Virus record (IMG/VR): IMGVR_UViG_3300010885_071562
Location: 1-55,522 of that record
DNA length: 55,522 nt
Source of the DNA: a virus
Direction: 5' to 3' (one strand)
Translations under genes and position numbers: made by a program
Shown: positions 1-55,522 of the stretch, one piece after another
Numbering within the stretch: position 1 is the first letter of the stretch
How the letters are laid out: each line of letters begins with the position of its first letter
Notes under the pieces: model-generated
What the model saw: the letters and a program-made list of their open reading frames with translations, nothing else
What the model was told of the DNA's origin: nothing
Databases searched by the model: none

Positions 1-479
1 GCCTCATCGATGATCAGAAGTGAGAGTGCTTCAGATCGTCCTGCGTCTTCGGAGGTGGGAACAGCCTTGATGATGGACCCGTTCGAGAACTCTATCGCCT
101 GCTTTGAGCTATTCGTTATCTTCGGAATGATGAGCCAATCAGGAAGGTTCTCAATCATCGTCCTCACCTTACGAACAAAGTTCTGGGCAACCGCCATCTT
201 GGTGGCGATGATGAGGATGTTCTTTTCCTTGTAGAAGATCGCTCTCCATACTGCAAATGCCGCAGTAATGGTCGAGAGTCCAAGCTGCCTGCTCTTCAGA
301 ACAATGTTGAACCTGTGGTCAACAAAGTCCTTGACGCATTCATCCTGGAAAGGATATGTCCTGAATGGGACAAGTCCCCTCTCGGGGTGAGCAATCTTCA
401 GGTAAGTGTTGATGAAGTGTACGGGATCCTTTCCACAGCGGATGATCTCACGTAGCTGTGCATCCTTGGAGACTGGCAT
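1..479 (-). CDS. Terminase large subunit, T4 gp17-like (5' part; 3' end beyond window)
   Basis: ATP-driven DNA packaging motor and nuclease. I read this gene directly from the bases. An ATG at 477-479 opens a frame of about 159 codons that runs off the left edge, so only the N-terminal part of the ATPase is visible. It contains a gp17-style substrate-entry segment (LVPFRTYPFQ, about residues 36-45), a deviant Walker A (SRQLGLST, about 62-69) and a Walker B (LLIIDEA) at the edge of the window. The nuclease domain would lie beyond the edge. The start follows the TGA of the upstream gene by three bases. It is the last visible gene of the minus-strand run. T4 gp17 is about 610 aa, so roughly a quarter is seen. 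Family assignment is firm. Confidence 0.9.
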   Translation of the reverse strand, partial: MPVSKDAQLREIIRCGKDPVHFINTYLKIAHPERGLVPFRTYPFQDECVKDFVDHRFNIVLKSRQLGLSTITAAFAVWRAIFYKEKNILIIATKMAVAQNFVRKVRTMIENLPDWLIIPKITNSSKQAIEFSNGSIIKAVPTSEDAGRSEALSLLIIDE

Positions 480-482
480 CCA

Positions 483-848
483 TCACCCGACTTCAAGGTC
501 AACAAACCTTCTGTAGTATCCTGCCTTCCTTGGGCTGCTTGCTGTCGATACAATGATCTCGAAGGAATCGTTGGTGGACAACTCCTTCAGCTTCACAGAC
601 TCATTGGCAAGTTCCTTGAAGCGAACTCCCACCTTCTTGACGGCATCCTTCAGGATTGAGAGCGACCTGTCAGACTCACGAATCAGCTGTGGCCTCATTC
701 CTTCTGGTCCTGTGTAGTGGACGACAGAAGTGTATGTCAGGCGGAGCCTGTTTCCTGTGAAGTTCGAAGTGATGGAAGTCGTGCCATCGGTCGATCCCCT
801 CAGCTCCTCTAGGGCCTGTCCCATGGCATTTACCTGCTTGAAGTTCAT
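483..848 (-). CDS. Unknown 121-aa protein directly upstream of terminase
   Basis: Function not recognised. I chose the ATG at 848 over an in-frame upstream start at 959. The 848 start has a textbook ribosome site (GAGGAG, about 7 bases before it), whereas the longer form would overlap the previous gene by 64 bases. The protein begins MNFKQVNAMGQALEELRG and ends KAGYYRRFVDLEVG. It has a mixed charged and polar composition, a helical middle (about 60-95), and no signal peptide or membrane segment. Its place before the large terminase would suit a small terminase subunit, but I see no DNA-binding helix-turn-helix or coiled-coil pattern proving that. A packaging or neck role is only inferred. Confidence 0.7.
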   Translation of the reverse strand: MNFKQVNAMGQALEELRGSTDGTTSITSNFTGNRLRLTYTSVVHYTGPEGMRPQLIRESDRSLSILKDAVKKVGVRFKELANESVKLKELSTNDSFEIIVSTASSPRKAGYYRRFVDLEVG

Positions 849-895
849 TAGACTCTCCTCAACAATAAGTATCCTTCTCGAAGAGTCGGTGTAAT

Positions 896-1111
896 CTACG
901 ACTTCTTTAGCTTCGGTCTCCACCCAGAAATCCACTTTTCTCTGTTTGGATCTGCCCAAGACTCTTCACATGGCTTACAACAGTCACTTCTCTTGAATGA
1001 GAGTTCATCAATAAGCCCTGACATGACGCAATCACAAACAGGACAATAGAAGGGAACCTCAGACTTCTTGAGATCCCCGACTATTGCAACTTCCCTTCGA
1101 ATGCTATTCAT
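896..1111 (-). CDS. Small zinc-ribbon protein (71 aa)
   Basis: A short protein with two cysteine pairs likely to bind one zinc: CPVC at residues 23-26 (plus C28) and CC at 44-45 with C48. A tryptophan-rich tail follows (W52, W60, W64). The ATG overlaps the end of the Mre11-Rad50 gene by 8 bases, and the GAGG ribosome site lies inside that gene's last codons, so translation is probably coupled. The role is unknown. Small zinc ribbons of this kind are common in large T4-like phages and may bind nucleic acid or proteins. A 47-base gap separates it from the next gene. Confidence 0.8.
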   Translation of the reverse strand: MNSIRREVAIVGDLKKSEVPFYCPVCDCVMSGLIDELSFKRSDCCKPCEESWADPNREKWISGWRPKLKKS

Positions 1112-4100
1112 ACCTCACTTTAGCATCCTGTCCTGTTCTCGTAATCTCGATAACGTCATCGACTGATTCCTTGACGGCATCCACATGCGATATCACAAGG
1201 ATTGTCTTGAACCACTTCTTGAGAGAAGAGAGAAGTCGATTGCATGACTCGACTGATGTCTCATCAAGGGCACCGAAACCTTCATCGATAATGAGCATGT
1301 CAGTCTTTGGAAGGGACGAGATGTTGATGAGTGCGACCCGAAGGGCAAGGGATCCAAGCATCTTTTCCATTCCGGAACCAAGCTCTATCGGTCGACGAGA
1401 GTCACCGTAGTCAAGAAAGACCTCGAGATCAGTCGATCCTTCTTCAGACTCGAGTACAACCGTGAATCCAGCAACTCCCTGTAGGATGCTGGACATTTCT
1501 GAATTGATCCTGGGCAGCTCGGATGAGATGATGTTGAGAGGGATTCCGTCCTTGCCATATGCGGCGAGGAGTTTCTCGTAGACCCTCCACTTCTTCCTGT
1601 TCTCCTCGAACTTCAGCTTCTCATTTTCGAGGTCAGCTACCCTGTTTGTGTTCATGCCAATCGACCTGTTGTCATCCTTGAGACGAACATCCCAGGACTT
1701 TATCTGAGCATTGAGGGTACTGATCTTGTCCTTGAGCTCACTCATTGCGTTGGCTTCATCACCATCCACGACTCGAAGCTTCATGGACTCAAGCTCATTC
1801 CTGAGAGTTGCGAGCTTCTTTACTGCGGACGAATGCTTTGTGCTCAGGAGCTCGACCTGAGATTCGAGTGTCGACACATTTCCCTTGTACTCAATCTCCT
1901 TCTTGAGGATGTCTTCGTACCTCTTGACCTTGGACTCGATCGAAGACTCAGCATACTTCCTGAGTGCATTTCTGGAGTTTTTGAGTTCCTCTTGAAGCCT
2001 CTCTATCGATTGCTGCTGTTCAGCGATCTTCGCCTTGTCCTTGTGAGAGTCCTTGATGAACTTACACGTTGGGTATGCATCGCCGCATGGGACCTCGTTC
2101 AACTTTGAGGCTGACCTCTCACGAGCCTTCAGAAGCTCCTTCTCCCTTTCGATGTTACTCTCGATCAGGGCTACGCTCTTGTCGAGTCCTCGCATCTCGA
2201 CCAACTGGTTGCGAAGATCCTCAATTGGAAAGTTGTTCTTCAGATCATCGATCTTGACAAGCTTTGCCTTGAGATCTTCGATGTTGTTTCGAGTCTCATT
2301 GAGCTTGTCATCGTAGGACGAGATCAGTTCCTCTGTGGAGGCAATCTCCTTTTCCTTTTCGACTACATCGTGAGATGTGACCTGATCTCGATCCTTGTGC
2401 GTGAGGAGTTCGACATTCAGGCTCTCGACTTCCTTTCGATGAGACTCAATCTTGGTCCTCAGCTCCTCAGCCTCATGCTCCATCCTGATAAGTTCAGTCT
2501 TTGCAATAGCGATGAGTCCGTCGTAGTCCTTGTTCGGTGAAAGCTTCATGAAGCTCTTGAGGTGATTGGACTCCTCCTTCAGACTTACGAGGACCTTGTC
2601 AAAGACATTGAGGTCAAGGAAGTTTCCGAGGTAGATCTTCCTTGCTGTGGCCTTCTCCTTGATGAAAGTGTTCATCTCACCTTGGGAAGCGAAGGATGTC
2701 AGAAGGAAATCCTCGGCTGAACCCACGAGTGATTGCAGCAGCTTATCAGAGTCTCTCCGTTGTTCTCCGCTAAAGTCGATATGGTTTCCATCCTTATCGA
2801 CTCCAAAGATGTTCAGATGTGTTCCTGCTGATACTTGTCCACGCTTGTTCGTGTGCTTGGTCGTCTGGCGCTCGATGACATAATCGTTGCCATCGATGTT
2901 CACTTCACACTTGACTCGACAGTATCCCTTTCGGGTATTGACGATGTTGATGTTCTTGATGTTGCCACGGTCAGACCCATTGAAAAGCCCGTACATCAGA
3001 GTGCCAGGGATCGAGGACTTTCCAGTCCTGTTCTGTCCAAACAGTCCCACAACTCCGTTGAGGTTTGAGAAGTTGATGAGGTTCTCCTTGCCATAGGCGA
3101 AGGTGTTGTCCCAGTCCATCGACTTCATAGACCACTTCACATTGCGAGGTGAGTCATCCGACTCAATTCCCTTGAGGTGCTTGTCAACGAGGTCCTCCAT
3201 CACCTTGAGATCTTCCTCATCAAACTTCTCCTTGTCAAGGAACTTCCTCACAAGCTTCTTGTGAACTTCCGGATCTCGAAGGTTCTCTCTCTCAATCTTT
3301 TCATCAGCAAGGCCGAGCTTCTCGGCATCCCTATTGTTCTCCCACTTCCAGACTATCTCACTTGCCGACAGCTCTTCCTTCAGGGCTGCCGCCATTGACT
3401 TGATCTCTTCCTGCAGGAGGTGAGTGTCAACAGCAATCCTGAAACGGGCACCGTTCATGCCAACGCATTCTGAAAGGGTGTCGATGACACTGCCCTTCCA
3501 ACGAATCGTCACGTAGGGTGAATCATTCTTGAGCTCATGGAATGTGACATCAAAGTCATTCTCAGATCGAATCTTCCAGAGGAGAAATCCCTTGTCCTGA
3601 GACTCACCATAGTTCTGCTGGATGGTTGAACCTGGATATGCGAATCGATTCTCCCTGTCCAGGAACTGTCGACGGTGAATGTCACCGAACATTCCGAACT
3701 GGAATCCGCTGAACAGGTTCATGTCGTTGTCGGACTCGCACTCATAGTCAACGTCTGTGAGTGCTCCACGAAGAGACCCGTGGTAAAGGGCAATGTTCAC
3801 CCTCCCAGGATGTGGTACGACATTGTCCCATCGCTCCTCATCGAAGCATGAGAAGTTTCCCCATGAGATCGGGACGCTGAATCGATCATCATCGAATGTC
3901 CCTGAATCCTTGTAAAGTGTGATTCTGGGATTCCTGAGAGCGTCAACTATTGGTGATATTGCATCCTGGCGATCCTTGTTGTTGATCAATCCATCGTGGT
4001 TTCCGAGGACCATGACAACAGGAGCAATCTTCGCCATTGACTCGAACCACCACGTGAGGCAGTCGATAAGCTCAGGTGAGATTCCTTGAGTCTTGGAATG

Positions 4101-4307
4101 GACGATATCACCGCCAATCAGAATACAATCGACTTCTTCCTTCTTGACCTTCTCAAGGAACTTGGTGAACACCTTTCGGTACTCATCGTGGCGGCTCAGC
4201 CCACGCCAGTGGACGTCTGCAATGTGAGCAATCTTTACCTGATTCAAAGGATTGACCCCGAAGAAATTGTTGAGATTAGGAAGTGAAGACGATTGTTGAG
4301 TGACCAC
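1104..4307 (-). CDS. Fused Mre11-Rad50 (SbcD-SbcC, gp47-gp46) recombination nuclease/ATPase
   Basis: A single 1067-aa chain that joins both subunits of the double-strand-break processing complex. The N-terminal half has the Mre11 metallophosphoesterase motifs: D31/H33 in HIADVHW, GGDIVH (65-70), LGNHD (101-105), YHGS (175-178), GDIH (208-211) and AYPGSTIQQNYGE. The Rad50 half starts near 390, with Walker A GQNRTGKSS (424-432), coiled coils from about 575 to 900, cysteines C741 and C748 at the hook apex, a signature segment GSGMEK (977-982), Walker B LIIDEG (1005-1010) and an H-loop histidine near 1041. Start: GTG at 4307, preceded by GAGAGA; no ATG lies near the conserved N terminus. It overlaps the primase gene by 64 bases. 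In T4 these are two genes (47 and 46). Function in recombination-dependent replication and end resection follows from the family. Confidence 0.93.
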   Translation of the reverse strand: MVTQQSSSLPNLNNFFGVNPLNQVKIAHIADVHWRGLSRHDEYRKVFTKFLEKVKKEEVDCILIGGDIVHSKTQGISPELIDCLTWWFESMAKIAPVVMVLGNHDGLINNKDRQDAISPIVDALRNPRITLYKDSGTFDDDRFSVPISWGNFSCFDEERWDNVVPHPGRVNIALYHGSLRGALTDVDYECESDNDMNLFSGFQFGMFGDIHRRQFLDRENRFAYPGSTIQQNYGESQDKGFLLWKIRSENDFDVTFHELKNDSPYVTIRWKGSVIDTLSECVGMNGARFRIAVDTHLLQEEIKSMAAALKEELSASEIVWKWENNRDAEKLGLADEKIERENLRDPEVHKKLVRKFLDKEKFDEEDLKVMEDLVDKHLKGIESDDSPRNVKWSMKSMDWDNTFAYGKENLINFSNLNGVVGLFGQNRTGKSSIPGTLMYGLFNGSDRGNIKNINIVNTRKGYCRVKCEVNIDGNDYVIERQTTKHTNKRGQVSAGTHLNIFGVDKDGNHIDFSGEQRRDSDKLLQSLVGSAEDFLLTSFASQGEMNTFIKEKATARKIYLGNFLDLNVFDKVLVSLKEESNHLKSFMKLSPNKDYDGLIAIAKTELIRMEHEAEELRTKIESHRKEVESLNVELLTHKDRDQVTSHDVVEKEKEIASTEELISSYDDKLNETRNNIEDLKAKLVKIDDLKNNFPIEDLRNQLVEMRGLDKSVALIESNIEREKELLKARERSASKLNEVPCGDAYPTCKFIKDSHKDKAKIAEQQQSIERLQEELKNSRNALRKYAESSIESKVKRYEDILKKEIEYKGNVSTLESQVELLSTKHSSAVKKLATLRNELESMKLRVVDGDEANAMSELKDKISTLNAQIKSWDVRLKDDNRSIGMNTNRVADLENEKLKFEENRKKWRVYEKLLAAYGKDGIPLNIISSELPRINSEMSSILQGVAGFTVVLESEEGSTDLEVFLDYGDSRRPIELGSGMEKMLGSLALRVALINISSLPKTDMLIIDEGFGALDETSVESCNRLLSSLKKWFKTILVISHVDAVKESVDDVIEITRTGQDAKVRYE

Positions 4308-5203
4308 TCTCTCGCTTCTTTCCTTGCGACCTTGATGAAGTCCCTGTCCATTTCACCGACGTCCTTGAAGTCGCCGGTATCAAGTATCCTCACAGGAACG
4401 TCATGTTCATAGAGTAGCTTAGCAATCTTGTGTTGCTTGGATTCTGCATCATCATCGAGTGCAAGAATGACAGGAGTCCTGTTGAGAGTAATCCGAGCAA
4501 AGAGGGCATGGTTCTTTGTGAGAGTTGATCCGAGAAGACAGGTCGTGTTCCCGTCAGCCCTAATCACGTCGAATGGCCCCTCGCATATCATCAGCTCTTC
4601 TTTCCAATCAATGTCAAGTTCATTGAAGACGATCTCACGCCTGTCAGGTCTTGGATTGAGATACCTTGGTTGAGTGTCCTTCTCAATAGTCCGCGATGTC
4701 CAGAAGTTGATCTTTCCGTCACAGTCGAAGGATGGAATGATGACTCTCCTTCGATTCTTACCGGACACACATGTGCCAAGGCGGAACCTCCACATGTCAG
4801 ACTTTGTGACTCCTCTTCGATCGAGATAGGATATCACGGCAGTGACGTCTGGATCTGAGCCCCAGTATTCGGCCAACATGAGGAATCCATCAGGAACCTT
4901 GACCTCTTCCTTCTTCGGAAGAGGGTCATCGATGAATGACTTTTCCTCGACAGCCTCAAACCTCTGTCGCCACTCAGGCAATGAAGAAGCTGCAAACTTC
5001 TTCAGGAGTGAGACTACACTTCCGCCCTTCACACCACAAACCCAACAGTGCCATCGACCGTCGTCAATCTTGATGGTAAGCTTCATCTTGTCATCATTGC
5101 AGGTTGGGCAATGGAAGCTTACGTTGACGCCGTCGTTCCCGACAGCACACTTGCCGAGGGACTTTCGAAGGAATGCTATCCGTTCATTTAGATCTATGAG
5201 CAC
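4244..5203 (-). CDS. DnaG-type primase with CHC2 zinc finger and Toprim domain
   Basis: Synthesises RNA primers for DNA replication. The 319-aa protein has an N-terminal zinc finger with C32/C35 and C53/C56 (CPTC and CWVC). A Toprim core follows: the glutamate in CEGPFD (E208) and the aspartates in ALDDDA (250-252) are the expected metal ligands, and YLNPRP (181-186) resembles the segment before the core in DnaG proteins. No helicase domain is attached, so a separate helicase is expected elsewhere in the genome. The start is GTG at 5203, 14 bases after the resolvase stop, with no strong ribosome site. The C-terminal end overlaps the fused Mre11-Rad50 gene. It is shorter than bacterial DnaG (about 580 aa), similar to phage primases such as T4 gp61 (342 aa). 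Confidence 0.9.
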   Translation of the reverse strand: MLIDLNERIAFLRKSLGKCAVGNDGVNVSFHCPTCNDDKMKLTIKIDDGRWHCWVCGVKGGSVVSLLKKFAASSLPEWRQRFEAVEEKSFIDDPLPKKEEVKVPDGFLMLAEYWGSDPDVTAVISYLDRRGVTKSDMWRFRLGTCVSGKNRRRVIIPSFDCDGKINFWTSRTIEKDTQPRYLNPRPDRREIVFNELDIDWKEELMICEGPFDVIRADGNTTCLLGSTLTKNHALFARITLNRTPVILALDDDAESKQHKIAKLLYEHDVPVRILDTGDFKDVGEMDRDFIKVARKEAREWSLNNRLHFLISTISSGSIL

Positions 5204-5217
5204 GATTCATTCTAACA

Positions 5218-5754
5218 TCAAGTCTCGACATGGATAAGCAAGCCAGCCTTTGCCATGACATATGCGTCAGCAGCATCATCAGTTCCGTGGTCGAGGACGA
5301 CCTCACCCTTTCTCTTGCCGGTCTTGATGACCCGTGTCGGAAAGTTATAGTCGGGCTCCTGGACTCTCAGCCATGCGATGACGGCCTGCTTCGGGTCTTG
5401 GCCCTTGTCTATCTTCACACCGACCTTTGATCGAGCAGTCCTCACTGGAATGATTGTGGGCTTCACTCCAAAGACCTCATATGCCTTGTTTGAGATGATG
5501 CCATTGAACCTCGCAAGTGTGATGAGAGTGTTAGCAGAGGAGGCACCAGCCCTGAATCCCAACATGTTCTGCTCTACAAAGATGTGTGTGGGCTTCACAT
5601 CAAGGCACTTCAACACTGCAGAGACAGCATCACACTTCTCATACAGGTCAGGAAGGTGTGAGAGCCCAACGGCTCCCATGCTCACGAGCTTTCCATTCGT
5701 ATCAATGATCGACCATCCGGTGCTGGATGTCGATATGTCTAGTCCCAGAATCAT
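5218..5754 (-). CDS. RuvC-like Holliday junction resolvase
   Basis: An RNase H-fold endonuclease predicted to cut Holliday junctions and branched DNA before packaging. With ATG at 5754 the protein is 178 aa. A TTG two codons upstream is possible but less likely. The acidic catalytic set is visible: D6 in GLDISTSSTGW, E61 in FVEQ, and D159/D160/D163 in HGTDDAADAY near the C terminus. T4 uses an unrelated enzyme (endonuclease VII, gp49), so this is a replacement of the usual T4 solution, as seen in other large phages. It sits between the last tail gene and the primase, heading a replication/repair group. Confidence 0.9.
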   Translation of the reverse strand: MILGLDISTSSTGWSIIDTNGKLVSMGAVGLSHLPDLYEKCDAVSAVLKCLDVKPTHIFVEQNMLGFRAGASSANTLITLARFNGIISNKAYEVFGVKPTIIPVRTARSKVGVKIDKGQDPKQAVIAWLRVQEPDYNFPTRVIKTGKRKGEVVLDHGTDDAADAYVMAKAGLLIHVET

Positions 5755-5779
5755 GTTCAATGGTAATAGGATCTCAAGA

Positions 5780-8089
5780 TCAGAAATCGAACTTTACCCT
5801 GAACATTACACGGTCTCTGTCTCTCTTCTGGACTGGCTGGGCAAGAGTCGCCTTTGCAACAACATTGAGGTACTCATCATGGAAGTTCACTGTGTCAACC
5901 ATCACGAATGAGTCGGACTTGTCATTTGCATAGTCTGAAGCTGTGAGTGGCATCCAGCTTGGATTTGAACTTGAGTTGGCCGTCCAAGCAGGTATGATAG
6001 CCTGCATCTCCAATACGTTGACGGGTTGCTCACCCTTCATCTCAACTTGAAACTGACTCTTGCCGAAGAAGTCGCCAAGTGAAGGATTGGTGACGCATGC
6101 AACTCCCTCATCATACAGAACTATTCCGCACACTGACCATATGGGATGTGGACCATCACAGTCCGCCCTGTAAAGAGTGCCGTATCCGTTGTCCTTCAGT
6201 GTGATTGACTGCCCTGAGCCTGTCATCACGCTGTCCTTGAGCATGTAGGACCCAGGGTGGATCCTCACTCCGTAGAACAGGTTCGATGCGTCATAGAACG
6301 AAACAAGGTTGGATGACGGGTCCATCGTCCTCTGCAGGATTGTGAGGTTCGATGTGGGCGATCCTGACATGTTCTCAGGTGATGAGCCTGCAATCTGGTC
6401 GAAGAAGCTTCCGCTCTGCTGCGTGAGTCCCCTGAATATCGATCCTGTCGATATCACGTTATTCAGATTGACGAACGAGAGATCCTCGACTCCCATATCA
6501 TTCTTGAACAGAGCTGAGAGGAATGAGGATCCTGTTGACACATTGCTGAAGTTGGGAACAAACTTTCCGTTGTCATTCGGAAGTATGAGGTAGTTCCTGC
6601 CAACAATTGAACCTGTTCTCATCATGACATCGTTAGCTGTGATGACAGGAATCTGATTGGTTGTGATGTCGCTTGATGTGAGGAACATGAGCCTTGGGTA
6701 GCTTCCTCTCACCAACTCTCTCAGGTGATTCTCAACGTTGATCTCATGGCCTCCAACTCCAAAGCTCATGGTGACGTTGAACGGTGTGTCAGTCTTTGAA
6801 AGCTTGTAGGAGAAGGGGGTCTCAAGAACCTTCCTCGTTCTAGACTCTCTCGTAAAGTGAGGAGGAAGGTAGAAGGCCAGAGAATCGGATCCAGAGTAAT
6901 AGAAAGACTTTGATCCTGATGATATCGCGGCTGTGCTCAGGAACTTCTTCCAGATCCTCAGTTCATGAACTTCTGCCCTGAGTGGGTGCCTCATCTTCCA
7001 TGAAGTCGGATCGTAGTCATCGGATATGCTCAGGTCATTCTGTACGCCTTCATACAGCACAGCGTTCGTATTGAAGAAGTGACTTACACCGCCACCTGGT
7101 GAGTTCACACCTTCAAAGAAGTTTCCAATGAAGAGTGCATTCGGGTCATCAAGTGGTGAGAAGCTTGTCTGAGATATGCTGGAGGATGGGACAATGAAAG
7201 TTCCGGCGCTCACTCCGTCTATCGAAAATGTTCCTGTTCCGAAGTTCGTAGTCTGGCTTCCCCAACGAATTGCAATATGGTGCCAGTTGTTGTAACGAAG
7301 CAGAGGAGATGACTCGAAGATCATGTCCTGTGGGAATGGACGCTGGTTGTTCGTGAGTCCAAGAGTGACCTGGCTCGGCGGAACCTCAGCAGATTGTGAG
7401 AGCTGCAGGAGTATCTTGAATTCTGTTGGTCGCCCGAGTGAGTCTGCCCTTGAACCTGAGACGAGGGACACTGCAAATGATGAACTCACATGCATGATGG
7501 TACCAGCATTGTAACTTGTTCCATCACCAAGGCCTGTCGGCTTCACATAGAACTCTATCGTGAAGGGACCTGATGGCGTATAGACTCCGTAGCCGTCTGA
7601 TCCTGCAGGGTTTGAGTAGATGAGTGAGGCTGAGGTTGGCAGTCCACTTGAACTAAAGAAGTTCAGGCAAGAATAGTTCGTGTAGCCCCAGTTGATCTTC
7701 GGACTTCCTGTCCTGTAGTACGGAATGAGTCTGTCCTTGAAGATGAGTTTTCTCTGTGTGTCACTATTGAGTGAGACAGGAGGCTCAAACCTCAGAATCT
7801 CCATCGACTTCAACTGTCGAGGAGTCACTCCAATGGAATTCACTGATTCCAGGTAGTCTTCCATCAGCTCAAGTGAGCCGCTTGACTTCTTCGCATCCTC
7901 AAGGATAGAGTCTGCTGTCCTGTCTCCAAAGCTTTCCGTGAATGCAGGAGACTTCTCAGTTGTCGAAACACGTGGGTAGACTCGGACAGAGCCTGTCACT
8001 CCAGACGAAGATGAAGTGAAAGTCCTGACCGGTCTTGCGACAACGGTGAAATTCTCGAAGTAGTCCGATGTGGCCCTGATGAGGGACAT
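5780..8089 (-). CDS. Large tail/baseplate-peripheral protein with LamG-like domain
   Basis: A 769-aa structural protein, probably on the outside of the tail or baseplate. Residues about 170-400 look like a LamG/concanavalin-A-like lectin domain: GPFTIEFYVKP, then YNNWHHIAIRWG, a small bridging strand with FSIDG, and a closing strand EVHELRIWKKF. The C-terminal region (about 560-769) resembles the C-terminal part of the next-upstream protein (8099-9361): both have a GI.xYDxGVA/IA-type strand, an SNP(S/T) segment and a terminal RVKFDF / RVRLDF. It starts 9 bases after the upstream stop, behind a GGGGGA ribosome site. The composition is Ser/Gly/Thr-rich with no signal peptide or membrane segment. 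Exact position in the virion is unknown. Confidence 0.85.
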   Translation of the reverse strand: MSLIRATSDYFENFTVVARPVRTFTSSSSGVTGSVRVYPRVSTTEKSPAFTESFGDRTADSILEDAKKSSGSLELMEDYLESVNSIGVTPRQLKSMEILRFEPPVSLNSDTQRKLIFKDRLIPYYRTGSPKINWGYTNYSCLNFFSSSGLPTSASLIYSNPAGSDGYGVYTPSGPFTIEFYVKPTGLGDGTSYNAGTIMHVSSSFAVSLVSGSRADSLGRPTEFKILLQLSQSAEVPPSQVTLGLTNNQRPFPQDMIFESSPLLRYNNWHHIAIRWGSQTTNFGTGTFSIDGVSAGTFIVPSSSISQTSFSPLDDPNALFIGNFFEGVNSPGGGVSHFFNTNAVLYEGVQNDLSISDDYDPTSWKMRHPLRAEVHELRIWKKFLSTAAISSGSKSFYYSGSDSLAFYLPPHFTRESRTRKVLETPFSYKLSKTDTPFNVTMSFGVGGHEINVENHLRELVRGSYPRLMFLTSSDITTNQIPVITANDVMMRTGSIVGRNYLILPNDNGKFVPNFSNVSTGSSFLSALFKNDMGVEDLSFVNLNNVISTGSIFRGLTQQSGSFFDQIAGSSPENMSGSPTSNLTILQRTMDPSSNLVSFYDASNLFYGVRIHPGSYMLKDSVMTGSGQSITLKDNGYGTLYRADCDGPHPIWSVCGIVLYDEGVACVTNPSLGDFFGKSQFQVEMKGEQPVNVLEMQAIIPAWTANSSSNPSWMPLTASDYANDKSDSFVMVDTVNFHDEYLNVVAKATLAQPVQKRDRDRVMFRVKFDF

Positions 8090-8098
8090 TGATCCCCC

Positions 8099-9361
8099 TT
8101 AGAAGTCCAGCCTCACACGAACCGTGAGGTCCTTCTCATCATTCTTCTCTAGCGGTCGAGAGAACTTCGCAACAGCAACAAGCGTGTTGTCAGCTGTGTA
8201 GAGTCCGACCGTAGTTGGGAATGTGAAAGACCTGTCGACCGTCTGATCATCGATCACTGTGATGTTGTTCGAAGAATCAGTGAAGGTTGGATTCGATGAA
8301 TAGTTGAACTCGTCAGCTGAAGCTCTGCAGAATATCAGTGTGCTGTTGATGTTCGTGATGTTCTGGAAAGTCAGTGCTGTGAATGAGCCTGATGAGAATC
8401 TGGTTGATGCAAAGTGATTGAGGATGTCATCTATCGAACCGCTCACCATGAGGTCAGGAATAAACTTTGCATCCCTGTTGGAGTTTGGCATGACAGAACT
8501 TGGATGACCGATAATCGTCTGATTATTGAGGCTTATGGGAAATGGTGATGCTGTTCCTGTCACGGCACTGATGACACCGGAAACGTGCTGTGTTCCTGAT
8601 ATGATCTTCTTCATATCAAGAACAGCAATTCCTGAATCATAGAACATGATTCCAACCTTCTGACTGCTATTGGAACTGTTCACGATTGTACCAACCTCAC
8701 CACCGAATGTCACCTGCCTGTTTGATGAAGCTCCAACATCGGTGAACACAGTAGAACCTGATGTTGAAGTTGCATTGAGGTTGTATCTGTTCGGGTATTG
8801 AGTTCCATCTCCTCCATAGCTTTCAAGAGAAGCAGTCGTATAGAAACGCATTGCAAAAGTTTCAGGCTTGATCTTGTCCCTTGCAAAAAGTCTCTTGAAT
8901 GAGAGGAAGAGGGCTTCATCGATCCTGTCCGTAGAAGTCGATGAGTCGTAAGGAGCATAGAATGCAGAGTCACTGTTACCGAGAAGCTTTCCGGCAAACA
9001 GCTTGTACATGTCTACCTTCTCTCTCATCTGCATTGAGTTCACAGAGAAGAGTAGCTTTCCATTCGAGTCCTCACCGGTCTTTGCTGTCTGAACTGTGGT
9101 GCCACTGTACCACAGGCCCATTGACAGGTCAAAGATTGCGTTTGCTGACTGGAGTGTGTAATCCTGGTCGTGAACAGTCTGAAATAGAGATGATGTCACA
9201 GCATAGCTTCTGACACCGTCGCTTGAGGCGGTCACGAACATTGCATAGCCCTTTCTTGACGAAGAACCAGAGACGTCCTCTTGGATCACGTCGATGAGCT
9301 GACTGAGGGCTGTCGTCGTTGTGTTGACGTCTCCCTGACCGATTCTTTTGAAGATTGCCAT
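8099..9361 (-). CDS. Tail/baseplate structural protein (420 aa)
   Basis: A beta-rich, Ser/Thr/Asn-rich protein of the tail block; no enzymatic motif. It starts on an ATG that overlaps the TAA of the upstream gene by one base (TAATG), so translation is coupled. The C-terminal part (residues about 220-420) includes VGIMFYDSGIAVLDMKK, EFNYSSNPTF and the final DLTVRVRLDF, all with counterparts at the end of the neighbouring 769-aa protein, suggesting a shared assembly or trimerisation domain. The N-terminal part (about 1-190) has no match I recognise. Virion location is inferred only from context. Confidence 0.83.
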   Translation of the reverse strand: MAIFKRIGQGDVNTTTTALSQLIDVIQEDVSGSSSRKGYAMFVTASSDGVRSYAVTSSLFQTVHDQDYTLQSANAIFDLSMGLWYSGTTVQTAKTGEDSNGKLLFSVNSMQMREKVDMYKLFAGKLLGNSDSAFYAPYDSSTSTDRIDEALFLSFKRLFARDKIKPETFAMRFYTTASLESYGGDGTQYPNRYNLNATSTSGSTVFTDVGASSNRQVTFGGEVGTIVNSSNSSQKVGIMFYDSGIAVLDMKKIISGTQHVSGVISAVTGTASPFPISLNNQTIIGHPSSVMPNSNRDAKFIPDLMVSGSIDDILNHFASTRFSSGSFTALTFQNITNINSTLIFCRASADEFNYSSNPTFTDSSNNITVIDDQTVDRSFTFPTTVGLYTADNTLVAVAKFSRPLEKNDEKDLTVRVRLDF

Positions 9362-10065
9362 TAGACAGCACCCTTGTTGATTGAAACGCTGAGGTCATAG
9401 ACTGCGCCGGATGTGAGTCCAGCAACCGAGACCTGTGTATTGATGACGTTCTTATTTGAGTTGCTTCCAAAGATCAGGAACTGCGTGTCACTGATTGAAG
9501 CAAGCTGGACGGTGAATGTGACCGAGGCAGCATTTGTTCCTGTTGCAAGGTTTGCATTCCTTGAGACGATGTAAGTCGCCTGACCGTCTCTAGTCACCTG
9601 AATCGGAGTTGCACCTGCGATCTTGAGGAATTGATTCGGCATTGTGATTGCGAACTGACTGTCAACAAGTTCAGAGTCAATCACAAGGCCGCCGGCAATC
9701 GTCTGTGAGAGGGTAAGCTGCTGTGAGGTTGTGGTACCCACTGTGAGTGAGACGGAAGTTGTTGAGCTGTCCAACTGAATTGCTGGAAGATTTGTCAGGA
9801 ATGGGTTAGAAAGAGAGATGCACTTGTACTTGAGAGCGATGCTCGCATTGGTCTGTGCTTCGAATACGGGAGTATTCTTCTCTATCTTTTCCTTTCCTAC
9901 CTGCTTTCCAAACTTTTTGATCTGGCTGTAATCGACCTCATCGTCGGCAAAGGCAAACTTGACGATCGAAAATGTGCCATTGTTCCTTGCCAGAAGACGC
10001 CTTCCTGAGTCAGTTAGGACAGCGTCAACGATGATGTTCGTTGTTGAATGGTCGAGAAAACCCAT
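9361..10065 (-). CDS. Tail/baseplate structural protein (234 aa) with conserved N-terminal module
   Basis: The N terminus (MGFLDHSTTNIIVDAVLTD, then SGRRLLARNNGTFSI and FADDEVDY, residues 20-50) is a module I recognise from baseplate-adjacent proteins of large T4-like marine phages. It also appears, in diverged form, at the start of the 292-aa protein at 18282-19160. The rest (about 75-234) is beta-rich and Thr/Ser/Asn-rich, ending in VYDLSVSINKGAV. The gene starts 21 bases after the upstream stop, with AGAGG about 6 bases before the ATG. Function is not known beyond probable virion assembly. Confidence 0.83.
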   Translation of the reverse strand: MGFLDHSTTNIIVDAVLTDSGRRLLARNNGTFSIVKFAFADDEVDYSQIKKFGKQVGKEKIEKNTPVFEAQTNASIALKYKCISLSNPFLTNLPAIQLDSSTTSVSLTVGTTTSQQLTLSQTIAGGLVIDSELVDSQFAITMPNQFLKIAGATPIQVTRDGQATYIVSRNANLATGTNAASVTFTVQLASISDTQFLIFGSNSNKNVINTQVSVAGLTSGAVYDLSVSINKGAV

Positions 10066-10086
10066 GTTTAGCCTCTTCTCTGATAA

Positions 10087-11772
10087 CTATGATGCTTGTT
10101 GGTTTGTTCGTAAATCATCAATGTACAGTGGGACACTTATTGATTGTGCCCTGTCCACGTCTATGATGACTAGAGAATACTGTCCTGACTTGCTCGTTGT
10201 GAGCAGTTTCATGTCAACTCCGGACCTGTTGACAATCTTTAGGTATTCAGGATCAAAGTAGACCTTGACTTCGTTCCTGTTTGAAACTTTTATCGCATCC
10301 ATCGTAAGACTTCCACGAATGAAGATGTTCGGGTAAGGTCGTGGTGCATTTGCTACCGAGACCATCTCAAGCTCCATGACATTCTTCATTTTATTAAACT
10401 TGATTCGAAGCTGCTCACAGTAGTTTGAAACGAATCCGTGAGCGTCTACGGACGCAAGAGTGTAGATGAATGATGAATTCTTCGTGAACTCTTTGTCGTG
10501 AAAGACGCAGAGAGGGAAGTCCACCTTCTTGATAAACCTCTCTGTTGGGCGATCAGGTCTCACAGGAAGGAGATTAGCGTCATTGAAATCAATCTCCTGC
10601 AGAAGTGAGAATGGCTCATTGACACTTGATCTGCGGAAGATCTGAAAGTACTTTACGTCTCTTGTCTTATCGACTGGAAAGTTCCAGGTCAATGCCGGTG
10701 ATTGAGTGTCATAGTCCCACCTGATCTGAAAGTCTTCAGGAGGTTCTGGTGGTGTTGTCTCATAACATGCAACCGTGTACCCTGAGGAGGGTGATGCAGC
10801 AACAAGAAGGGTAGCTATCACATTCTCACCGAGTTCCGTATACGTTGCTATCTCAATTGTATAGATCGCCTTGACAAAGTAACTGTATGAGGCACCGTAC
10901 TTCACACCTGTGTCAACCCAGGAGAACGAATCCCTTGAAAGAACGGCAATATTCCTCTGAGTTACATTGCCGTTCTTGTGAATCTCCTGTCGAACTATCA
11001 CATGTGCACGAAGCTCTGCCTTCTTTCCAACCTCACCAATGTCGCTCTCTCTTTCAAAGACACTTTCAACAAGAGAGTCAAAGTCATTCTGGCTGAAGAA
11101 GAGTCTTTCGGCATTTGCACGATCCTGCTCAGACTTTAGTTGCTTTAGTCTTGCATGCATTGCAAAGTTTGGACCTGGGATTCCTGCAAGTGAGGTGGCC
11201 CTGCCTGATACTGCGGCAAACCTTGACAGAACATTTGACTGTGAGGCAACTGATCTTGCGAAGATGTACTTTCCACCAGCTATTACCGTTCTTCCCTTTA
11301 TTTGCTTCGTTGTGTCAGGCTTCACAGATGCTGCATATTGAACTGCGGAAGGATTGACATGCCTTGAGACCATCTTCGATAGTTTCATCGAAATGTCAGT
11401 CGGATTTCCTGTTATACCTCGAAGTCTAGCTGAACGAAGGACAGAATCTCTTGCCCTTTTCTCTAGTGAGAAGTCCTGTACCGAGGATGACAGGCTTCTC
11501 GTATTCGCATAATCTTCCTGCGAATAGACGATTGAGAGGTTGTCCTCAACAAGTTTCCTCGAAAGCTCTGCATCGCAGGAGTAGGTTGTCGGCGCTGCAG
11601 GCTTAAATGAGAGGCTAATCTCACGAGGATGGTCTCGATCGGGGTCAGGAGTGTCGTTTGTTGTCTCATCAGGCTCAAATCGAAGGTACCTAAACTCAGC
11701 TATAGTTGCATCAGCATACGACAGTTCAAATGTCGCGAGAGGAAGTGAGGATAGAGGAACGAACACCGGCAT
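10087..11772 (-). CDS. Tail/baseplate structural protein with Fn3-like domain (561 aa)
   Basis: A virion-type protein. Residues about 340-470 look like a fibronectin type III or similar Ig-fold: PPEPPEDFQIRWDY, a strand pair with LTWNFP and YFQIFRRS, and SSFIYTLASVDAHGFVS. A second, weaker Fn3-like stretch precedes it (about 265-325: SFSWVDTGVKYGASYSYFVKAIY). A charged helical segment lies at about 205-265. The C-terminal 60 residues are beta-rich. The ATG overlaps the stop of the 1381-aa gene by one base. It probably binds to that large neighbour, but this is only suggested by order and coupling. Confidence 0.83.
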   Translation of the reverse strand: MPVFVPLSSLPLATFELSYADATIAEFRYLRFEPDETTNDTPDPDRDHPREISLSFKPAAPTTYSCDAELSRKLVEDNLSIVYSQEDYANTRSLSSSVQDFSLEKRARDSVLRSARLRGITGNPTDISMKLSKMVSRHVNPSAVQYAASVKPDTTKQIKGRTVIAGGKYIFARSVASQSNVLSRFAAVSGRATSLAGIPGPNFAMHARLKQLKSEQDRANAERLFFSQNDFDSLVESVFERESDIGEVGKKAELRAHVIVRQEIHKNGNVTQRNIAVLSRDSFSWVDTGVKYGASYSYFVKAIYTIEIATYTELGENVIATLLVAASPSSGYTVACYETTPPEPPEDFQIRWDYDTQSPALTWNFPVDKTRDVKYFQIFRRSSVNEPFSLLQEIDFNDANLLPVRPDRPTERFIKKVDFPLCVFHDKEFTKNSSFIYTLASVDAHGFVSNYCEQLRIKFNKMKNVMELEMVSVANAPRPYPNIFIRGSLTMDAIKVSNRNEVKVYFDPEYLKIVNRSGVDMKLLTTSKSGQYSLVIIDVDRAQSISVPLYIDDLRTNQQAS

Positions 11773-14700
11773 TAGCTTCTCCTTCCCTGGCTCTTGTAGC
11801 CAAACTTCCCTGTCTTGTTATTCGACTTCGATGTTGTCTTTGGGGGGACGGTCTCCTTTGGAAGAATGACCGAAGTTGTGACAGCGACTTCTGAGCCTGA
11901 GAAGCCTCTGATCTGGTTTCTCTGTCTCATGTATTTTCCTGTCTTTGTTGAGATAATGATTGCATCACCAGGATCCTTGATAGAAGTCACCTCTCCAAGG
12001 GCCTCAACAATAGAAGTATAAGCCGCTGCGGGAACTCCGTTTCCTGACTGTATTGCAAATGTGTCAGGATCAGAAACCACACAGTAGGTGTTCTCGTATG
12101 GAAGGGTCTGGAATACTTCCTCTATCAGGAAATCACCTGACATGACAGGATCCTGCAGCAACCTGTACATGAGCCTCGAGTCTGCCTCGTTTGATCCATC
12201 GACTGAGTGAGGACCTGGTGAGACTGAGTAGCCGTCGGTTGTTGTCTTTAGGAAGTCTGCCAACGATGTCCCGGTAGGTGCTATTGGAATCCTTTGATTG
12301 ATTGAGTTGATGAGGGTCGGAGCACCAGTTGAAACCTTCTTCATTGCCTTGAACATATTCTCAGTTGAGAATTCCATGTGAGTCACATGGCGTAAAAAGC
12401 ACTTTGCAAGGTAATCTATCACATGATTCCTAATCACTTGCTGCGCTTCTGTGTTCTTTAGCTTCATCTCGTTCTGGAGCTTGTTCATGACATCAACATA
12501 CTTTGAGTCAACCCACTCACCATTCTTGAAGATGAAGTATTGGGTTCTTTTCTCGACAAGAACCTGAAAGGTGTCTGTGATCGATTGTGGTCTTACTACA
12601 AGCCTGATTGATGGGTCAAATACAAATCGCTGTGGCTCGAACATAAGTCCCTGAAACTCTACGTCTCTCTTGGAGACTTTCACTTCATGAAGTTGAAGTG
12701 CATTCGTTGATGAGTCTTTTGCAGCCGCAGACATTCCGAACGGAACGCCGACGACGCACAGAATCGAATTTGTGCTATCACCAATCACATCGTTTGTGAC
12801 GATGGAATTTCTTGCCCTGAAGAAGTGTTGCACACAATCTACCTCATTCCTAACACTCGTGTATGTGCCGTCAAAGATGCTCTTTAGTCGCATGTCAGAT
12901 TTCCACTTCACATCTCCAAGCACCATCGGGCTCAGAAGCTCTATGGTCTTTAGAGTAGTTGGCCTTGATGACAGTTGCTGTCTTGCAAAACCGATGTCTC
13001 CTCCCTGTAGAAGGGTCCTAAACTCATCGAAAGCCTGATAGATCGTGTCAAATGTCTCGTTGAGGGCAAAGACTCGAGCATAATGATCTCTTATGTCGTT
13101 CTCATACTCTTGAATCTCTTTTGCAACCGATTGAAGAATCTTGGAACCCTTCGATATCTCGTTGACTCCAAGAAGTGCACCAGTTGATTCTGCTACGATT
13201 GTCATGGAATCGTTCTGATAACTTTCGATTGGGCTCTGCAGATCTCCCTTCTCACTTTGTGGTGACTTCAAGGAGATTGCAAAAGCAGGATCTTCATCGG
13301 TCGTGCCACCTGATGTGACTGTGTCCCTGAACGGGTACACAAAGAAGAATGACCTGCATATCTCGGATACGAGATCAAACATCATGAATGTAAGAGTTTC
13401 AAGTGAAACACCAGACTCTCTAAGAGCAGTTTCATCATCATTGATAATTGAGATTCCTACAGCAGACTTACAAATTTCGAGTATCTTGTCTACAGCATTA
13501 CCTACAGCTTGAGTCAGTGTAGTTGATTCTCCTGTCTTTCCAAACGCATCAATCATCTCAGAAGTTCTTGTCTGGAATGTCAAAGTCCCAGCTCGATACT
13601 CCTCAGAACCTTCAGAGAAGTTTGTGAACTCTCTGTCCTCAAGTATCTTTCTGATTTCAAGAACATCTGCTGCAAAGTCTTCAGGACTTGCTGCAGAGCC
13701 ATCATCCTCTCCACTTTCATCCTTGACCTGGATCTCAGACAGGGTCTCGGTTGTTTCACCATTAGAAGTTGTCTTGACCTTGACTCTTGACTTGCTGTCA
13801 GGATTTGTAATGGATGAACTTACTGAGTCGGAGCTTCCGTCAAAAGAGAACTGCTTGTCAGGATTCAGGAACTTATCATAGATGACCTTCTTCGACCTTC
13901 TCTTAAATTCAGGGCTTGCATACAAGTTCATACAAATGAGCTCTATGATTTGTTCATTTGCAATTCCTCCTCCCTGCTGATCAAGAATCTCTTCAAGAGA
14001 TGAGAGAGCTGCGTTTACTTCTGCAAAGACAGACCTCATTACGACTGTCGGAGTTAGAACATTCGCAATATCAGCAAGCATAATGTTCAGTAGTTGATCT
14101 ACCGGTGTAATGACTTCGGACTTTAGCTTGTCGACATAGCTTGTTAGTTCGGTGATGTTTCCTGGAAACTTGACTGCAGGAACGATGAGATTCTCATATG
14201 CACCTGTGTATGTCTTTTTCTGATCTCCAAATGACCTCGGTTCAAGAAGCATTTTTGCTTTCTTGTCGTCGAAGTGTGTTGCGACTATCTTTCCGTCACA
14301 GGAAGAACCGAGACTCAGGATGCTCAGGCTTGAGACCGATGACTTTGTCCTGAGAAGTGACCTCGTAAATGCGGTGACCTTGTCTTGAGATCCTGATGCA
14401 GAAAGTCCTGCATTTGTTGCACGAATGAGCATCATCTCACGACGAAGGATGTTTGATATCGTTGCACAAAGCCTTGACACGATTGTCGCTGACCTGTTTG
14501 AAGACTTTTCAGTCACACTCGATGTAATGCTTCCTACGCCTTTTGAAGTTGACTTTGCAATGGAAGAAGACATCCCCATCGATGAAGATCCGACCTTTGA
14601 GCCAGAGGTCGATGTTTTTGAACCTCCTGCCATCTTTGAAGTCGTGGACTTTCCTGAAATTGATGATGATCTTGAGGCAGTCCTTCCTGATTTGCCAGTG

Positions 14701-15917
14701 GCTGCCATTGCTGTCGACTTAGTTGTCGAAGATGTCGCAGATGCTGCCGACATCGCTCCGCCTGACTTGACCGTTGTAGCACCTGCAATGGCCCCTGACG
14801 AAAGGGAAGACTTTATCAACCCCGATGTTCCCTTTACAGGCTTTCCTTGACGAGCAAGGTCAAAGTTGTCGTATGACGTGAAGCCTGTTATCGTCTTCTG
14901 TGCGTATTTGACAATGGAGTCAAGGTCATCCCACCTGTCGGCAATTGCAGTCACAGGAATCTTGAACCTGTCATCACTGGCTGTTGAACTTTTTACTAGA
15001 GTCCTGCCGATTCCAGGCTTTGAGATAGAACCAGAGAATTTCTTGATCGAGTTCTGACTGGTTGCATTTGTTGGGTTTTCAGCTGACTTTGATTTTGCGC
15101 TCTTTCCGATGCTCTTTGACTTCATTGAGCTCACGAATGTGATGCTCTTGCCAGATATCTTTGATGTTGGTGATTTCGCCGCGGTTACAACGAACTCGCT
15201 ACCAGGATCGCCGTCATTCGCAACAGCGGCAAGTGCCATTGACAAAATTCGAGTGGAAGACTGTACCTTTGCTTCGTCAGAAATCCCGCTCAGGTCTTCA
15301 ATGCTGTAGTTTGGCTGTTCACATGGCAGGTCTAGTTCGATCACACTTTGTTGTATCGATGAGATGATCTCTTTGGATGAACCAATCACATCAAGGCTTG
15401 CAAGAGGCTTCTCAGTGTGCAACACAAGGTCTGTGAGTCCACTTATGATTCTCTTTACGTTTGACCTCGAATTGTTGAGGCTGCTAACGGCGCCTGGGTT
15501 TGATTTTCCAATGAGCTCAAGGTCAGCCTCATCAAGCCCATTTTCTAGACTTCTTACCGAGACAAGCTCATTGAGCTCTGTGTCTGGTATGTCAAGAAAT
15601 GGCGTAGAAACAAGCAGGAGATCACTTCTTCTTGATGAGGTCTTGACATCAAGAAAGATATTAGAATCCTTCTCAAGCTGGATTCCTGTTGACTGACCTC
15701 CTGGCACAGATCGATTCGTATTCAGGTCAACAAAGACAGCACCTCTAGAGGCAGATGCAAATCCATCAGGAACAAGAGTGGGACCATCTGGTCGATTCTC
15801 AGCCTGTGTGGTTTCATTGCTTGTTGTCGGAAGATTAGAAAATTCCACAGAGACAGCCGGAATGGGATTCGGCTGAATGCTGCTTATTGATTTCTTGAAA
15901 GGAGTTCTTGATGGCAT
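11772..15917 (-). CDS. Very large baseplate/tail protein with Ser/Lys/Gly-rich linker (1381 aa)
   Basis: Unrecognised giant structural protein. The N-terminal half contains Ser/Lys-rich stretches (about 255-305) and then a striking low-complexity segment of Ser, Thr, Gly, Ala and Lys (about 362-475). The C-terminal two-thirds (from about 480) are ordinary mixed helical and beta sequence with long helical parts (about 590-700 and 790-1010) and no membrane helices. It does not have the continuous coiled coil expected of a tape-measure protein. It begins one base after the stop of the upstream gene and overlaps the next gene by one base (TAATG). Neighbours are tail-periphery proteins, so a structural scaffold or arm of the baseplate is the best guess. 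Confidence 0.83.
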   Translation of the reverse strand: MPSRTPFKKSISSIQPNPIPAVSVEFSNLPTTSNETTQAENRPDGPTLVPDGFASASRGAVFVDLNTNRSVPGGQSTGIQLEKDSNIFLDVKTSSRRSDLLLVSTPFLDIPDTELNELVSVRSLENGLDEADLELIGKSNPGAVSSLNNSRSNVKRIISGLTDLVLHTEKPLASLDVIGSSKEIISSIQQSVIELDLPCEQPNYSIEDLSGISDEAKVQSSTRILSMALAAVANDGDPGSEFVVTAAKSPTSKISGKSITFVSSMKSKSIGKSAKSKSAENPTNATSQNSIKKFSGSISKPGIGRTLVKSSTASDDRFKIPVTAIADRWDDLDSIVKYAQKTITGFTSYDNFDLARQGKPVKGTSGLIKSSLSSGAIAGATTVKSGGAMSAASATSSTTKSTAMAATGKSGRTASRSSSISGKSTTSKMAGGSKTSTSGSKVGSSSMGMSSSIAKSTSKGVGSITSSVTEKSSNRSATIVSRLCATISNILRREMMLIRATNAGLSASGSQDKVTAFTRSLLRTKSSVSSLSILSLGSSCDGKIVATHFDDKKAKMLLEPRSFGDQKKTYTGAYENLIVPAVKFPGNITELTSYVDKLKSEVITPVDQLLNIMLADIANVLTPTVVMRSVFAEVNAALSSLEEILDQQGGGIANEQIIELICMNLYASPEFKRRSKKVIYDKFLNPDKQFSFDGSSDSVSSSITNPDSKSRVKVKTTSNGETTETLSEIQVKDESGEDDGSAASPEDFAADVLEIRKILEDREFTNFSEGSEEYRAGTLTFQTRTSEMIDAFGKTGESTTLTQAVGNAVDKILEICKSAVGISIINDDETALRESGVSLETLTFMMFDLVSEICRSFFFVYPFRDTVTSGGTTDEDPAFAISLKSPQSEKGDLQSPIESYQNDSMTIVAESTGALLGVNEISKGSKILQSVAKEIQEYENDIRDHYARVFALNETFDTIYQAFDEFRTLLQGGDIGFARQQLSSRPTTLKTIELLSPMVLGDVKWKSDMRLKSIFDGTYTSVRNEVDCVQHFFRARNSIVTNDVIGDSTNSILCVVGVPFGMSAAAKDSSTNALQLHEVKVSKRDVEFQGLMFEPQRFVFDPSIRLVVRPQSITDTFQVLVEKRTQYFIFKNGEWVDSKYVDVMNKLQNEMKLKNTEAQQVIRNHVIDYLAKCFLRHVTHMEFSTENMFKAMKKVSTGAPTLINSINQRIPIAPTGTSLADFLKTTTDGYSVSPGPHSVDGSNEADSRLMYRLLQDPVMSGDFLIEEVFQTLPYENTYCVVSDPDTFAIQSGNGVPAAAYTSIVEALGEVTSIKDPGDAIIISTKTGKYMRQRNQIRGFSGSEVAVTTSVILPKETVPPKTTSKSNNKTGKFGYKSQGRRS
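14500..14832 (-). repeat. Low-complexity Ser/Thr/Gly/Ala/Lys-coding segment
   Basis: Within the 1381-aa gene, about 110 codons encode almost only S, T, G, A and K, with recurrent units such as SGKS, TSKS, SGRT and SGSK. It is degenerate at the DNA level rather than a perfect tandem array. It likely forms a flexible, positively charged linker between an N-terminal module and the folded remainder. Confidence 0.7.
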
Positions 15918-15918
15918 A

Positions 15919-18285
15919 TCACTCTGACCTTTCGACTATGAAGTCTGGCTCGTTTCTCAGCGTGAAGATACTGTCTGAGGCTGATGTTGTCTCGCTAAAG
16001 TCAAGAAGTACAGGCGCAACTCGGTACTTTACGAGACCCACCCTGTCGAACATTTCGGAGTCAAAGAACACATTATCACCTTTTGTCCTCAGTGTGCAGC
16101 CAAGCAGACATTCGATCCCGTCTGCAGAAGCATAAACTCTATAGTGATCTATGAGATCATCATTCCCCGTGACTTGCCACTTCACAACGTTGAAACCTCC
16201 CCTATTCCTGGTGACTTCGACTGAAGAAATTGCAACTGACTGTTTTGTCCCAGTCACCTTCACAGATGATTCAACGCCTGTGTCGATAAGATTGAAAAGA
16301 GGCCTGAATGTTCCCTGGACTTCTCTATCTGATGGGGTTGCGTTATTCAGTCTGTCGGTCTTCCTAAACTTGTAAGAGTGAAATGGGTACTTCTTTCCAT
16401 CTCTTGAGATTGCGATTGCATACTGCGTGGTGATGAGTGCAGCCGCTGATTCAAGACCAAGTCTCACGTTATACTTGTAGCTTCCGTTCAACTTGAGAGG
16501 CTTCAGTGGCAACAAGGTCCCAATCTTTGCAGAGTCATCCACGAATTCATATTCCGTGAAGATTCCACACAATTCAACTTCACCTGTGTCGATATTCTCA
16601 CGAGTAATCTCAAAATAGAAGATCGGATCATGTTCATCAGGAGACTCAATGAAGTCGGTGATTGAACTCGTTGGAATTGAGTTGTTCTTCATCACCTGGA
16701 ATTGTGAGTTTGTTCTCTTTCCAGATTGAGTTGGAACCATCGTGAAAGATATGAGACGTGTTGTGTTACCTCCACTCTTCTCTATCTTGGAGGAAACATT
16801 CGAGATTCTAAGCTTGACACCCTCCTGCCTTTGAAGGAATGCGTATCTGTGCTTCGTTTCTGAAACCTCTAGTGAGCCAAACCTGTCGACAAGGCCGATA
16901 GCATACTCATAACTGTGCCCCAGTTCGCATGTGTCGTCAACAAATTGCGGAGATCTGTCTGTAGACCTGCTCTTTGAAGCATCTGTTGAGATGTGAGAGA
17001 AAGACTCTTCATTCCTTGTGATGTTCCTTCTAAGAAGAATGGACTCAGAGACGTCACTGGCAAGCTTTGTGACCTTGACTATGAGACTGTTTTCCTTTCG
17101 GGACACCTGGAACTTGACATCTTCAGAATCCTGCTTTGATCCGTTCCTAAGTGAGATGTCTACATCATTTGACTTGTTTCTGTAGATCCTGCTTGAGAAT
17201 GCGAAACCACCATAGAACGAGTTCGTTCCAACCCTTCTCTCAATTCTCGTTCCAGGAATACCACCATTGTGAAGATCAAGATCAATCTCAGTGTAGTAAG
17301 TGTCGTTCGCAGGCTCGCCTCTGAATCTTCTCACAAGTCCTCTTAGAGACTGTGGCGATTTCCTTGAATTGAAAGTCTGGGGAGACCTTGCTATCGTCTT
17401 CACATACTTGAGGTACCGGTTTATCGAACTTGCCGATGGCGTCGTTATCACATCTCGAAGTGATGGTGCTTGGAACACGTACCTTGAGAACATTTTGCCA
17501 TTCTGGAGATTGGCTCTAATGACAAGGTAGATTACGTCCTCTTTCTCGATATCAGCAGGAGGTATAATAGCATCGAATTTCACAGGAACAAATCTGCTTG
17601 TCGCTGTCACTCGCCTGTATCTTGACTGCGCACTTACTGTCTTAGTGGTGGCTCGCTTGAAAGTTTCGTACTCTTTGGTGAGAGTAAAGTCAGGAGTACC
17701 TCTGATCTCATCCTGCTGCTTCTCAGTTGCAATTGCTGATTGAGCTGATTTTATCGGGAACTTTCCAACGAATGAAGAAGGATCTATTGTCTTTGCGATA
17801 AGATCTAGGGTTGCAGATCTCAGCGATATCAGGGGTTTCACGAGAGGAGGAGATCCTACCACAACCTCGTCGATTCCAACAGTCTCGCTCCCTTCCTCGA
17901 TTGCCTCTACATAGTCAAATGTTCGCCCTATTCCTGAACGAAGGTCCCTGATGTCGGTGTTGTCTATGAGAGTCGTGATGTCTGCCTTGATATCGAAAAT
18001 CTTGAACGAGTTCTTGAAGTCAAAGTTTCCCTGTGTGTTGATTGTGTCCTGTGCTGCAGCAACTTCAAGTGAGTCAACGCTCTTACCAAACTCACTCTTG
18101 AACACAGGTTTGCTCCTGTAGCCTTCAACATCAACTATCGTGATCCCTTGTTCAAGAAGGGAGACAGCGTCGGCAATGAACATGAACTTTACAAGGACTC
18201 CGTCCTTAGTCAATTCAACGTGGTCATAAACATAATCGGGATCAGCGACAAATATGTCTGACTGCTGGACAGCCTTGAGTCTCAT
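15919..18285 (-). CDS. Tail/baseplate structural protein with Fn3-like domains (788 aa)
   Basis: A beta-rich structural protein. Near the C terminus (about 690-780), VTRNRGGFNVVKWQVTG, a DHYRVYASADG strand and GLVKYRVAPVLLD form a good fibronectin III-like pattern. A similar pattern precedes it (CELGHSYEYAIGLVDRFGS, about 455-475). N-terminal residues 1-60 mention no known family; the middle is rich in charged beta strands. The ATG overlaps the upstream stop by 4 bases (ATGA). With the 561-aa Fn3-like protein and the 1381-aa protein it forms a coupled trio, suggesting one sub-assembly of the baseplate periphery. Precise role unknown. Confidence 0.83.
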   Translation of the reverse strand: MRLKAVQQSDIFVADPDYVYDHVELTKDGVLVKFMFIADAVSLLEQGITIVDVEGYRSKPVFKSEFGKSVDSLEVAAAQDTINTQGNFDFKNSFKIFDIKADITTLIDNTDIRDLRSGIGRTFDYVEAIEEGSETVGIDEVVVGSPPLVKPLISLRSATLDLIAKTIDPSSFVGKFPIKSAQSAIATEKQQDEIRGTPDFTLTKEYETFKRATTKTVSAQSRYRRVTATSRFVPVKFDAIIPPADIEKEDVIYLVIRANLQNGKMFSRYVFQAPSLRDVITTPSASSINRYLKYVKTIARSPQTFNSRKSPQSLRGLVRRFRGEPANDTYYTEIDLDLHNGGIPGTRIERRVGTNSFYGGFAFSSRIYRNKSNDVDISLRNGSKQDSEDVKFQVSRKENSLIVKVTKLASDVSESILLRRNITRNEESFSHISTDASKSRSTDRSPQFVDDTCELGHSYEYAIGLVDRFGSLEVSETKHRYAFLQRQEGVKLRISNVSSKIEKSGGNTTRLISFTMVPTQSGKRTNSQFQVMKNNSIPTSSITDFIESPDEHDPIFYFEITRENIDTGEVELCGIFTEYEFVDDSAKIGTLLPLKPLKLNGSYKYNVRLGLESAAALITTQYAIAISRDGKKYPFHSYKFRKTDRLNNATPSDREVQGTFRPLFNLIDTGVESSVKVTGTKQSVAISSVEVTRNRGGFNVVKWQVTGNDDLIDHYRVYASADGIECLLGCTLRTKGDNVFFDSEMFDRVGLVKYRVAPVLLDFSETTSASDSIFTLRNEPDFIVERSE

Positions 18286-19160
18286 TCCTTCACCGTGATC
18301 GTGAACAGGTTCACGAATGTAGGAGCATCAAAACCGTCATTCATCAGTTTTCCTGCAAAGTAGATTCTTCTTGACTCAAGGCCAATGCTTGTTCTTCCGT
18401 AATCAATGATCTCAAGCTTTCCAAGGCTTCCACTATTCTCTTCATACACCTGCATCACGAGTGAGTGGTTCTCGGTCCTTGATGACAGGCTTATCGAAGC
18501 AGGAGTCGAGCCTGATAGTTCACTGAAGAATGAGCTTGGGTCTACAGACGTCTCCTCTCGAATGTCTGAGTAGGTTCCGAGAGGAGTTCCATCTGCCTGT
18601 AGAGGTGGAAGGAACTTGAAGTTCGGTCTTGTGGCAAGCCTGAAATCTGCCATCAAGGGCTCAACATCATCTATGGTTGCGGTAGACGGAACGTTTGAGA
18701 AAGATCCGCTATTCTCAATCTTGAACCTGTAGAATGATGGGTATGCAACTAGTCCAGGGTCTCCCAAGATAGGATCCTTTGTCCTTGCAATCCTTGCGTT
18801 TGACATTGCTTCCATGCTTCCTGATGTCACATTTGAGACGCCAGGAGTCACTGCCTGCCCATTAACGCTTTGTGCTCCCTTTCGAGGGTCTAGAGTCCCT
18901 GATGTCGTGAGATACGGTATCAGGAATGAGTCATCATCAGTTACCGGAATGATAGTGTCAAAAGGAGACTCATTGGATTCGAAGGACAGGTTGACATCTC
19001 TGTCCACAAAAATGCCTTGTGAGTCGCCTTCGTATGATGCGAGAGTGTCAGAAACACTGACATACCTCACGGCAAATGTCCCGTTTGAGATTCTACGACG
19101 CCCTTCACTCGTTATGCGAGCGTCGAGCATTCTTGACTTTGGGTCTAAGATTCCAGCCAC
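18282..19160 (-). CDS. Tail/baseplate structural protein (292 aa) with shared N-terminal module
   Basis: The N-terminal segment (MLDARITSEGRRRISNGTF, then AVRYVSVSD) corresponds to the module at the start of the 234-aa protein at 9361-10065. The rest is beta-rich, with Ser/Thr/Asp-rich loops and a final FVNLFTITVKE. The start is GTG at 19160; no ATG lies between it and the upstream stop. The closest purine-rich stretch is GAGGGG, 13 bases upstream, which is longer than ideal, so expression may be modest or coupled to the 1496-aa gene. Function beyond virion assembly is unknown. Confidence 0.8.
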   Translation of the reverse strand: MAGILDPKSRMLDARITSEGRRRISNGTFAVRYVSVSDTLASYEGDSQGIFVDRDVNLSFESNESPFDTIIPVTDDDSFLIPYLTTSGTLDPRKGAQSVNGQAVTPGVSNVTSGSMEAMSNARIARTKDPILGDPGLVAYPSFYRFKIENSGSFSNVPSTATIDDVEPLMADFRLATRPNFKFLPPLQADGTPLGTYSDIREETSVDPSSFFSELSGSTPASISLSSRTENHSLVMQVYEENSGSLGKLEIIDYGRTSIGLESRRIYFAGKLMNDGFDAPTFVNLFTITVKE

Positions 19161-19205
19161 AGTCCTAAATAGTCCCCTCGCAAGTTTGCCAAAGGGATTG
19201 TATCA

Positions 19206-22200
19206 TCAAACTGTCACGGTGTACTCAATTGCATCTCGATCTGTGAACTCTCCGTCCTTGTATGGACCATCAAGGGCAGCCGTCCTGCTCACATTCTGCG
19301 ATGTTGTGATGGTTCCCTGTACAGAGAGTGGTGATGTCTGTGACTTCTGGAACTCATTCACATCATTGAACTGCATAGATGACTTCTCAATGAACTTCAC
19401 GTTCACCGTAGAATCGTTGAATGGTGTGTCTTTCAACCTTGGTGCAAGAACCTGATTGGGAGGTGTCTCAAGGAAGTCACGCAAGTACCCGTAATGAACC
19501 GAACTCAGCACTGCCTTTTGTGGAATTTTGTAACCAGATGTAGTACTTCCCGGTAGGCTGCCTGTTGTCCTAAGAGTGTTTCTGATGGGGTCATCGAAGT
19601 AATCCCTCACATATCTTTCTGTGTAGACTGTGAAGAACCTGTTGATGCTGAAATTTCCCTTAATGTCTCCGGCTGTTGCATGACCTGCGACTCCTCGGAG
19701 TGGTAAAGATGTAAGATCTGTGCTGCCTGTGATTATCTCATCGAAAATGCCACCATAGTATCCATCCGTCTCAGTGACAACAAACTGGTCATATGGAACG
19801 TCTCCAATGACTGTAGACACCTCGCCGAATGAATTTCCTTGAACGTTGACAGACTCACCGTCACGAAGGAATCTTCCTTCAAGCTTCAATTCACCAATTC
19901 CTGGCAAGACCCTGATGTAAGAAGTTGGACCATAGAGCATGGTGTCATCTTTATAGACACCTGTCAAGAACAGTGGCCCAAAATCAGGCGTTGCGAAGTT
20001 TGAACTCTCCATGCCGAGAACAAGTTCGTCTCCTGGCAGTAGAAGATACTCGGTCTCTTGAATCTCTGGTCCAATTTTCTTCGGAACAGGAGCAACACCA
20101 TGCCACCAACCGGGCTGTATGATTGAGTAGAAGTCCGAGCCTGATCTATCTAGAGTAGAGAAGCTAGGTGATGTTCTTGCAGGATTTATTGTTGGGCAGT
20201 TGATTGCCCTTCCGTCTATGAGGATGTTGGTAGACTCAATCTTCGGTGTGATCCTATTCGAAGAGTTCGAATCGAAGTTAGTGAACTGTGAGAATGATGG
20301 TGTTACATCAAAGATGGACTTACCGAATTGTGCTGACGGAATCTGGCGAACTGCTCCTCGTGTCAAGTCGGTTGCATTCTGTGTCTCAAAATTTGTCCCA
20401 ACGTATCTCACAAGATTTCTTACTGTGTTAGAAGGAGAAGAGCCCTGATCAACTGAGCTCGATGTGAATACCTTCGGTATTCTTGTCGATCCATGCCAGT
20501 AGTTCACAACTTGATATGCGTAGTTTCCTGCTCCATCTGAGTCAAATTGATGATTTGTGACAGAGTCGTTGTTAAAGTATCCTGTGTGATTCCATATTGG
20601 TCTGTAGTGTGAAAGAGTTCCAGTCACATACACACCTGTGATTGGAAGATTCCACTTCTTGCCAGTCGTCGGACCTACGCCAGACACAAAGTTCATGAGA
20701 GTTGGAACAGTGAAACCCTCAGGAGCGACAGCAGGTTTCATTTCAAGAGACAGTGATGCCTGGTGAATTAGTGGTCCCCTATATGTGAAGTCTACTCCCC
20801 AGTCATGTGAATAAGCAGGACCGTGAAGAGGTTCTGTGTTCCGACTGAGGGACGCAGTAACTCCTGGCAATATGGGGAAACTAGAAGTTGCATTGAATGA
20901 TGCACTTGTAAAGATTGTTCTGAATATGTCTCTATTGAAAGCTGTCCCCTCAGGAATCAAACTGTAGAGTGGATTTGTATTCTGAGTTGACCAAAAGTGA
21001 TTGGATGATGTAACCCAGAAACCGTCTTTGTACGAAGCTCCAAATGACGCTGAGTTATAGAAGCTTACTGATGCTGAGGCTATCAGAAACCTGTCACTGC
21101 TGCTTATATCTTGGTCGCTGTCCTTAAGGACTCCTCCTCTTCTTCTCTGGCGATACAGGAAGAAGCTGTAATTCTCAATGTCCCTTCTATTCATGACGTA
21201 TCGTACCCATTGACCTGGATTTCCTGATGAATGTGCATGATCAATAGGAGTACCAGAGGGAACAGAACCGGTGAGCCTGAAGAATGTCCTTGACGCTTCG
21301 ATGTTCAGGTTAAGAGTTATCTTCGAAAGTAGGAAAGGACGAGAAACAAAGTCGCTTACCTTAATTGTCTCATCATCGTATGCATGATACTTTTTATCTG
21401 ATGGAGCTCCCCATATCGAAGTTGGATATCCAATCCTTCCATATCCATGAACTTCATGTGTTTCCTTCCATGGATGAAGGTATCCAATGTTAGGTGATCC
21501 TGCAAATTGACACAAGATTTTTGAAGATCCTGATACATCAAAAGATGTACTTCTAGAAGTGTCAGAAGTTGACGTGGTATTCCTGTATTCCAGGGCATTG
21601 AAAGAACCAGAGAAAGACGAATCGATCCTTGCGTCTGAGGTTCCTGAGACCCAAAGATACACTTCTTCAGAAGGTCTTCTTGGTTTGTGAGACCTTCTTG
21701 AAGTAGACCCGTCTAGTCTCTTCTCAACCCAACACCTTGACTCAGGTGAGTAGTACAAAAACCCGGTCCCAATATTACCGTCTGGATCTGATCTGAATCC
21801 AGAAGTTTTTCCTGAAGCGCCGTCAGCATCATTATGATCTGACTTTTTGAACAAGAAATCCAGAAACTTTGATGGGAATTCTTTGATTGGAGAGCTTAAG
21901 CCTGTTGGTATCACAAGGGCAGCGGCATTCTGCAGAGAAATTAGGTCATCAGGAGCTGATTCTGTGTACTTCCATTGATGCCAAGGTTTACCCACAGAGG
22001 TGGAGCCATTGGCTCTAAAGCAATACCCACGATTAAGAGCGGTCTCTTGAGTTTGAATGGGAACTACTATTTCGAATGAACCAGAAGTACTTTTTGATGT
22101 CGAATCTGTGAATGAGTCAAATTTTCTACCTGTGGTTCCTCTATTCAATATGGAAGAATCGAGACCTGTGTCAGAGAAGCTTTGACTAAAGTTGGTTATG

Positions 22201-23696
22201 ATCTCTCCGTGATTGACTGCGAGAGGAAGAGATGTGAAGGATGTGTAGCCATCAACGCAAACTCCTGCATTGAATGCTTCTGTGATTGCGTCTATTTCAT
22301 CATCTTCTAGCCTTCTGCTCCATGCGGCAATCATGATGTAATCATGAGAGTATCCCAGATACATCCTTGAAGGAATTGAACCTACGGCTCTTAGTTCAGG
22401 CTTGAGATCTGTTCTGTTATACTTTTCATAGAATTCTGACCTGTCGAGATCTGAAAATCTAGCAGTTCCTTCTTGCTGATTTTCGAATCTCGGTGTTAGA
22501 CAATTGACGCCATCTATTCTCAGGGATAGGTGCCCTCCAGATTTCCCTTCCCTTGAAAGAACCTGCCTAAAGGCTAAACTGTGAAATCCGTTTGAAGACT
22601 TGTTGACCTGTTGCATGGATGTGCTTTTGGGCACTTGCGGTGCAAGTCTAACAGGATTTCCCATAACTTGAGAATTGATGTTTTCATTTGCATTGTAGAT
22701 ATCTTTTTTCCCATCTACAAACTGGTTTGGAATAAACCTGTTTGCAGCACCTGGAGACACTACAAATTCTGTGGTTGGACCGAGATAGAATATGTAGGGA
22801 ATACCGCTGTATCCAGTAAGATCCTGCCCATTCAAAGTTTGAGGTGTCATCGTATACGATGAAGCTCGGGAAGACCTCCTTGTATTTGACTTTGTTGAGT
22901 CTCTTGAACCGTCATAGCTCGCTATTACGATGTCTGTCGGCATCATGATTATCGAACCTGTGGAACCAATTGACACTGACACATCATTCGTTCCGTTTAG
23001 TCCTAGCAATCCTCCTACTGGAGGATCATACACAACGTCTCTGTATGAGGCAAATGAAACAATGTCTTTGTTTCCTCCAATTCTCGAGTCATAGAATCCT
23101 CCAATGAAAAATGGAGAAACATGAACATTTTGAGAACCTGTCACTATTGTCGATATCGTAGACAAGAACTGATTCTTTAGAGACTTATCAAAGAATCTTG
23201 AATCTCTAGTGTCAGAACCAGTCAAATAGCCACCGCCACCTCCACTCGGGCTTTGTGATGCCCAGGGACCGGTTCCTTCTATGTACCTTGCGGCTTCATT
23301 ACCGGCATCAGTCTTAAACGAAGGAAAGGGGCACGTTATCATTCCTCCTTTTTCATCAGATGATCCTGTTGGATCATTTCTCATGAAGATAAGAACTGTC
23401 TGTTCATCCTTCAGGTATGACGGGTACTTGCTATTGTCTGTGAACGATATTGATCCACTTCCCCTGAAAGAGAAACCAATCGGTCGATAACTTGAAGAAG
23501 CAACTTTATCTACGGGTCCGTTGACAGTTGTGTTAGTAACTATCTCGGTGGGTGTGACACCTCCTGATCCATCATCCTTTCCGATTATGCAAAAGTCGAG
23601 ACCCCTTGACAGATCGTAGACCTTTCCTCCCGGACGCAATGAAAATTTTGTCCGAATATCAGTGAGCTGTACCTTGCTCCCACCCAACTTAGCCAT
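19206..23696 (-). CDS. Giant tail/baseplate-peripheral protein (1496 aa), LamG-like segment
   Basis: The longest gene in the window. The sequence is beta-rich and Ser/Gly/Asn/Asp-rich throughout, with no membrane helix or coiled coil. Around residues 370-490 it has a LamG-like half-domain: FHSLAFRQVL, then LSLRIDGVN, MYLGYSHDYIMIAAWSRRL, and EDDEIDAITEAFNAGV, the typical closing helix after a LamG sheet. Other regions (500-1496) show repeated short strands and aromatic, Asn and Ser loops typical of phage adhesins. It overlaps the upstream stop by one base (TAATG). A large host-contact or baseplate arm protein is plausible; I cannot name it. Confidence 0.83.
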   Translation of the reverse strand: MAKLGGSKVQLTDIRTKFSLRPGGKVYDLSRGLDFCIIGKDDGSGGVTPTEIVTNTTVNGPVDKVASSSYRPIGFSFRGSGSISFTDNSKYPSYLKDEQTVLIFMRNDPTGSSDEKGGMITCPFPSFKTDAGNEAARYIEGTGPWASQSPSGGGGGYLTGSDTRDSRFFDKSLKNQFLSTISTIVTGSQNVHVSPFFIGGFYDSRIGGNKDIVSFASYRDVVYDPPVGGLLGLNGTNDVSVSIGSTGSIIMMPTDIVIASYDGSRDSTKSNTRRSSRASSYTMTPQTLNGQDLTGYSGIPYIFYLGPTTEFVVSPGAANRFIPNQFVDGKKDIYNANENINSQVMGNPVRLAPQVPKSTSMQQVNKSSNGFHSLAFRQVLSREGKSGGHLSLRIDGVNCLTPRFENQQEGTARFSDLDRSEFYEKYNRTDLKPELRAVGSIPSRMYLGYSHDYIMIAAWSRRLEDDEIDAITEAFNAGVCVDGYTSFTSLPLAVNHGEIITNFSQSFSDTGLDSSILNRGTTGRKFDSFTDSTSKSTSGSFEIVVPIQTQETALNRGYCFRANGSTSVGKPWHQWKYTESAPDDLISLQNAAALVIPTGLSSPIKEFPSKFLDFLFKKSDHNDADGASGKTSGFRSDPDGNIGTGFLYYSPESRCWVEKRLDGSTSRRSHKPRRPSEEVYLWVSGTSDARIDSSFSGSFNALEYRNTTSTSDTSRSTSFDVSGSSKILCQFAGSPNIGYLHPWKETHEVHGYGRIGYPTSIWGAPSDKKYHAYDDETIKVSDFVSRPFLLSKITLNLNIEASRTFFRLTGSVPSGTPIDHAHSSGNPGQWVRYVMNRRDIENYSFFLYRQRRRGGVLKDSDQDISSSDRFLIASASVSFYNSASFGASYKDGFWVTSSNHFWSTQNTNPLYSLIPEGTAFNRDIFRTIFTSASFNATSSFPILPGVTASLSRNTEPLHGPAYSHDWGVDFTYRGPLIHQASLSLEMKPAVAPEGFTVPTLMNFVSGVGPTTGKKWNLPITGVYVTGTLSHYRPIWNHTGYFNNDSVTNHQFDSDGAGNYAYQVVNYWHGSTRIPKVFTSSSVDQGSSPSNTVRNLVRYVGTNFETQNATDLTRGAVRQIPSAQFGKSIFDVTPSFSQFTNFDSNSSNRITPKIESTNILIDGRAINCPTINPARTSPSFSTLDRSGSDFYSIIQPGWWHGVAPVPKKIGPEIQETEYLLLPGDELVLGMESSNFATPDFGPLFLTGVYKDDTMLYGPTSYIRVLPGIGELKLEGRFLRDGESVNVQGNSFGEVSTVIGDVPYDQFVVTETDGYYGGIFDEIITGSTDLTSLPLRGVAGHATAGDIKGNFSINRFFTVYTERYVRDYFDDPIRNTLRTTGSLPGSTTSGYKIPQKAVLSSVHYGYLRDFLETPPNQVLAPRLKDTPFNDSTVNVKFIEKSSMQFNDVNEFQKSQTSPLSVQGTITTSQNVSRTAALDGPYKDGEFTDRDAIEYTVTV

Positions 23697-24556
23697 TAGT
23701 AGTTTCTCCTGTCCGCAAATGCAATGGAGTCTGTCCCATTGGTGTCACCACCGACAATGCTTCTTCCAGCCGCAGACGACTTGTAATTTCTAGACAATCC
23801 TGGGAATGTGTAACCACTTCCCATCGAAAGGACGGCAACAATACCTGAGTCTGTCAACTTTTTCATTGTCTCATCAATGTCACTCGAATCGAGGAATCCC
23901 TTGGGATCTTCCACCGGTGGATGAAAGAAGGGTACGTCAGATAACGTGTTGGTCTCATCAGAGGTCTCAAGGAATGGCTCTGCTGACTCCACCTTATCAC
24001 TGAAGTACACGATCTGGTCCACTTGGTGGTTTCTATGGTAGCGATCGACGAGTGTCATGCCGAGCTCTGCATGAACTCCCCTGCCCTTGTCGAATCCCAC
24101 CACAATATTCTCACTGATGGACTGCCTGATTGGAAGTGGCTCAATTGCACCGTCAAGTCGACCGGGATCCGTCCATGACGTGTTCTCAAGGGTGATAGGA
24201 TACATCCGATCACCAGTATCCTGGATGTAGGAAACAGCATTAAACGCAGAGAGTTCTATGAATCCTTCATTGGGTGCTGTGCTTCTCGGAATTCCGAGGT
24301 CTCGAACCTCTGCGAAGTGTGAGATTACAGTTGATGAGCCAGACCAGGACCCGCTCAGGTTGTTCTTACCGATCACCTGGGATAGCGAGTCATCGAAGGC
24401 TCCAAACTCTCTCACACGTCCGTTGACCACACGAAGTGGTGAACTGTTTGACAGGAGTCTCGGAAGGGTGGAGCCGAAGACCTGTTCGTAGTCTCCAATC
24501 TCTACACCCTGGCGATATGAGTCAATCTTCTTTTCGTCTGACCTTGTGGTTGCCAT
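23696..24556 (-). CDS. Unknown structural protein of the tail block (286 aa)
   Basis: Not recognised. The protein starts MATTRSDEKKIDSYRQGVEI and ends with a Gly/Ser/Asp-rich tail (SIVGGDTNGTDSIAFADRRNY). The middle has several beta segments and an acidic stretch (about 195-235), and the composition matches its neighbours. The ATG overlaps the upstream TGA by one base, and its own stop overlaps the next ATG by one base. This places it firmly in the same translationally coupled chain. Probably a connector between the two giant neighbours (1096 and 1496 aa). Confidence 0.8.
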   Translation of the reverse strand: MATTRSDEKKIDSYRQGVEIGDYEQVFGSTLPRLLSNSSPLRVVNGRVREFGAFDDSLSQVIGKNNLSGSWSGSSTVISHFAEVRDLGIPRSTAPNEGFIELSAFNAVSYIQDTGDRMYPITLENTSWTDPGRLDGAIEPLPIRQSISENIVVGFDKGRGVHAELGMTLVDRYHRNHQVDQIVYFSDKVESAEPFLETSDETNTLSDVPFFHPPVEDPKGFLDSSDIDETMKKLTDSGIVAVLSMGSGYTFPGLSRNYKSSAAGRSIVGGDTNGTDSIAFADRRNY

Positions 24557-27500
24557 CAGAACCTCTTCAGGTCAGCGACGACCTGTCCAACGTAAATTGC
24601 TCCCTTCAGTCTCATCCTCTCATTCTCACCGAGATAGAGGTCTCCCCACCGATACCTCACCTTGTTCCTCTCGAGGACATGACTCTCAACCACGAAGTTG
24701 TTGCCAAGGTATGAGGTGTTGGATGGCACAAGCTGCGCGACCATGCTTCCAATGTTCTCATTGAACCACCTTGCGAAGTTGAAGATGTTCCTGATGTTCA
24801 CAGGTCCGGTGAGCTTGTTGAAGTAGACGTCTCTCATGTTCTCAAGGTCATAGTAATCGTCCGAGAACATGAGGTTAGGATCTCCGATTGCATTGTCAAA
24901 GAACTCGTGGCTCGAGAAAGACCTCATAATGTCCTCATCGAGTGACTGTACAACGCTGATCTCGATTCCAAACCTGGAGTCATCATTCGGAGTCTCATTC
25001 TTCGGTATCTCCTGTAGGACTCCGAAGTGACCTCCCTCAGTCAAGGAGTTCTCGTACTGAGACCATGACCTCACTCTCACCTTGTTGTCTGATTGTGCTT
25101 CATCAAACTTTGGTGTGAGTGTCGTGAACAGGGACTCTCTCTGGACTATCACATCAGTCTCCGTCAGGCCTCTTGCGCGGATGTGATTCTCAGCCTGTGA
25201 GAAGTCAAAGAGCATGATCTCACCGCCGATCGATGCCGTGACAGGTTGGTCACACGTGATGTCCATTCGAAGCCTTCCGAAAGAACCACTCTGACTTGTG
25301 ATAAAGTTGAGCCTTGTAAGAGGATCATCGACACCAAACGATGTGGGATTCTTGACATGCTCCTTCCACTCACTCTCTGACAGTTCACGAGACCAGAACC
25401 TTATCCTTGAGACTTCACCAAGAAGCATGGTATTCGAAGCATATGAGGTTGGATTGAGAAACTTTCCAGATGGATCGTATGACTGCTCACCGTATGAGAG
25501 GAAAGCACCGGAGGCATTCAGGCTCGGAGTGATCGATGAGAAGACATCTGTCGAGGATGACCTCAGCATTGTGCTAGATGTCACGAAGTAACTGATGTCC
25601 CTTTCAGTCGTGAGGGATCCTGCCCTGAGTGTCCAGGTTTCTTTTGTCTCGCCTTCGGGCTCTCTCATGAAACTCACATTCCACATCTCACCGTTGAAGA
25701 TGTTCGCACCTGTGAGGGAAAGCTCAATGACTGAATGATTGGAGCTTGACACGGCAAGCGTGATCGTTGACTCACCGAATATCGCGGCTCCTGATGAGAA
25801 TGCAACAAGGTTGACGATATTCGAATTTCCTGAAGTTCCAGTCACATTCATCCTGACCAGAGAGGATGGGTCAACGTATCCCACTGATAGCGGGAACCTG
25901 TAGTTGGCCTCGTACGTGAATGATGATGTTGTGAACAGTCCATCAGACGGAGTTCCGCTGAGGTATGGGAATCCTGGCTCAGTCCTGCTGCCACTGAGGT
26001 ACGATGAGGTTGCGTAGAATGCAGTGTCGGTCTTGAACACGCCGAATGAGTCACGTTGAGACTTTCTGCCTGATATGAAACCTGTCCTTGTGCCACCGTA
26101 CTCACGAAGTCGCAAGGTTGTGTCAGGATTGAGACCTATTGACCTGATCAGAGACTCGACCGAGTGTCGGGTTCCCTTTGACCTCACAATCTCAGGTATC
26201 GTGGCTACAATTCTCCTCCAGATCTTGGCCTGGATCTTTGACAGAGACTCAGTTCCTGTCTCAGGATCGGCTCCAATGTCATCACCCTTGTGCCTCTGTG
26301 CATCAGACTCACCGGAGAATATGTTCGGAAGCTCGAAACCGTATCTATCGGCGATGATTGGCAGGAAACTGTCGGCAACTGAGTTGACCTCATCGTAATC
26401 GAGGTTCTCAAGCTTTCCGAACTGATCGACGTACATTTTCATCTCATCGAACTGCTTGGCCCAGATGAATAGAAGTGTCGTGATGATCTGCACATTCCCG
26501 ATCTTGGTTTCTCTTGGAAGATTTCCGCCTTCCTCAAATGACCTGTTGATTGAGCCTTCATCCGATTCAAGTCCCATTGCCGTCCTCTCTTCAATAAGAT
26601 AGTGAGACGGAATGAGCTTTGTGATGAGGTTGGGATTGTTCGCATCGTAAAGAGAGGCTGAGTTCAGGAGCCTTGAATTCAGAGAGACAACCGATGGGTG
26701 GTCAGGAAAGAGTATCGGGCACTGTGAGTTTCTTTCCCTGAAAGGTGGCAGTCCATCCCTATTTCCACGCAGAGACTCAGTGAAGTTTGTGATGATCGCA
26801 TGAAGTCCATTCCCGGAGGAGTCGATGACGACCGTGTTCCTTTCGTATGAGCCGGAGGGCTCATTGAACTTGTAGTATAGGATGAGGTTCTCGTCCTTTG
26901 CTGCAGGACTGAACATTGACGACGAGACTTCCTGCTGGTTGAAGCTCCTGTGATAGACCTTGAACTCATCAAGGCTAGCGCTGAGGGTCCTCTGGGGTAC
27001 GAATGACATTCCAATGTTCGTGTGTGCGCTTCCTGAACCAATCAGGAATGGAGCGCCCCTTGACTGGAGGCTCACAGATTCGAGCATTGATGATGTGCTA
27101 GAGAGTGCTGAATCTATAAAGATCTGCAGGCAGTTGGTGCCTGGCCTGCGATTGTACTGAGCACACACATCGACCCATCTTCCTTTCTGGATCTGAGCTG
27201 AGGATGAGACGTAGCCTGAACTGCCAGCAATTCCAAAGAAGAGCTGTCCATAATCAGCATTGGATGAGGAGATGAATCCGAGAGTGTAGCTTCCTGAAGT
27301 TCCCAATCGCTGGACTACGACAGACTCGCTGTTGGATCCTGTTGGAAGATTGACCTTGAACTGAAAGCAGAGTGACTTGTCATCGGGATCTAGAACAGGA
27401 AGTCCGGATGTATTCTTTGAAAGGGATGGGAATAAGCCACCTGGCGTGTCTTTGACGGAAATGTAGCTTGCAGAAAACAGCAGAGATCCCCTGTACTTCG

Positions 27501-27846
27501 GAAACTGGTCATACACGTACTTTTCGTATCCTGTGAGACTGTCCGACCAGGCCTCTATGTCGAGGGGTGATCCGTCGAAGGGGAAGTAGTTGATGACCTT
27601 GTCAAACGCAATGTTTGTGTTTGTCTGCGCTGATGAGAAGAACGTGTGATTCGAAAAGTCAGACCAGTCAACAGGAATCTGTTGTGTGTTTCTGAGCGGT
27701 GAGCCAGGAGCGTCTCTCCTGAAACTTCCTGTCGGAATGTCTGATCCGAGGACCAGGTCTCCTGTGTATGAAGATCCGTTCCCTGAGTCTCTCTGTATCT
27801 TGAATAGGGTCTCGTTTGTGAAGTGCCTTGTGAGCTCGTTGGCCAT
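24556..27846 (-). CDS. Large tail/baseplate protein with two LamG-like domains (1096 aa)
   Basis: Two concanavalin-like lectin folds are visible. The first (about 155-350) has SLCFQFKVNLP, a strand GRWVDVCAQYNRRPG, LQIFID, SLDEFKVYHRSFNQQEV and then NLILYYKFNEPSG with DSSGNGLHA, a standard LamG ending. The second (about 640-870) has FTYEANYRFPL and ends VSRIRFWSRELSESEWKEH. Between them lies a helical stretch (about 460-570: ITTLLFIWAKQFDEMKMYVDQ and IPEIVRSKGTRHSVESLIRSI). The C terminus has NIFNFARWFNENIGSMVAQLVP and RYRWGDLYLGENERMRLKG. Likely a baseplate-attached arm or adhesin; sugar binding is inferred from the fold type only. Confidence 0.85.
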   Translation of the reverse strand: MANELTRHFTNETLFKIQRDSGNGSSYTGDLVLGSDIPTGSFRRDAPGSPLRNTQQIPVDWSDFSNHTFFSSAQTNTNIAFDKVINYFPFDGSPLDIEAWSDSLTGYEKYVYDQFPKYRGSLLFSASYISVKDTPGGLFPSLSKNTSGLPVLDPDDKSLCFQFKVNLPTGSNSESVVVQRLGTSGSYTLGFISSSNADYGQLFFGIAGSSGYVSSSAQIQKGRWVDVCAQYNRRPGTNCLQIFIDSALSSTSSMLESVSLQSRGAPFLIGSGSAHTNIGMSFVPQRTLSASLDEFKVYHRSFNQQEVSSSMFSPAAKDENLILYYKFNEPSGSYERNTVVIDSSGNGLHAIITNFTESLRGNRDGLPPFRERNSQCPILFPDHPSVVSLNSRLLNSASLYDANNPNLITKLIPSHYLIEERTAMGLESDEGSINRSFEEGGNLPRETKIGNVQIITTLLFIWAKQFDEMKMYVDQFGKLENLDYDEVNSVADSFLPIIADRYGFELPNIFSGESDAQRHKGDDIGADPETGTESLSKIQAKIWRRIVATIPEIVRSKGTRHSVESLIRSIGLNPDTTLRLREYGGTRTGFISGRKSQRDSFGVFKTDTAFYATSSYLSGSRTEPGFPYLSGTPSDGLFTTSSFTYEANYRFPLSVGYVDPSSLVRMNVTGTSGNSNIVNLVAFSSGAAIFGESTITLAVSSSNHSVIELSLTGANIFNGEMWNVSFMREPEGETKETWTLRAGSLTTERDISYFVTSSTMLRSSSTDVFSSITPSLNASGAFLSYGEQSYDPSGKFLNPTSYASNTMLLGEVSRIRFWSRELSESEWKEHVKNPTSFGVDDPLTRLNFITSQSGSFGRLRMDITCDQPVTASIGGEIMLFDFSQAENHIRARGLTETDVIVQRESLFTTLTPKFDEAQSDNKVRVRSWSQYENSLTEGGHFGVLQEIPKNETPNDDSRFGIEISVVQSLDEDIMRSFSSHEFFDNAIGDPNLMFSDDYYDLENMRDVYFNKLTGPVNIRNIFNFARWFNENIGSMVAQLVPSNTSYLGNNFVVESHVLERNKVRYRWGDLYLGENERMRLKGAIYVGQVVADLKRF

Positions 27847-29327
27847 CAGATCACTCTCAGGATTGTCGACCTGTCATTGATCGAAAATGTCCTGCCATTC
27901 TTTGTGACTTCATACTCAAGGGAATAGGAACCTCCTGGCTTCATACCTTCAGTTGGTAGAGAGAGGAACCACCCACTTGAATCAGCAGACATTTTTGAAC
28001 CATCGCAATAATCGAAAAGAAGCTCGCCAGATGATGAGTCACGAATCCTGTATCTAGCACCGTAGACCTCAGTCTGTGATACTTGAAGCGGGAACTTTGA
28101 GGCACGTGACTCTTCCTTCCTGTCAAAGAACCTTGTCACGACTCTGACTTCCTGTCCAGGACTGAAAGTCGCAGCTGACGCATGAGATGAGACAATGAAG
28201 TCAGGATCTCCGATTGACGTGACATTCCATTGAGAATTCTTGACAGTAACGGTTCCTGATCTGAGTGTTCTATTTCCGGTTGCGGTCTTGAGAACCTCAG
28301 TCAGAACAACGCTTCCTGAGTTCTGTAGGAACGAATTGAATGTCTCAGATCCGCTTATCACAGAAGTTCCTGACAGGAAGAAACTCACTGAGTAGCTTGC
28401 TGGTACTTTCATTCCGGAGCGGGTCGTTACCTGTGAACCTGTGAATGAGGCTGAGAAGGATGAAGTCGAAAGGGTGAGAATGACGCAATTCGATCCAGTG
28501 ACCAGTTTCCCGTTGATCTCCTTGAAAGGTGATGCAGTGCCCCTATCACTTGAGAAGTAGAAGAGAGAGTTGTCAGTATCGATGAAACTCGAACTCCTGT
28601 TATCAACCCTGGAGTCATCACACTGAATTACGAGTCTTGGCCTTACAGAGAAGTCTCTTGCGTTTGTTGAACCGAACCTCTTCACGAACCTTGTAGCATC
28701 GTCTGTCTCATCTGAGCCTGAGAATGAAAGTCTCAAACCGTGGAATGAGAGCCTCCTGGCAAACGAGGAAGACAGAATTTTTGTTACGTCAATGTCAAGG
28801 TCTTCGTTCCCTATCTTGAAGTACTGTGTGCACTCAAATGATGAGACTCCACCTTGGACATCTGACCTCACGTAATCGCTTGCCGTCAACATGTCGGCTG
28901 TGTATCCACAGCCTCCTGATATCCAGCGGGTTCCATTTGATGATGACAGCCAGTTTGCTGCTCCAACATCAGCAAAAGAAACGATATCCCTTCCCATGCC
29001 CTCATCAAATGATGAGGAAAGTGGAAAGACCGAGACAGTGAACTTAGAAGGTGATGATTGCCCCAAACCAAGGGACTTGAGCCGAAGGTTAGCTCTGAAC
29101 GTTGGGTCACCGGCGTCTATTGACGAACTCAGAGTTATCACATTTGACAGGTCAAAGTCAATGAGAATCCTGCTGATCTCATTTGATCCAGACGGAATCG
29201 ACTCATCATAGAGCTTGAACAGGTCAAGTGTTCCAGCCCTTCCGACATTTCCACTCACAGAGAAAGAGGCATCGACAATCTTGTTCGTGATGTATGTGTC
29301 GCCGGAAGATGTAAGAATTTTGATCAT
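27846..29327 (-). CDS. Beta-rich baseplate-associated protein (493 aa)
   Basis: Sits directly after gp6 and overlaps it by one base (TGATG). The N-terminal 230 residues are a beta-sandwich-like region reminiscent of DNRLRE/carbohydrate-binding modules: ILTSSGDTYITNKIVDASF, RILIDFDLSNV, LRLKSLG, KFTVSVFPLSSSFDEG and a final RPRLVIQCD. The C-terminal half has strands in Ser/Thr-rich sequence ending SLEYEVTKNGRTFSINDRSTILRVI, which resembles an Ig-like fold. There are no enzymatic motifs. The DNRLRE comparison is by eye and uncertain. Confidence 0.82.
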   Translation of the reverse strand: MIKILTSSGDTYITNKIVDASFSVSGNVGRAGTLDLFKLYDESIPSGSNEISRILIDFDLSNVITLSSSIDAGDPTFRANLRLKSLGLGQSSPSKFTVSVFPLSSSFDEGMGRDIVSFADVGAANWLSSSNGTRWISGGCGYTADMLTASDYVRSDVQGGVSSFECTQYFKIGNEDLDIDVTKILSSSFARRLSFHGLRLSFSGSDETDDATRFVKRFGSTNARDFSVRPRLVIQCDDSRVDNRSSSFIDTDNSLFYFSSDRGTASPFKEINGKLVTGSNCVILTLSTSSFSASFTGSQVTTRSGMKVPASYSVSFFLSGTSVISGSETFNSFLQNSGSVVLTEVLKTATGNRTLRSGTVTVKNSQWNVTSIGDPDFIVSSHASAATFSPGQEVRVVTRFFDRKEESRASKFPLQVSQTEVYGARYRIRDSSSGELLFDYCDGSKMSADSSGWFLSLPTEGMKPGGSYSLEYEVTKNGRTFSINDRSTILRVI

Positions 29328-31144
29328 CAGACCACCGTTACAATTATGTCTGTGTTCGGGTTCACAAGCTCAAACACTCCACCGGGAGGCGGAACAACTA
29401 TTCCCCTCGATGTGTTGAGGACAAAGTCAAACTCTACCGAGAGAGGACTCACTCGTCTTGTTGAGAATGTAGTGTTCATAATCGAAAGCACACCAGGTGT
29501 GTTTATCACAGCAAGTGTGATGTCAGACAAGATGATGGGCTGATCAACAGTGAACTTTTTTGTGTTTAGAACATTTGAAATGTTGGTTCTCACCTGAGCA
29601 GACACGTCTATTGGGTTCGTGTTAGGAACTACGACTATCTTAACACCGACTGTGTAGTCAACTACTGAGCAGTCGAGAATATCGATGGCATCTGAGATCA
29701 GTCTGAACTCATTGAGATAGTTGCTGAGGTTCTTCTTGAGAGTATCACTTGACTGAATCAGAAGATTGTCGTTGTTGATGGAGGCAACATGAAGAACTAT
29801 CGAAAGTGGATTCACCGGGTTGGGCCTGATTCCTGCCTTCTCGACCCTTCCAAACATTGTTGGAATTGAGAACACTCTAGCAAGCAGGTCATCCTTGCTC
29901 ACAATCCTCTGCTGTGAGTTTCTTGCTGCAGGAATGAGAGATCGCATGTCATCTACAGTTGGAGCTGAGGCTCCTCCCGTTGCCGGAGCAGAATTGATTA
30001 CCTCGGTTGATGCCCTCACAGACGCCGCAGAAGTAGGAGAAGCTCCTGATGGAAAGACTGTCCTCAGAGTCTTAATCTTCCTGATGTCACTTGCGATGAC
30101 GTTGTGCTCATTTCCACCGCCATACCTGTAGTTCACTGTGATCGAAGTGTTTCTGGGTGCTATACCCATAGTCTTACTCTTCAGCAGGGCCCTTGGATCT
30201 ATGCTGAACCTTGTTACCGATGTGTTGCCGTACATCGGGATTGCAAACTTTGAAGGATCAGGGATTGAGTCCTCTGATGCTGCGGTCTCATCTCCTCCAC
30301 CGAACATCATGCTTGTCTTTCGATTGAGGATCGCTGTCGTAGTCATGAATCTACGAGGGGCTGCAATTGGAGTGAACACCTTCGGGACAGCATCGGAATC
30401 CGATCCGAAATTCTTTACAGGCTTGTAGGCTGTGTCCTGTGTTAGGCTATCGACTTCATAATACTCATTTCCATCAGAATCTGTGACCGAAAGGATCTCA
30501 GACACATTGCTGTTGGTGAGTGTGATAGTCCTGTATGGCACAAAGTTATCTGGTATTGTGAAGGTCTCGTTAGCAACTAGCCCACTCGTTGCCATTACAT
30601 CCCTGCTCAGGATGAATGACGTTGGGACTCCATTACTCGTTGTGCCGGCATTCACAGTGGCCTTTCTATTTCCGAATGAGTCCATCTCAGCCATGTCAAG
30701 GTCTTCGACTGTTATGAAAGTGACTCCGGACTTTGATTGGACTTCTGTGAGAGCCTGTATCTTTGGTGCCAGAGTGTAATCTGGCACGTAAGCTCCATTG
30801 TCCAGAACGGCATTCACCTCGATCAAGAATGTGAGTGTGACATTTGCAGGTGAAGCTACTCCAATCTTGACACCTGCATTCCTGATGTGCCTTTCAATGT
30901 TCGCAGTTTCAACTGCATCAGACCAAGATGTCTCTCTGAACTGATGATCAAGGTAGAATGTGAGAGTATCACCGACTGAAGCTGCCATGTCAAGGAATAG
31001 GCCGCCTACGCTGGCCTCCGAAAAGTCCTGAATTCTGTCACTATAGAAGGTCCTTGCATGCTCAAGAAGATCGCCTCTAAGAGCCGAGTAGTCCTTTGCA
31101 AGGTATGATCTTGTGTTTCCGTTTCTCTGTTGACCTGCCATCAT
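29327..31144 (-). CDS. Baseplate wedge protein, T4 gp6-like (Baseplate_J family)
   Basis: A core wedge component that forms the inner ring of the contractile-tail baseplate. The N-terminal region has the hallmark segment LAKDYSALRGDLLEHARTFY, then DFSEASVGGLFLDMAASVGDTLTFYLDHQFRE split by a short turn, and TANIERHIRNAGV, as in T4 gp6 and its marine relatives. The C-terminal half contains FRLISDAIDILDCSVVDY and a strand-rich tail (VNTPGVLSIMNTTF). At 605 aa it is close to T4 gp6 (660 aa). The ATG overlaps the gp25 stop by 4 bases. The gp25-gp6 order is common in baseplate clusters. Confidence 0.93.
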   Translation of the reverse strand: MMAGQQRNGNTRSYLAKDYSALRGDLLEHARTFYSDRIQDFSEASVGGLFLDMAASVGDTLTFYLDHQFRETSWSDAVETANIERHIRNAGVKIGVASPANVTLTFLIEVNAVLDNGAYVPDYTLAPKIQALTEVQSKSGVTFITVEDLDMAEMDSFGNRKATVNAGTTSNGVPTSFILSRDVMATSGLVANETFTIPDNFVPYRTITLTNSNVSEILSVTDSDGNEYYEVDSLTQDTAYKPVKNFGSDSDAVPKVFTPIAAPRRFMTTTAILNRKTSMMFGGGDETAASEDSIPDPSKFAIPMYGNTSVTRFSIDPRALLKSKTMGIAPRNTSITVNYRYGGGNEHNVIASDIRKIKTLRTVFPSGASPTSAASVRASTEVINSAPATGGASAPTVDDMRSLIPAARNSQQRIVSKDDLLARVFSIPTMFGRVEKAGIRPNPVNPLSIVLHVASINNDNLLIQSSDTLKKNLSNYLNEFRLISDAIDILDCSVVDYTVGVKIVVVPNTNPIDVSAQVRTNISNVLNTKKFTVDQPIILSDITLAVINTPGVLSIMNTTFSTRRVSPLSVEFDFVLNTSRGIVVPPPGGVFELVNPNTDIIVTVV

Positions 31145-31620
31145 GACACCGTTGTGAGTATTACTTCAATCTTTCTAGGCTTGTCCTGATAACCAGACAC
31201 GGTATATGAGACGCTCACACCAACTCTTGGAGGTGTAGTTTCTGTCTGTGGTTCTACAAATGACTCAAAGGTCTCAGGGCTTACGAATGGCATGTAAGTA
31301 GAAATAGCCGAAGCGATTCTCCTGATTGCTTCGGCATCACCTTCCTCAGTTCCGAGTTCGAATATCATCTCTCTGAGGTTTGCACCAAAATCGTAATCAA
31401 AGAGTCTCTCACCTTTGTTCGTAAGAATCAGGTTTCTCAGGTTGTCCGCAATGGTGTTGTCCAATCTCCTATGCATTGCAAGGAGTCCGTCAGTTCCTTC
31501 TCCGAGTTGCATTGGTGTCCTGATCCCTATCGGAGGAGACTCAGGTGTGACTCGATTCTGGGCTACAGAATCTATCGTTGTCCCAATGGACTTGAAGCTA
31601 TATGACTTGGAGATCGCCAC
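31141..31620 (-). CDS. Baseplate wedge protein, gp25/GPW family
   Basis: A small lysozyme-fold-like sheath-initiation and wedge protein. The family signature is clear: IADNLRNLILTNKGERLFD, then FGANLREMIFELG (residues 57-90), followed by a pairing helix and strands. At 159 aa it is close to T4 gp25 (132 aa). The start is GTG at 31620, 29 bases after the stop of the small upstream gene; no ATG precedes the conserved part. In T4 it bridges baseplate wedges to the first sheath ring. No catalytic role is expected despite the family's older lysozyme label. Confidence 0.94.
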   Translation of the reverse strand: MAISKSYSFKSIGTTIDSVAQNRVTPESPPIGIRTPMQLGEGTDGLLAMHRRLDNTIADNLRNLILTNKGERLFDYDFGANLREMIFELGTEEGDAEAIRRIASAISTYMPFVSPETFESFVEPQTETTPPRVGVSVSYTVSGYQDKPRKIEVILTTVS

Positions 31621-31649
31621 TTTTTGCCCTAGTCCTATCTATCAAACTG

Positions 31650-31904
31650 TCAAGAACTCCCAGGACCTGTTGTCGCTCCAACCTGAGCAGCAGGAGAACC
31701 GGCTGTTGCAACTGGTATTCCGGGGTTGATCATTACGGTTATGCTTGTGACGTATGAGTCAACCGCAGCAGCAATATCATTCGCAAGATTTGACATGATT
31801 GCGTCAGGGTCTGCTCCGTCTTTTGCACCAGCATCTTTAGCTTTCTTGAATGCGCTTTCGATTGCCGACTTCATTGCCGGCTTTCCGGTTGCTATGATTG
31901 GCAT
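31650..31904 (-). CDS. Small conserved baseplate-region protein (84 aa), unknown
   Basis: Not recognised with a name. An amphipathic helical N-terminal half (KPAMKSAIESAFKKAKDAG, then a helix at 35-55) is followed by a Gly/Pro/Ala/Thr-rich tail (PGIPVATAGSPAAQVGATT). It starts one base after the gp5-like stop, behind a GGAGAG ribosome site. I recall small proteins of similar pattern in the same spot of other large phages, but cannot give a reference. It might cap or chaperone the spike, by analogy with small accessory proteins between spike and wedge genes; this is a guess. Confidence 0.75.
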   Translation of the reverse strand: MPIIATGKPAMKSAIESAFKKAKDAGAKDGADPDAIMSNLANDIAAAVDSYVTSITVMINPGIPVATAGSPAAQVGATTGPGSS

Positions 31905-31905
31905 C

Positions 31906-33381
31906 TTACTCTCCGAAGATTCTCTTTGACTTTAGATTGACGATTTCGCCTTCTCTCGAATCCATGGCGCTCTTCAGGGTTGAAGCCGCCTGATTAATCT
32001 GGGTTGATGGAGCTCCATAACCCGGTGTTGTATGTGTACTAAGTGTATCACAGAATGACTTGATGTCTGCCATTATTGCCTTGAACAGGTCTTCGAGCTG
32101 TTTGTACTTCACATAAGGCTGCAGTTTCTCGATGTTATCATCTCCTTCAGGCCCGTCTGCGGCTCCGCCATCTTTTTCACCTCGGCCAATCACAAATCTC
32201 AGGGCAGACATTTGTATTGTTCCGTCAGGAAGCATCAAAATTGAAGATGCATCATTCGAAGAATCTCCTTCTTTCACTATCTTGACGGATCCTCTGATCT
32301 TTTTATCAGAGTCTTTCCTGGCTATGAGCCTTATTTCATCAGACTTTATTGCTATCGCAGGTGATGTGTTGAATGTGAGTTCCTTGACATCGTCCTTGAA
32401 GAATGAGTTTGGGAGAGAAGATTCAAGCGAAAACTCCACATCAACCTGAGAATTCATTGTCACGTAGATTCTTGACGCATCATTGAAAAAGTCAGGGTCT
32501 CCTTCTGCCGGATTTTGCTCCTGATTTCTTCTATCATGATCCTTTAGAACTTCTACGAATCCTCTGGAGTTTGGGTAAAGGGCAGCTGAAGTCCTGCTTA
32601 TTTCTTTACCATTGAGTCTTGACCTGCCTGCTACAATGTCGATAGTTCCTGAAAGTGATCTTGGTCTCTCACTTGTTGAGATGGTCTCAGAGAAATCTTC
32701 ATTTTCTTTCTTCCATCCCTTAGCAGTTCCAAGAACTATTGAAGAGTTATTGCTTCCCTGTATTACGAAGTCGCCTACTCTCTTTGATATTCTTGGAATG
32801 GGTTCGAGCTTTGCAGTTCGATATGATATCGACTGATTGATGATTTTCTCATATTCATCTACAATAGGAGGCAAGTCCTCGACTGACCCTTCGTCATTCC
32901 CAGGCACGGATTTTTGAGTCATGCTATTGTTGGGAAAGTCTTCATATTCAGGCATTGACGCCTTGCCTGTTTTCTCTGCAAGGCCAATTCTCTGATTTTC
33001 TTCTATTGGGTCTATGATTCCCCTGTCAAAATGACTGAAGTTGACATCCTCAGCATAGGCATCTCCATGAACTCTACTGATCCAGTAACCGATGGACTTG
33101 ACTGGAGTGTCAAAGTACACCCAAACAGTTTCACCCGGTTTGACAGGAAGTTGCATGTGAGAAGAAAAGAATGGGAAGCATATTGCTGATGGAGTTCCGG
33201 CAATGTCACCTATTCTTCTGACTAGAAGAGAGTTTCTTGGAATTCTAGCTATCGGTATCCCGGATTCACCTGGATTGATCATCTGATCAGTTAGACCTAC
33301 TTCTATTACAACTGCCTTCTCAAAGACGCTCGAAGATTCCTTGATTCCTGGTTGTGTTCTAGCATCAGTTGAGAAGTTCAT
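31906..33381 (-). CDS. Baseplate hub/spike protein, gp5-like OB-fold (no lysozyme domain)
   Basis: The N-terminal domain (about 20-130) has the pattern of the gp5/VgrG OB-fold: AVVIEVGL, NSLLVRRIGD, CFPFFSSHMQLPVKPGETVWVYFD and IGYWISRVHGD. A polar middle region and a C-terminal helix (about 430-491: EDLFKAIMADIKSFCDTL, then AASTLKSAMDSREGEI) follow. T4 gp5 has a lysozyme domain and a triple-beta needle; neither is visible here, so peptidoglycan lysis, if needed, must come from another protein. At 491 aa it is in the size range of phage spikes. It begins 2 bases after the upstream stop. Position before gp25 and gp6 supports the assignment. Confidence 0.8.
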   Translation of the reverse strand: MNFSTDARTQPGIKESSSVFEKAVVIEVGLTDQMINPGESGIPIARIPRNSLLVRRIGDIAGTPSAICFPFFSSHMQLPVKPGETVWVYFDTPVKSIGYWISRVHGDAYAEDVNFSHFDRGIIDPIEENQRIGLAEKTGKASMPEYEDFPNNSMTQKSVPGNDEGSVEDLPPIVDEYEKIINQSISYRTAKLEPIPRISKRVGDFVIQGSNNSSIVLGTAKGWKKENEDFSETISTSERPRSLSGTIDIVAGRSRLNGKEISRTSAALYPNSRGFVEVLKDHDRRNQEQNPAEGDPDFFNDASRIYVTMNSQVDVEFSLESSLPNSFFKDDVKELTFNTSPAIAIKSDEIRLIARKDSDKKIRGSVKIVKEGDSSNDASSILMLPDGTIQMSALRFVIGRGEKDGGAADGPEGDDNIEKLQPYVKYKQLEDLFKAIMADIKSFCDTLSTHTTPGYGAPSTQINQAASTLKSAMDSREGEIVNLKSKRIFGE

Positions 33382-33383
33382 CT

Positions 33384-33746
33384 TTAGCCGCCATTGATCT
33401 TCGAGAAGATGTCATCATCTGTCATGACAGTCTCAGATGGTCCACTGTCCTTGATGATCTCAGCAAGTTTCAGAAGCTGGTCATTTGCCTTGCTCATTCT
33501 CTCGAGGTACTTCACAAGAGTGCCACCTACAGTCACATGCTCGCCTGCTCCACCCTGCATTGTCGTGTACAGGTTGATGTAGAGGGCATAAGCATTCTCA
33601 CGATCTGTGACAGCATTCTGATAGATGTCCTTCCACAGCATCTTCCTCTTGTCGTCTACTGTCGCCATCGAGTCAAGGAGGTCACCGAAGTCCTTGATCT
33701 TTCGATTTGACTCTTCGTACTTCTTGAGAATGTCGTCTGCTTTCAT
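33384..33746 (-). CDS. Small helical protein (120 aa) coupled to sigma factor; unknown
   Basis: A mostly helical protein: KADDILKKYEESNRKIKD, LLDSMATVDDKRKMLWKDIY, NAVTDRENAYALYINLYTTM and KYLERMSKANDQLLKLAEII, with an acidic C-terminal tail (MTDDDIFSKI). The start overlaps the sigma-factor stop by 4 bases (ATGA). It is the size of T4 gp33 (112 aa), the co-activator that works with gp55, but I cannot see a specific gp33 motif. A terminase small subunit or another regulator are alternatives. The family appears, from memory, in other large phages with no assigned role. Confidence 0.78.
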   Translation of the reverse strand: MKADDILKKYEESNRKIKDFGDLLDSMATVDDKRKMLWKDIYQNAVTDRENAYALYINLYTTMQGGAGEHVTVGGTLVKYLERMSKANDQLLKLAEIIKDSGPSETVMTDDDIFSKINGG

Positions 33747-34477
33747 AGGATGTCAACTCCATCCTTAACTAGATCCTTGTAGTACCTGCGAATGGCGGAC
33801 ATTGCACCTGCGAGCTGTTTTGCGTTGAGATTGCTGAGGTCTCTGACATAGACGAATATTGCACGCTTGCTAAGCAGGTCAAGGTCATCAATCTTCAGGA
33901 AGACTGTGTGAATCGCTTCAGCACACGCAAGTTCATGCTCATTGTTGCACTTTGTCTTGATGATCTCCACGGCATCGAGGATCCTCTTCCTCTGGCCTGC
34001 ATTATAGAGCACATCATCAGGTGAATCAATGATCGAGTGATACGCAATTGCTCGCTTGTCCTTTGCACTGAGTGAGTCCAGATCATCAATGCTGACGTAG
34101 GTCGAGGTCATCTTCTGCCGCTTCTTAGCATGAATGATGAGCCAGTTCCTTGCAACAACATTGAAGTACGAGAATGCTTTTGTTCCCCTGCTCTCATCAA
34201 ACTTGTGCAGGTTCTCATAGAGGAAACAAACGCAATCCGATCTGAGATCCGGAACAGACTCGTTCGGTCCTGCGAACCCATAGATGTAGATGAGATTCTC
34301 AGCGAGCTTGTTGAAGGCTGGTAGTATCTCGCGGATGTAGATCTCATCCCTCTTCGAATTCTCAGTCTCAGCCTTGAAAGCTACGATGGAAGCCTGTACT
34401 TCCGGCCCAAAGTATAGGGTCTTGCTCGGTTCAGCAGGCGTTCCTGAACTCCTTCTGATTCTTTTCTTACCCTTCAT
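33743..34477 (-). CDS. RNA polymerase sigma factor, T4 gp55-like (late genes)
   Basis: Probably redirects host RNA polymerase to phage late promoters. Residues about 78-118 match sigma region 2: DLRSDCVCFLYENLHKFDE, then RGTKAFSYFNVVARNWLI, similar to T4 gp55 and its cyanophage relatives. The N-terminal tail is basic (KKRIRR). A helical C-terminal half (about 140-244) lacks an obvious region 4, in keeping with gp55. I prefer the ATG at 34477 over an upstream one at 34498: AGGAG lies about 7 bases ahead, and the shorter form matches the relatives. Placed just before the baseplate genes, as expected for a late-expression switch. Confidence 0.88.
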   Translation of the reverse strand: MKGKKRIRRSSGTPAEPSKTLYFGPEVQASIVAFKAETENSKRDEIYIREILPAFNKLAENLIYIYGFAGPNESVPDLRSDCVCFLYENLHKFDESRGTKAFSYFNVVARNWLIIHAKKRQKMTSTYVSIDDLDSLSAKDKRAIAYHSIIDSPDDVLYNAGQRKRILDAVEIIKTKCNNEHELACAEAIHTVFLKIDDLDLLSKRAIFVYVRDLSNLNAKQLAGAMSAIRRYYKDLVKDGVDIL

Positions 34478-34766
34478 TATCGTTCTCCTGATCTTCATCT
34501 ACCTTTGCTACGGTGTTCGCAACCAGGAGAATCGAATCTCTTGCGGCTTTTATGTCTTCGTGAACCTTTCTCACCTCTGGTGAGTCATAGAACAGGGGAA
34601 TCTCGAGTACCTTACTGATAGATGCGTACCTCTTGTCAAGGACGTCAAGACAATCCTCAAGGACATCCTCCAACTTGATCAGTTTCATTGAGAACTTGAT
34701 CAGGAAGAATGCTGAGACGCCAAGAAGGATCGTCTCAAGTGCAAGGAGCCCAAGAAGGATGCTCAT
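34467..34766 (-). CDS. Small membrane-anchored protein (99 aa), unknown
   Basis: A single hydrophobic segment (about residues 2-25: SILLGLLALETILLGVSAFF) is followed by a helical region (KLEDVLEDCLDVLDKRYASI), a short middle (IPLFYDSPEVRKVHEDI) and an acidic tail. The start overlaps the previous stop by 4 bases (ATGA), and its end overlaps the sigma-factor start by 11. It probably sits in the inner membrane with the C terminus in the cytoplasm. No holin-type repeat or antiholin motif is evident. Function is unknown; small one-helix proteins upstream of late regulators occur in related phages. Confidence 0.75.
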   Translation of the reverse strand: MSILLGLLALETILLGVSAFFLIKFSMKLIKLEDVLEDCLDVLDKRYASISKVLEIPLFYDSPEVRKVHEDIKAARDSILLVANTVAKVDEDQENDNEG

Positions 34767-35920
34767 ACAAAGTCCTTCAACGCTAGACTGTACTTATCGT
34801 TAATGCTCTCAGTGGAATACTCGCTCCTGATCTTCTTTCCAAGTTCCTTCGCCCATTCACGTGGAACCGACTTGCTTGAAGCAAACTTCTTCATCTTCTT
34901 CTTGGCATCTTCCTCACGAGGATGCGACCACGACATCCCATTCAGGAATATCTGGCCATCAACCTTCTGTGGGTGAACTTGCTGGAGGTCGTAGTCGACC
35001 TTAACGTACTTGCCCAAAGAGAGGAACTCATTGTGAGCTGACCATCCGGTCACAATCACAGGTAGGTCATTTGCGGCAGCTTCAAGTATCGGAAGACCGA
35101 AACCTTCTCCCCTTGTGAGTGAGATCAGTGTGTCAACCTTCGGTGACCTGTAGAGCCTGCCAAGCTCGCTTGGAGTCATCTCACCTGTGAGGATGTGAAC
35201 CTTCGGGAATTGTCCTGGCCTCACCTCAGAGATTAGCTTCTTGAAGATGTCAACTGTCTGAGAGCGCAAGAAGCATGACTGAGTTCCGAGATTTGTCTTG
35301 ATGATCAGGCTTACGTTTCTATCATCCTTGAAAGTCTCACAGAACCACTTCACAGTGAAGAAGATGTTCTTTCTGTCGAGGTCAGGAGTGTTTCCTGTTA
35401 CCTGACCAACAAGCAGGAAGTTTGTCTGTGTCGTTACCTCTGGAAGATCAAGGCCTGGTTCGTCACTCACCATGAGGGGATTGAATGACTCAGGAACAAC
35501 GAGGCACGGGACCTGTAGGTTCCCCGAGTTTGTGAGAGCCTTCTTTGCAAATTCTGACGGGACTATGACACAGCTCATCCTGTTACAACATTCAACCCAA
35601 GCAGGATTGCACCTGTCAGTCTCAACAACAGCTGAGATTCCTACGTTCACCTTTCCAAGGGCAGGATTCCATTCATTTGGAAGCTGGATCTGCAGCGTGA
35701 GGTCTGCTTCGAATTCCTGAGAGTTTGACCTCTGCATGATCTCACCTATGAGGCCTCCCTCATTGTCCGGATTGACATGCCAGCTTGTCATACCCCACGG
35801 TGTGATCTCACACCTGACATCAAAGTTAGGATTCGATATCGCCCACTTGAATACTTGCCTCGAGTGCTCACCATATCCTGATATTGAGAGGAGGGGTCCT
35901 CTAACGATTACTTTCTTCAT
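34763..35920 (-). CDS. Glycosyltransferase, GT4-like (GT-B fold)
   Basis: A nucleotide-sugar glycosyltransferase. The C-terminal Rossmann half carries the family-4 signature TRGEGFGLPILEAAANDLP and VIVTGWSAHNEF, with the two glutamates expected for donor binding; FLLVGQVTGN starts this half. The N-terminal half (IVRGPLLSISGYGEH) has a Gly-rich acceptor loop. I place the start at ATG 35920, which overlaps the previous stop by 4 bases and begins MKKVIVRG; an upstream ATG at 35956 would add 12 residues inside the previous gene. It forms a pair with the next-upstream GT4. Donor and acceptor cannot be told from sequence. At 385 aa it is of usual length. Confidence 0.9.
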   Translation of the reverse strand: MKKVIVRGPLLSISGYGEHSRQVFKWAISNPNFDVRCEITPWGMTSWHVNPDNEGGLIGEIMQRSNSQEFEADLTLQIQLPNEWNPALGKVNVGISAVVETDRCNPAWVECCNRMSCVIVPSEFAKKALTNSGNLQVPCLVVPESFNPLMVSDEPGLDLPEVTTQTNFLLVGQVTGNTPDLDRKNIFFTVKWFCETFKDDRNVSLIIKTNLGTQSCFLRSQTVDIFKKLISEVRPGQFPKVHILTGEMTPSELGRLYRSPKVDTLISLTRGEGFGLPILEAAANDLPVIVTGWSAHNEFLSLGKYVKVDYDLQQVHPQKVDGQIFLNGMSWSHPREEDAKKKMKKFASSKSVPREWAKELGKKIRSEYSTESINDKYSLALKDFV

Positions 35921-37158
35921 AGGCTTGTCACACTCCAGCGATTCTTCTTGCGCCAATTCTTGATAGTCTCATTGAGTGTTCTGTCCCAGTCGTCTATCAT
36001 CTTCTGGTGATTGAATTCTGACATGACGTAGTTCCTTGCTCGGAGACCTACCTTCTTCCTCTCTTCAGGTCCCATCTCATAGAGCTTGAAGATTCCGTTT
36101 CCTGCAGTCTCAGCGCTTACATAGTCTTCAAAGATGTACGGGACCATCTGGCTTCCAACCATCGTCTTGAGCTCAACCGGCAGAGCAACGCCGTTCTCAT
36201 TGCCATTCCTGTGGTCGACCACTTGACGAGTCAGGCCTCCTGTCTTCACGGCGACGATTGGCTTTGCACATTGCATTGCCTCAAGTGTCGAGAGTCCGAA
36301 ACCTTCAGCATGAGAGATATTGATGCAAAAGTCGGAAATGTTGTGAAGGATGTTCATCTTCTCAAAGTCAATCCGATCATTTGAGAAGATGACGTTCTCA
36401 TCAACACCAAGCATCTTCACAACCTCTACGAGGTTTGGACCTTCCTGATCGAGTGGATCGGTGTGCATGAGGAGGGTCGCCTTCTTGTGACCATGCTTCT
36501 CCTGCAGCTTGTCAAGGAATATCTTCCATGACCAGATGACATCGGATGGCCTCTTTCGCCTTGCATTCCTGTTCACCCAGAATCCTACAAAGTGATCTGC
36601 CCTTGCAGGTCCAAGAAGCTGCCTCTTATGCATTGAAGCCTGCTGCTCACTAAGAGGATAGAATACCTGCGGTGGAAGGGTGTGTGGAATGAAGTTGGTC
36701 TTTTCTGGGAACATTCCCTTGACCATCTCATATGTCATGAATGAGTGACAATTGATGAGATCAGTCGCATCATACATTGCACGGTTGAACTCTGGGGCCG
36801 GATGATTGTCCCAGACATGCCACCACACGATTGGGCACACCTGATGGATCTCATCCTCCATCTCAAAGAGCCAGATAAAGAATCTTGGATCAGTGAAAAT
36901 GAGAATGAGATCCGGCTTTTCAGTGGCCAGAGTCATCCTCAGGAGGTTCCTGTCTCCGAATCCATCTATCGGTTTGATGATGAAATCAGGATTGACCATG
37001 ATGGTCTCATAGCTGGAATGCTTCATGGCAGCTCCAAACTGCCTGAACGACCAGGTTCCCTTTTCTAGTAGTCCGTTTATGAGATGCCTTGTCTGCGTTC
37101 CGACTCCACTTGTCGAAAGCGCATGGTCACTCAGAACTAGAACTTTGTGCTTCTTCAA
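35917..37158 (-). CDS. Glycosyltransferase, GT4-like (GT-B fold)
   Basis: A retaining-type glycosyltransferase. It begins with a beta-strand and acceptor loop (KVLVLSDHALSTSGVGTQT), and the C-terminal half holds SHAEGFGLSTLEAMQCAKP and IVAVKTGGLTRQV, the usual donor-site glutamate motif. The start is TTG at 37158; no ATG or GTG lies in frame near the first strand. GGAG sits 6 bases before it but is buried, together with the first two bases of the TTG, in a 12-bp perfect hairpin (see separate entry), so translation may be controlled. Its end overlaps the next glycosyltransferase by 4 bases. Two tandem GT4 genes suggest consecutive steps on one glycan. Confidence 0.9.
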   Translation of the reverse strand: MKKHKVLVLSDHALSTSGVGTQTRHLINGLLEKGTWSFRQFGAAMKHSSYETIMVNPDFIIKPIDGFGDRNLLRMTLATEKPDLILIFTDPRFFIWLFEMEDEIHQVCPIVWWHVWDNHPAPEFNRAMYDATDLINCHSFMTYEMVKGMFPEKTNFIPHTLPPQVFYPLSEQQASMHKRQLLGPARADHFVGFWVNRNARRKRPSDVIWSWKIFLDKLQEKHGHKKATLLMHTDPLDQEGPNLVEVVKMLGVDENVIFSNDRIDFEKMNILHNISDFCINISHAEGFGLSTLEAMQCAKPIVAVKTGGLTRQVVDHRNGNENGVALPVELKTMVGSQMVPYIFEDYVSAETAGNGIFKLYEMGPEERKKVGLRARNYVMSEFNHQKMIDDWDRTLNETIKNWRKKNRWSVTSL

Positions 37159-37198
37159 AGTTTGCTCCCTGCCGTATATTCAGCTCGGAGCAAACTTT
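37157..37198 (-). promoter_or_regulatory. Perfect 12-bp hairpin sequestering SD and TTG start of the 37158 glycosyltransferase
   Basis: On the minus strand AAAGTTTGCTCC (37198-37187) and GGAGCAAACTTT (37168-37157) are exact complements with an 18-base loop between them. The right arm contains the only GGAG ribosome site and the first two bases of the TTG start codon. There is no run of T after the stem, so it does not look like a terminator. The simplest reading is a translational operator or temperature/ligand-sensitive switch; nothing here shows which. Confidence 0.72.
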
Positions 37199-37206
37199 AG
37201 TAAAAA

Positions 37207-38001
37207 CTATCGAGTACAGTGGCCACTCTTTGCGAAGTCACACCATTCACATGCATACTTGTTCTTCAGGAACTTACCGCGACGGACTCCGTTGACCATG
37301 TCCTTGACCAACTTCTCACCCTTCTCCATGGGCTTTGGTCCTACTGAGATGTCGTAGCGAACAATTGTTGACCCAGGCTTTGCACCCTTCTTCAGGACAA
37401 CGAAAGCGCATCCAACATCACGACTCTGAAGTTCGAGCTTACGAAGCAGGTAGCTCTTGTAGAGCCATAGCTGGGCAAGGACCAGTTCGTTCTCTAGCTT
37501 GTCCCTACGCCATCCACCAGCAGGACCCGTCTTCCAGTCCAGGATCCAGACCTTCCACTTTGTCTTCTCCTCATTGAGGGGAACACGAACGATGGAGTCC
37601 ACGAATCCCTTGAACTTGATGGTCTCCTCTTCAGGAATGTCCTCATAGAGGGGAAGCTCGGCGCCGAGTAGTTCCCAACCTGGATGTTCCGCCTCAAGCC
37701 AACCTGGAAAGTCGGTGAGGATGTTGACAGCCCACTTGGACCACTTCTCAACATCAGGACGATTCCTCGCTGCCCAGTCATCCTCAATGAGCTTGACAAC
37801 AGCGGGAATGTCCATCGTGCGTGTCTTGAGATAGTTCTCAACTCCGGAGTGGACATGCTTTCCGAAGTCGGCATGGATCCAGTCCTGTTCAATGACTACC
37901 TTGTCAATGTATGAGAGCTTGTGCTTGTAACCACATGCATGCCATGTGCTGACTTCTGAGAATGAGACATGCGGCTTACCAGTTGGAAAGTCAGTTGACA
38001 T
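37207..38001 (-). CDS. PD-(D/E)XK nuclease, Cas4/RecB-like with Fe-S cysteines
   Basis: A DNA exonuclease-type fold of the PDDEXK_1 group. Active-site strands are seen as FKGFVDSI (the aspartate) and WILDWKTG (D and K), with a downstream Q in LVLAQLWLYKSY. Four cysteines fit a 4Fe-4S cluster as in Cas4 and AddB: C23 in the first helix and C251, C254, C262 in CEWCDFAKSGHC at the very end. At 264 aa it is a stand-alone nuclease with no helicase attached. The ATG is preceded by AGAGGA. Within the glycan island it is the only DNA-acting gene. It may work with the Mre11-Rad50 fusion in recombination or host DNA breakdown; not shown. Confidence 0.9.
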   Translation of the reverse strand: MSTDFPTGKPHVSFSEVSTWHACGYKHKLSYIDKVVIEQDWIHADFGKHVHSGVENYLKTRTMDIPAVVKLIEDDWAARNRPDVEKWSKWAVNILTDFPGWLEAEHPGWELLGAELPLYEDIPEEETIKFKGFVDSIVRVPLNEEKTKWKVWILDWKTGPAGGWRRDKLENELVLAQLWLYKSYLLRKLELQSRDVGCAFVVLKKGAKPGSTIVRYDISVGPKPMEKGEKLVKDMVNGVRRGKFLKNKYACEWCDFAKSGHCTR

Positions 38002-38042
38002 ACTTTTCCTCTGGCTTATTCTAACAACGAAATCTCACATTT

Positions 38043-38453
38043 TCACTTGCCCTTCAATGACTCGGCAATCTTTCTCTTGAGGTCAGTGAGGCTGTGTCCG
38101 TGGTCTCGATTGCAGTAAAAGACAGGCTTCTGCAGGTCATCGCCTGTGAATCTCTTGCCGATGTAGTCAGATCCAAGAATTCGGACATCGAATTCTGTTG
38201 CACTCAGGAGCCTTCTGAGGTCTTTCTCTGTGTTGTAAGGTATTACCTTATCTACTTGTCTGAGTGACAACAGGATGTCTCTGCGATCATCCCATGACTG
38301 TACTGGTTTGCACTTATCAGGTCTATCGATGGTTGGATCGTCCTGCAGAGCGACTATCAGTAACTTACACACTGCCTTTGCATCATCAAACATTCGAACG
38401 TATCCTGGGTGGATGATGTCGAATGAACCAGCAATCAGTCCAACTTCATACAT
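38043..38453 (-). CDS. Nucleotidyltransferase, cytidylyltransferase-like (HPGY variant)
   Basis: A small Rossmann-like nucleotidyltransferase of the type that activates glycerol-3-phosphate, heptose or FAD precursors. LIAGSFDIIHPGYVRMFDDAK (about residues 6-26) is the nucleotide-binding loop; the second histidine of the usual HxGH motif is a tyrosine (H-P-G-Y). A strand and loop VALQDDPTIDRP precede ILGSDYIGKRF. At 136 aa it is complete for the family. Overlap with Gmd is 8 bases, and the ribosome site lies inside the Gmd end. The substrate cannot be read from sequence; a sugar or polyol phosphate for the glycan island is likely. The tyrosine variant is common in phage and O-antigen clusters, from memory. 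Confidence 0.83.
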   Translation of the reverse strand: MYEVGLIAGSFDIIHPGYVRMFDDAKAVCKLLIVALQDDPTIDRPDKCKPVQSWDDRRDILLSLRQVDKVIPYNTEKDLRRLLSATEFDVRILGSDYIGKRFTGDDLQKPVFYCNRDHGHSLTDLKRKIAESLKGK

Positions 38454-39423
38454 TGCGCTTGAGCCTCAGTTCATTGAGATCAGACTCATACATGAGCCTT
38501 GCTAGTCCCTTGAATGTGGTCTTTGGACTCCATTCAAGCCTCTCCTTCGCTTTCGTGTAATCGCCCTCAAGCCAAGGAACCTCATGAGGACGCTTCAACC
38601 TGTCATCTATGACCACATGCCTGTCAACATCGAGTCCTGCAATGTCAAAAACTTCGTTCAGGAACTCTCTGACTGTATGCGTCTCACCTGTGGCGATCAC
38701 ATAGTCATCAGGTTTGTCCTGTTGGAGCATCAACCACATCGCCTCGACGTAGTCCTTGGCGTATCCCCAATCACGAAGAGCTTCAAGGTTACCGAGAGCA
38801 AGCTTGTCCTGTAGACCAAGCTTGATCCTTGCGGCAGCCAGAGTGATCTTGCGAGTTACGAACGTCTCACCGCGGCGAGGACTCTCGTGGTTGAAGAGGA
38901 TACCACATGAGGCATGCATTCCGTACCCCTCACGATAGTTGCGTGTGAGACCGTGGGCAAAGACCTTGGCACAGGCGTAGGGAGATGCCGGCATGAGTCG
39001 GGTCTCCTCGTTCTGTGGATGCTCAGGATTGTCTCCATACATCTCGGATGAGGAAGCCTGATAGAATCGACAGTCGGGCTGCATTGTTCGAATGCACTCA
39101 AGGAGACGGAGGGGTCCCATTGCAACGGCGTCTACGGTCTCTTCCGGAACCTCAAATGAGACTCTGACATGAGACTGGGCTGCGAGGTTGTAGACCTCAT
39201 CGAACTTCTGAGTGGAGAAAAGTCGATAAAAGGCTCCAGCATCGTTCATTGATCCGTAGACAAGCTGGAAGTTTGGGTTTGTGAGCAGGTGGTCAATTCG
39301 ATCGGTGGCGAGGAGAGAGGTCCTCCTCTTCATTCCGACTACCTTGTATCCCTTCTCAAGAAGAAGTTCAGCAAGGTAGCTTCCATCCTGACCGGTCACA
39401 CCTGTGATTAGTGCTGTCTTCAA
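38446..39423 (-). CDS. gmd: GDP-mannose 4,6-dehydratase
   Basis: Converts GDP-D-mannose to GDP-4-keto-6-deoxy-D-mannose. The extended SDR features are all present: TALITGVTGQDGSYLAE at the N terminus, VYGSMNDAG, VYNLAAQSHV, ASSSEMYGDNPEHPQ (Ser/Glu catalytic strand) and SPYACAKVFAHG (Tyr-x3-Lys). FNHESPRRGETFVTRKI is a Gmd-specific segment. The start is unclear: the conserved protein begins at TTG 39423 (overlapping the previous stop by 4 bases, TTGA), giving about 325 aa; ATG at 39462 or 39486 would add non-conserved residues inside the upstream gene. Fcl is two genes upstream, so together they make GDP-L-fucose from host GDP-mannose. Host supply of GDP-mannose is assumed, since no ManBC is in the window. 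Confidence 0.93.
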   Translation of the reverse strand: MKTALITGVTGQDGSYLAELLLEKGYKVVGMKRRTSLLATDRIDHLLTNPNFQLVYGSMNDAGAFYRLFSTQKFDEVYNLAAQSHVRVSFEVPEETVDAVAMGPLRLLECIRTMQPDCRFYQASSSEMYGDNPEHPQNEETRLMPASPYACAKVFAHGLTRNYREGYGMHASCGILFNHESPRRGETFVTRKITLAAARIKLGLQDKLALGNLEALRDWGYAKDYVEAMWLMLQQDKPDDYVIATGETHTVREFLNEVFDIAGLDVDRHVVIDDRLKRPHEVPWLEGDYTKAKERLEWSPKTTFKGLARLMYESDLNELRLKRNV

Positions 39424-40073
39424 GACTTTCTCATTAGTAACACAGCATATTGTAGGGGACATTCTCCGGCATGTGAAACTCCCCAACCTTCGAGGCTGAA
39501 GAAGACCATGTCCTCAATGATCCTGTACCTCATGAATGAGTTCCTGTTGAAGGAAGCGCAGTGACCTCCAGCTCCATCCTCAGGATTTGAGCCACTCAAC
39601 ACATCTATCCTTTCCTCATAGGGGACTAGCAGTAGGAGTTTCTCATACTTCTCAAGGAGTCCATCAACAATGGATGTCCAATCATTGAAGTGTTCGATGA
39701 CATTTGAGATGATGCAGATGTCAGCATCGGTGTGTGGGTAATTCGTGTCCCGCAGATCGTGAACCTTGTAGTTCAGGTTCGGAAACTGCTTCAGGTAATC
39801 ATTTGCAAGTGAGATTGCATCACTTGAAAAGTCCATTCCAACGAAAGAGACCTCAGGAGGAAGCTTTGAGGCAATCAGGGCGGTAAGTTCACCTGTTCCA
39901 CAACCGTGCTCGACTATCAGTCTTGCGCTTCCTATCGCTTCAACAATCTTTGACTTTGGACGATGAATTGCATGAATCAAAAAATCTCTTGATATCGCAA
40001 GATTTTGAGCCCTGTGGTGAGCAATGTCAGGCGAATTCGTGTACTGGTGTTTCCATTCAGACTCCGCGGACAT
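39420..40073 (-). CDS. SAM-dependent methyltransferase (class I)
   Basis: The class-I motif I is IVEHGCGTGELTALIA (about residues 52-67), with a following acidic motif II (FVGMDFSSDAI) and the post-motif strand ICIISNVIEHFNDW. At 217 aa it is a normal-sized small-molecule methyltransferase. It lies between Fcl and Gmd, so a sugar hydroxyl or a nucleotide-sugar is the likely substrate; an O-methyl fucose-type product would fit but is inferred. The ATG overlaps the Fcl end by 17 bases, preceded by GAGAGG. It ends YAVLLMRKS, overlapping the Gmd start region. Confidence 0.85.
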   Translation of the reverse strand: MSAESEWKHQYTNSPDIAHHRAQNLAISRDFLIHAIHRPKSKIVEAIGSARLIVEHGCGTGELTALIASKLPPEVSFVGMDFSSDAISLANDYLKQFPNLNYKVHDLRDTNYPHTDADICIISNVIEHFNDWTSIVDGLLEKYEKLLLLVPYEERIDVLSGSNPEDGAGGHCASFNRNSFMRYRIIEDMVFFSLEGWGVSHAGECPLQYAVLLMRKS

Positions 40074-40980
40074 TCGGATACCTCTCCTTGAAACTCTTGA
40101 TCGTCTCTCTCAGGCCTACTCTAAGAGGTGTGTACTCACCCTTCCATCCGAGAGACTTCAGCTTCTCATTTGACGATGGCTTCTGGTACTGGCCATCGGG
40201 CTTGCTGCGATCAAAGTTACCACCGCCGTCGTAACCAATCTCCTCAGCAATCATGTGAGCAAGTGCCATGATCGAGATCTGCTCAGGATTTCCGATGTTG
40301 ACAGGCTCGGCACCGTCATAGTTCTCAGAAAGCCAGAGGATGATCTCTGCAGCATCACGGGCAAATGTGAACTCTCTCATAGGCTTCCCACTTCCCCAGA
40401 TGTCCACGTGATCGTACCCAAAGATCTTTGCCTCGTGGAACTTACGAATGAGGGCCGGAATGACATGGCCGCTGCTGAGGTCGTAGTTGTCATTGATGCC
40501 ATAGAGGTTGTTCGGAATGACAGTGATGAAGTTGCATCCGAACTGTTGGCGGTAAGCTTTGCTCTGTACCTCGAGCATCCTCTTTGCGTAGGCATACCCA
40601 AAGTTAGAGTGATGAGGTGGACCAGCATGAAGCTGACCTTCCGTGAGTGGGTATTGGACGTATAGCTGGTCTGGGTAGATGCAGGTTGAGAGTACGGAGA
40701 CAAGCTTCAGCTTCCTCTCCTTGCAGGCATTCAACACGTTCATGTTCATCTTAACGTTGTCATCGAAGAAGTCAGCAACGTAGTCGGTGTTGGCCTTCAC
40801 ACCCCCGACCCTTGCTGCGCAGTGAATGACTGTGTCTACTCGTCCGTCTTCCAGAGTGAGGATGGCATGATTTGACTCCGTCAGGTCACAATCCTTTGAA
40901 TTGAGACCAATGGAACCCTGCGACAGGGCAAGAATCTCACTGCCAAGGAGACCACTTGCACCTGTGATCAACTTACTCAT
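40057..40980 (-). CDS. fcl: GDP-L-fucose synthase (Fcl/WcaG)
   Basis: Epimerises and reduces GDP-4-keto-6-deoxymannose to GDP-L-fucose using NADPH. Motifs: LITGASGLLGSEI (NADP loop), VIHCAARVGGVKANTDY (typical of fucose synthase), LSTCIYPD (catalytic Ser/Cys strand), GYAYAKRMLEVQ (Tyr-x3-Lys) and NLYGINDNYDLSSGHVIPALI. At about 307 aa (MSKLITGASG start) it is close to the usual 312-321. I chose ATG 40980 because GGAG lies six bases ahead; ATG 40983 is just one codon earlier, and the much longer form at 41076 would lie deep in the upstream methyltransferase gene. Pairs with Gmd two genes downstream. Confidence 0.94.
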   Translation of the reverse strand: MSKLITGASGLLGSEILALSQGSIGLNSKDCDLTESNHAILTLEDGRVDTVIHCAARVGGVKANTDYVADFFDDNVKMNMNVLNACKERKLKLVSVLSTCIYPDQLYVQYPLTEGQLHAGPPHHSNFGYAYAKRMLEVQSKAYRQQFGCNFITVIPNNLYGINDNYDLSSGHVIPALIRKFHEAKIFGYDHVDIWGSGKPMREFTFARDAAEIILWLSENYDGAEPVNIGNPEQISIMALAHMIAEEIGYDGGGNFDRSKPDGQYQKPSSNEKLKSLGWKGEYTPLRVGLRETIKSFKERYPNVRGV

Positions 40981-41638
40981 CATTCTCTCCACAGAGGAAG
41001 AAGCCATTGCCAAGCGGGAAGTGTGACCAATTTTCCTTGATGCCAGGAACTGTGTATTCGAAGCGAATGTTCTCAAATCCTGCCTGAACCAGCCTGCTCA
41101 TCCACCAGTCCTTGTTCTCTCTAATCACATGAGTCACATCGTCTTCATAGTCAGGAATCACGTACTTTCCATTCTCACCAAGTGGCACTACGGCAAGCAA
41201 CCTACTGGAAGTCCTTCGAAGGGTCCTGAGCAATTCATCGATGACTTCGTGTGGAATGTGCTCGAGGACATCCTTGCAGACGACAACATCGAACCGCTCT
41301 CCATCAAACCACTGATCCATCCTGTTCGGATCAAGGAGTGTGAGCTTGCCTCTCACTGATTCATGGCTTTTTGAGATTGCATACTCGCTGATGTCCGCAC
41401 CTCGACAGTCATATCCGAGCTCATTCATTGCTCTCACAATGAAACCCTTGGCACAACCGAAATCAAGGACTCGATCTTCCTTGTCGATTCCTGCAAAGCT
41501 GACTATCGATGAGCACATTGCACGTGTCTGGTCAGGAAGCCACCTGTAGTTCTGGTAGCCGCTGATCTTCAGGTCGGTGCCATGCTCGTAGTAGTCCTCG
41601 TTGTAGAACTCGCTGTTGATGATGTTATGCGAATTCAT
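40973..41638 (-). CDS. SAM-dependent methyltransferase (class I)
   Basis: Methyltransferase with motif I VLDFGCAKGFIVRAM, then CRGADISEYAI and FDVVVCKDVLEHIPHEVI. With the ATG at 41638 (start MNSHNIINSEFYN) it is 221 aa. The upstream ATG at 41758 adds 40 residues lying inside the radical SAM gene that do not fit the family. The 14-base overlap with the radical SAM gene suggests coupled translation. By context (next to Fcl and a radical SAM enzyme) it may methylate a sugar or a radical-SAM product. It is diverged from the methyltransferase at 39420-40073. Confidence 0.86.
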   Translation of the reverse strand: MNSHNIINSEFYNEDYYEHGTDLKISGYQNYRWLPDQTRAMCSSIVSFAGIDKEDRVLDFGCAKGFIVRAMNELGYDCRGADISEYAISKSHESVRGKLTLLDPNRMDQWFDGERFDVVVCKDVLEHIPHEVIDELLRTLRRTSSRLLAVVPLGENGKYVIPDYEDDVTHVIRENKDWWMSRLVQAGFENIRFEYTVPGIKENWSHFPLGNGFFLCGENDE

Positions 41639-42683
41639 TGTGCTCGGTCTTCGTGAGGATGTCATCCACCAACTCATTCTGCATCGCGTACTTACAGAAC
41701 GAACAAGCATGCGTCCTTGTGGTAGGACCATTGTTGTAGAAGTCCATGATTCCATCAATGTCGCAGACCTTGAATTCGCTGTTCACCCTGTACTCATTCT
41801 CAGGGGCAAGTTCTGCTGATGGGCAGACATACACATTTCCGTCAGTGAACACACAAGGCTTCACCATGTGCATGTAGCAGTTATTGTTCCTTCTCTCACC
41901 CTTATAGTTGAAGTCCGAAAGGAACGCGTACTTTAGGGTCCTGCCTGTGTCTTCCTCAAACTTCTTCAACTGCGTTCGAATTGTCTCGATGTCCTTCACA
42001 ACTTCAGGAACAGGCTTGATTGCATTGAAAGCAATTCGAGTCGGAATCTTGTTGTCTTCAACCCAGTTGAGCATCTCGTAGAATTGTGCTTCAGTCTGCA
42101 GGTTCTTTGATAGCTTCTTTGCAGTTGTGTCTACCCAATCACCCTTGACGTTCGGATTCTCAGAGGTCTCAACATTCTGGTCCCAGACATAAGCAGCACT
42201 GATCTTGACGTCCAGCCCTTCGAGCACATCGATGTCGTAGGTGTAACCCTCAGTGAATCCGTACATTCCAAGACGAATCCACGACAGCTTAGCCCAGGTG
42301 TTGGTCTTTGACCACTTCTTGAGCATTGTTCCATTTGTGCAGACGCCGACCTTGAATCCCTTCTCTACTGCGTACGTGATGACCTTGTCAAAGTCTGGGT
42401 GGAGTGATGGTTCACCTCCTCCGGTCAGCTCCATGCCTGTGGCACCAAGTTCTGCAAATGAATCGATCGCCTTCTTCATCTGATCAAGCGTGAGCATCTG
42501 CTTCATTGCACGGTTTGCGAAGCAGCAAAAACTACATGTGAGGTTGCAAGGATTGCAAGGTGACATGTGAAACATGACAGGAGACGGTCTCTTGCCGTCC
42601 TGTATCAGCTTGAGCTTATCAAGGTGCTTTAGAAGCTTGACATGATTGCTTGTGTATGTCCGCCCCTGGGTCTTCTCTTCCAT
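41625..42683 (-). CDS. Radical SAM enzyme with C-terminal SPASM-like cysteines
   Basis: CX3CX2C for the 4Fe-4S cluster is at C46, C50, C53 (CNLTCSFC), followed by ELTGGGEPSLHP (SAM-binding GGE) and VGVCTNGT. The C-terminal part has extra cysteines: CYMHMVKPCVF, DGNVYVCPSAE, and HACSFCKYAM, resembling a SPASM/twitch region with auxiliary clusters. With the ATG at 42683 (ribosome site GGAG 5 bases before) the protein is 352 aa; a 42728 start is also open. The reaction is not known: SPASM enzymes modify peptides or sugars (C-C or C-S bond formation, dehydrogenation, epimerisation). Placed between a DUF3431 gene and a methyltransferase in a glycan island. It is not a QueE-type enzyme. Confidence 0.88.
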   Translation of the reverse strand: MEEKTQGRTYTSNHVKLLKHLDKLKLIQDGKRPSPVMFHMSPCNPCNLTCSFCCFANRAMKQMLTLDQMKKAIDSFAELGATGMELTGGGEPSLHPDFDKVITYAVEKGFKVGVCTNGTMLKKWSKTNTWAKLSWIRLGMYGFTEGYTYDIDVLEGLDVKISAAYVWDQNVETSENPNVKGDWVDTTAKKLSKNLQTEAQFYEMLNWVEDNKIPTRIAFNAIKPVPEVVKDIETIRTQLKKFEEDTGRTLKYAFLSDFNYKGERRNNNCYMHMVKPCVFTDGNVYVCPSAELAPENEYRVNSEFKVCDIDGIMDFYNNGPTTRTHACSFCKYAMQNELVDDILTKTEHNEFA

Positions 42684-42684
42684 C

Positions 42685-43350
42685 TTAACTCCGAAGTATG
42701 TTTGGGTTTGGTCGATATCGATTCTCAAAGATCAGGGACATTGACCTCTCGATAATGTGTGCCTCTGTCCCGCCGTTGATAGATGTGTCATTTGGGAAAA
42801 TGCTCATCATGTACGACCAAAATTCTCTTGGATAGAAGAGGCATCGGCTCTTCTCAACTATGAACTGAGAGCCTGGTGGGAATCTCAGGATACCTGGATA
42901 GTCGTAGTCTCTGAATATCTCGTTAGCGTAATCATGAAAGGACGAATATCGACACACATGGGTCGAACCACGTTCCCTTAGAGCCTGATTGTGAGCCGGA
43001 ATATACCAGCTTGAGTTGGTCTCCCAGTAACCGTCAGGCCAATCTGGATAGAACTCCAACTTTGTGAACGACCTATTTTTGATCAGCTCATAGAACATTC
43101 CATTCTTGCAGTGATCGAATGGGTCACCTTGCACAAATGCCATGAGATCAGGAAGGTTGTCATAGTTCTCATGAATGAAGTGAAACGTGTCCCTCTGATT
43201 TCCGCCGAGATTCTCTGACCTTCGTGTCTTGAGATCAGGAAGTTCATCGTCTCCCTTGTTATAGACGATGTAATTGTCTGTGATGTCCTTGATCCAGGAG
43301 ACGTCTTCCTTGAATCGACTGACGACAAAGAATAGTTCACTATTGCCCAA
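42685..43350 (-). CDS. DUF3431-family protein, glycosyltransferase-like
   Basis: A 221-aa protein with the DUF3431 pattern: FFVVSRFKEDVSWIKDI, YNKGDDELPDL, ENLGGNQRDTFHFIHENYDNLPDLMAFVQG, then IPAHNQALRERG, and the terminal FWSYMMSIFPND. Members are found in glycan loci and are thought to act as glycosyltransferases; this is family lore, not proven here. The start is TTG at 43350 with GGAG 5 bases before it; no ATG is available in frame. Its stop lies 1 base before the radical SAM ATG, so the two are probably translated together. Confidence 0.85.
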   Translation of the reverse strand: MGNSELFFVVSRFKEDVSWIKDITDNYIVYNKGDDELPDLKTRRSENLGGNQRDTFHFIHENYDNLPDLMAFVQGDPFDHCKNGMFYELIKNRSFTKLEFYPDWPDGYWETNSSWYIPAHNQALRERGSTHVCRYSSFHDYANEIFRDYDYPGILRFPPGSQFIVEKSRCLFYPREFWSYMMSIFPNDTSINGGTEAHIIERSMSLIFENRYRPNPNILRS

Positions 43351-43383
43351 GTAATCTCCAGAGCCTCATTGCAAGTGTAACTC

Positions 43384-44706
43384 TCAGCGAGTCTTCATAA
43401 ACTCAGCCAAAGTCTCACCAATGAAGTCGATTTGTGCATCATTAATCACAGGACTTGTTCCAAGAAAGAAGGTGTCCCTTGTCACCATTGTAGAGACCGG
43501 GAACTTCTCCCTAGCATCCTGTGCACCTGGGAGGTGTCGGTATGCAGGTTGCATCAGGATGTTTCCACCAAAGTATGTGCGAGTCTGAATCTTCTTGGAC
43601 TCAAGGAACTGAGTCACGTCGCTCCTCGTAAAGGATGTAGACTTTACGGTCACGGGGAATGCAAACCAGCTTGGGTCTGATCCTGGTGTCGCCTTTGGCA
43701 GCTTGAAACTGTCCTGATATGGCTCAAACACCTCACTGAGCTTCTCAAAGTTGTGCTTCCTGCGATTCTTTATCCACGGAAGCTTCTTCATCTGCTCAAG
43801 TCCCATAGCGGCCTGCAGTTCTATTGGCTTGAGGTTGAAGCCGATCTCCTCATAGACGTACTTGTGATCGAAGGTGGTCTCAGGCATGGATTCAAGCCAG
43901 GGCTTGAAACGTTCTCCACAGGTTCCATGCAACAACTTTCCAGCTTCCTGTCCAGCACAGTAACATCCTCGACCCCAGTCCCTGAATGCTTGTACTACCT
44001 TCAGTTTGTCCTTGTCACCAACAGCGACGAAACCTCCCTCACCCATTGTCATGTGGTGAGCAGGATAGAAGCTACAAGAAGCCATGACTCCGAATGAACC
44101 GAGAGGTCGACCTTCATATGTGCTTCCCAGTGCATCGCAACAGTCCTCAAGCATGATTAGGTCATACTTCTTGACGATTGTCATGATGTCTCTCATGTTC
44201 GGAGGATTACCGAGGACATGTGCAAACATCAGGACACGAGCACCGTCCTTTGCTGCGGCTTCGAGCTGGTTCACATCAATGTTGAGAGTCTCAGGCTCGA
44301 TATCAACGAATACAGGTGTGAATCCCATCTGGAGGATGGGGTTGACCGTTGTCGGGAAACCGGCAACCGGTGTGATAACCTTCGTTCCTGGCTGGAGATT
44401 GAACCACCTCTTTGAGGTGAGTGCGGCAGTCATCAGTAGGTTTGCGCTTGAACCGCTGTTGGTCAGAAGTCCAGAAGGCTTACCGAGAAATGAGGGGAAC
44501 TTCTTCTCAAAGACGTGTGCCTTCTTATCGAGGCCAAGCCAACCAGTCAGCAAGGAGTTCACAGCCGCCTGGTATTCTTCAGCTGTAAAAGTGGAACCTG
44601 CATATTGCACAGTTCCCTGTCCTGGAGTCCATTCGGAGTTTGAACGCTCCTCAACAATCTCCTTGATCAGTCGATTGATCTCAGCAAGCTTATCGTTCTC
44701 TGTCAC
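43384..44706 (-). CDS. E1/RfbH-type 4-keto-6-deoxysugar 3-dehydratase, PLP-lysine replaced by His, 2Fe-2S
   Basis: DegT/DnrJ/EryC1/StrS fold, but the catalytic lysine is absent: FYPAHHMTMGEGG (H217 in the lysine position) is the mark of the C3-dehydrating enzymes E1 (DdhC/RfbH) and ColD, rather than the aminotransferases. Cysteines C190, C248, C250 and C263 give C-X57-C-X1-C-X12-C; as I recall, the E1 family has C-X57-C-X1-C-X7-C for its 2Fe-2S cluster, so the last gap is longer here. PLP-binding EDCCDALGS and TNSGSSANL are in place. It starts at GTG 44706 with GGAGG about 8 bases upstream. With 440 aa it is the expected size. The electron-transfer partner (E3/RfbI) is not in the window. The natural substrate could be CDP- or dTDP-4-keto-6-deoxyglucose. 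Confidence 0.9.
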   Translation of the reverse strand: MTENDKLAEINRLIKEIVEERSNSEWTPGQGTVQYAGSTFTAEEYQAAVNSLLTGWLGLDKKAHVFEKKFPSFLGKPSGLLTNSGSSANLLMTAALTSKRWFNLQPGTKVITPVAGFPTTVNPILQMGFTPVFVDIEPETLNIDVNQLEAAAKDGARVLMFAHVLGNPPNMRDIMTIVKKYDLIMLEDCCDALGSTYEGRPLGSFGVMASCSFYPAHHMTMGEGGFVAVGDKDKLKVVQAFRDWGRGCYCAGQEAGKLLHGTCGERFKPWLESMPETTFDHKYVYEEIGFNLKPIELQAAMGLEQMKKLPWIKNRRKHNFEKLSEVFEPYQDSFKLPKATPGSDPSWFAFPVTVKSTSFTRSDVTQFLESKKIQTRTYFGGNILMQPAYRHLPGAQDAREKFPVSTMVTRDTFFLGTSPVINDAQIDFIGETLAEFMKTR

Positions 44707-45406
44707 TGTAAAGTCCTCCGATTAGGGAAGTATCGATGAGATTAGGAGTAGAGCCAGAATAGTTGGAGATGGAAGTCTTCATGACATTCGAATTTCTTTC
44801 CTTAGCAATGTCGTAGATGCTTCTTCTTGGAATCTCCAAGTGCATGACTCCTGTCTTGTCCGACATGCTTTCTCTTATTATCATTGGAGCAATCTCATCA
44901 GAGTACAACTTTGATGCAAACTTATCATCGAAGGCCACGTCATATGGGAATTCCCTGCCGAAGAACTCAACTCTGATAGTCAAAGAGTTTCGATATGACC
45001 TGACTGTGAGCTCGGACGCTCCTTTCGTCTTTGCATAGTTTCCAAGCGGGTTGATCGGATCGCTTGCCTCGTACGAACCTCTCCTTCCATCAAAGACATG
45101 CGATGTAGAAGTGAATACGAGTCTTGATCCTGCATTGGCACATGTAAGAGTAATGTTTGCTGTGGCTATCACATTGTCAAGGATTGCACTTCTTGGATCT
45201 ACCTGTGAACCTGGTAGGTCTGTATTCGCAGCACAATGAATGACAACATTCGGACGATGAGTCTCAAAGTAGTCACTCACCATCTTCAGATTTGACAGGT
45301 CAAGCTCATTCCTTGTGGGATGAAGGAGATTGTGACCATCGATTCCGATACGAACGATCTCTTTTCCAAGCCTACCGGCACCACCGGTCAGGAGGACAGT
45401 CGGCAT
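44690..45406 (-). CDS. NDP-sugar reductase/epimerase, RmlD-like SDR
   Basis: An extended SDR, 238 aa, with TVLLTGGAGRLGKEI (cofactor loop), VVIHCAANTDLPGSQ, VFTSTSHVFDG (catalytic Ser/Thr strand) and NYAKTKGASELT (Tyr-x3-Lys). It lacks the final ~40 residues usual in RmlD (about 290 aa), so it is a short form. It sits between RmlB and the E1-like dehydratase, which fits a 4-keto reduction. The ATG has GGAG 8 bases upstream and overlaps the RmlB stop by 19 bases. The specific sugar is not readable. Confidence 0.83.
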   Translation of the reverse strand: MPTVLLTGGAGRLGKEIVRIGIDGHNLLHPTRNELDLSNLKMVSDYFETHRPNVVIHCAANTDLPGSQVDPRSAILDNVIATANITLTCANAGSRLVFTSTSHVFDGRRGSYEASDPINPLGNYAKTKGASELTVRSYRNSLTIRVEFFGREFPYDVAFDDKFASKLYSDEIAPMIIRESMSDKTGVMHLEIPRRSIYDIAKERNSNVMKTSISNYSGSTPNLIDTSLIGGLYSDRER

Positions 45407-46317
45407 CTGCAGGTCTCCGACAGGACATCATCGAAATTGTCTTCGAATTCAAAACCTGCATCGATAATCTTTTGAGAAGAGATCCAGTACTTTCTATCGT
45501 GACCGGGTCTATCCTTGACATACGAGATGTGTGAGTCTGGATCATCGTCAGGACGAATGTGAGATATGACCCTCTTGACAACTTCGATGTTGGGAATTGA
45601 GAAACCCGATGACAGGTTGTAAGTCTGTCCCAGGTGAGATCCAGGATTCTTCAGGAGGAATGAGACTGCCCTCGCAGTGTCCTTGACCGAAGTCCACTCC
45701 CTCTCCTGCATTCCGTCTCCATAGACAGGAACTTTCTTACCTGACAGAACTGACCTGATGATTGTCGGAATGAATTTCTCATCGTGCTGATTGGGACCGA
45801 AGTTGTTCGATGGCCTGATGGTGATGCTCTTGAATCCGTGAGTAATCTCATAGGCACCGATAAGCAGATCCGCAGAGGCCTTTGTCGCCGAATACGGATT
45901 CCTTGGTGAGAGTCTGCTTCCTTCAGTGAAAGCCTCACCTTGTGGCACTCCATAGACTTCATCTGTTGAAAAGTGAAGCAGGCCAGCACCGGTGATTCGA
46001 CATGCATCAAGGACTGATCGAGTTCCGTCCACATTGCTTCTCACAAAATCTACACATGACTTGATGCTATTGTCAACATGAGTCTCAGCCGCTGTGTGAA
46101 CTACCCACTCAATCTTGCGAGAAGATATCACAGAAATCAGGCAGTCAGTGTTGACTACATCATCATTCACAACTTCAATGTCTATGTCTTCGATCCTTTG
46201 CGGATCAGCAGCATATGATCGATTGTCGAGACCGATGACCCTGTGGCTGGATCTCACAAGCTCTCTACATACGTGGCTTCCTATGAAACCCTCAGCGCCT
46301 GTCACAAGTACGTTCAT
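45388..46317 (-). CDS. rmlB: dTDP-glucose 4,6-dehydratase (RmlB-like)
   Basis: Forms dTDP-4-keto-6-deoxyglucose. VLVTGAEGFIGSH (NAD loop), VVHTAAETHVDNSI, LLHFSTDEVYGV (catalytic Thr-Asp-Glu), NPYSATKASADLLI (Tyr-x3-Lys) and RPSNNFGPNQHDEKFIPTI are diagnostic of RmlB; KDRPGHDRKYWIS is a further match. The ATG at 46317 (MNVLVTG) is used because a GGAAAG lies just upstream; a 46377 start adds residues inside the previous gene. At about 309 aa it is a little short for RmlB (about 330-360), missing part of the C terminus. Together with RmlA it would produce the substrate for the E1-like enzyme. Confidence 0.9.
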   Translation of the reverse strand: MNVLVTGAEGFIGSHVCRELVRSSHRVIGLDNRSYAADPQRIEDIDIEVVNDDVVNTDCLISVISSRKIEWVVHTAAETHVDNSIKSCVDFVRSNVDGTRSVLDACRITGAGLLHFSTDEVYGVPQGEAFTEGSRLSPRNPYSATKASADLLIGAYEITHGFKSITIRPSNNFGPNQHDEKFIPTIIRSVLSGKKVPVYGDGMQEREWTSVKDTARAVSFLLKNPGSHLGQTYNLSSGFSIPNIEVVKRVISHIRPDDDPDSHISYVKDRPGHDRKYWISSQKIIDAGFEFEDNFDDVLSETCRCRLSS

Positions 46318-46318
46318 A

Positions 46319-47134
46319 TCACTTTCCGTATCGAGAAATACAGTCCACAAGTGCCTCATGTGCAGACCGAGGCTCAAACCCGGTGGCTCGAAGCTTGTCG
46401 AGACTCAGGATTGTGTTGACACGTGTGTTTGGAAGTATCTTGAGAAGACCTTCGTATGAGATCTCATCGACGCCGAGGTCAGGATTCATTCTGTCACGAA
46501 TCTCAATCGCCATGTCATAGGGTGAAAGTGACCCCTCATTTGCACAGTTGAAGATGCCTGTTGCATCCACGCTAAGCAGGTGATCGATCATCAGGCCAAA
46601 GTCCTCAATGCAGGTTGCTGAGTTTGGTTCCTTGATCGCCTTGATGGACTTCATACCGGCAAACTTCGTAATGAGGTTGGACTTGCTTGGGTATGCACTG
46701 AAAAGCTGTCTCGGCCGCAGGATCAGGTGATTCTTGTAACCGTAATTGATGATGAACTGGTCAGCCCACAGCTTAGTCCATGTGTACCACACACGTGGAG
46801 TCGGAACCGAGTCTTCAGTGGAGATCACCTTATTGCCATCGAACAGGCAACCTGAGCTTATGTGAACGAACTTTATGTTTCGAGCCGCACACTCTGTGAG
46901 AAGATTGATTGCTCCTGCCGAGTTTGTCTGGAATGCTCGACTCTTGTTGTCTTGACATTCCTCGAGATTCGTCATTGCGGCACAGTTGATGAGAACATCT
47001 GGCTTGTGTTTGTCTAGGGCATCAGAAATCGTACTGGTTTCACGAATATCAACTTCTGGCCTTGAAACAATGACATCACCAGGCCTACGAATGACGTTTG
47101 AGACCTTTCCATTTCCGACAATGAGCCTTCTCAT
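46319..47134 (-). CDS. RmlD-like NDP-sugar reductase (dTDP-4-dehydrorhamnose reductase family)
   Basis: Starts with RRLIVGNGKVSNVIRR; the glycine-rich loop is shortened, as often in RmlD. VLINCAAMTNLEECQDN, HISSGCLFDG and YTWTKLWADQFI (Tyr-x3-Lys) follow. With ATG 47134 (GGAG 6 bases ahead) the protein is about 271 aa; GTG 47146 is an in-frame alternative. It follows RmlA by one base. RmlD normally ends the dTDP-L-rhamnose pathway after RmlC, which is not in this window, so it may reduce a different 4-keto sugar. Confidence 0.85.
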   Translation of the reverse strand: MRRLIVGNGKVSNVIRRPGDVIVSRPEVDIRETSTISDALDKHKPDVLINCAAMTNLEECQDNKSRAFQTNSAGAINLLTECAARNIKFVHISSGCLFDGNKVISTEDSVPTPRVWYTWTKLWADQFIINYGYKNHLILRPRQLFSAYPSKSNLITKFAGMKSIKAIKEPNSATCIEDFGLMIDHLLSVDATGIFNCANEGSLSPYDMAIEIRDRMNPDLGVDEISYEGLLKILPNTRVNTILSLDKLRATGFEPRSAHEALVDCISRYGK

Positions 47135-47135
47135 T

Positions 47136-47852
47136 CTATTCTCCACAGAGTGTGTTAGCTAAACGGTATGATTCGAATGTGCCAGCATCAGTCCACCAAC
47201 CTTCCTGCTCGGTGTAATCTGCTGTTCCCTTTGAGACATACCACTGATTGAGATCAGTCACCTCCAGTTCTCCTCGAGGTGATGGGACAAGCTCATCAAT
47301 TTTTTGAAAAGCGTTGGATGAGTACAAGTAGAAGCCAACACATGCAAGGTCACTTGGCGGACTCTTCGGCTTTTCAATTAGCTCAACAAGTTTCCCATCA
47401 GAGTCGAACCTACCGACACCGAATCGGTTCGGATCATGCACCTTCTTGAAAAGGAGACTGCATTCTACAGACTCATCCCTTTCCATGAACTTCTTGACAT
47501 GATTCTCGAGACCTTTCTCGAAGATGTTGTCTCCGAGGATGACAGCAAAGTCATCATTTCCTACGAATGACCGGCACAGTCTAATTGCACCTGCAATACC
47601 GTCTGGTCTCTCTTGAACCCGATAGGTGAGGTTGCAATTAAATGACTCACCGGAACCTAACAGTGAGACGATGTGCCCCATGTGCTCAGTTCCGGTGATG
47701 ACCATGATATCACGAATTCCTGCCTCTGTGAGACGCTGGACAGCGTGATTGATCATTGGCATCCTGCCCACAGGCAGAAGATGCTTGTTAGTGACTTGAG
47801 TTAAGGGGTGGAGACGAGAGCCTGTCCCACCAGCCAAGATTATGCCTTTCAT
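47136..47852 (-). CDS. rmlA: Glucose-1-phosphate thymidylyltransferase (RmlA-like)
   Basis: Activates glucose-1-phosphate to dTDP-glucose. The NTP-transferase loop is IILAGGTGSRLHPLTQ, then NKHLLPVGRMPMINHAV; the nucleotide- and sugar-binding strands include VILGDNIFEKGL, FGVGRFDSDGKLVELIEKP and GELEVTDLNQWYVS. The 238-aa length matches short RmlA forms without the C-terminal allosteric region. It starts at ATG 47852 directly after an in-frame TAG, with no clear ribosome site (the 36-base gap holds ATTCAATG/ATTCATG near-repeats). It heads the deoxysugar group RmlA-RmlD-RmlB-SDR-E1. Confidence 0.9.
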   Translation of the reverse strand: MKGIILAGGTGSRLHPLTQVTNKHLLPVGRMPMINHAVQRLTEAGIRDIMVITGTEHMGHIVSLLGSGESFNCNLTYRVQERPDGIAGAIRLCRSFVGNDDFAVILGDNIFEKGLENHVKKFMERDESVECSLLFKKVHDPNRFGVGRFDSDGKLVELIEKPKSPPSDLACVGFYLYSSNAFQKIDELVPSPRGELEVTDLNQWYVSKGTADYTEQEGWWTDAGTFESYRLANTLCGE

Positions 47853-47888
47853 CTACATGAATCATTGAATCTGGCGGGACGACGTAAA

Positions 47889-48659
47889 TCATACAACACT
47901 GATGAATGCTGAGTACTTCTCACGGTTATTGCGAATGTACTCTGGGAACCTCTCATCCAGGTCCCACAGGTTGAACTGCTGGTCTCCGTACCTGAAGAAG
48001 ATATCGCGATTCTCGAGGACATTCTTTTTCAGGTATGACTTGATCAGGGCATTGTTGAATTCCTGGTGTCCATATGCCTCAATCTTCTCTATCATCTTCT
48101 TGTATCCACCCATGAAACACCAGTGCCAACCACCGAAGTAACTTACACCCTTGTCCTTGAGATGGTCCCTAATCTGTCGAGAGTGAGTCGGTTTGACGAA
48201 CTTTCCTGTCATCATTCTCGTTCCGTACCATCCGGTCTCCTTGTGAAGGTTCAGGAAGTACATGAACATCTCATGTCGAAAGTGAACCAGCCCATGCTCT
48301 CGACACAGGTCAATGCTTTCCTGGGTGAGGAGAGGAATCTCATCAAGATCACTCATCATGACAATGTCATCGTCATCACATTCACGAATCGGGTCAAGCG
48401 ACCTTTCACGCTGCCAGGCATCCCTCTCAAAAGAATCAAGGTCGGTAGGTGAGTTCGTAACATAGTTGTATGTGACCTTGTGAGCGAATCTCGAAAGCTT
48501 GCCTGCAAGAAGCTCTGGGAATCTCTGAGGTATTGGCATTCCGTTGTGTCCCACGGAACACTCAGTCACAACAAACCTGTCAACCATCTTGTCGAGAATC
48601 TCCATCCTCATCTCGACAACTTCTTCCTCATTGAAGAACCTGAAACAGTCGTATATCAT
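47889..48659 (-). CDS. Glycosyltransferase, GT17-like
   Basis: Starts IYDCFRFFNEEEVVEMRMEIL, followed by VVTECSVGHNG, a W-RE region (DAWQRERSLDPIRECD) and DDIVMMSDLDEIP, which is the GT17 (beta-1,4-GlcNAc transferase MGAT3-type) pattern with a DxD-like acidic motif. The later GGWHWCFMGG segment also fits the family. 256 aa is normal. GGAGG lies 5 bases before the ATG. Phage and bacterial members are not well characterised; donor and acceptor are unknown. It lies next to the GT11 gene with 1 base between them. Confidence 0.88.
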   Translation of the reverse strand: MIYDCFRFFNEEEVVEMRMEILDKMVDRFVVTECSVGHNGMPIPQRFPELLAGKLSRFAHKVTYNYVTNSPTDLDSFERDAWQRERSLDPIRECDDDDIVMMSDLDEIPLLTQESIDLCREHGLVHFRHEMFMYFLNLHKETGWYGTRMMTGKFVKPTHSRQIRDHLKDKGVSYFGGWHWCFMGGYKKMIEKIEAYGHQEFNNALIKSYLKKNVLENRDIFFRYGDQQFNLWDLDERFPEYIRNNREKYSAFISVV

Positions 48660-48660
48660 C

Positions 48661-49560
48661 TTACCTCCAGAGATGTGCGTTCAATCTCTCGAATTCATCT
48701 TTTTCTTTCTTACAGGACTCGTAATCCCAAAGGCCGCCTTCTCTGTCAACGTAATGCCAGCCCTTGGTGAGGGAATCACCGACACACCAAAAACCATCTG
48801 AGATGTTGTGGCGAGCCCAGTACTTTGGACCAATTGTCATCTCATTGAACGGACTTGTCCAGGACGGGAACCATGCAAATGTAGAGTTGGAGACTATCAG
48901 CTTTCTTGCTGAGTATATGAGACCGTAATCCTCAGCTATCGATCCATGAAAGCACTGTAACTGTGGGAAGAACATTTGAGCTGTCCTTACATCATCAGTC
49001 ACAACCATGAACTTTGTTGTGGGATCTAGTTCCATGACATGTTGGACGGCAGCGTACCAATACTCTGGCTTTAGGAACACGTGAGGCTGTGACAGGTACT
49101 CAGAAGTTCCACGAAAGTTAATCACGCAGACATTCTGGTCGTAGAGCTCCTTGTGAATGAACTTGTCGTTGGGCTTGAGGACATCGGAGATCTCAGATTT
49201 GAACTCTGAAATGTAGTCCTCACATTGCATGTAGCCTTCCAGCTTTGTCCTGTCAGCCACATTGAAGAACCTCGGATCTCCCTTGCCAATCTCACAGTTC
49301 CAGCTTGGATGATTCACCTTCCTTTCAGAGAGGTAGTGCTCGATGTCATTCGGAAGCCTTGTTGGTGGGCCTCCTTCTGGACCTTCACCACCAATCGCCT
49401 CAATATCGTACTTCAGATTGATGATGTCATGTGCCTTGAACTTATCGGGCCTCGCAATTCCGAGAGGAACTCCTGCCCTCTTGGCGACAGCGTAGGCAAC
49501 AGCATACACCCAAAGCTGGTTTCCAAGACCCTGTCCATTGTAGATTTCAGTGCATATCAT
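48661..49560 (-). CDS. Glycosyltransferase, GT11-like (alpha-1,2-fucosyltransferase type)
   Basis: NGQGLGNQLWVYAVAYAVAKR at the N terminus is the GT11 start pattern (GGLGNQ-FQ-A). VCVINFRGTSEYL corresponds to the HxRRxD-type donor motif in altered form, and SNSTFAWFPSWTSP is the usual C-terminal motif. GT11 enzymes use GDP-L-fucose, and Gmd and Fcl are in the same operon, so a fucosyl transfer is the likely job. 299 aa is typical. Its ATG follows a GAGAGAAG ribosome site. The acceptor is unknown. Confidence 0.88.
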   Translation of the reverse strand: MICTEIYNGQGLGNQLWVYAVAYAVAKRAGVPLGIARPDKFKAHDIINLKYDIEAIGGEGPEGGPPTRLPNDIEHYLSERKVNHPSWNCEIGKGDPRFFNVADRTKLEGYMQCEDYISEFKSEISDVLKPNDKFIHKELYDQNVCVINFRGTSEYLSQPHVFLKPEYWYAAVQHVMELDPTTKFMVVTDDVRTAQMFFPQLQCFHGSIAEDYGLIYSARKLIVSNSTFAWFPSWTSPFNEMTIGPKYWARHNISDGFWCVGDSLTKGWHYVDREGGLWDYESCKKEKDEFERLNAHLWR

Positions 49561-49569
49561 TTTCTTCTC

Positions 49570-50202
49570 TCACTTTGGGTGTCTATGAAATCCGAAAGGA
49601 AGGATCCCCTCAGTCTCACTCATTTGAGTCTCTTGCGAGAACCTTGCTGCGACGTCGACCGGAGCAAATGTCATTCCAAGCTCGATGAACCTGTCTCTAT
49701 TGTAGACGCAGATGTTTCCATCCTCGTTGTAGTGACCCCTCACCTCGAGGAATGGAATGTTGTGAGCCTTTGGAGCGTCGCAGAGCCTCTTGCTCCTGAT
49801 ACTGAAACCTCCATTGCCTACTCGCACTCTCTCACCCTTTGGTGTGAGGTAAGTATCAGGAATCACTGGCCATGGTGCCCCAATGTAGTCGTACTCAATG
49901 AACTTTTCCTCCCACTTCTCAGGACGGAGGACGAAGCTGTCATGGTGTATCAGGAGACAGAAATCAGTCTCGATGTGCCGACCCATCTCATACATCACGT
50001 AGTAGTTCCACACGTTGATGTTAGGAAGACGATTGCACTTCTCGACCTTGATTCCATCAGGTACAACAAGGTCATCGTAATGAGTCACAAGCTTGCAATC
50101 ACCAAACTTGATTCCTTGCATTGAATTGTGAAACGCAGCAAGTGTCTCACCAATTTTCACGCTTGTGACGGCGATGAGTGTAACATTCGGCAGTTCAAGC
50201 AT
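49570..50202 (-). CDS. DUF5672-family glycosyltransferase-like protein
   Basis: Pattern of the DUF5672 family: VTLIAVTSVKIGETLAAF, FCLLIHHDSFVLRPEKWEEKF, YIGAPWP, then RVGNGGFSIRSKRL. The last resembles the GGxS strand of GT-A transferases, and HHDSF may be the metal-binding acidic motif. The start ATG at 50202 follows TGGAGGAAG by a few bases; 50259 is a less likely alternative. The protein is about 210 aa. Glycosyl transfer is inferred from the family. Confidence 0.85.
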   Translation of the reverse strand: MLELPNVTLIAVTSVKIGETLAAFHNSMQGIKFGDCKLVTHYDDLVVPDGIKVEKCNRLPNINVWNYYVMYEMGRHIETDFCLLIHHDSFVLRPEKWEEKFIEYDYIGAPWPVIPDTYLTPKGERVRVGNGGFSIRSKRLCDAPKAHNIPFLEVRGHYNEDGNICVYNRDRFIELGMTFAPVDVAARFSQETQMSETEGILPFGFHRHPK

Positions 50203-50881
50203 TGTACTTCCTCCAGACGTAGCATGTTTCAGTCGCCTTCGCACCTTCATTCGCATCATTCGTATTTTGGCCTTCCCAGAGTCTTACTGCGAGTCCTGGG
50301 TTTGATATGATGTGTGGCTTACCGTGCTTGAGGTACAACCTGTGATAGAAGTCGCAGTCCATTAGCCAGAACAGGTTCTCATCGAACCTCTCATCTGTAG
50401 ACCTGAGGAATGACAGAGCTGTGGGTGAGCCTGCAAGGTTCTCTCCATCATATGCCTTCGAATGGAATGACGGAACATGATGCTTGAAGAACTGCTTGCA
50501 GTCATAAGTGTGAACATAGCCTGAGAGTACCCAGAATGCTCCAGACTTATGTGCTTCTGCGATTCTTTCCAGTGCGTCCTGTTCAAAGAAGAAGTCATCT
50601 TGGCAGACAACCTTGATGAAGTCACCGGTTGCCTTTGAGATACCGTGGTTCAGGTTGACGGTCGAACGCTTTATCTCACTCGGGTTTCGATAATACTTCA
50701 GGTTCATGATCTTTGAAAGCTTATCACAAGTTTCTTCAACAGAATTGTCCTTGCTGTCGTCTGAAACGATGACTTCAAAGTCTCGATAGGTCTGCGCATC
50801 TATCGTTGAGCAAAGCTGCTCAAGAAACATTGGACCCTTTCCTCTCATTTCGTATGAGGGAATCACAATTGAGGCTTTCAC
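50195..50881 (-). CDS. Glycosyltransferase, GT2 family
   Basis: GT-A fold: ASIVIPSYEMRGKG, FEVIVSDDSKDNSVEET (first acidic motif), INLNHGISKATGDFIKVV-like central strand (written in sequence as VNLNHGISKATGDF) and CQDDFFF as the DxD-type metal site; ENLFWLMDCDFYHRLY follows. The protein is 228 aa, complete. It overlaps the upstream gene by 4 bases (stop within ATGA) and the following by 8. Which sugar it moves cannot be seen. Confidence 0.88.
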   Translation of the reverse strand: MKASIVIPSYEMRGKGPMFLEQLCSTIDAQTYRDFEVIVSDDSKDNSVEETCDKLSKIMNLKYYRNPSEIKRSTVNLNHGISKATGDFIKVVCQDDFFFEQDALERIAEAHKSGAFWVLSGYVHTYDCKQFFKHHVPSFHSKAYDGENLAGSPTALSFLRSTDERFDENLFWLMDCDFYHRLYLKHGKPHIISNPGLAVRLWEGQNTNDANEGAKATETCYVWRKYNA

Positions 50882-51756
50882 TTGAACATAACTCCTATCA
50901 GATTCTCAATCCTATTCACGAATGTGTGCTTGTTCCTGATTTGACTCATTGAGTCAGTCAGGTCATCACGTCTCAAGGTGAGCTCAAAGTGTATTCCTTC
51001 AACAAGAGTCCTTGATGGATCCTCACAGACATGGATTGCAGGAAGATTCAATTCCTCCCTCACTAGCCTTGAATTCGTGATGACAGGAGCTCCGTAACTG
51101 ATAGACTTGAAGATCCTGCATGGGATGTAACCAACATTGATGTGATGCCTGCCTCGAAAGTCTACTGATATCAGAGATTCACGAGTCAGGCTCATGTTCA
51201 TTTCGTCAGTTGTGTTCCTCACATGCTGTAGAGCTATTCCACTTGTTGCACAGGACTCAGCAAATGCCCTTGCCGCGTTGACATTCTCATCATAGATTGA
51301 TCCAATGTAGTAGCATGACCTTGATCCAATGTCGAATGGCCGTGGACGGCTAATGTCAATCTCATCAGGAAGGAGGTTTGTTGCCCACGGTTGAAAGAGA
51401 GTCCTGCTAGTCTCATCGTAGTGACAAGATTCTGTAACCTTCTGGTGATTCTTGCATTCAACTGTGAAGTTTCCCAGTCGAAGGATCCTGTCTCTAGGTA
51501 CAGAAGAAAGGAATGACTCATCAAAGTGATGTGTGATGTAGAAGCAGTCGTCCCTCACTGGCATTCCGGACTTTGCCTGATCCTCACTAAAGAACAAGGT
51601 CCCTTCGAGGTCCACTGTTCCTATCTCGTTCTGATTTGAGATCCAGTGTGTCTCATATCCAAGAGACTTGAATGCTCTGTAGTATGACGAGTGAATGTAA
51701 GAATGAGTGTGAGTATGAAGCTTGTGGCCCCAGACAACGACCCTCCTCGGTGGCAT
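50878..51756 (-). CDS. Glycosyltransferase-like protein, GT-B fold
   Basis: First strands VVVWGHKLHTHTHSYIHSSYY and a nucleotide-binding second half: CYYIGSIYDENVNAA and NVGYIPCRIFKSISYGAPVITN, which resembles the donor-binding region of GT4/GT1-like enzymes, with a short C-terminal helix. 292 aa is short for a two-domain GT-B enzyme, so one domain is reduced. The ribosome site AAGGAGAGG lies 6 bases before the ATG, which follows the upstream TGA directly. Function inferred from fold and position. Confidence 0.78.
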   Translation of the reverse strand: MPPRRVVVWGHKLHTHTHSYIHSSYYRAFKSLGYETHWISNQNEIGTVDLEGTLFFSEDQAKSGMPVRDDCFYITHHFDESFLSSVPRDRILRLGNFTVECKNHQKVTESCHYDETSRTLFQPWATNLLPDEIDISRPRPFDIGSRSCYYIGSIYDENVNAARAFAESCATSGIALQHVRNTTDEMNMSLTRESLISVDFRGRHHINVGYIPCRIFKSISYGAPVITNSRLVREELNLPAIHVCEDPSRTLVEGIHFELTLRRDDLTDSMSQIRNKHTFVNRIENLIGVMFK

Positions 51757-52554
51757 TCAGTTCCTCTCCTTGAAAGAGAGGTTGATTGGTTCATGAGCTC
51801 CGTGATTGATGTACGAAATCAATCTGCTCCTGTCGATCTCCTTTCCGGAGATCCATGCCTCATTGAGTTCTTCAGCTGAGATATCCAGGCATCTGTTCTT
51901 GAACTCATCCTGGACTCTGTTCATCGGCACGTTGAGAAGTGGACTTCTGACAAATGACACGCAGTGAGGCAATTCTATCTGTCCTGCAACAAACTGCAAG
52001 GCGGCCTCAAACTCATTTGGATTCTTGAATGGGATCAACTTTGTCAGATCAAGGATCTGATCCCTTCTAAAAACATGACCGTCAACTGAGAGCGGGTATC
52101 CCCAATCGTACGATGCCCCCTTCCACTGCCAGGCAAACATCTCATCCATGACATTCCCATTCGGGATTCTCATCTTTGAGTCTGTGGGGAAGCAATAGTC
52201 GAGGTGAAGACCGAGCCTCAAAGAGAAGCATAGGATCGACGGATTCTCTTGAAGAACTCTCGTGACCCTTTCAACTTCGAAACTCTCCTTGAATATGATG
52301 TCGTCAACAAGGAAGGCACAATGTTCTGTTGAACTTGTGACGAGTTCAATCACCTGCTCTCTGAACTTAGACTCATCAATGAACTCTACATCTCTATGAA
52401 GTTCTCTGACCTCCTTGAGAGGAGCCACATAGTCTCCGTCATACCTGTGAAGCACTCTCACACGGTACTCGCCAGTTGCGAATTCTCTCAAAGATGAGAG
52501 GAGAGCATGAAGCTGTATTGGCCTGTTCCGAGAGAACACGATGAAGTCTAACAA
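51757..52554 (-). CDS. Glycosyltransferase-like protein, GT-A fold
   Basis: DFIVFSRNRPIQLHALLSSL and RVRVLHRYDGDY give the GT-A N-terminal strand pair; CAFLVDDIIFKESF holds a DD motif likely to bind the metal; PLSVDGHVFRRDQIL is a later strand. I chose TTG 52554 (with GGGAG 5 bases ahead); TTG 52566 is also in frame and would give 269 aa. The gene overlaps the upstream stop. Substrates unknown. Confidence 0.8.
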   Translation of the reverse strand: MLDFIVFSRNRPIQLHALLSSLREFATGEYRVRVLHRYDGDYVAPLKEVRELHRDVEFIDESKFREQVIELVTSSTEHCAFLVDDIIFKESFEVERVTRVLQENPSILCFSLRLGLHLDYCFPTDSKMRIPNGNVMDEMFAWQWKGASYDWGYPLSVDGHVFRRDQILDLTKLIPFKNPNEFEAALQFVAGQIELPHCVSFVRSPLLNVPMNRVQDEFKNRCLDISAEELNEAWISGKEIDRSRLISYINHGAHEPINLSFKERN

Positions 52555-52555
52555 G

Positions 52556-53260
52556 TCATCTCCCAAAAGATTGTAGGATTGCTTTTATCTGCAACTGTGA
52601 TTGGGAAAGTAGCTGTGGTACTCTCGCATCATAGTTCGGATTGTGAACCGCAGTGTAATCGAGTAGGGTCTCTGGTAGGTTGGCGAACTTGAACCACTTT
52701 AGAGCTCTAAGCCAGAGGTAGTAATCCTCTGCCATGAAGTACGTGTCATCGTATCCACCGAGCCTGAGCAGTATCTCCCTGCGAAAGACGACACCTGGGT
52801 GTGGAATTGCATTCCAACCTCCAAGCATTGCTTCCTGTATTCCAGCATGATTCAGGGGATACGGATGTCCTTGGTTCCCTTGTGGCTTGCCATCGGGCCC
52901 TACAAGTTTGATCTGGCATCCGACAATGTGTGTATCAGGATTCTCATCCAAAAACATCACCTGCTTTTCAAGCTTTGTTGTATGCCACCTGTCGTCTGAG
53001 TCCTGCCTTGCAATGAGATCATGGCTCATATTCTGTAGGCCAAAGTTCAGAGCAGGAACGAGTCCTGGTACAGGAGACTCAAAAACCTTGACCCTTGGAT
53101 CTGTGCAACTTCTCAGCAGTTCAAGAGATCCGTCTGTGCTTCCATTGACAACACAGAAGACTTCAAGTTTCGTGTAGGTCTGGTTGAGTACAGACTCGAG
53201 TGAGGACATCACAGTCCTCTCGGCATTCCTTACCGGGAGGAGGACTCCGATCGTCTTCAT
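52556..53260 (-). CDS. Glycosyltransferase, GT2 family
   Basis: A classic GT2: IGVLLPVRNAERTVMSSLES, LEVFCVVNGSTDGSLE, ARQDSDDRWH (DxD motif DSDD), then HPGVVFRREILLRLGGYDDTYF and AEDYYLWLRALK (the ED motif that supplies the base). 234 aa is complete. The ATG overlaps the TAA of the fused GT gene by one base (TAATG). Substrates unknown. Confidence 0.9.
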   Translation of the reverse strand: MKTIGVLLPVRNAERTVMSSLESVLNQTYTKLEVFCVVNGSTDGSLELLRSCTDPRVKVFESPVPGLVPALNFGLQNMSHDLIARQDSDDRWHTTKLEKQVMFLDENPDTHIVGCQIKLVGPDGKPQGNQGHPYPLNHAGIQEAMLGGWNAIPHPGVVFRREILLRLGGYDDTYFMAEDYYLWLRALKWFKFANLPETLLDYTAVHNPNYDARVPQLLSQSQLQIKAILQSFGR

Positions 53261-55137
53261 TATTCCTTCAGTTCAAGGTAGGGAACGTTGGCATTCCAAT
53301 CGATCTTGTTGTGGAAGACCCAGCCTCCCATCTCGGATGCCAACCTTGAAGAAAGTTCATCTATCTCACTCTCGGTGACATCGCTCCATGACTTGTCAAA
53401 GAACATGTTGTTCTCTGGTGTGTCCTTCTGCTCGATGTTGTAGAGGCTCTGCCAGAACTTTGACCAGTACTTCCTGTAGTTCCTGATCTTCTTGCCAATG
53501 TCTAGCCAAGAGAAGTGCCTGATGGCTGGAAGCTCTTCGATGACTGCCTGCATCCATTGATTGTATGCAATGAAAGCATTGGGATTTCCACTCAGGGCTG
53601 CGAGTCTCGCATTGTGGGCATCCTGTATGTAGAAAGAGGCGTGAGGAATCAGGTCATAGTTCCTTGAGTCGATGTAATCACATCCATCAGTTCCAGGCAT
53701 TGCGACAACATTACCTTCCTCATCAGTAAGCCTCAGGGGACCAGGGATTCCGTGTGTGATGTGTGACTTGTTTCTGCTGAGTCTCCACTTCCACGGATTG
53801 ACGTCCATTCTGACCTTCTTCTTTGAGCCCCAGTATTCGACAACTGGAAGTGAGATCAGGTCAACAGCAGGATGCATCTTGGCTGCAAGGACCTTGACCT
53901 TCGACCAATCAGGCTCTGGAAGAATCTCATCAGCATCCATCTGCCAACAGAATTCCTTTGTGCAAAGGGCACGAGCCCTTGCCTTCTGCAAGCCATCAGA
54001 CTCGTAGGCAAACCTTGGATGTGAGAAGTCGATAATGTGCTGGCTGGGTTTCAGTTTGGGCTCGGACTCAGACCACCTTGTGAGCTCCTCCCAGGAACCG
54101 TCATTTGAACCTCCATCGAGGACAATGACCTCATCACAACAACCTAGCAGGGATGAGACACACTCCTTCCATGGGTAACCCATCTCATTTGGATTGTAGA
54201 CGGTTGTGTATCCACTGATGCTGGGGGTCCACTTCATTGATACCGCTGTTGAATCCCAAAAAGTCTGTCTTGCAGCGTAGAGATATGACTCAGTATCAAG
54301 TGGATCATCGGAAGTGAACCAGAGTTCATCCTTATGCTGGACATTCTCATTCAGGTGAAGCTTACAACCAAGCAGCTTCGCCTCGATGACCATCCTGGGG
54401 CACGTGTCTCCTCCCTTTGGAAGATAGACGAACCCTTCAGCCTTTGACATTTCATCGAGAACCTGATCTGGTGATAGAGTACTGAGAACTTTGAAGGTCT
54501 TCCCATTCTCTCGGCACCAATTGATGGCATCATCTGTCCCCTTGATCCAGGAGTTTGATCCAAGAACTAGCCAACCCTGTCTCTCGACACTTTCGGCACC
54601 GTCTCGAAGACTCTTGAGCTGGAACCAGAAATCTTCTGAGAAGACTGAGGATAGTACAGACTGTGGACGATCAGAAAGGAACGGGAACCGAGTGAGGTAC
54701 TCATTCTGCTGCTTCTCTGACATCCACCAGATGTAGCGTGCACCGAGGTACAATGACGAGGCAGCCTTTCCCTGTACATCATCCTGACACCTACAGTCAA
54801 CATTCTCAGCAATTCGATGCTTATCAGGAGACCTGTACTTGCAGAACTTGTAATCATACTCAAGTACTGAGTACTTCATGTTCACTGCAATAGTAGGAAT
54901 AAGGCTGAGATCCAGGGAAGCCCAGTTTCCAAAGACCCAGTACTTGTCATGCCCAGCCTCAAGGATCTCTATGCTAAGATCCTTGCACCGAACCTTCGTC
55001 ACCTTAAAAGGTGCAGAATCAATCAAAGCCTCAGTCGTCAGTTCAGCACCACCGACATAATCTTCAGCAAAGAGATCTGCTACAAAAACAACATCACAGC
55101 TCTTGATCTCCTCTACAAGTTCACTAGACACAGTCAT
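53260..55137 (-). CDS. Two-domain glycosyltransferase (GT-B-like N half, GT2-like C half)
   Basis: 625 aa, first gene of the glycan island. The N-terminal half (about 1-300) has a GT-B pattern with DVVFVADLFAEDYVGGAEL, a nucleotide-type strand GWLVLGSNSWIKGTDDA and GFVYLPKGGDTCPRMVIEAKLLG. The C-terminal half (about 305-500) starts SGYTTVYNPNEMGYPWKEC, with EVIVLDGGSNDGSWEEL and the metal motif QMDADEIL, i.e. a GT2 family domain with a normal DxD site. The ATG follows AAGGAACAG. The 126-base region upstream is the only sizeable gap in the window and may hold a promoter. Confidence 0.87.
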   Translation of the reverse strand: MTVSSELVEEIKSCDVVFVADLFAEDYVGGAELTTEALIDSAPFKVTKVRCKDLSIEILEAGHDKYWVFGNWASLDLSLIPTIAVNMKYSVLEYDYKFCKYRSPDKHRIAENVDCRCQDDVQGKAASSLYLGARYIWWMSEKQQNEYLTRFPFLSDRPQSVLSSVFSEDFWFQLKSLRDGAESVERQGWLVLGSNSWIKGTDDAINWCRENGKTFKVLSTLSPDQVLDEMSKAEGFVYLPKGGDTCPRMVIEAKLLGCKLHLNENVQHKDELWFTSDDPLDTESYLYAARQTFWDSTAVSMKWTPSISGYTTVYNPNEMGYPWKECVSSLLGCCDEVIVLDGGSNDGSWEELTRWSESEPKLKPSQHIIDFSHPRFAYESDGLQKARARALCTKEFCWQMDADEILPEPDWSKVKVLAAKMHPAVDLISLPVVEYWGSKKKVRMDVNPWKWRLSRNKSHITHGIPGPLRLTDEEGNVVAMPGTDGCDYIDSRNYDLIPHASFYIQDAHNARLAALSGNPNAFIAYNQWMQAVIEELPAIRHFSWLDIGKKIRNYRKYWSKFWQSLYNIEQKDTPENNMFFDKSWSDVTESEIDELSSRLASEMGGWVFHNKIDWNANVPYLELKE

Positions 55138-55263
55138 CTGTTCCTTTAGTTCAGTTAAATTAAAATTAGGGACAGGGACTGAGATGTATAACCAAGAGTT
55201 TCTAGGAGAAGTTTTGAGCCTAGAGAATGAACTGTCTGTGATAGCACCTAAAATTAAATGAGG
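55138..55263 (-). other. AT-rich intergenic region upstream of the glycan island
   Basis: 126 bases between the end of the PA14-like gene and the first island gene, the longest gap in the window. On the minus strand it contains a possible 6-bp stem (TCTAGG/CCTAGA with a 12-base loop), a TTATACAT stretch, and an AT-rich run before AAGGAACAG. No strong -35/-10 pair, T4-type TATAAATA late promoter or clear terminator hairpin is visible. A promoter for the island is plausible here but not shown. Confidence 0.35.
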
Positions 55264-55522
55264 CTAGAATCCATTGGTTGTTGGGTTGTAGAAGACTTTG
55301 CCCGTGACGTTTGTTGTCTTGCCGATCGTCGCAGTCGAGTGGTTGAACGTCATCACATCTCCTCCGCCCTGCTCACCGAACTGGATCCTGATCGGATAGT
55401 AGACGCCGGCTGTGAGGGCGGCAGTCCCTGAGACCTCAACTGGACCGTGGGCACCACCGTTGTTGATGGTCGCATTAGCTGTGGTGAAACCAGAGAGCGC
55501 GTTGCTTCCTATCCACAGGTAA
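55264..55522 (-). CDS. PA14/GLEYA-like surface or fibre protein (C-terminal part; rest beyond window)
   Basis: The 3' end of a gene entering from the right. The visible 86 or so codons encode YLWIGSNALSGFTTANATI, then VEVSGTAALTAGVYYPIRIQ and FGEQGGGDVMTF, the end of a PA14/GLEYA-type carbohydrate-binding domain (GxYYPIRI and GE..GG are characteristic). It ends TGKVFYNPTTNGF at TAG 55264. Such domains occur in phage fibres and capsid decorations. The role is likely virion surface; sugar binding is inferred. Confidence 0.75.
   Translation of the reverse strand, partial: YLWIGSNALSGFTTANATINNGGAHGPVEVSGTAALTAGVYYPIRIQFGEQGGGDVMTFNHSTATIGKTTNVTGKVFYNPTTNGF

Follow-up and report, generated by a model that had tools for sequence, protein, structure and literature searches.

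Yoshida, Claverie and Ogata described in 2011 the Mimivirus protein R555 and twelve further Mre11/Rad50 fusions, and the published examples come from Mimivirus, bacteria, plasmids, eukaryotes and a Bacillus phage, 0305phi8-36 (PMC3175470). Fusions of the R555 type retain the Mre11 helix-loop-helix, join the halves through a tether of 9-12 residues and carry aspartate in place of His206, and the short tether was calculated to be sufficient for a normal MR complex (PMC3175470). Many aquatic R555-like genes were argued from metagenomic sequences to be phage-borne, with primases on the same scaffolds (PMC3175470). Among later literature retrieved for these fusions, no title concerned the phage proteins, and one paper just cites Yoshida et al.

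The DNA analyzed here (the window) is a whole 55.5-kb virus record with a baseplate wedge match. One of its genes places both domains in a single frame with Mre11 first and fits closely as a further example of the type described in 2011 (PMC3175470). By published description R555 shares the N-terminal Mre11, the C-terminal Rad50, the helix-loop-helix, the short tether and the aspartate in place of Pyrococcus furiosus His206, but it has 1351 residues and a longer coiled coil and belongs to an amoeba virus. The best BFVD structural matches were giant-virus homologs over the whole length, the nearest being a 1379-aa Tupanvirus protein with 22% identity, and full-length matches were also present in Tenacibaculum and Listeria phages. 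Microcystis phage Mel-JY01 harbors a full-length fusion with 28% identity (WWT39521.1, annotated as AAA domain protein only) and a primase-like gene just upstream; it differs in having a CXXC apex, compared to CX6C in the window, and in lying on a separate branch of the apparent fused clade. Escherichia coli SbcCD and Thermotoga maritima Mre11-Rad50, for which structures are solved, share the folds of both halves (Z 25-29) but are separate chains, and the SbcC coiled coil is much longer.

The fused gene and its two halves

On the minus strand of the window, the ORF list showed 1067 codons open from a GTG without an internal stop (1104..4307). The gene itself probably starts at the TTG at 4247 and encodes 1047 residues (1104..4247, minus strand). 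This start is preferred because the TTG overlaps the primase stop codon as TTGA, relatives have their N-termini at about this position, and in the stretch 5' of it the primase frame is better conserved than the fusion frame when the window is compared with a relative of 80% identity (L005). The frame from stop to stop spans 1042-1062 codons in most relatives. Thus, the open frame behind the length of 1067 residues given in an earlier note holds, while the GTG at 4307 is the less likely start. The same note had proposed that complete Mre11 and Rad50 motif sets share this frame, which the ORF, the motifs, Pfam and PHROG all confirmed.

The Mre11 phosphodiesterase and capping domain occupies aa 1-301 of the 1047-aa form (3345..4247, minus strand; AF2 and VIA-align). 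Its motifs are D31xH33 (numbered from the GTG at 4307), GGDIVH, LGNHD, YHGS and GDIH, which complete the DxH, GDxxH, GNHD, H and GxH set of Mre11/SbcD proteins with one ligand being aspartate (GDIH) instead of histidine. Pfam Metallophos matched residues 25-120 (8.5e-12), the N-terminal half belongs to PHROG 100 (SbcD-like, 2.1e-29), and VIA-align superposed aa 1 to about 303 on SbcD/Mre11 chains with Z of 24-26. The metal ligands, including the aspartate of GDIH, were invariant in the alignment of 48 relatives.

The Rad50 part (1107..3137, minus strand; VIA-align and AF2) is composed of an ATPase head split between aa 371-~560 and ~900-1047 and an antiparallel coiled coil. It harbors Walker A GQNRTGKS, signature GSGMEK, Walker B LIIDE, D-loop GALD and H-loop SHVD, all invariant over the 48 relatives, and belongs to PHROG 77 (SbcC-like, 1.4e-52); the Pfam SbcC_Walker_B match was sub-threshold. 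VIA-align matched about aa 371-1047 to Rad50/SbcC (Z up to 29.5), and on the Rad50 side the matches begin with residue 1. At the coiled-coil apex, the window protein has CX6C (PCGDAYPTC, aa 721-728), placed by AF2 in a loop between helices ending at 718 and starting at 732, in place of the CXXC zinc hook. It was counted as a variant Rad50 because its head and coil are unmistakably of that family. The AF2 model was built from 48 family rows with one relative (L002) left out of the alignment; it reached a mean pLDDT of 84.8 and a pTM of 0.49, so that the individual domains can be trusted but not their arrangement relative to one another.

The junction and the predicted enzyme

Between the halves lie a strap, the putative Mre11 helix-loop-helix and a short tether (aa 302-370; 3138..3344, minus strand; AF2 secondary structure and family profile). 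AF2 predicted a low-confidence strap at aa 303-325, helices at 326-336 and 344-359, and a tether of ~10 residues separating the second helix from the first Rad50 strand at 371. With the family profile, 171-362 aligned with E. coli SbcD 209-399, near the end of its 407 residues. In our reading, the two helices form the Mre11 helix-loop-helix that grips Rad50, an assignment based on the predicted helices and the profile match because the structure-search rows span 3-301 and 371-1047. The kept helix-loop-helix (AF2 and the SbcD C-terminal profile match) and a tether within roughly 9-12 residues are those of R555-type fusions. The region at about 300-395, formerly viewed as a helical linker, is more than that: it comprises the last part of the capping domain, the strap, the helix-loop-helix and the ~10-aa tether, and would be mostly native Mre11 since its two helices are taken as that helix-loop-helix.

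Differences between the window and L005 fell at codon positions 1/2/3 as 147/106/471 over the whole gene and as 17/8/41 across the junction (aa 301-400), a bias through the junction as expected of a coding join under purifying selection. A very improbable alternative is that Rad50 is additionally made alone, as an excess subunit, from an internal start in the fused gene. The window does have GTG/ATG codons at aa 349-350 with an AGGA-like stretch upstream; however, these codons sit within the second helix of the helix-loop-helix, and none of 111 loci showed an ATG with a Shine-Dalgarno-like 4-mer near the junction. The internal start was rejected as not conserved.

The fusion is very probably the phage's own Mre11-Rad50 (SbcD-SbcC, gp47-gp46), a predicted DNA-end-processing enzyme in one chain. 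The profiles, folds, invariant motifs, single frames, codon bias, helix-loop-helix and gene cassette, together with the published fusions (PMC3175470), argue for this reading. The predicted complex would contain two chains, joined by contacts of the Mre11 nuclease domains and by Rad50 heads that engage in an ATP-driven manner. Every helix-loop-helix would clasp a Rad50 coiled coil at its root, as it does in cellular MR complexes. ATP turnover would gate access of DNA to the two-metal nuclease, which by homology may process double-strand ends for recombination-dependent replication and repair, as gp47/gp46 do. The domains, the motifs, a fusion that is conserved and under selection, and its replication/packaging cassette are shown by these data; we infer the activity, the oligomeric state and the role of the fusion, and each helix-loop-helix may hold the Rad50 of its own chain or that of its partner. 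A stoichiometry of 1:1, as the earlier note had it, follows from the fusion itself. Its suggestion of an altered 2:2 assembly is disfavored, as the retained helix-loop-helix and a tether of about the length calculated as enough (PMC3175470) argue for the usual architecture.

It is very improbable that the protein is a diverged SMC-like ATPase-phosphoesterase that is no longer a DNA-end nuclease and serves another purpose, for instance counter-defence. The aspartate in place of histidine at one metal site, the SGMEK signature and the CX6C apex all differ from separate phage proteins, and R555 was without known function as of 2011 (PMC3175470). Nevertheless, the remaining catalytic positions are invariant among the 48 relatives, the gene sits in a RuvC/primase/TerL cassette, and Mre11 and Rad50 chains are the top structural matches. 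The one-chain Mre11-Rad50 enzyme, with its ratio fixed by the gene, would be convenient for studying the coupling of nuclease and ATPase; knowledge of the MR pathway is unchanged by the fusion.

Relatives, distinguishing marks and breakage of the gene

A single-sequence scan of IMG/VR returned 39 loci, and a profile scan confirmed at least 596 relatives; the 80 best of them were retained. Five relatives lie on GTDB contigs, all metagenome-assembled, and may be phage DNA binned with cells. All 110 loci checked, from many metagenomes and with 99 distinct proteins, had one open frame over >97% of the match; as they were picked for long matches, they rule out an artefact but leave room for split genes. 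Among the relatives of the Mel-JY01 fusion, 18 of 19 were single frames. The fusion is common to well over 100 other viral contigs and frequent in environmental viruses. The 2011 inference of fused Mre11/Rad50 in aquatic phages, drawn from short metagenomic sequences, now has well over a hundred intact genes with phage surroundings behind it.

The chance that assembly or sequencing errors joined two neighboring genes, in which case homologs would be separate, is practically negligible. Separate genes do exist in T4, S-MbCM100, BM15, Goe26 and Moorella phage MTATph1, almost touching in Goe26, but the same one-frame fusion recurs in all of the 110 loci and in the isolate-named Mel-JY01 genome, and the artefact was ruled out by these relatives. 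A search of IMG/VR with the Moorella SbcC as query found no separate-gene relatives. The view of the fusion as unusual holds against T4 and the isolates checked, yet the kind is published (PMC3175470) and environmental viruses commonly carry it.

T4 gp47/gp46 and other phage SbcD/SbcC pairs share the two domains and the catalytic motifs with the fusions but are encoded by two genes. Five separate phage SbcD proteins have GHxH where the fusion family has GDIH, and the signature is SGMEK in fusions compared to SEGEK, SGGER, STGEK or SGAEK in separate phage proteins. In the branch of the window, the apex reads CX6C (PCGDxFPxCKFI); the Mel-JY01 branch has CXXC there, as do four of five separate phage SbcC proteins that were compared. 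In an unrooted tree, fused and separate proteins fell on opposite sides of one branch (support 100/99), which points to one apparent fused clade; the division is provisional because of long branches (LR756501, Moorella). A tentative further reading, possible rather than favored, is that the environmental fusions form one old single-chain MR clade from one fusion event, with the aspartate ligand, SGMEK and, in the main branch, CX6C marking a change of chemistry at the metal site and the apex, and that this clade became fixed in a RuvC-primase-MR-TerL cassette. What is new beyond the 2011 description is modest: the CX6C hook, the one apparent fused clade and a loop of repeated gene breakage.

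That loop lies in the Mre11 domain, where the gene is broken again in at least three relatives. In L003 (LR756508, 3944-8166) and L031 (IMGVR_UViG_3300009860_000279, 1259-5420), the interruption follows GDIHxxQ, and an inserted ORF of ~300 aa, HNH-type by PHROG 1271 in L003 and without a family match in L031, abuts both gene pieces. These look like homing-endonuclease insertions leaving a fractured gene. A group I intron was rejected for both, as Rfam found no intron RNA and there is no space for one, the ORFs on either side directly adjoining or overlapping the inserted ORF. In L154 (IMGVR_UViG_3300014208_000346), a frame change at the same loop gives overlapping ORFs (3313-3978 and 3965-6547) without an inserted gene and with all known metal ligands in the N-terminal piece; this could be a sequencing error. 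Four other relatives (L118, L120, L121 and L126) carry additional in-frame residues between GDIHxxQ and YPGS, which shows a loop tolerant of insertions.

The gene cassette and the rest of the window

The fusion gene stands in a conserved, collinear order of RuvC, primase, MR fusion, two small ORFs and TerL, all on the minus strand, for which neighbors were counted over 129 loci, many of them incomplete. Directly upstream is a DNA primase of the DnaG/Toprim type (4244..5203; PHROG 47, 8e-44; upstream in the same orientation in 119/129), preceded by a RuvC-like Holliday junction resolvase (5218..5760; PHROG 159, 2.2e-16; upstream in 91/129). Downstream, a small cysteine-rich ORF of 71 aa from the ORF list (896..1111; 92/129) overlaps the end of the fusion gene; it carries CPVC...CCxxC and is a possible zinc-binding partner of the fusion. 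It is followed by a 158-aa ORF (483..959; 70/129) with no match in Pfam or PHROG, and by a terminase large subunit truncated by the record end (3..479; Terminase_6N, 3.1e-12; PHROG 5989, 7.5e-41; 107/129).

Very large ORFs of up to 1496 aa adjoin the cassette (5780-29327, minus strand), and the seven searched gave no PHROG match at 1e-4. Further along, a run of sugar genes (35917-49560, minus strand) encodes nucleotide-sugar epimerases, an aminotransferase, a radical SAM protein and glycosyltransferases, which suggests glycan decoration.

Follow-up and report, generated by a model that had tools for sequence, protein, structure and literature searches.

What does a perfect hairpin achieve when it buries the ribosome-binding site and the start codon of a phage glycosyltransferase (GT) gene, and which messages would be affected by it? 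This question is raised by a 55.5-kb fragment of an uncultured T4-related virus (IMG/VR record IMGVR_UViG_3300010885_071562, positions 1 to 55,522), the whole of which is called the window below. The GT gene lies on the minus strand between an exonuclease-type gene, which ends 48 nt 5' of the GT start, and a series of overlapping downstream genes, namely a second GT gene, a 99-aa reading frame and a weak match to the late sigma factor gp55, beyond which come baseplate genes that are also on the minus strand (Table 1). We found 73 relatives of the GT, and a nuclease-type open reading frame precedes the GT gene in those that were examined. Among cultured viruses, Immutovirus and Microcystis phage Mel-JY01 come closest both in the GT and in a baseplate protein; for the GT, Rhodothermus phage RM378 is a near relative too, and the Far-T4 group forms the tail of this list. 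The GT proteins of the Far-T4 phages (PMC4360716), RM378, Immutovirus and Mel-JY01 are about 27-32% identical to that of the window. Immutovirus and Mel-JY01 share with the window a PD-(D/E)XK nuclease gene shortly 5' of the GT gene, and a comparable masking hairpin was not found at the GT starts of these cultured relatives.

Table 1. Position of the hairpin, of the predicted promoter elements and of the surrounding genes in the window.
Feature	Position	Strand	Sequence	Basis or remark
Hairpin left arm	37198-37187	minus	AAAGTTTGCTCC	pairs exactly with 37168-37157
Hairpin loop, 18 nt	between 37187 and 37168	minus	GAGCTGAATATACGGCAG	
Hairpin right arm	37168-37157	minus	GGAGCAAACTTT	carries the SD, GGAG (37168-37165)
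Predicted -35	37204-37199	minus	TTTACT	motif discovery, fixed spacing to TAnnnT
Predicted promoter spacer, 17 nt	37198-37182	minus	AAAGTTTGCTCCGAGCT	contains the left arm
Predicted -10	37181-37176	minus	GAATAT	within the loop; TAnnnT would have T, not G, at the first position
Predicted transcription start	37171-37167, about 37169	minus		from the usual -10 to +1 spacing
Degenerate late-core match	37204..37211	minus	GATAGTTT	resembles the clade late core GATANTTA; across the exonuclease stop
PD-(D/E)XK nuclease (exonuclease family)	37207..38001	minus		Pfam PF12705, E 2.6e-21; PHROG exonuclease families
Exonuclease stop	37209-37207	minus	TAG	
GT gene, 413 aa	35917..37158	minus	TTG start	Pfam PF13692/PF00534, E about 1e-11; PHROG 2170
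Second glycosyltransferase	34763-35956	minus		downstream, overlapping genes
99-aa open reading frame	34467-34766	minus		downstream, overlapping genes
Late-sigma (gp55-like) match, weak	33743-34498	minus		PHROG 234, E 1.2e-4; downstream, overlapping genes

The original prediction, made from the sequence of the window, had described two perfectly complementary 12-bp arms, the right one holding GGAG and, six bases further on, the first two bases of a TTG start. Both the pairing and the coordinates are exact, the last two bases of the right arm being the first two of the TTG codon (37158-37156). The comparison with shuffled sequence that it had proposed came out in its favour, the folding energy being -28.8 kcal/mol as opposed to -13.2 +/- 2.6 kcal/mol in dinucleotide shuffles (RNAfold; z -6.0, with 0 of 200 shuffles equally stable). 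In the predicted fold the helix is extended by a U-G pair, by an inner GCUG/CGGC stem and by an outer GUUUUU/AAGAAGC stem, in which the GUUUUU that lies 3' of the exonuclease stop pairs with GT codons 2-4. Masking of the SD and of the start codon is well supported by these folding predictions. An intrinsic terminator, which had been discounted for want of a T-run, is indeed rejected, as the right arm is followed by GAAGAAGCAC and not by a U-tract, and a search of the window with Rfam 15 returned no match above the gathering threshold.

How exceptional is this structure? The window contains three perfect inverted repeats of at least 12 bp with a loop of at most 60 nt, and only the one at the GT gene overlaps an annotated gene start. 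Perfect inverted repeats are seen within coding regions at 36354-36392 in the GT gene itself (13 bp, loop of 13, and thus longer than the hairpin at the start) and at 10939-10977 (12 bp, loop of 15). The GT start is the most structured of the 44 minus-strand starts in the window (z -6.8, mean -0.26) and, in a ranking of 1425 starts from the window together with 16 relatives, comes third. The claim that no other inspected start carries such a structure is nearly right, the second most structured start of the window (z -3.85) being that at 19160 (minus strand, gene 18282-19160). At 19160 the SD region is mostly paired, and the sequence CTATTTA stands directly 5' of the annotated GTG, which may indicate that the true start lies further in.

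The assignment of the start itself also held. TTG is a credible GT start because the SD is placed six bases 5' of it, an in-frame TGA immediately precedes it, and in relatives this position is occupied by ATG, GTG or TTG. An N-terminal extension of the GT through the hairpin was considered for four relatives (L060 and L165-L167), where the frames are open, and was rejected since by eye no SD-bearing start codon precedes these frames.

The original prediction had overlooked that the hairpin overlaps a promoter-like pair of elements, TTTACT-17-GAATAT. Motif discovery in 54 non-redundant GT leaders, performed without consulting the hairpin, revealed TTTAC in about 50 of them, at about -35 to -60 (score 50.7, shuffled maximum 24.7). 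The conserved signature has two parts, TT(T/A)AC and, 16-17 nt later, TAnnnT: counted from the last base of the hexamer, the distance to the second element is 16 nt in 19 leaders and 17 nt in 9, with other distances at background. In total, 28 of the 54 leaders carry this pair of elements, compared with a mean of 3.2 and a maximum of 9 after shuffling. A locked spacing between -35 and -10 elements is the mark of a bacterial promoter. Within the clade of the window, (T/G)AnnnT is found at 16-17 nt in nine of ten leaders (shuffled mean 0.9, maximum 4 of 10). Several of the tests were devised stepwise as the pattern emerged, and the spacing result is strong enough to withstand this.

In the window, TTTACT-17-GAATAT is the only match of its kind that is well placed before an annotated minus-strand start. 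Its -10 is weak, GAATAT lacking the usual first T of the TAnnnT seen in most relatives. From the coordinates of the three elements it follows that the left arm of the hairpin lies in the promoter spacer and the -10 in the loop. Outside GT genes the signature is only modestly enriched (TTTAC 9 times, 2.3 expected, with similar results for TTAAC, TGAAC and TAAAC), and for this reason we do not claim a genome-wide early class. A scan with the sigma70 consensus gave nothing above shuffles, and a MotA box in TTTGCTCC was discarded by eye, its spacing to the -10 being unsuitable. Note also that in four GT leaders (L026, L048, L049 and L067) the called -10 ends very near the annotated start, and there the gene's own promoter would yield an RNA with almost no leader, unless the true start is further downstream.

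The relation between spacer and ribosome site was evaluated by shuffling the spacer and comparing how much it costs read-through RNA to open its ribosome site, using the 44 leaders with a called promoter. In 15 of these the opening cost exceeds that of the spacer shuffles with z above 1.5, and in none does z fall below -1.5 (Wilcoxon p 0.0012). For the window the cost is 18.3 kcal/mol, compared with 9.2 +/- 1.3 kcal/mol when the spacer is shuffled (z 6.9); shuffling lowers it from 23.6 to 5.6 kcal/mol in L165 and from 22.1 to 7.8 kcal/mol in L166. When the own-promoter RNA is modelled as starting 7 nt after the -10, the predicted opening cost drops, relative to read-through RNA, from 19.8 to 6.6 kcal/mol in the window, from 27.3 to 1.6 in L165 and from 25.1 to 6.1 in L166, the residual 6.6 kcal/mol of the short RNA of the window being due, according to the prediction, to slight pairing of the start with downstream codons. 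On sequence grounds, the predicted promoter spacer doubles as a hairpin arm.

Masking recurs among relatives with different sequences. The GT leaders (39 clusters) have a mean z of -1.36 as compared with -0.76 at gap-matched gene starts (p 5e-4; p 1e-3 without the cluster of the window), values to be read with the reservation that clustering at about 72% identity corrects only partially for kinship and that relatives are non-independent samples. The closest relatives came from a search with the nuclease, and a DNA search with the leader sequence for closer ones yielded L002 only. L002, L003, L060 and L162-L167 also have an SD-masking hairpin, with arms unlike those of the window, for instance ATTGCGCCTCAC/GTGAGGCGCAAT in L165, CTGCCTCGCGTA/TACGCGAGGCAG in L166 and ATCCCCGC/GCGGGGAT in L163. 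Across L060, L165, L166 and L167, 91.7% of cells pair and 3 of 12 pairs have changed on both sides, values well above those of slid controls; with four sequences, such apparent covariation is supportive but not proof. A check for compensatory changes, likewise proposed at the outset, gave a divided answer. In L002 the SD is still masked, with one inner pair changed on both sides and one turned into U-G, but pairing has been lost at two outer positions and one inner one. In L171, which has a near-identical exonuclease, masking is essentially gone, and little of it is left in L170; neither leader has significant structure, and masking structure is generally missing in more distant relatives.

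The reading that we favour, and consider probable, is that the GT hairpin acts as a switch, or read-through silencer, sensing where a message began by means of an embedded early-type promoter. The left arm would be the promoter spacer, the loop would hold the -10, and the right arm would provide the GT SD and start. RNA arriving from upstream, by read-through from the exonuclease gene or, in some relatives, from a late promoter, would contain both arms and fold, so that ribosomes would not load on GT; the genes beyond GT could still be read from this masked RNA. RNA from the embedded promoter would begin without the left arm, leaving the ribosome site exposed and the message translatable. The early-like -35 suggests that GT would be expressed from its own, probably prereplicative, promoter and be silent on read-through or late RNA. 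Sequence analysis shows the predicted structure and its masking of the ribosome site, the recurrence in relatives, the promoter signature with its fixed spacing and the relation between arm and spacer; the firing of the promoter, its timing and start position, and the existence of read-through RNA are inferred.

Among the alternatives, translational coupling supposes that GT is silent unless ribosomes finishing the exonuclease open the base of the hairpin. The outer stem begins at the exonuclease stop, close to the GT start, and a ribosome terminating there would open the AU-rich outer pairs; judging from its footprint size, however, a ribosome stalled at this codon would fall short of the GC-rich core. 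Moreover, the gap between stop and start varies in relatives from 23 to about 90 nt, and coupling leaves the fixed-spacing promoter signature unexplained, so we regard it as unlikely.

Somewhat less likely still is a translational operator, at which GT translation would be tuned by a ligand or by an RNA-binding phage protein comparable to T4 gp43, gp32 or RegA. The position of the hairpin at a start codon fits such an operator, as does the loop core GAATATA common to the window, L002 and L164. However, arms and loops differ widely among relatives, the shared part of the loop is a -10-like element at promoter spacing, beyond which we found no conserved arm or loop that a repressor could recognise across the family, and no Rfam family was matched. 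The original prediction was right to point to T4 regulatory hairpins, but the fitting precedents are e, soc, 49 and I-TevI, whose hairpins act in cis, rather than operators bound by repressor proteins. The locus can be explained without a thermometer or a repressor that binds a specific RNA sequence, nothing found here points positively to either, and the readings of the hairpin as fixed-loop repressor site, thermometer or terminator have become less likely. The remaining possibilities, namely a DNA operator palindrome, an RNA processing site, an RNA thermometer or a chance hairpin, appear together very unlikely: inverted repeats can bind dimeric regulators and hairpins at single genes can arise by chance, but arm variation among relatives speaks against a sequence-specific DNA binder, the U-tract is missing, and z -6.0 together with recurrence in relatives argues against chance.

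Whether late transcription could instead relieve the hairpin depends on what a late promoter looks like in these viruses. In 17 contigs (including L075-L155), a late-promoter-like core, ATANNTA, is strongly enriched 17-42 nt before starts; ATANTTA is found 109 times in the interval from -42 to -17, where 4.7 are expected, ATANATA shows an enrichment of about 10-fold, and the A at the end matters. This core is likely to be a gp55-type late promoter related to the T4 sequence TATAAATA in a large uncultured T4-related clade. The T4 sequence itself was rejected as the late promoter of the clade, being absent from the window; in the group of L004 it doubles as the last codons of the exonuclease (Tyr-Lys-stop), and its status there is ambiguous. 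When the late motif was fitted by EM without constraints, the fit wandered off into generic AT-rich sequence and was set aside.

Candidate late promoters in the window, all on the minus strand, are GATACTTA (873-866), CATAGTTA (10091-10084), GATAGATA (31643-31636) and GATAAGTA (34798-34791), each placed 23-32 nt 5' of a possible start (848, 10065, 31620 and 34766, respectively). Elsewhere in the clade, SD-masking hairpins with ATAGTTA, ATACTTA and ATAGTTA in or beside the loop, like that of T4 gene e, are seen at L105:18033, L103:14536 and L079:8023, whose products are an acidic 234-aa protein, a 391-aa protein and a 393-aa lipoprotein-like protein, respectively; L098 carries a homologue of the last gene behind a similar leader. 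At the starts L128:4335 (643-aa glycosyltransferase-like protein) and L132:17765 (608-aa protein) the late motif lies between the arms of an SD-masking hairpin.

The hairpin of the window holds no ATANNTA. The loop sequence GAATATA was rejected as a late promoter, as it neither matches ATANNTA nor is enriched near starts, and for the degenerate match GATAGTTT the tolerance table suggests that its A-to-T change at the last position is badly tolerated. A consensus ATACTTA or ATAATTA is found at the nuclease stop, 5' of the hairpin, in L060, L003, L165, L166 and L167, and late RNA in these five would therefore carry both arms. Masking spacers are present in 5 of 5 non-redundant leaders with a consensus late promoter directly upstream of the spacer and in 10 of 39 others (Fisher p 0.003), a comparison that was picked after inspection, in which three of the five leaders represent one lineage, and which may not survive the stepwise choice of tests. 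Across all genes, late promoters are not tied to masking hairpins relative to gap-matched starts (Fisher p 0.2-0.4). A switch of the T4 gene e type, in which late transcripts would begin at a gp55 promoter within the hairpin, is the least probable explanation, for although the clade has a late core, the L004 group has TATAAATA at -32 with a late RNA predicted to be open, and some other genes have late promoters within or beside masking hairpins, the core is missing from the hairpin of the window, the consensus site 5' of the hairpin in five relatives would keep the hairpin on late RNA, and no general association is seen.

If the proposed read-through silencer with its embedded early-type promoter is right, a promoter spacer, normally deemed free sequence, acts as an antisense arm that reports the origin of the message. 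This would give a phage a compact means of insulating one gene within a long operon, and show that switches can persist while their arm sequences drift. Complementarity of a promoter spacer to the ribosome site downstream would then offer a signature by which further cases could be sought in other phages and in bacteria.

T4-type early promoters serve the host polymerase immediately after infection and have, besides the -35, a TAnnnT -10 with an extended -10 and an UP element. The predicted promoter can be compared with T4 early promoters, whose -35 is GTTTAC and in which, in some T4-like phages, the T at -12 is not rigid (PMC1524935). GT leaders share with them the TTTAC -35 and the spacing of 16-17 nt after the hexamer, and most relatives also have a TAnnnT -10. 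They differ in that the base before TTTAC is T and not G in the window, that the -10 is GAnnnT in most of its clade, and that their spacer can pair with the ribosome site further down. As for hairpins, those at the ribosome sites of Aeromonas phage Aeh1 mobE and T4 segB, as far as the citing text in PMC3014915 describes them, lower translation; they resemble the present one in their position at the ribosome site of a phage gene, but belong to homing endonuclease genes and not to a GT gene.

The closest parallel is provided by T4 e, soc, 49 and I-TevI, where a helix hides the SD and/or start codon in long read-through RNA (PMC3014915). For gene e, where this logic is established, messages initiated at promoters close to the hairpin are without the 5' arm and can be translated, and for gene e and I-TevI the relieving promoter is a gp55 late promoter, the read-through RNA being early or middle (PMC3014915). 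The helix of the window is likewise predicted to sequester the SD and start in read-through RNA, and its predicted promoter is placed, in a manner conserved among relatives, so that its RNA would miss the 5' arm. By analogy, the switch would follow the logic of these T4 genes with an early-type instead of a late promoter. Differently from e and I-TevI, the embedded promoter is early-like and not of the TATAAATA type, and it is conserved while the arms drift. It is possible, although we hold it doubtful, that the locus is a mirror of the T4 lysozyme switch, GT being made early from its own RNA and turned off on late or read-through RNA bound for later genes; the timing would be a mirror image because the relieving promoter looks early here and is late for T4 gene e.
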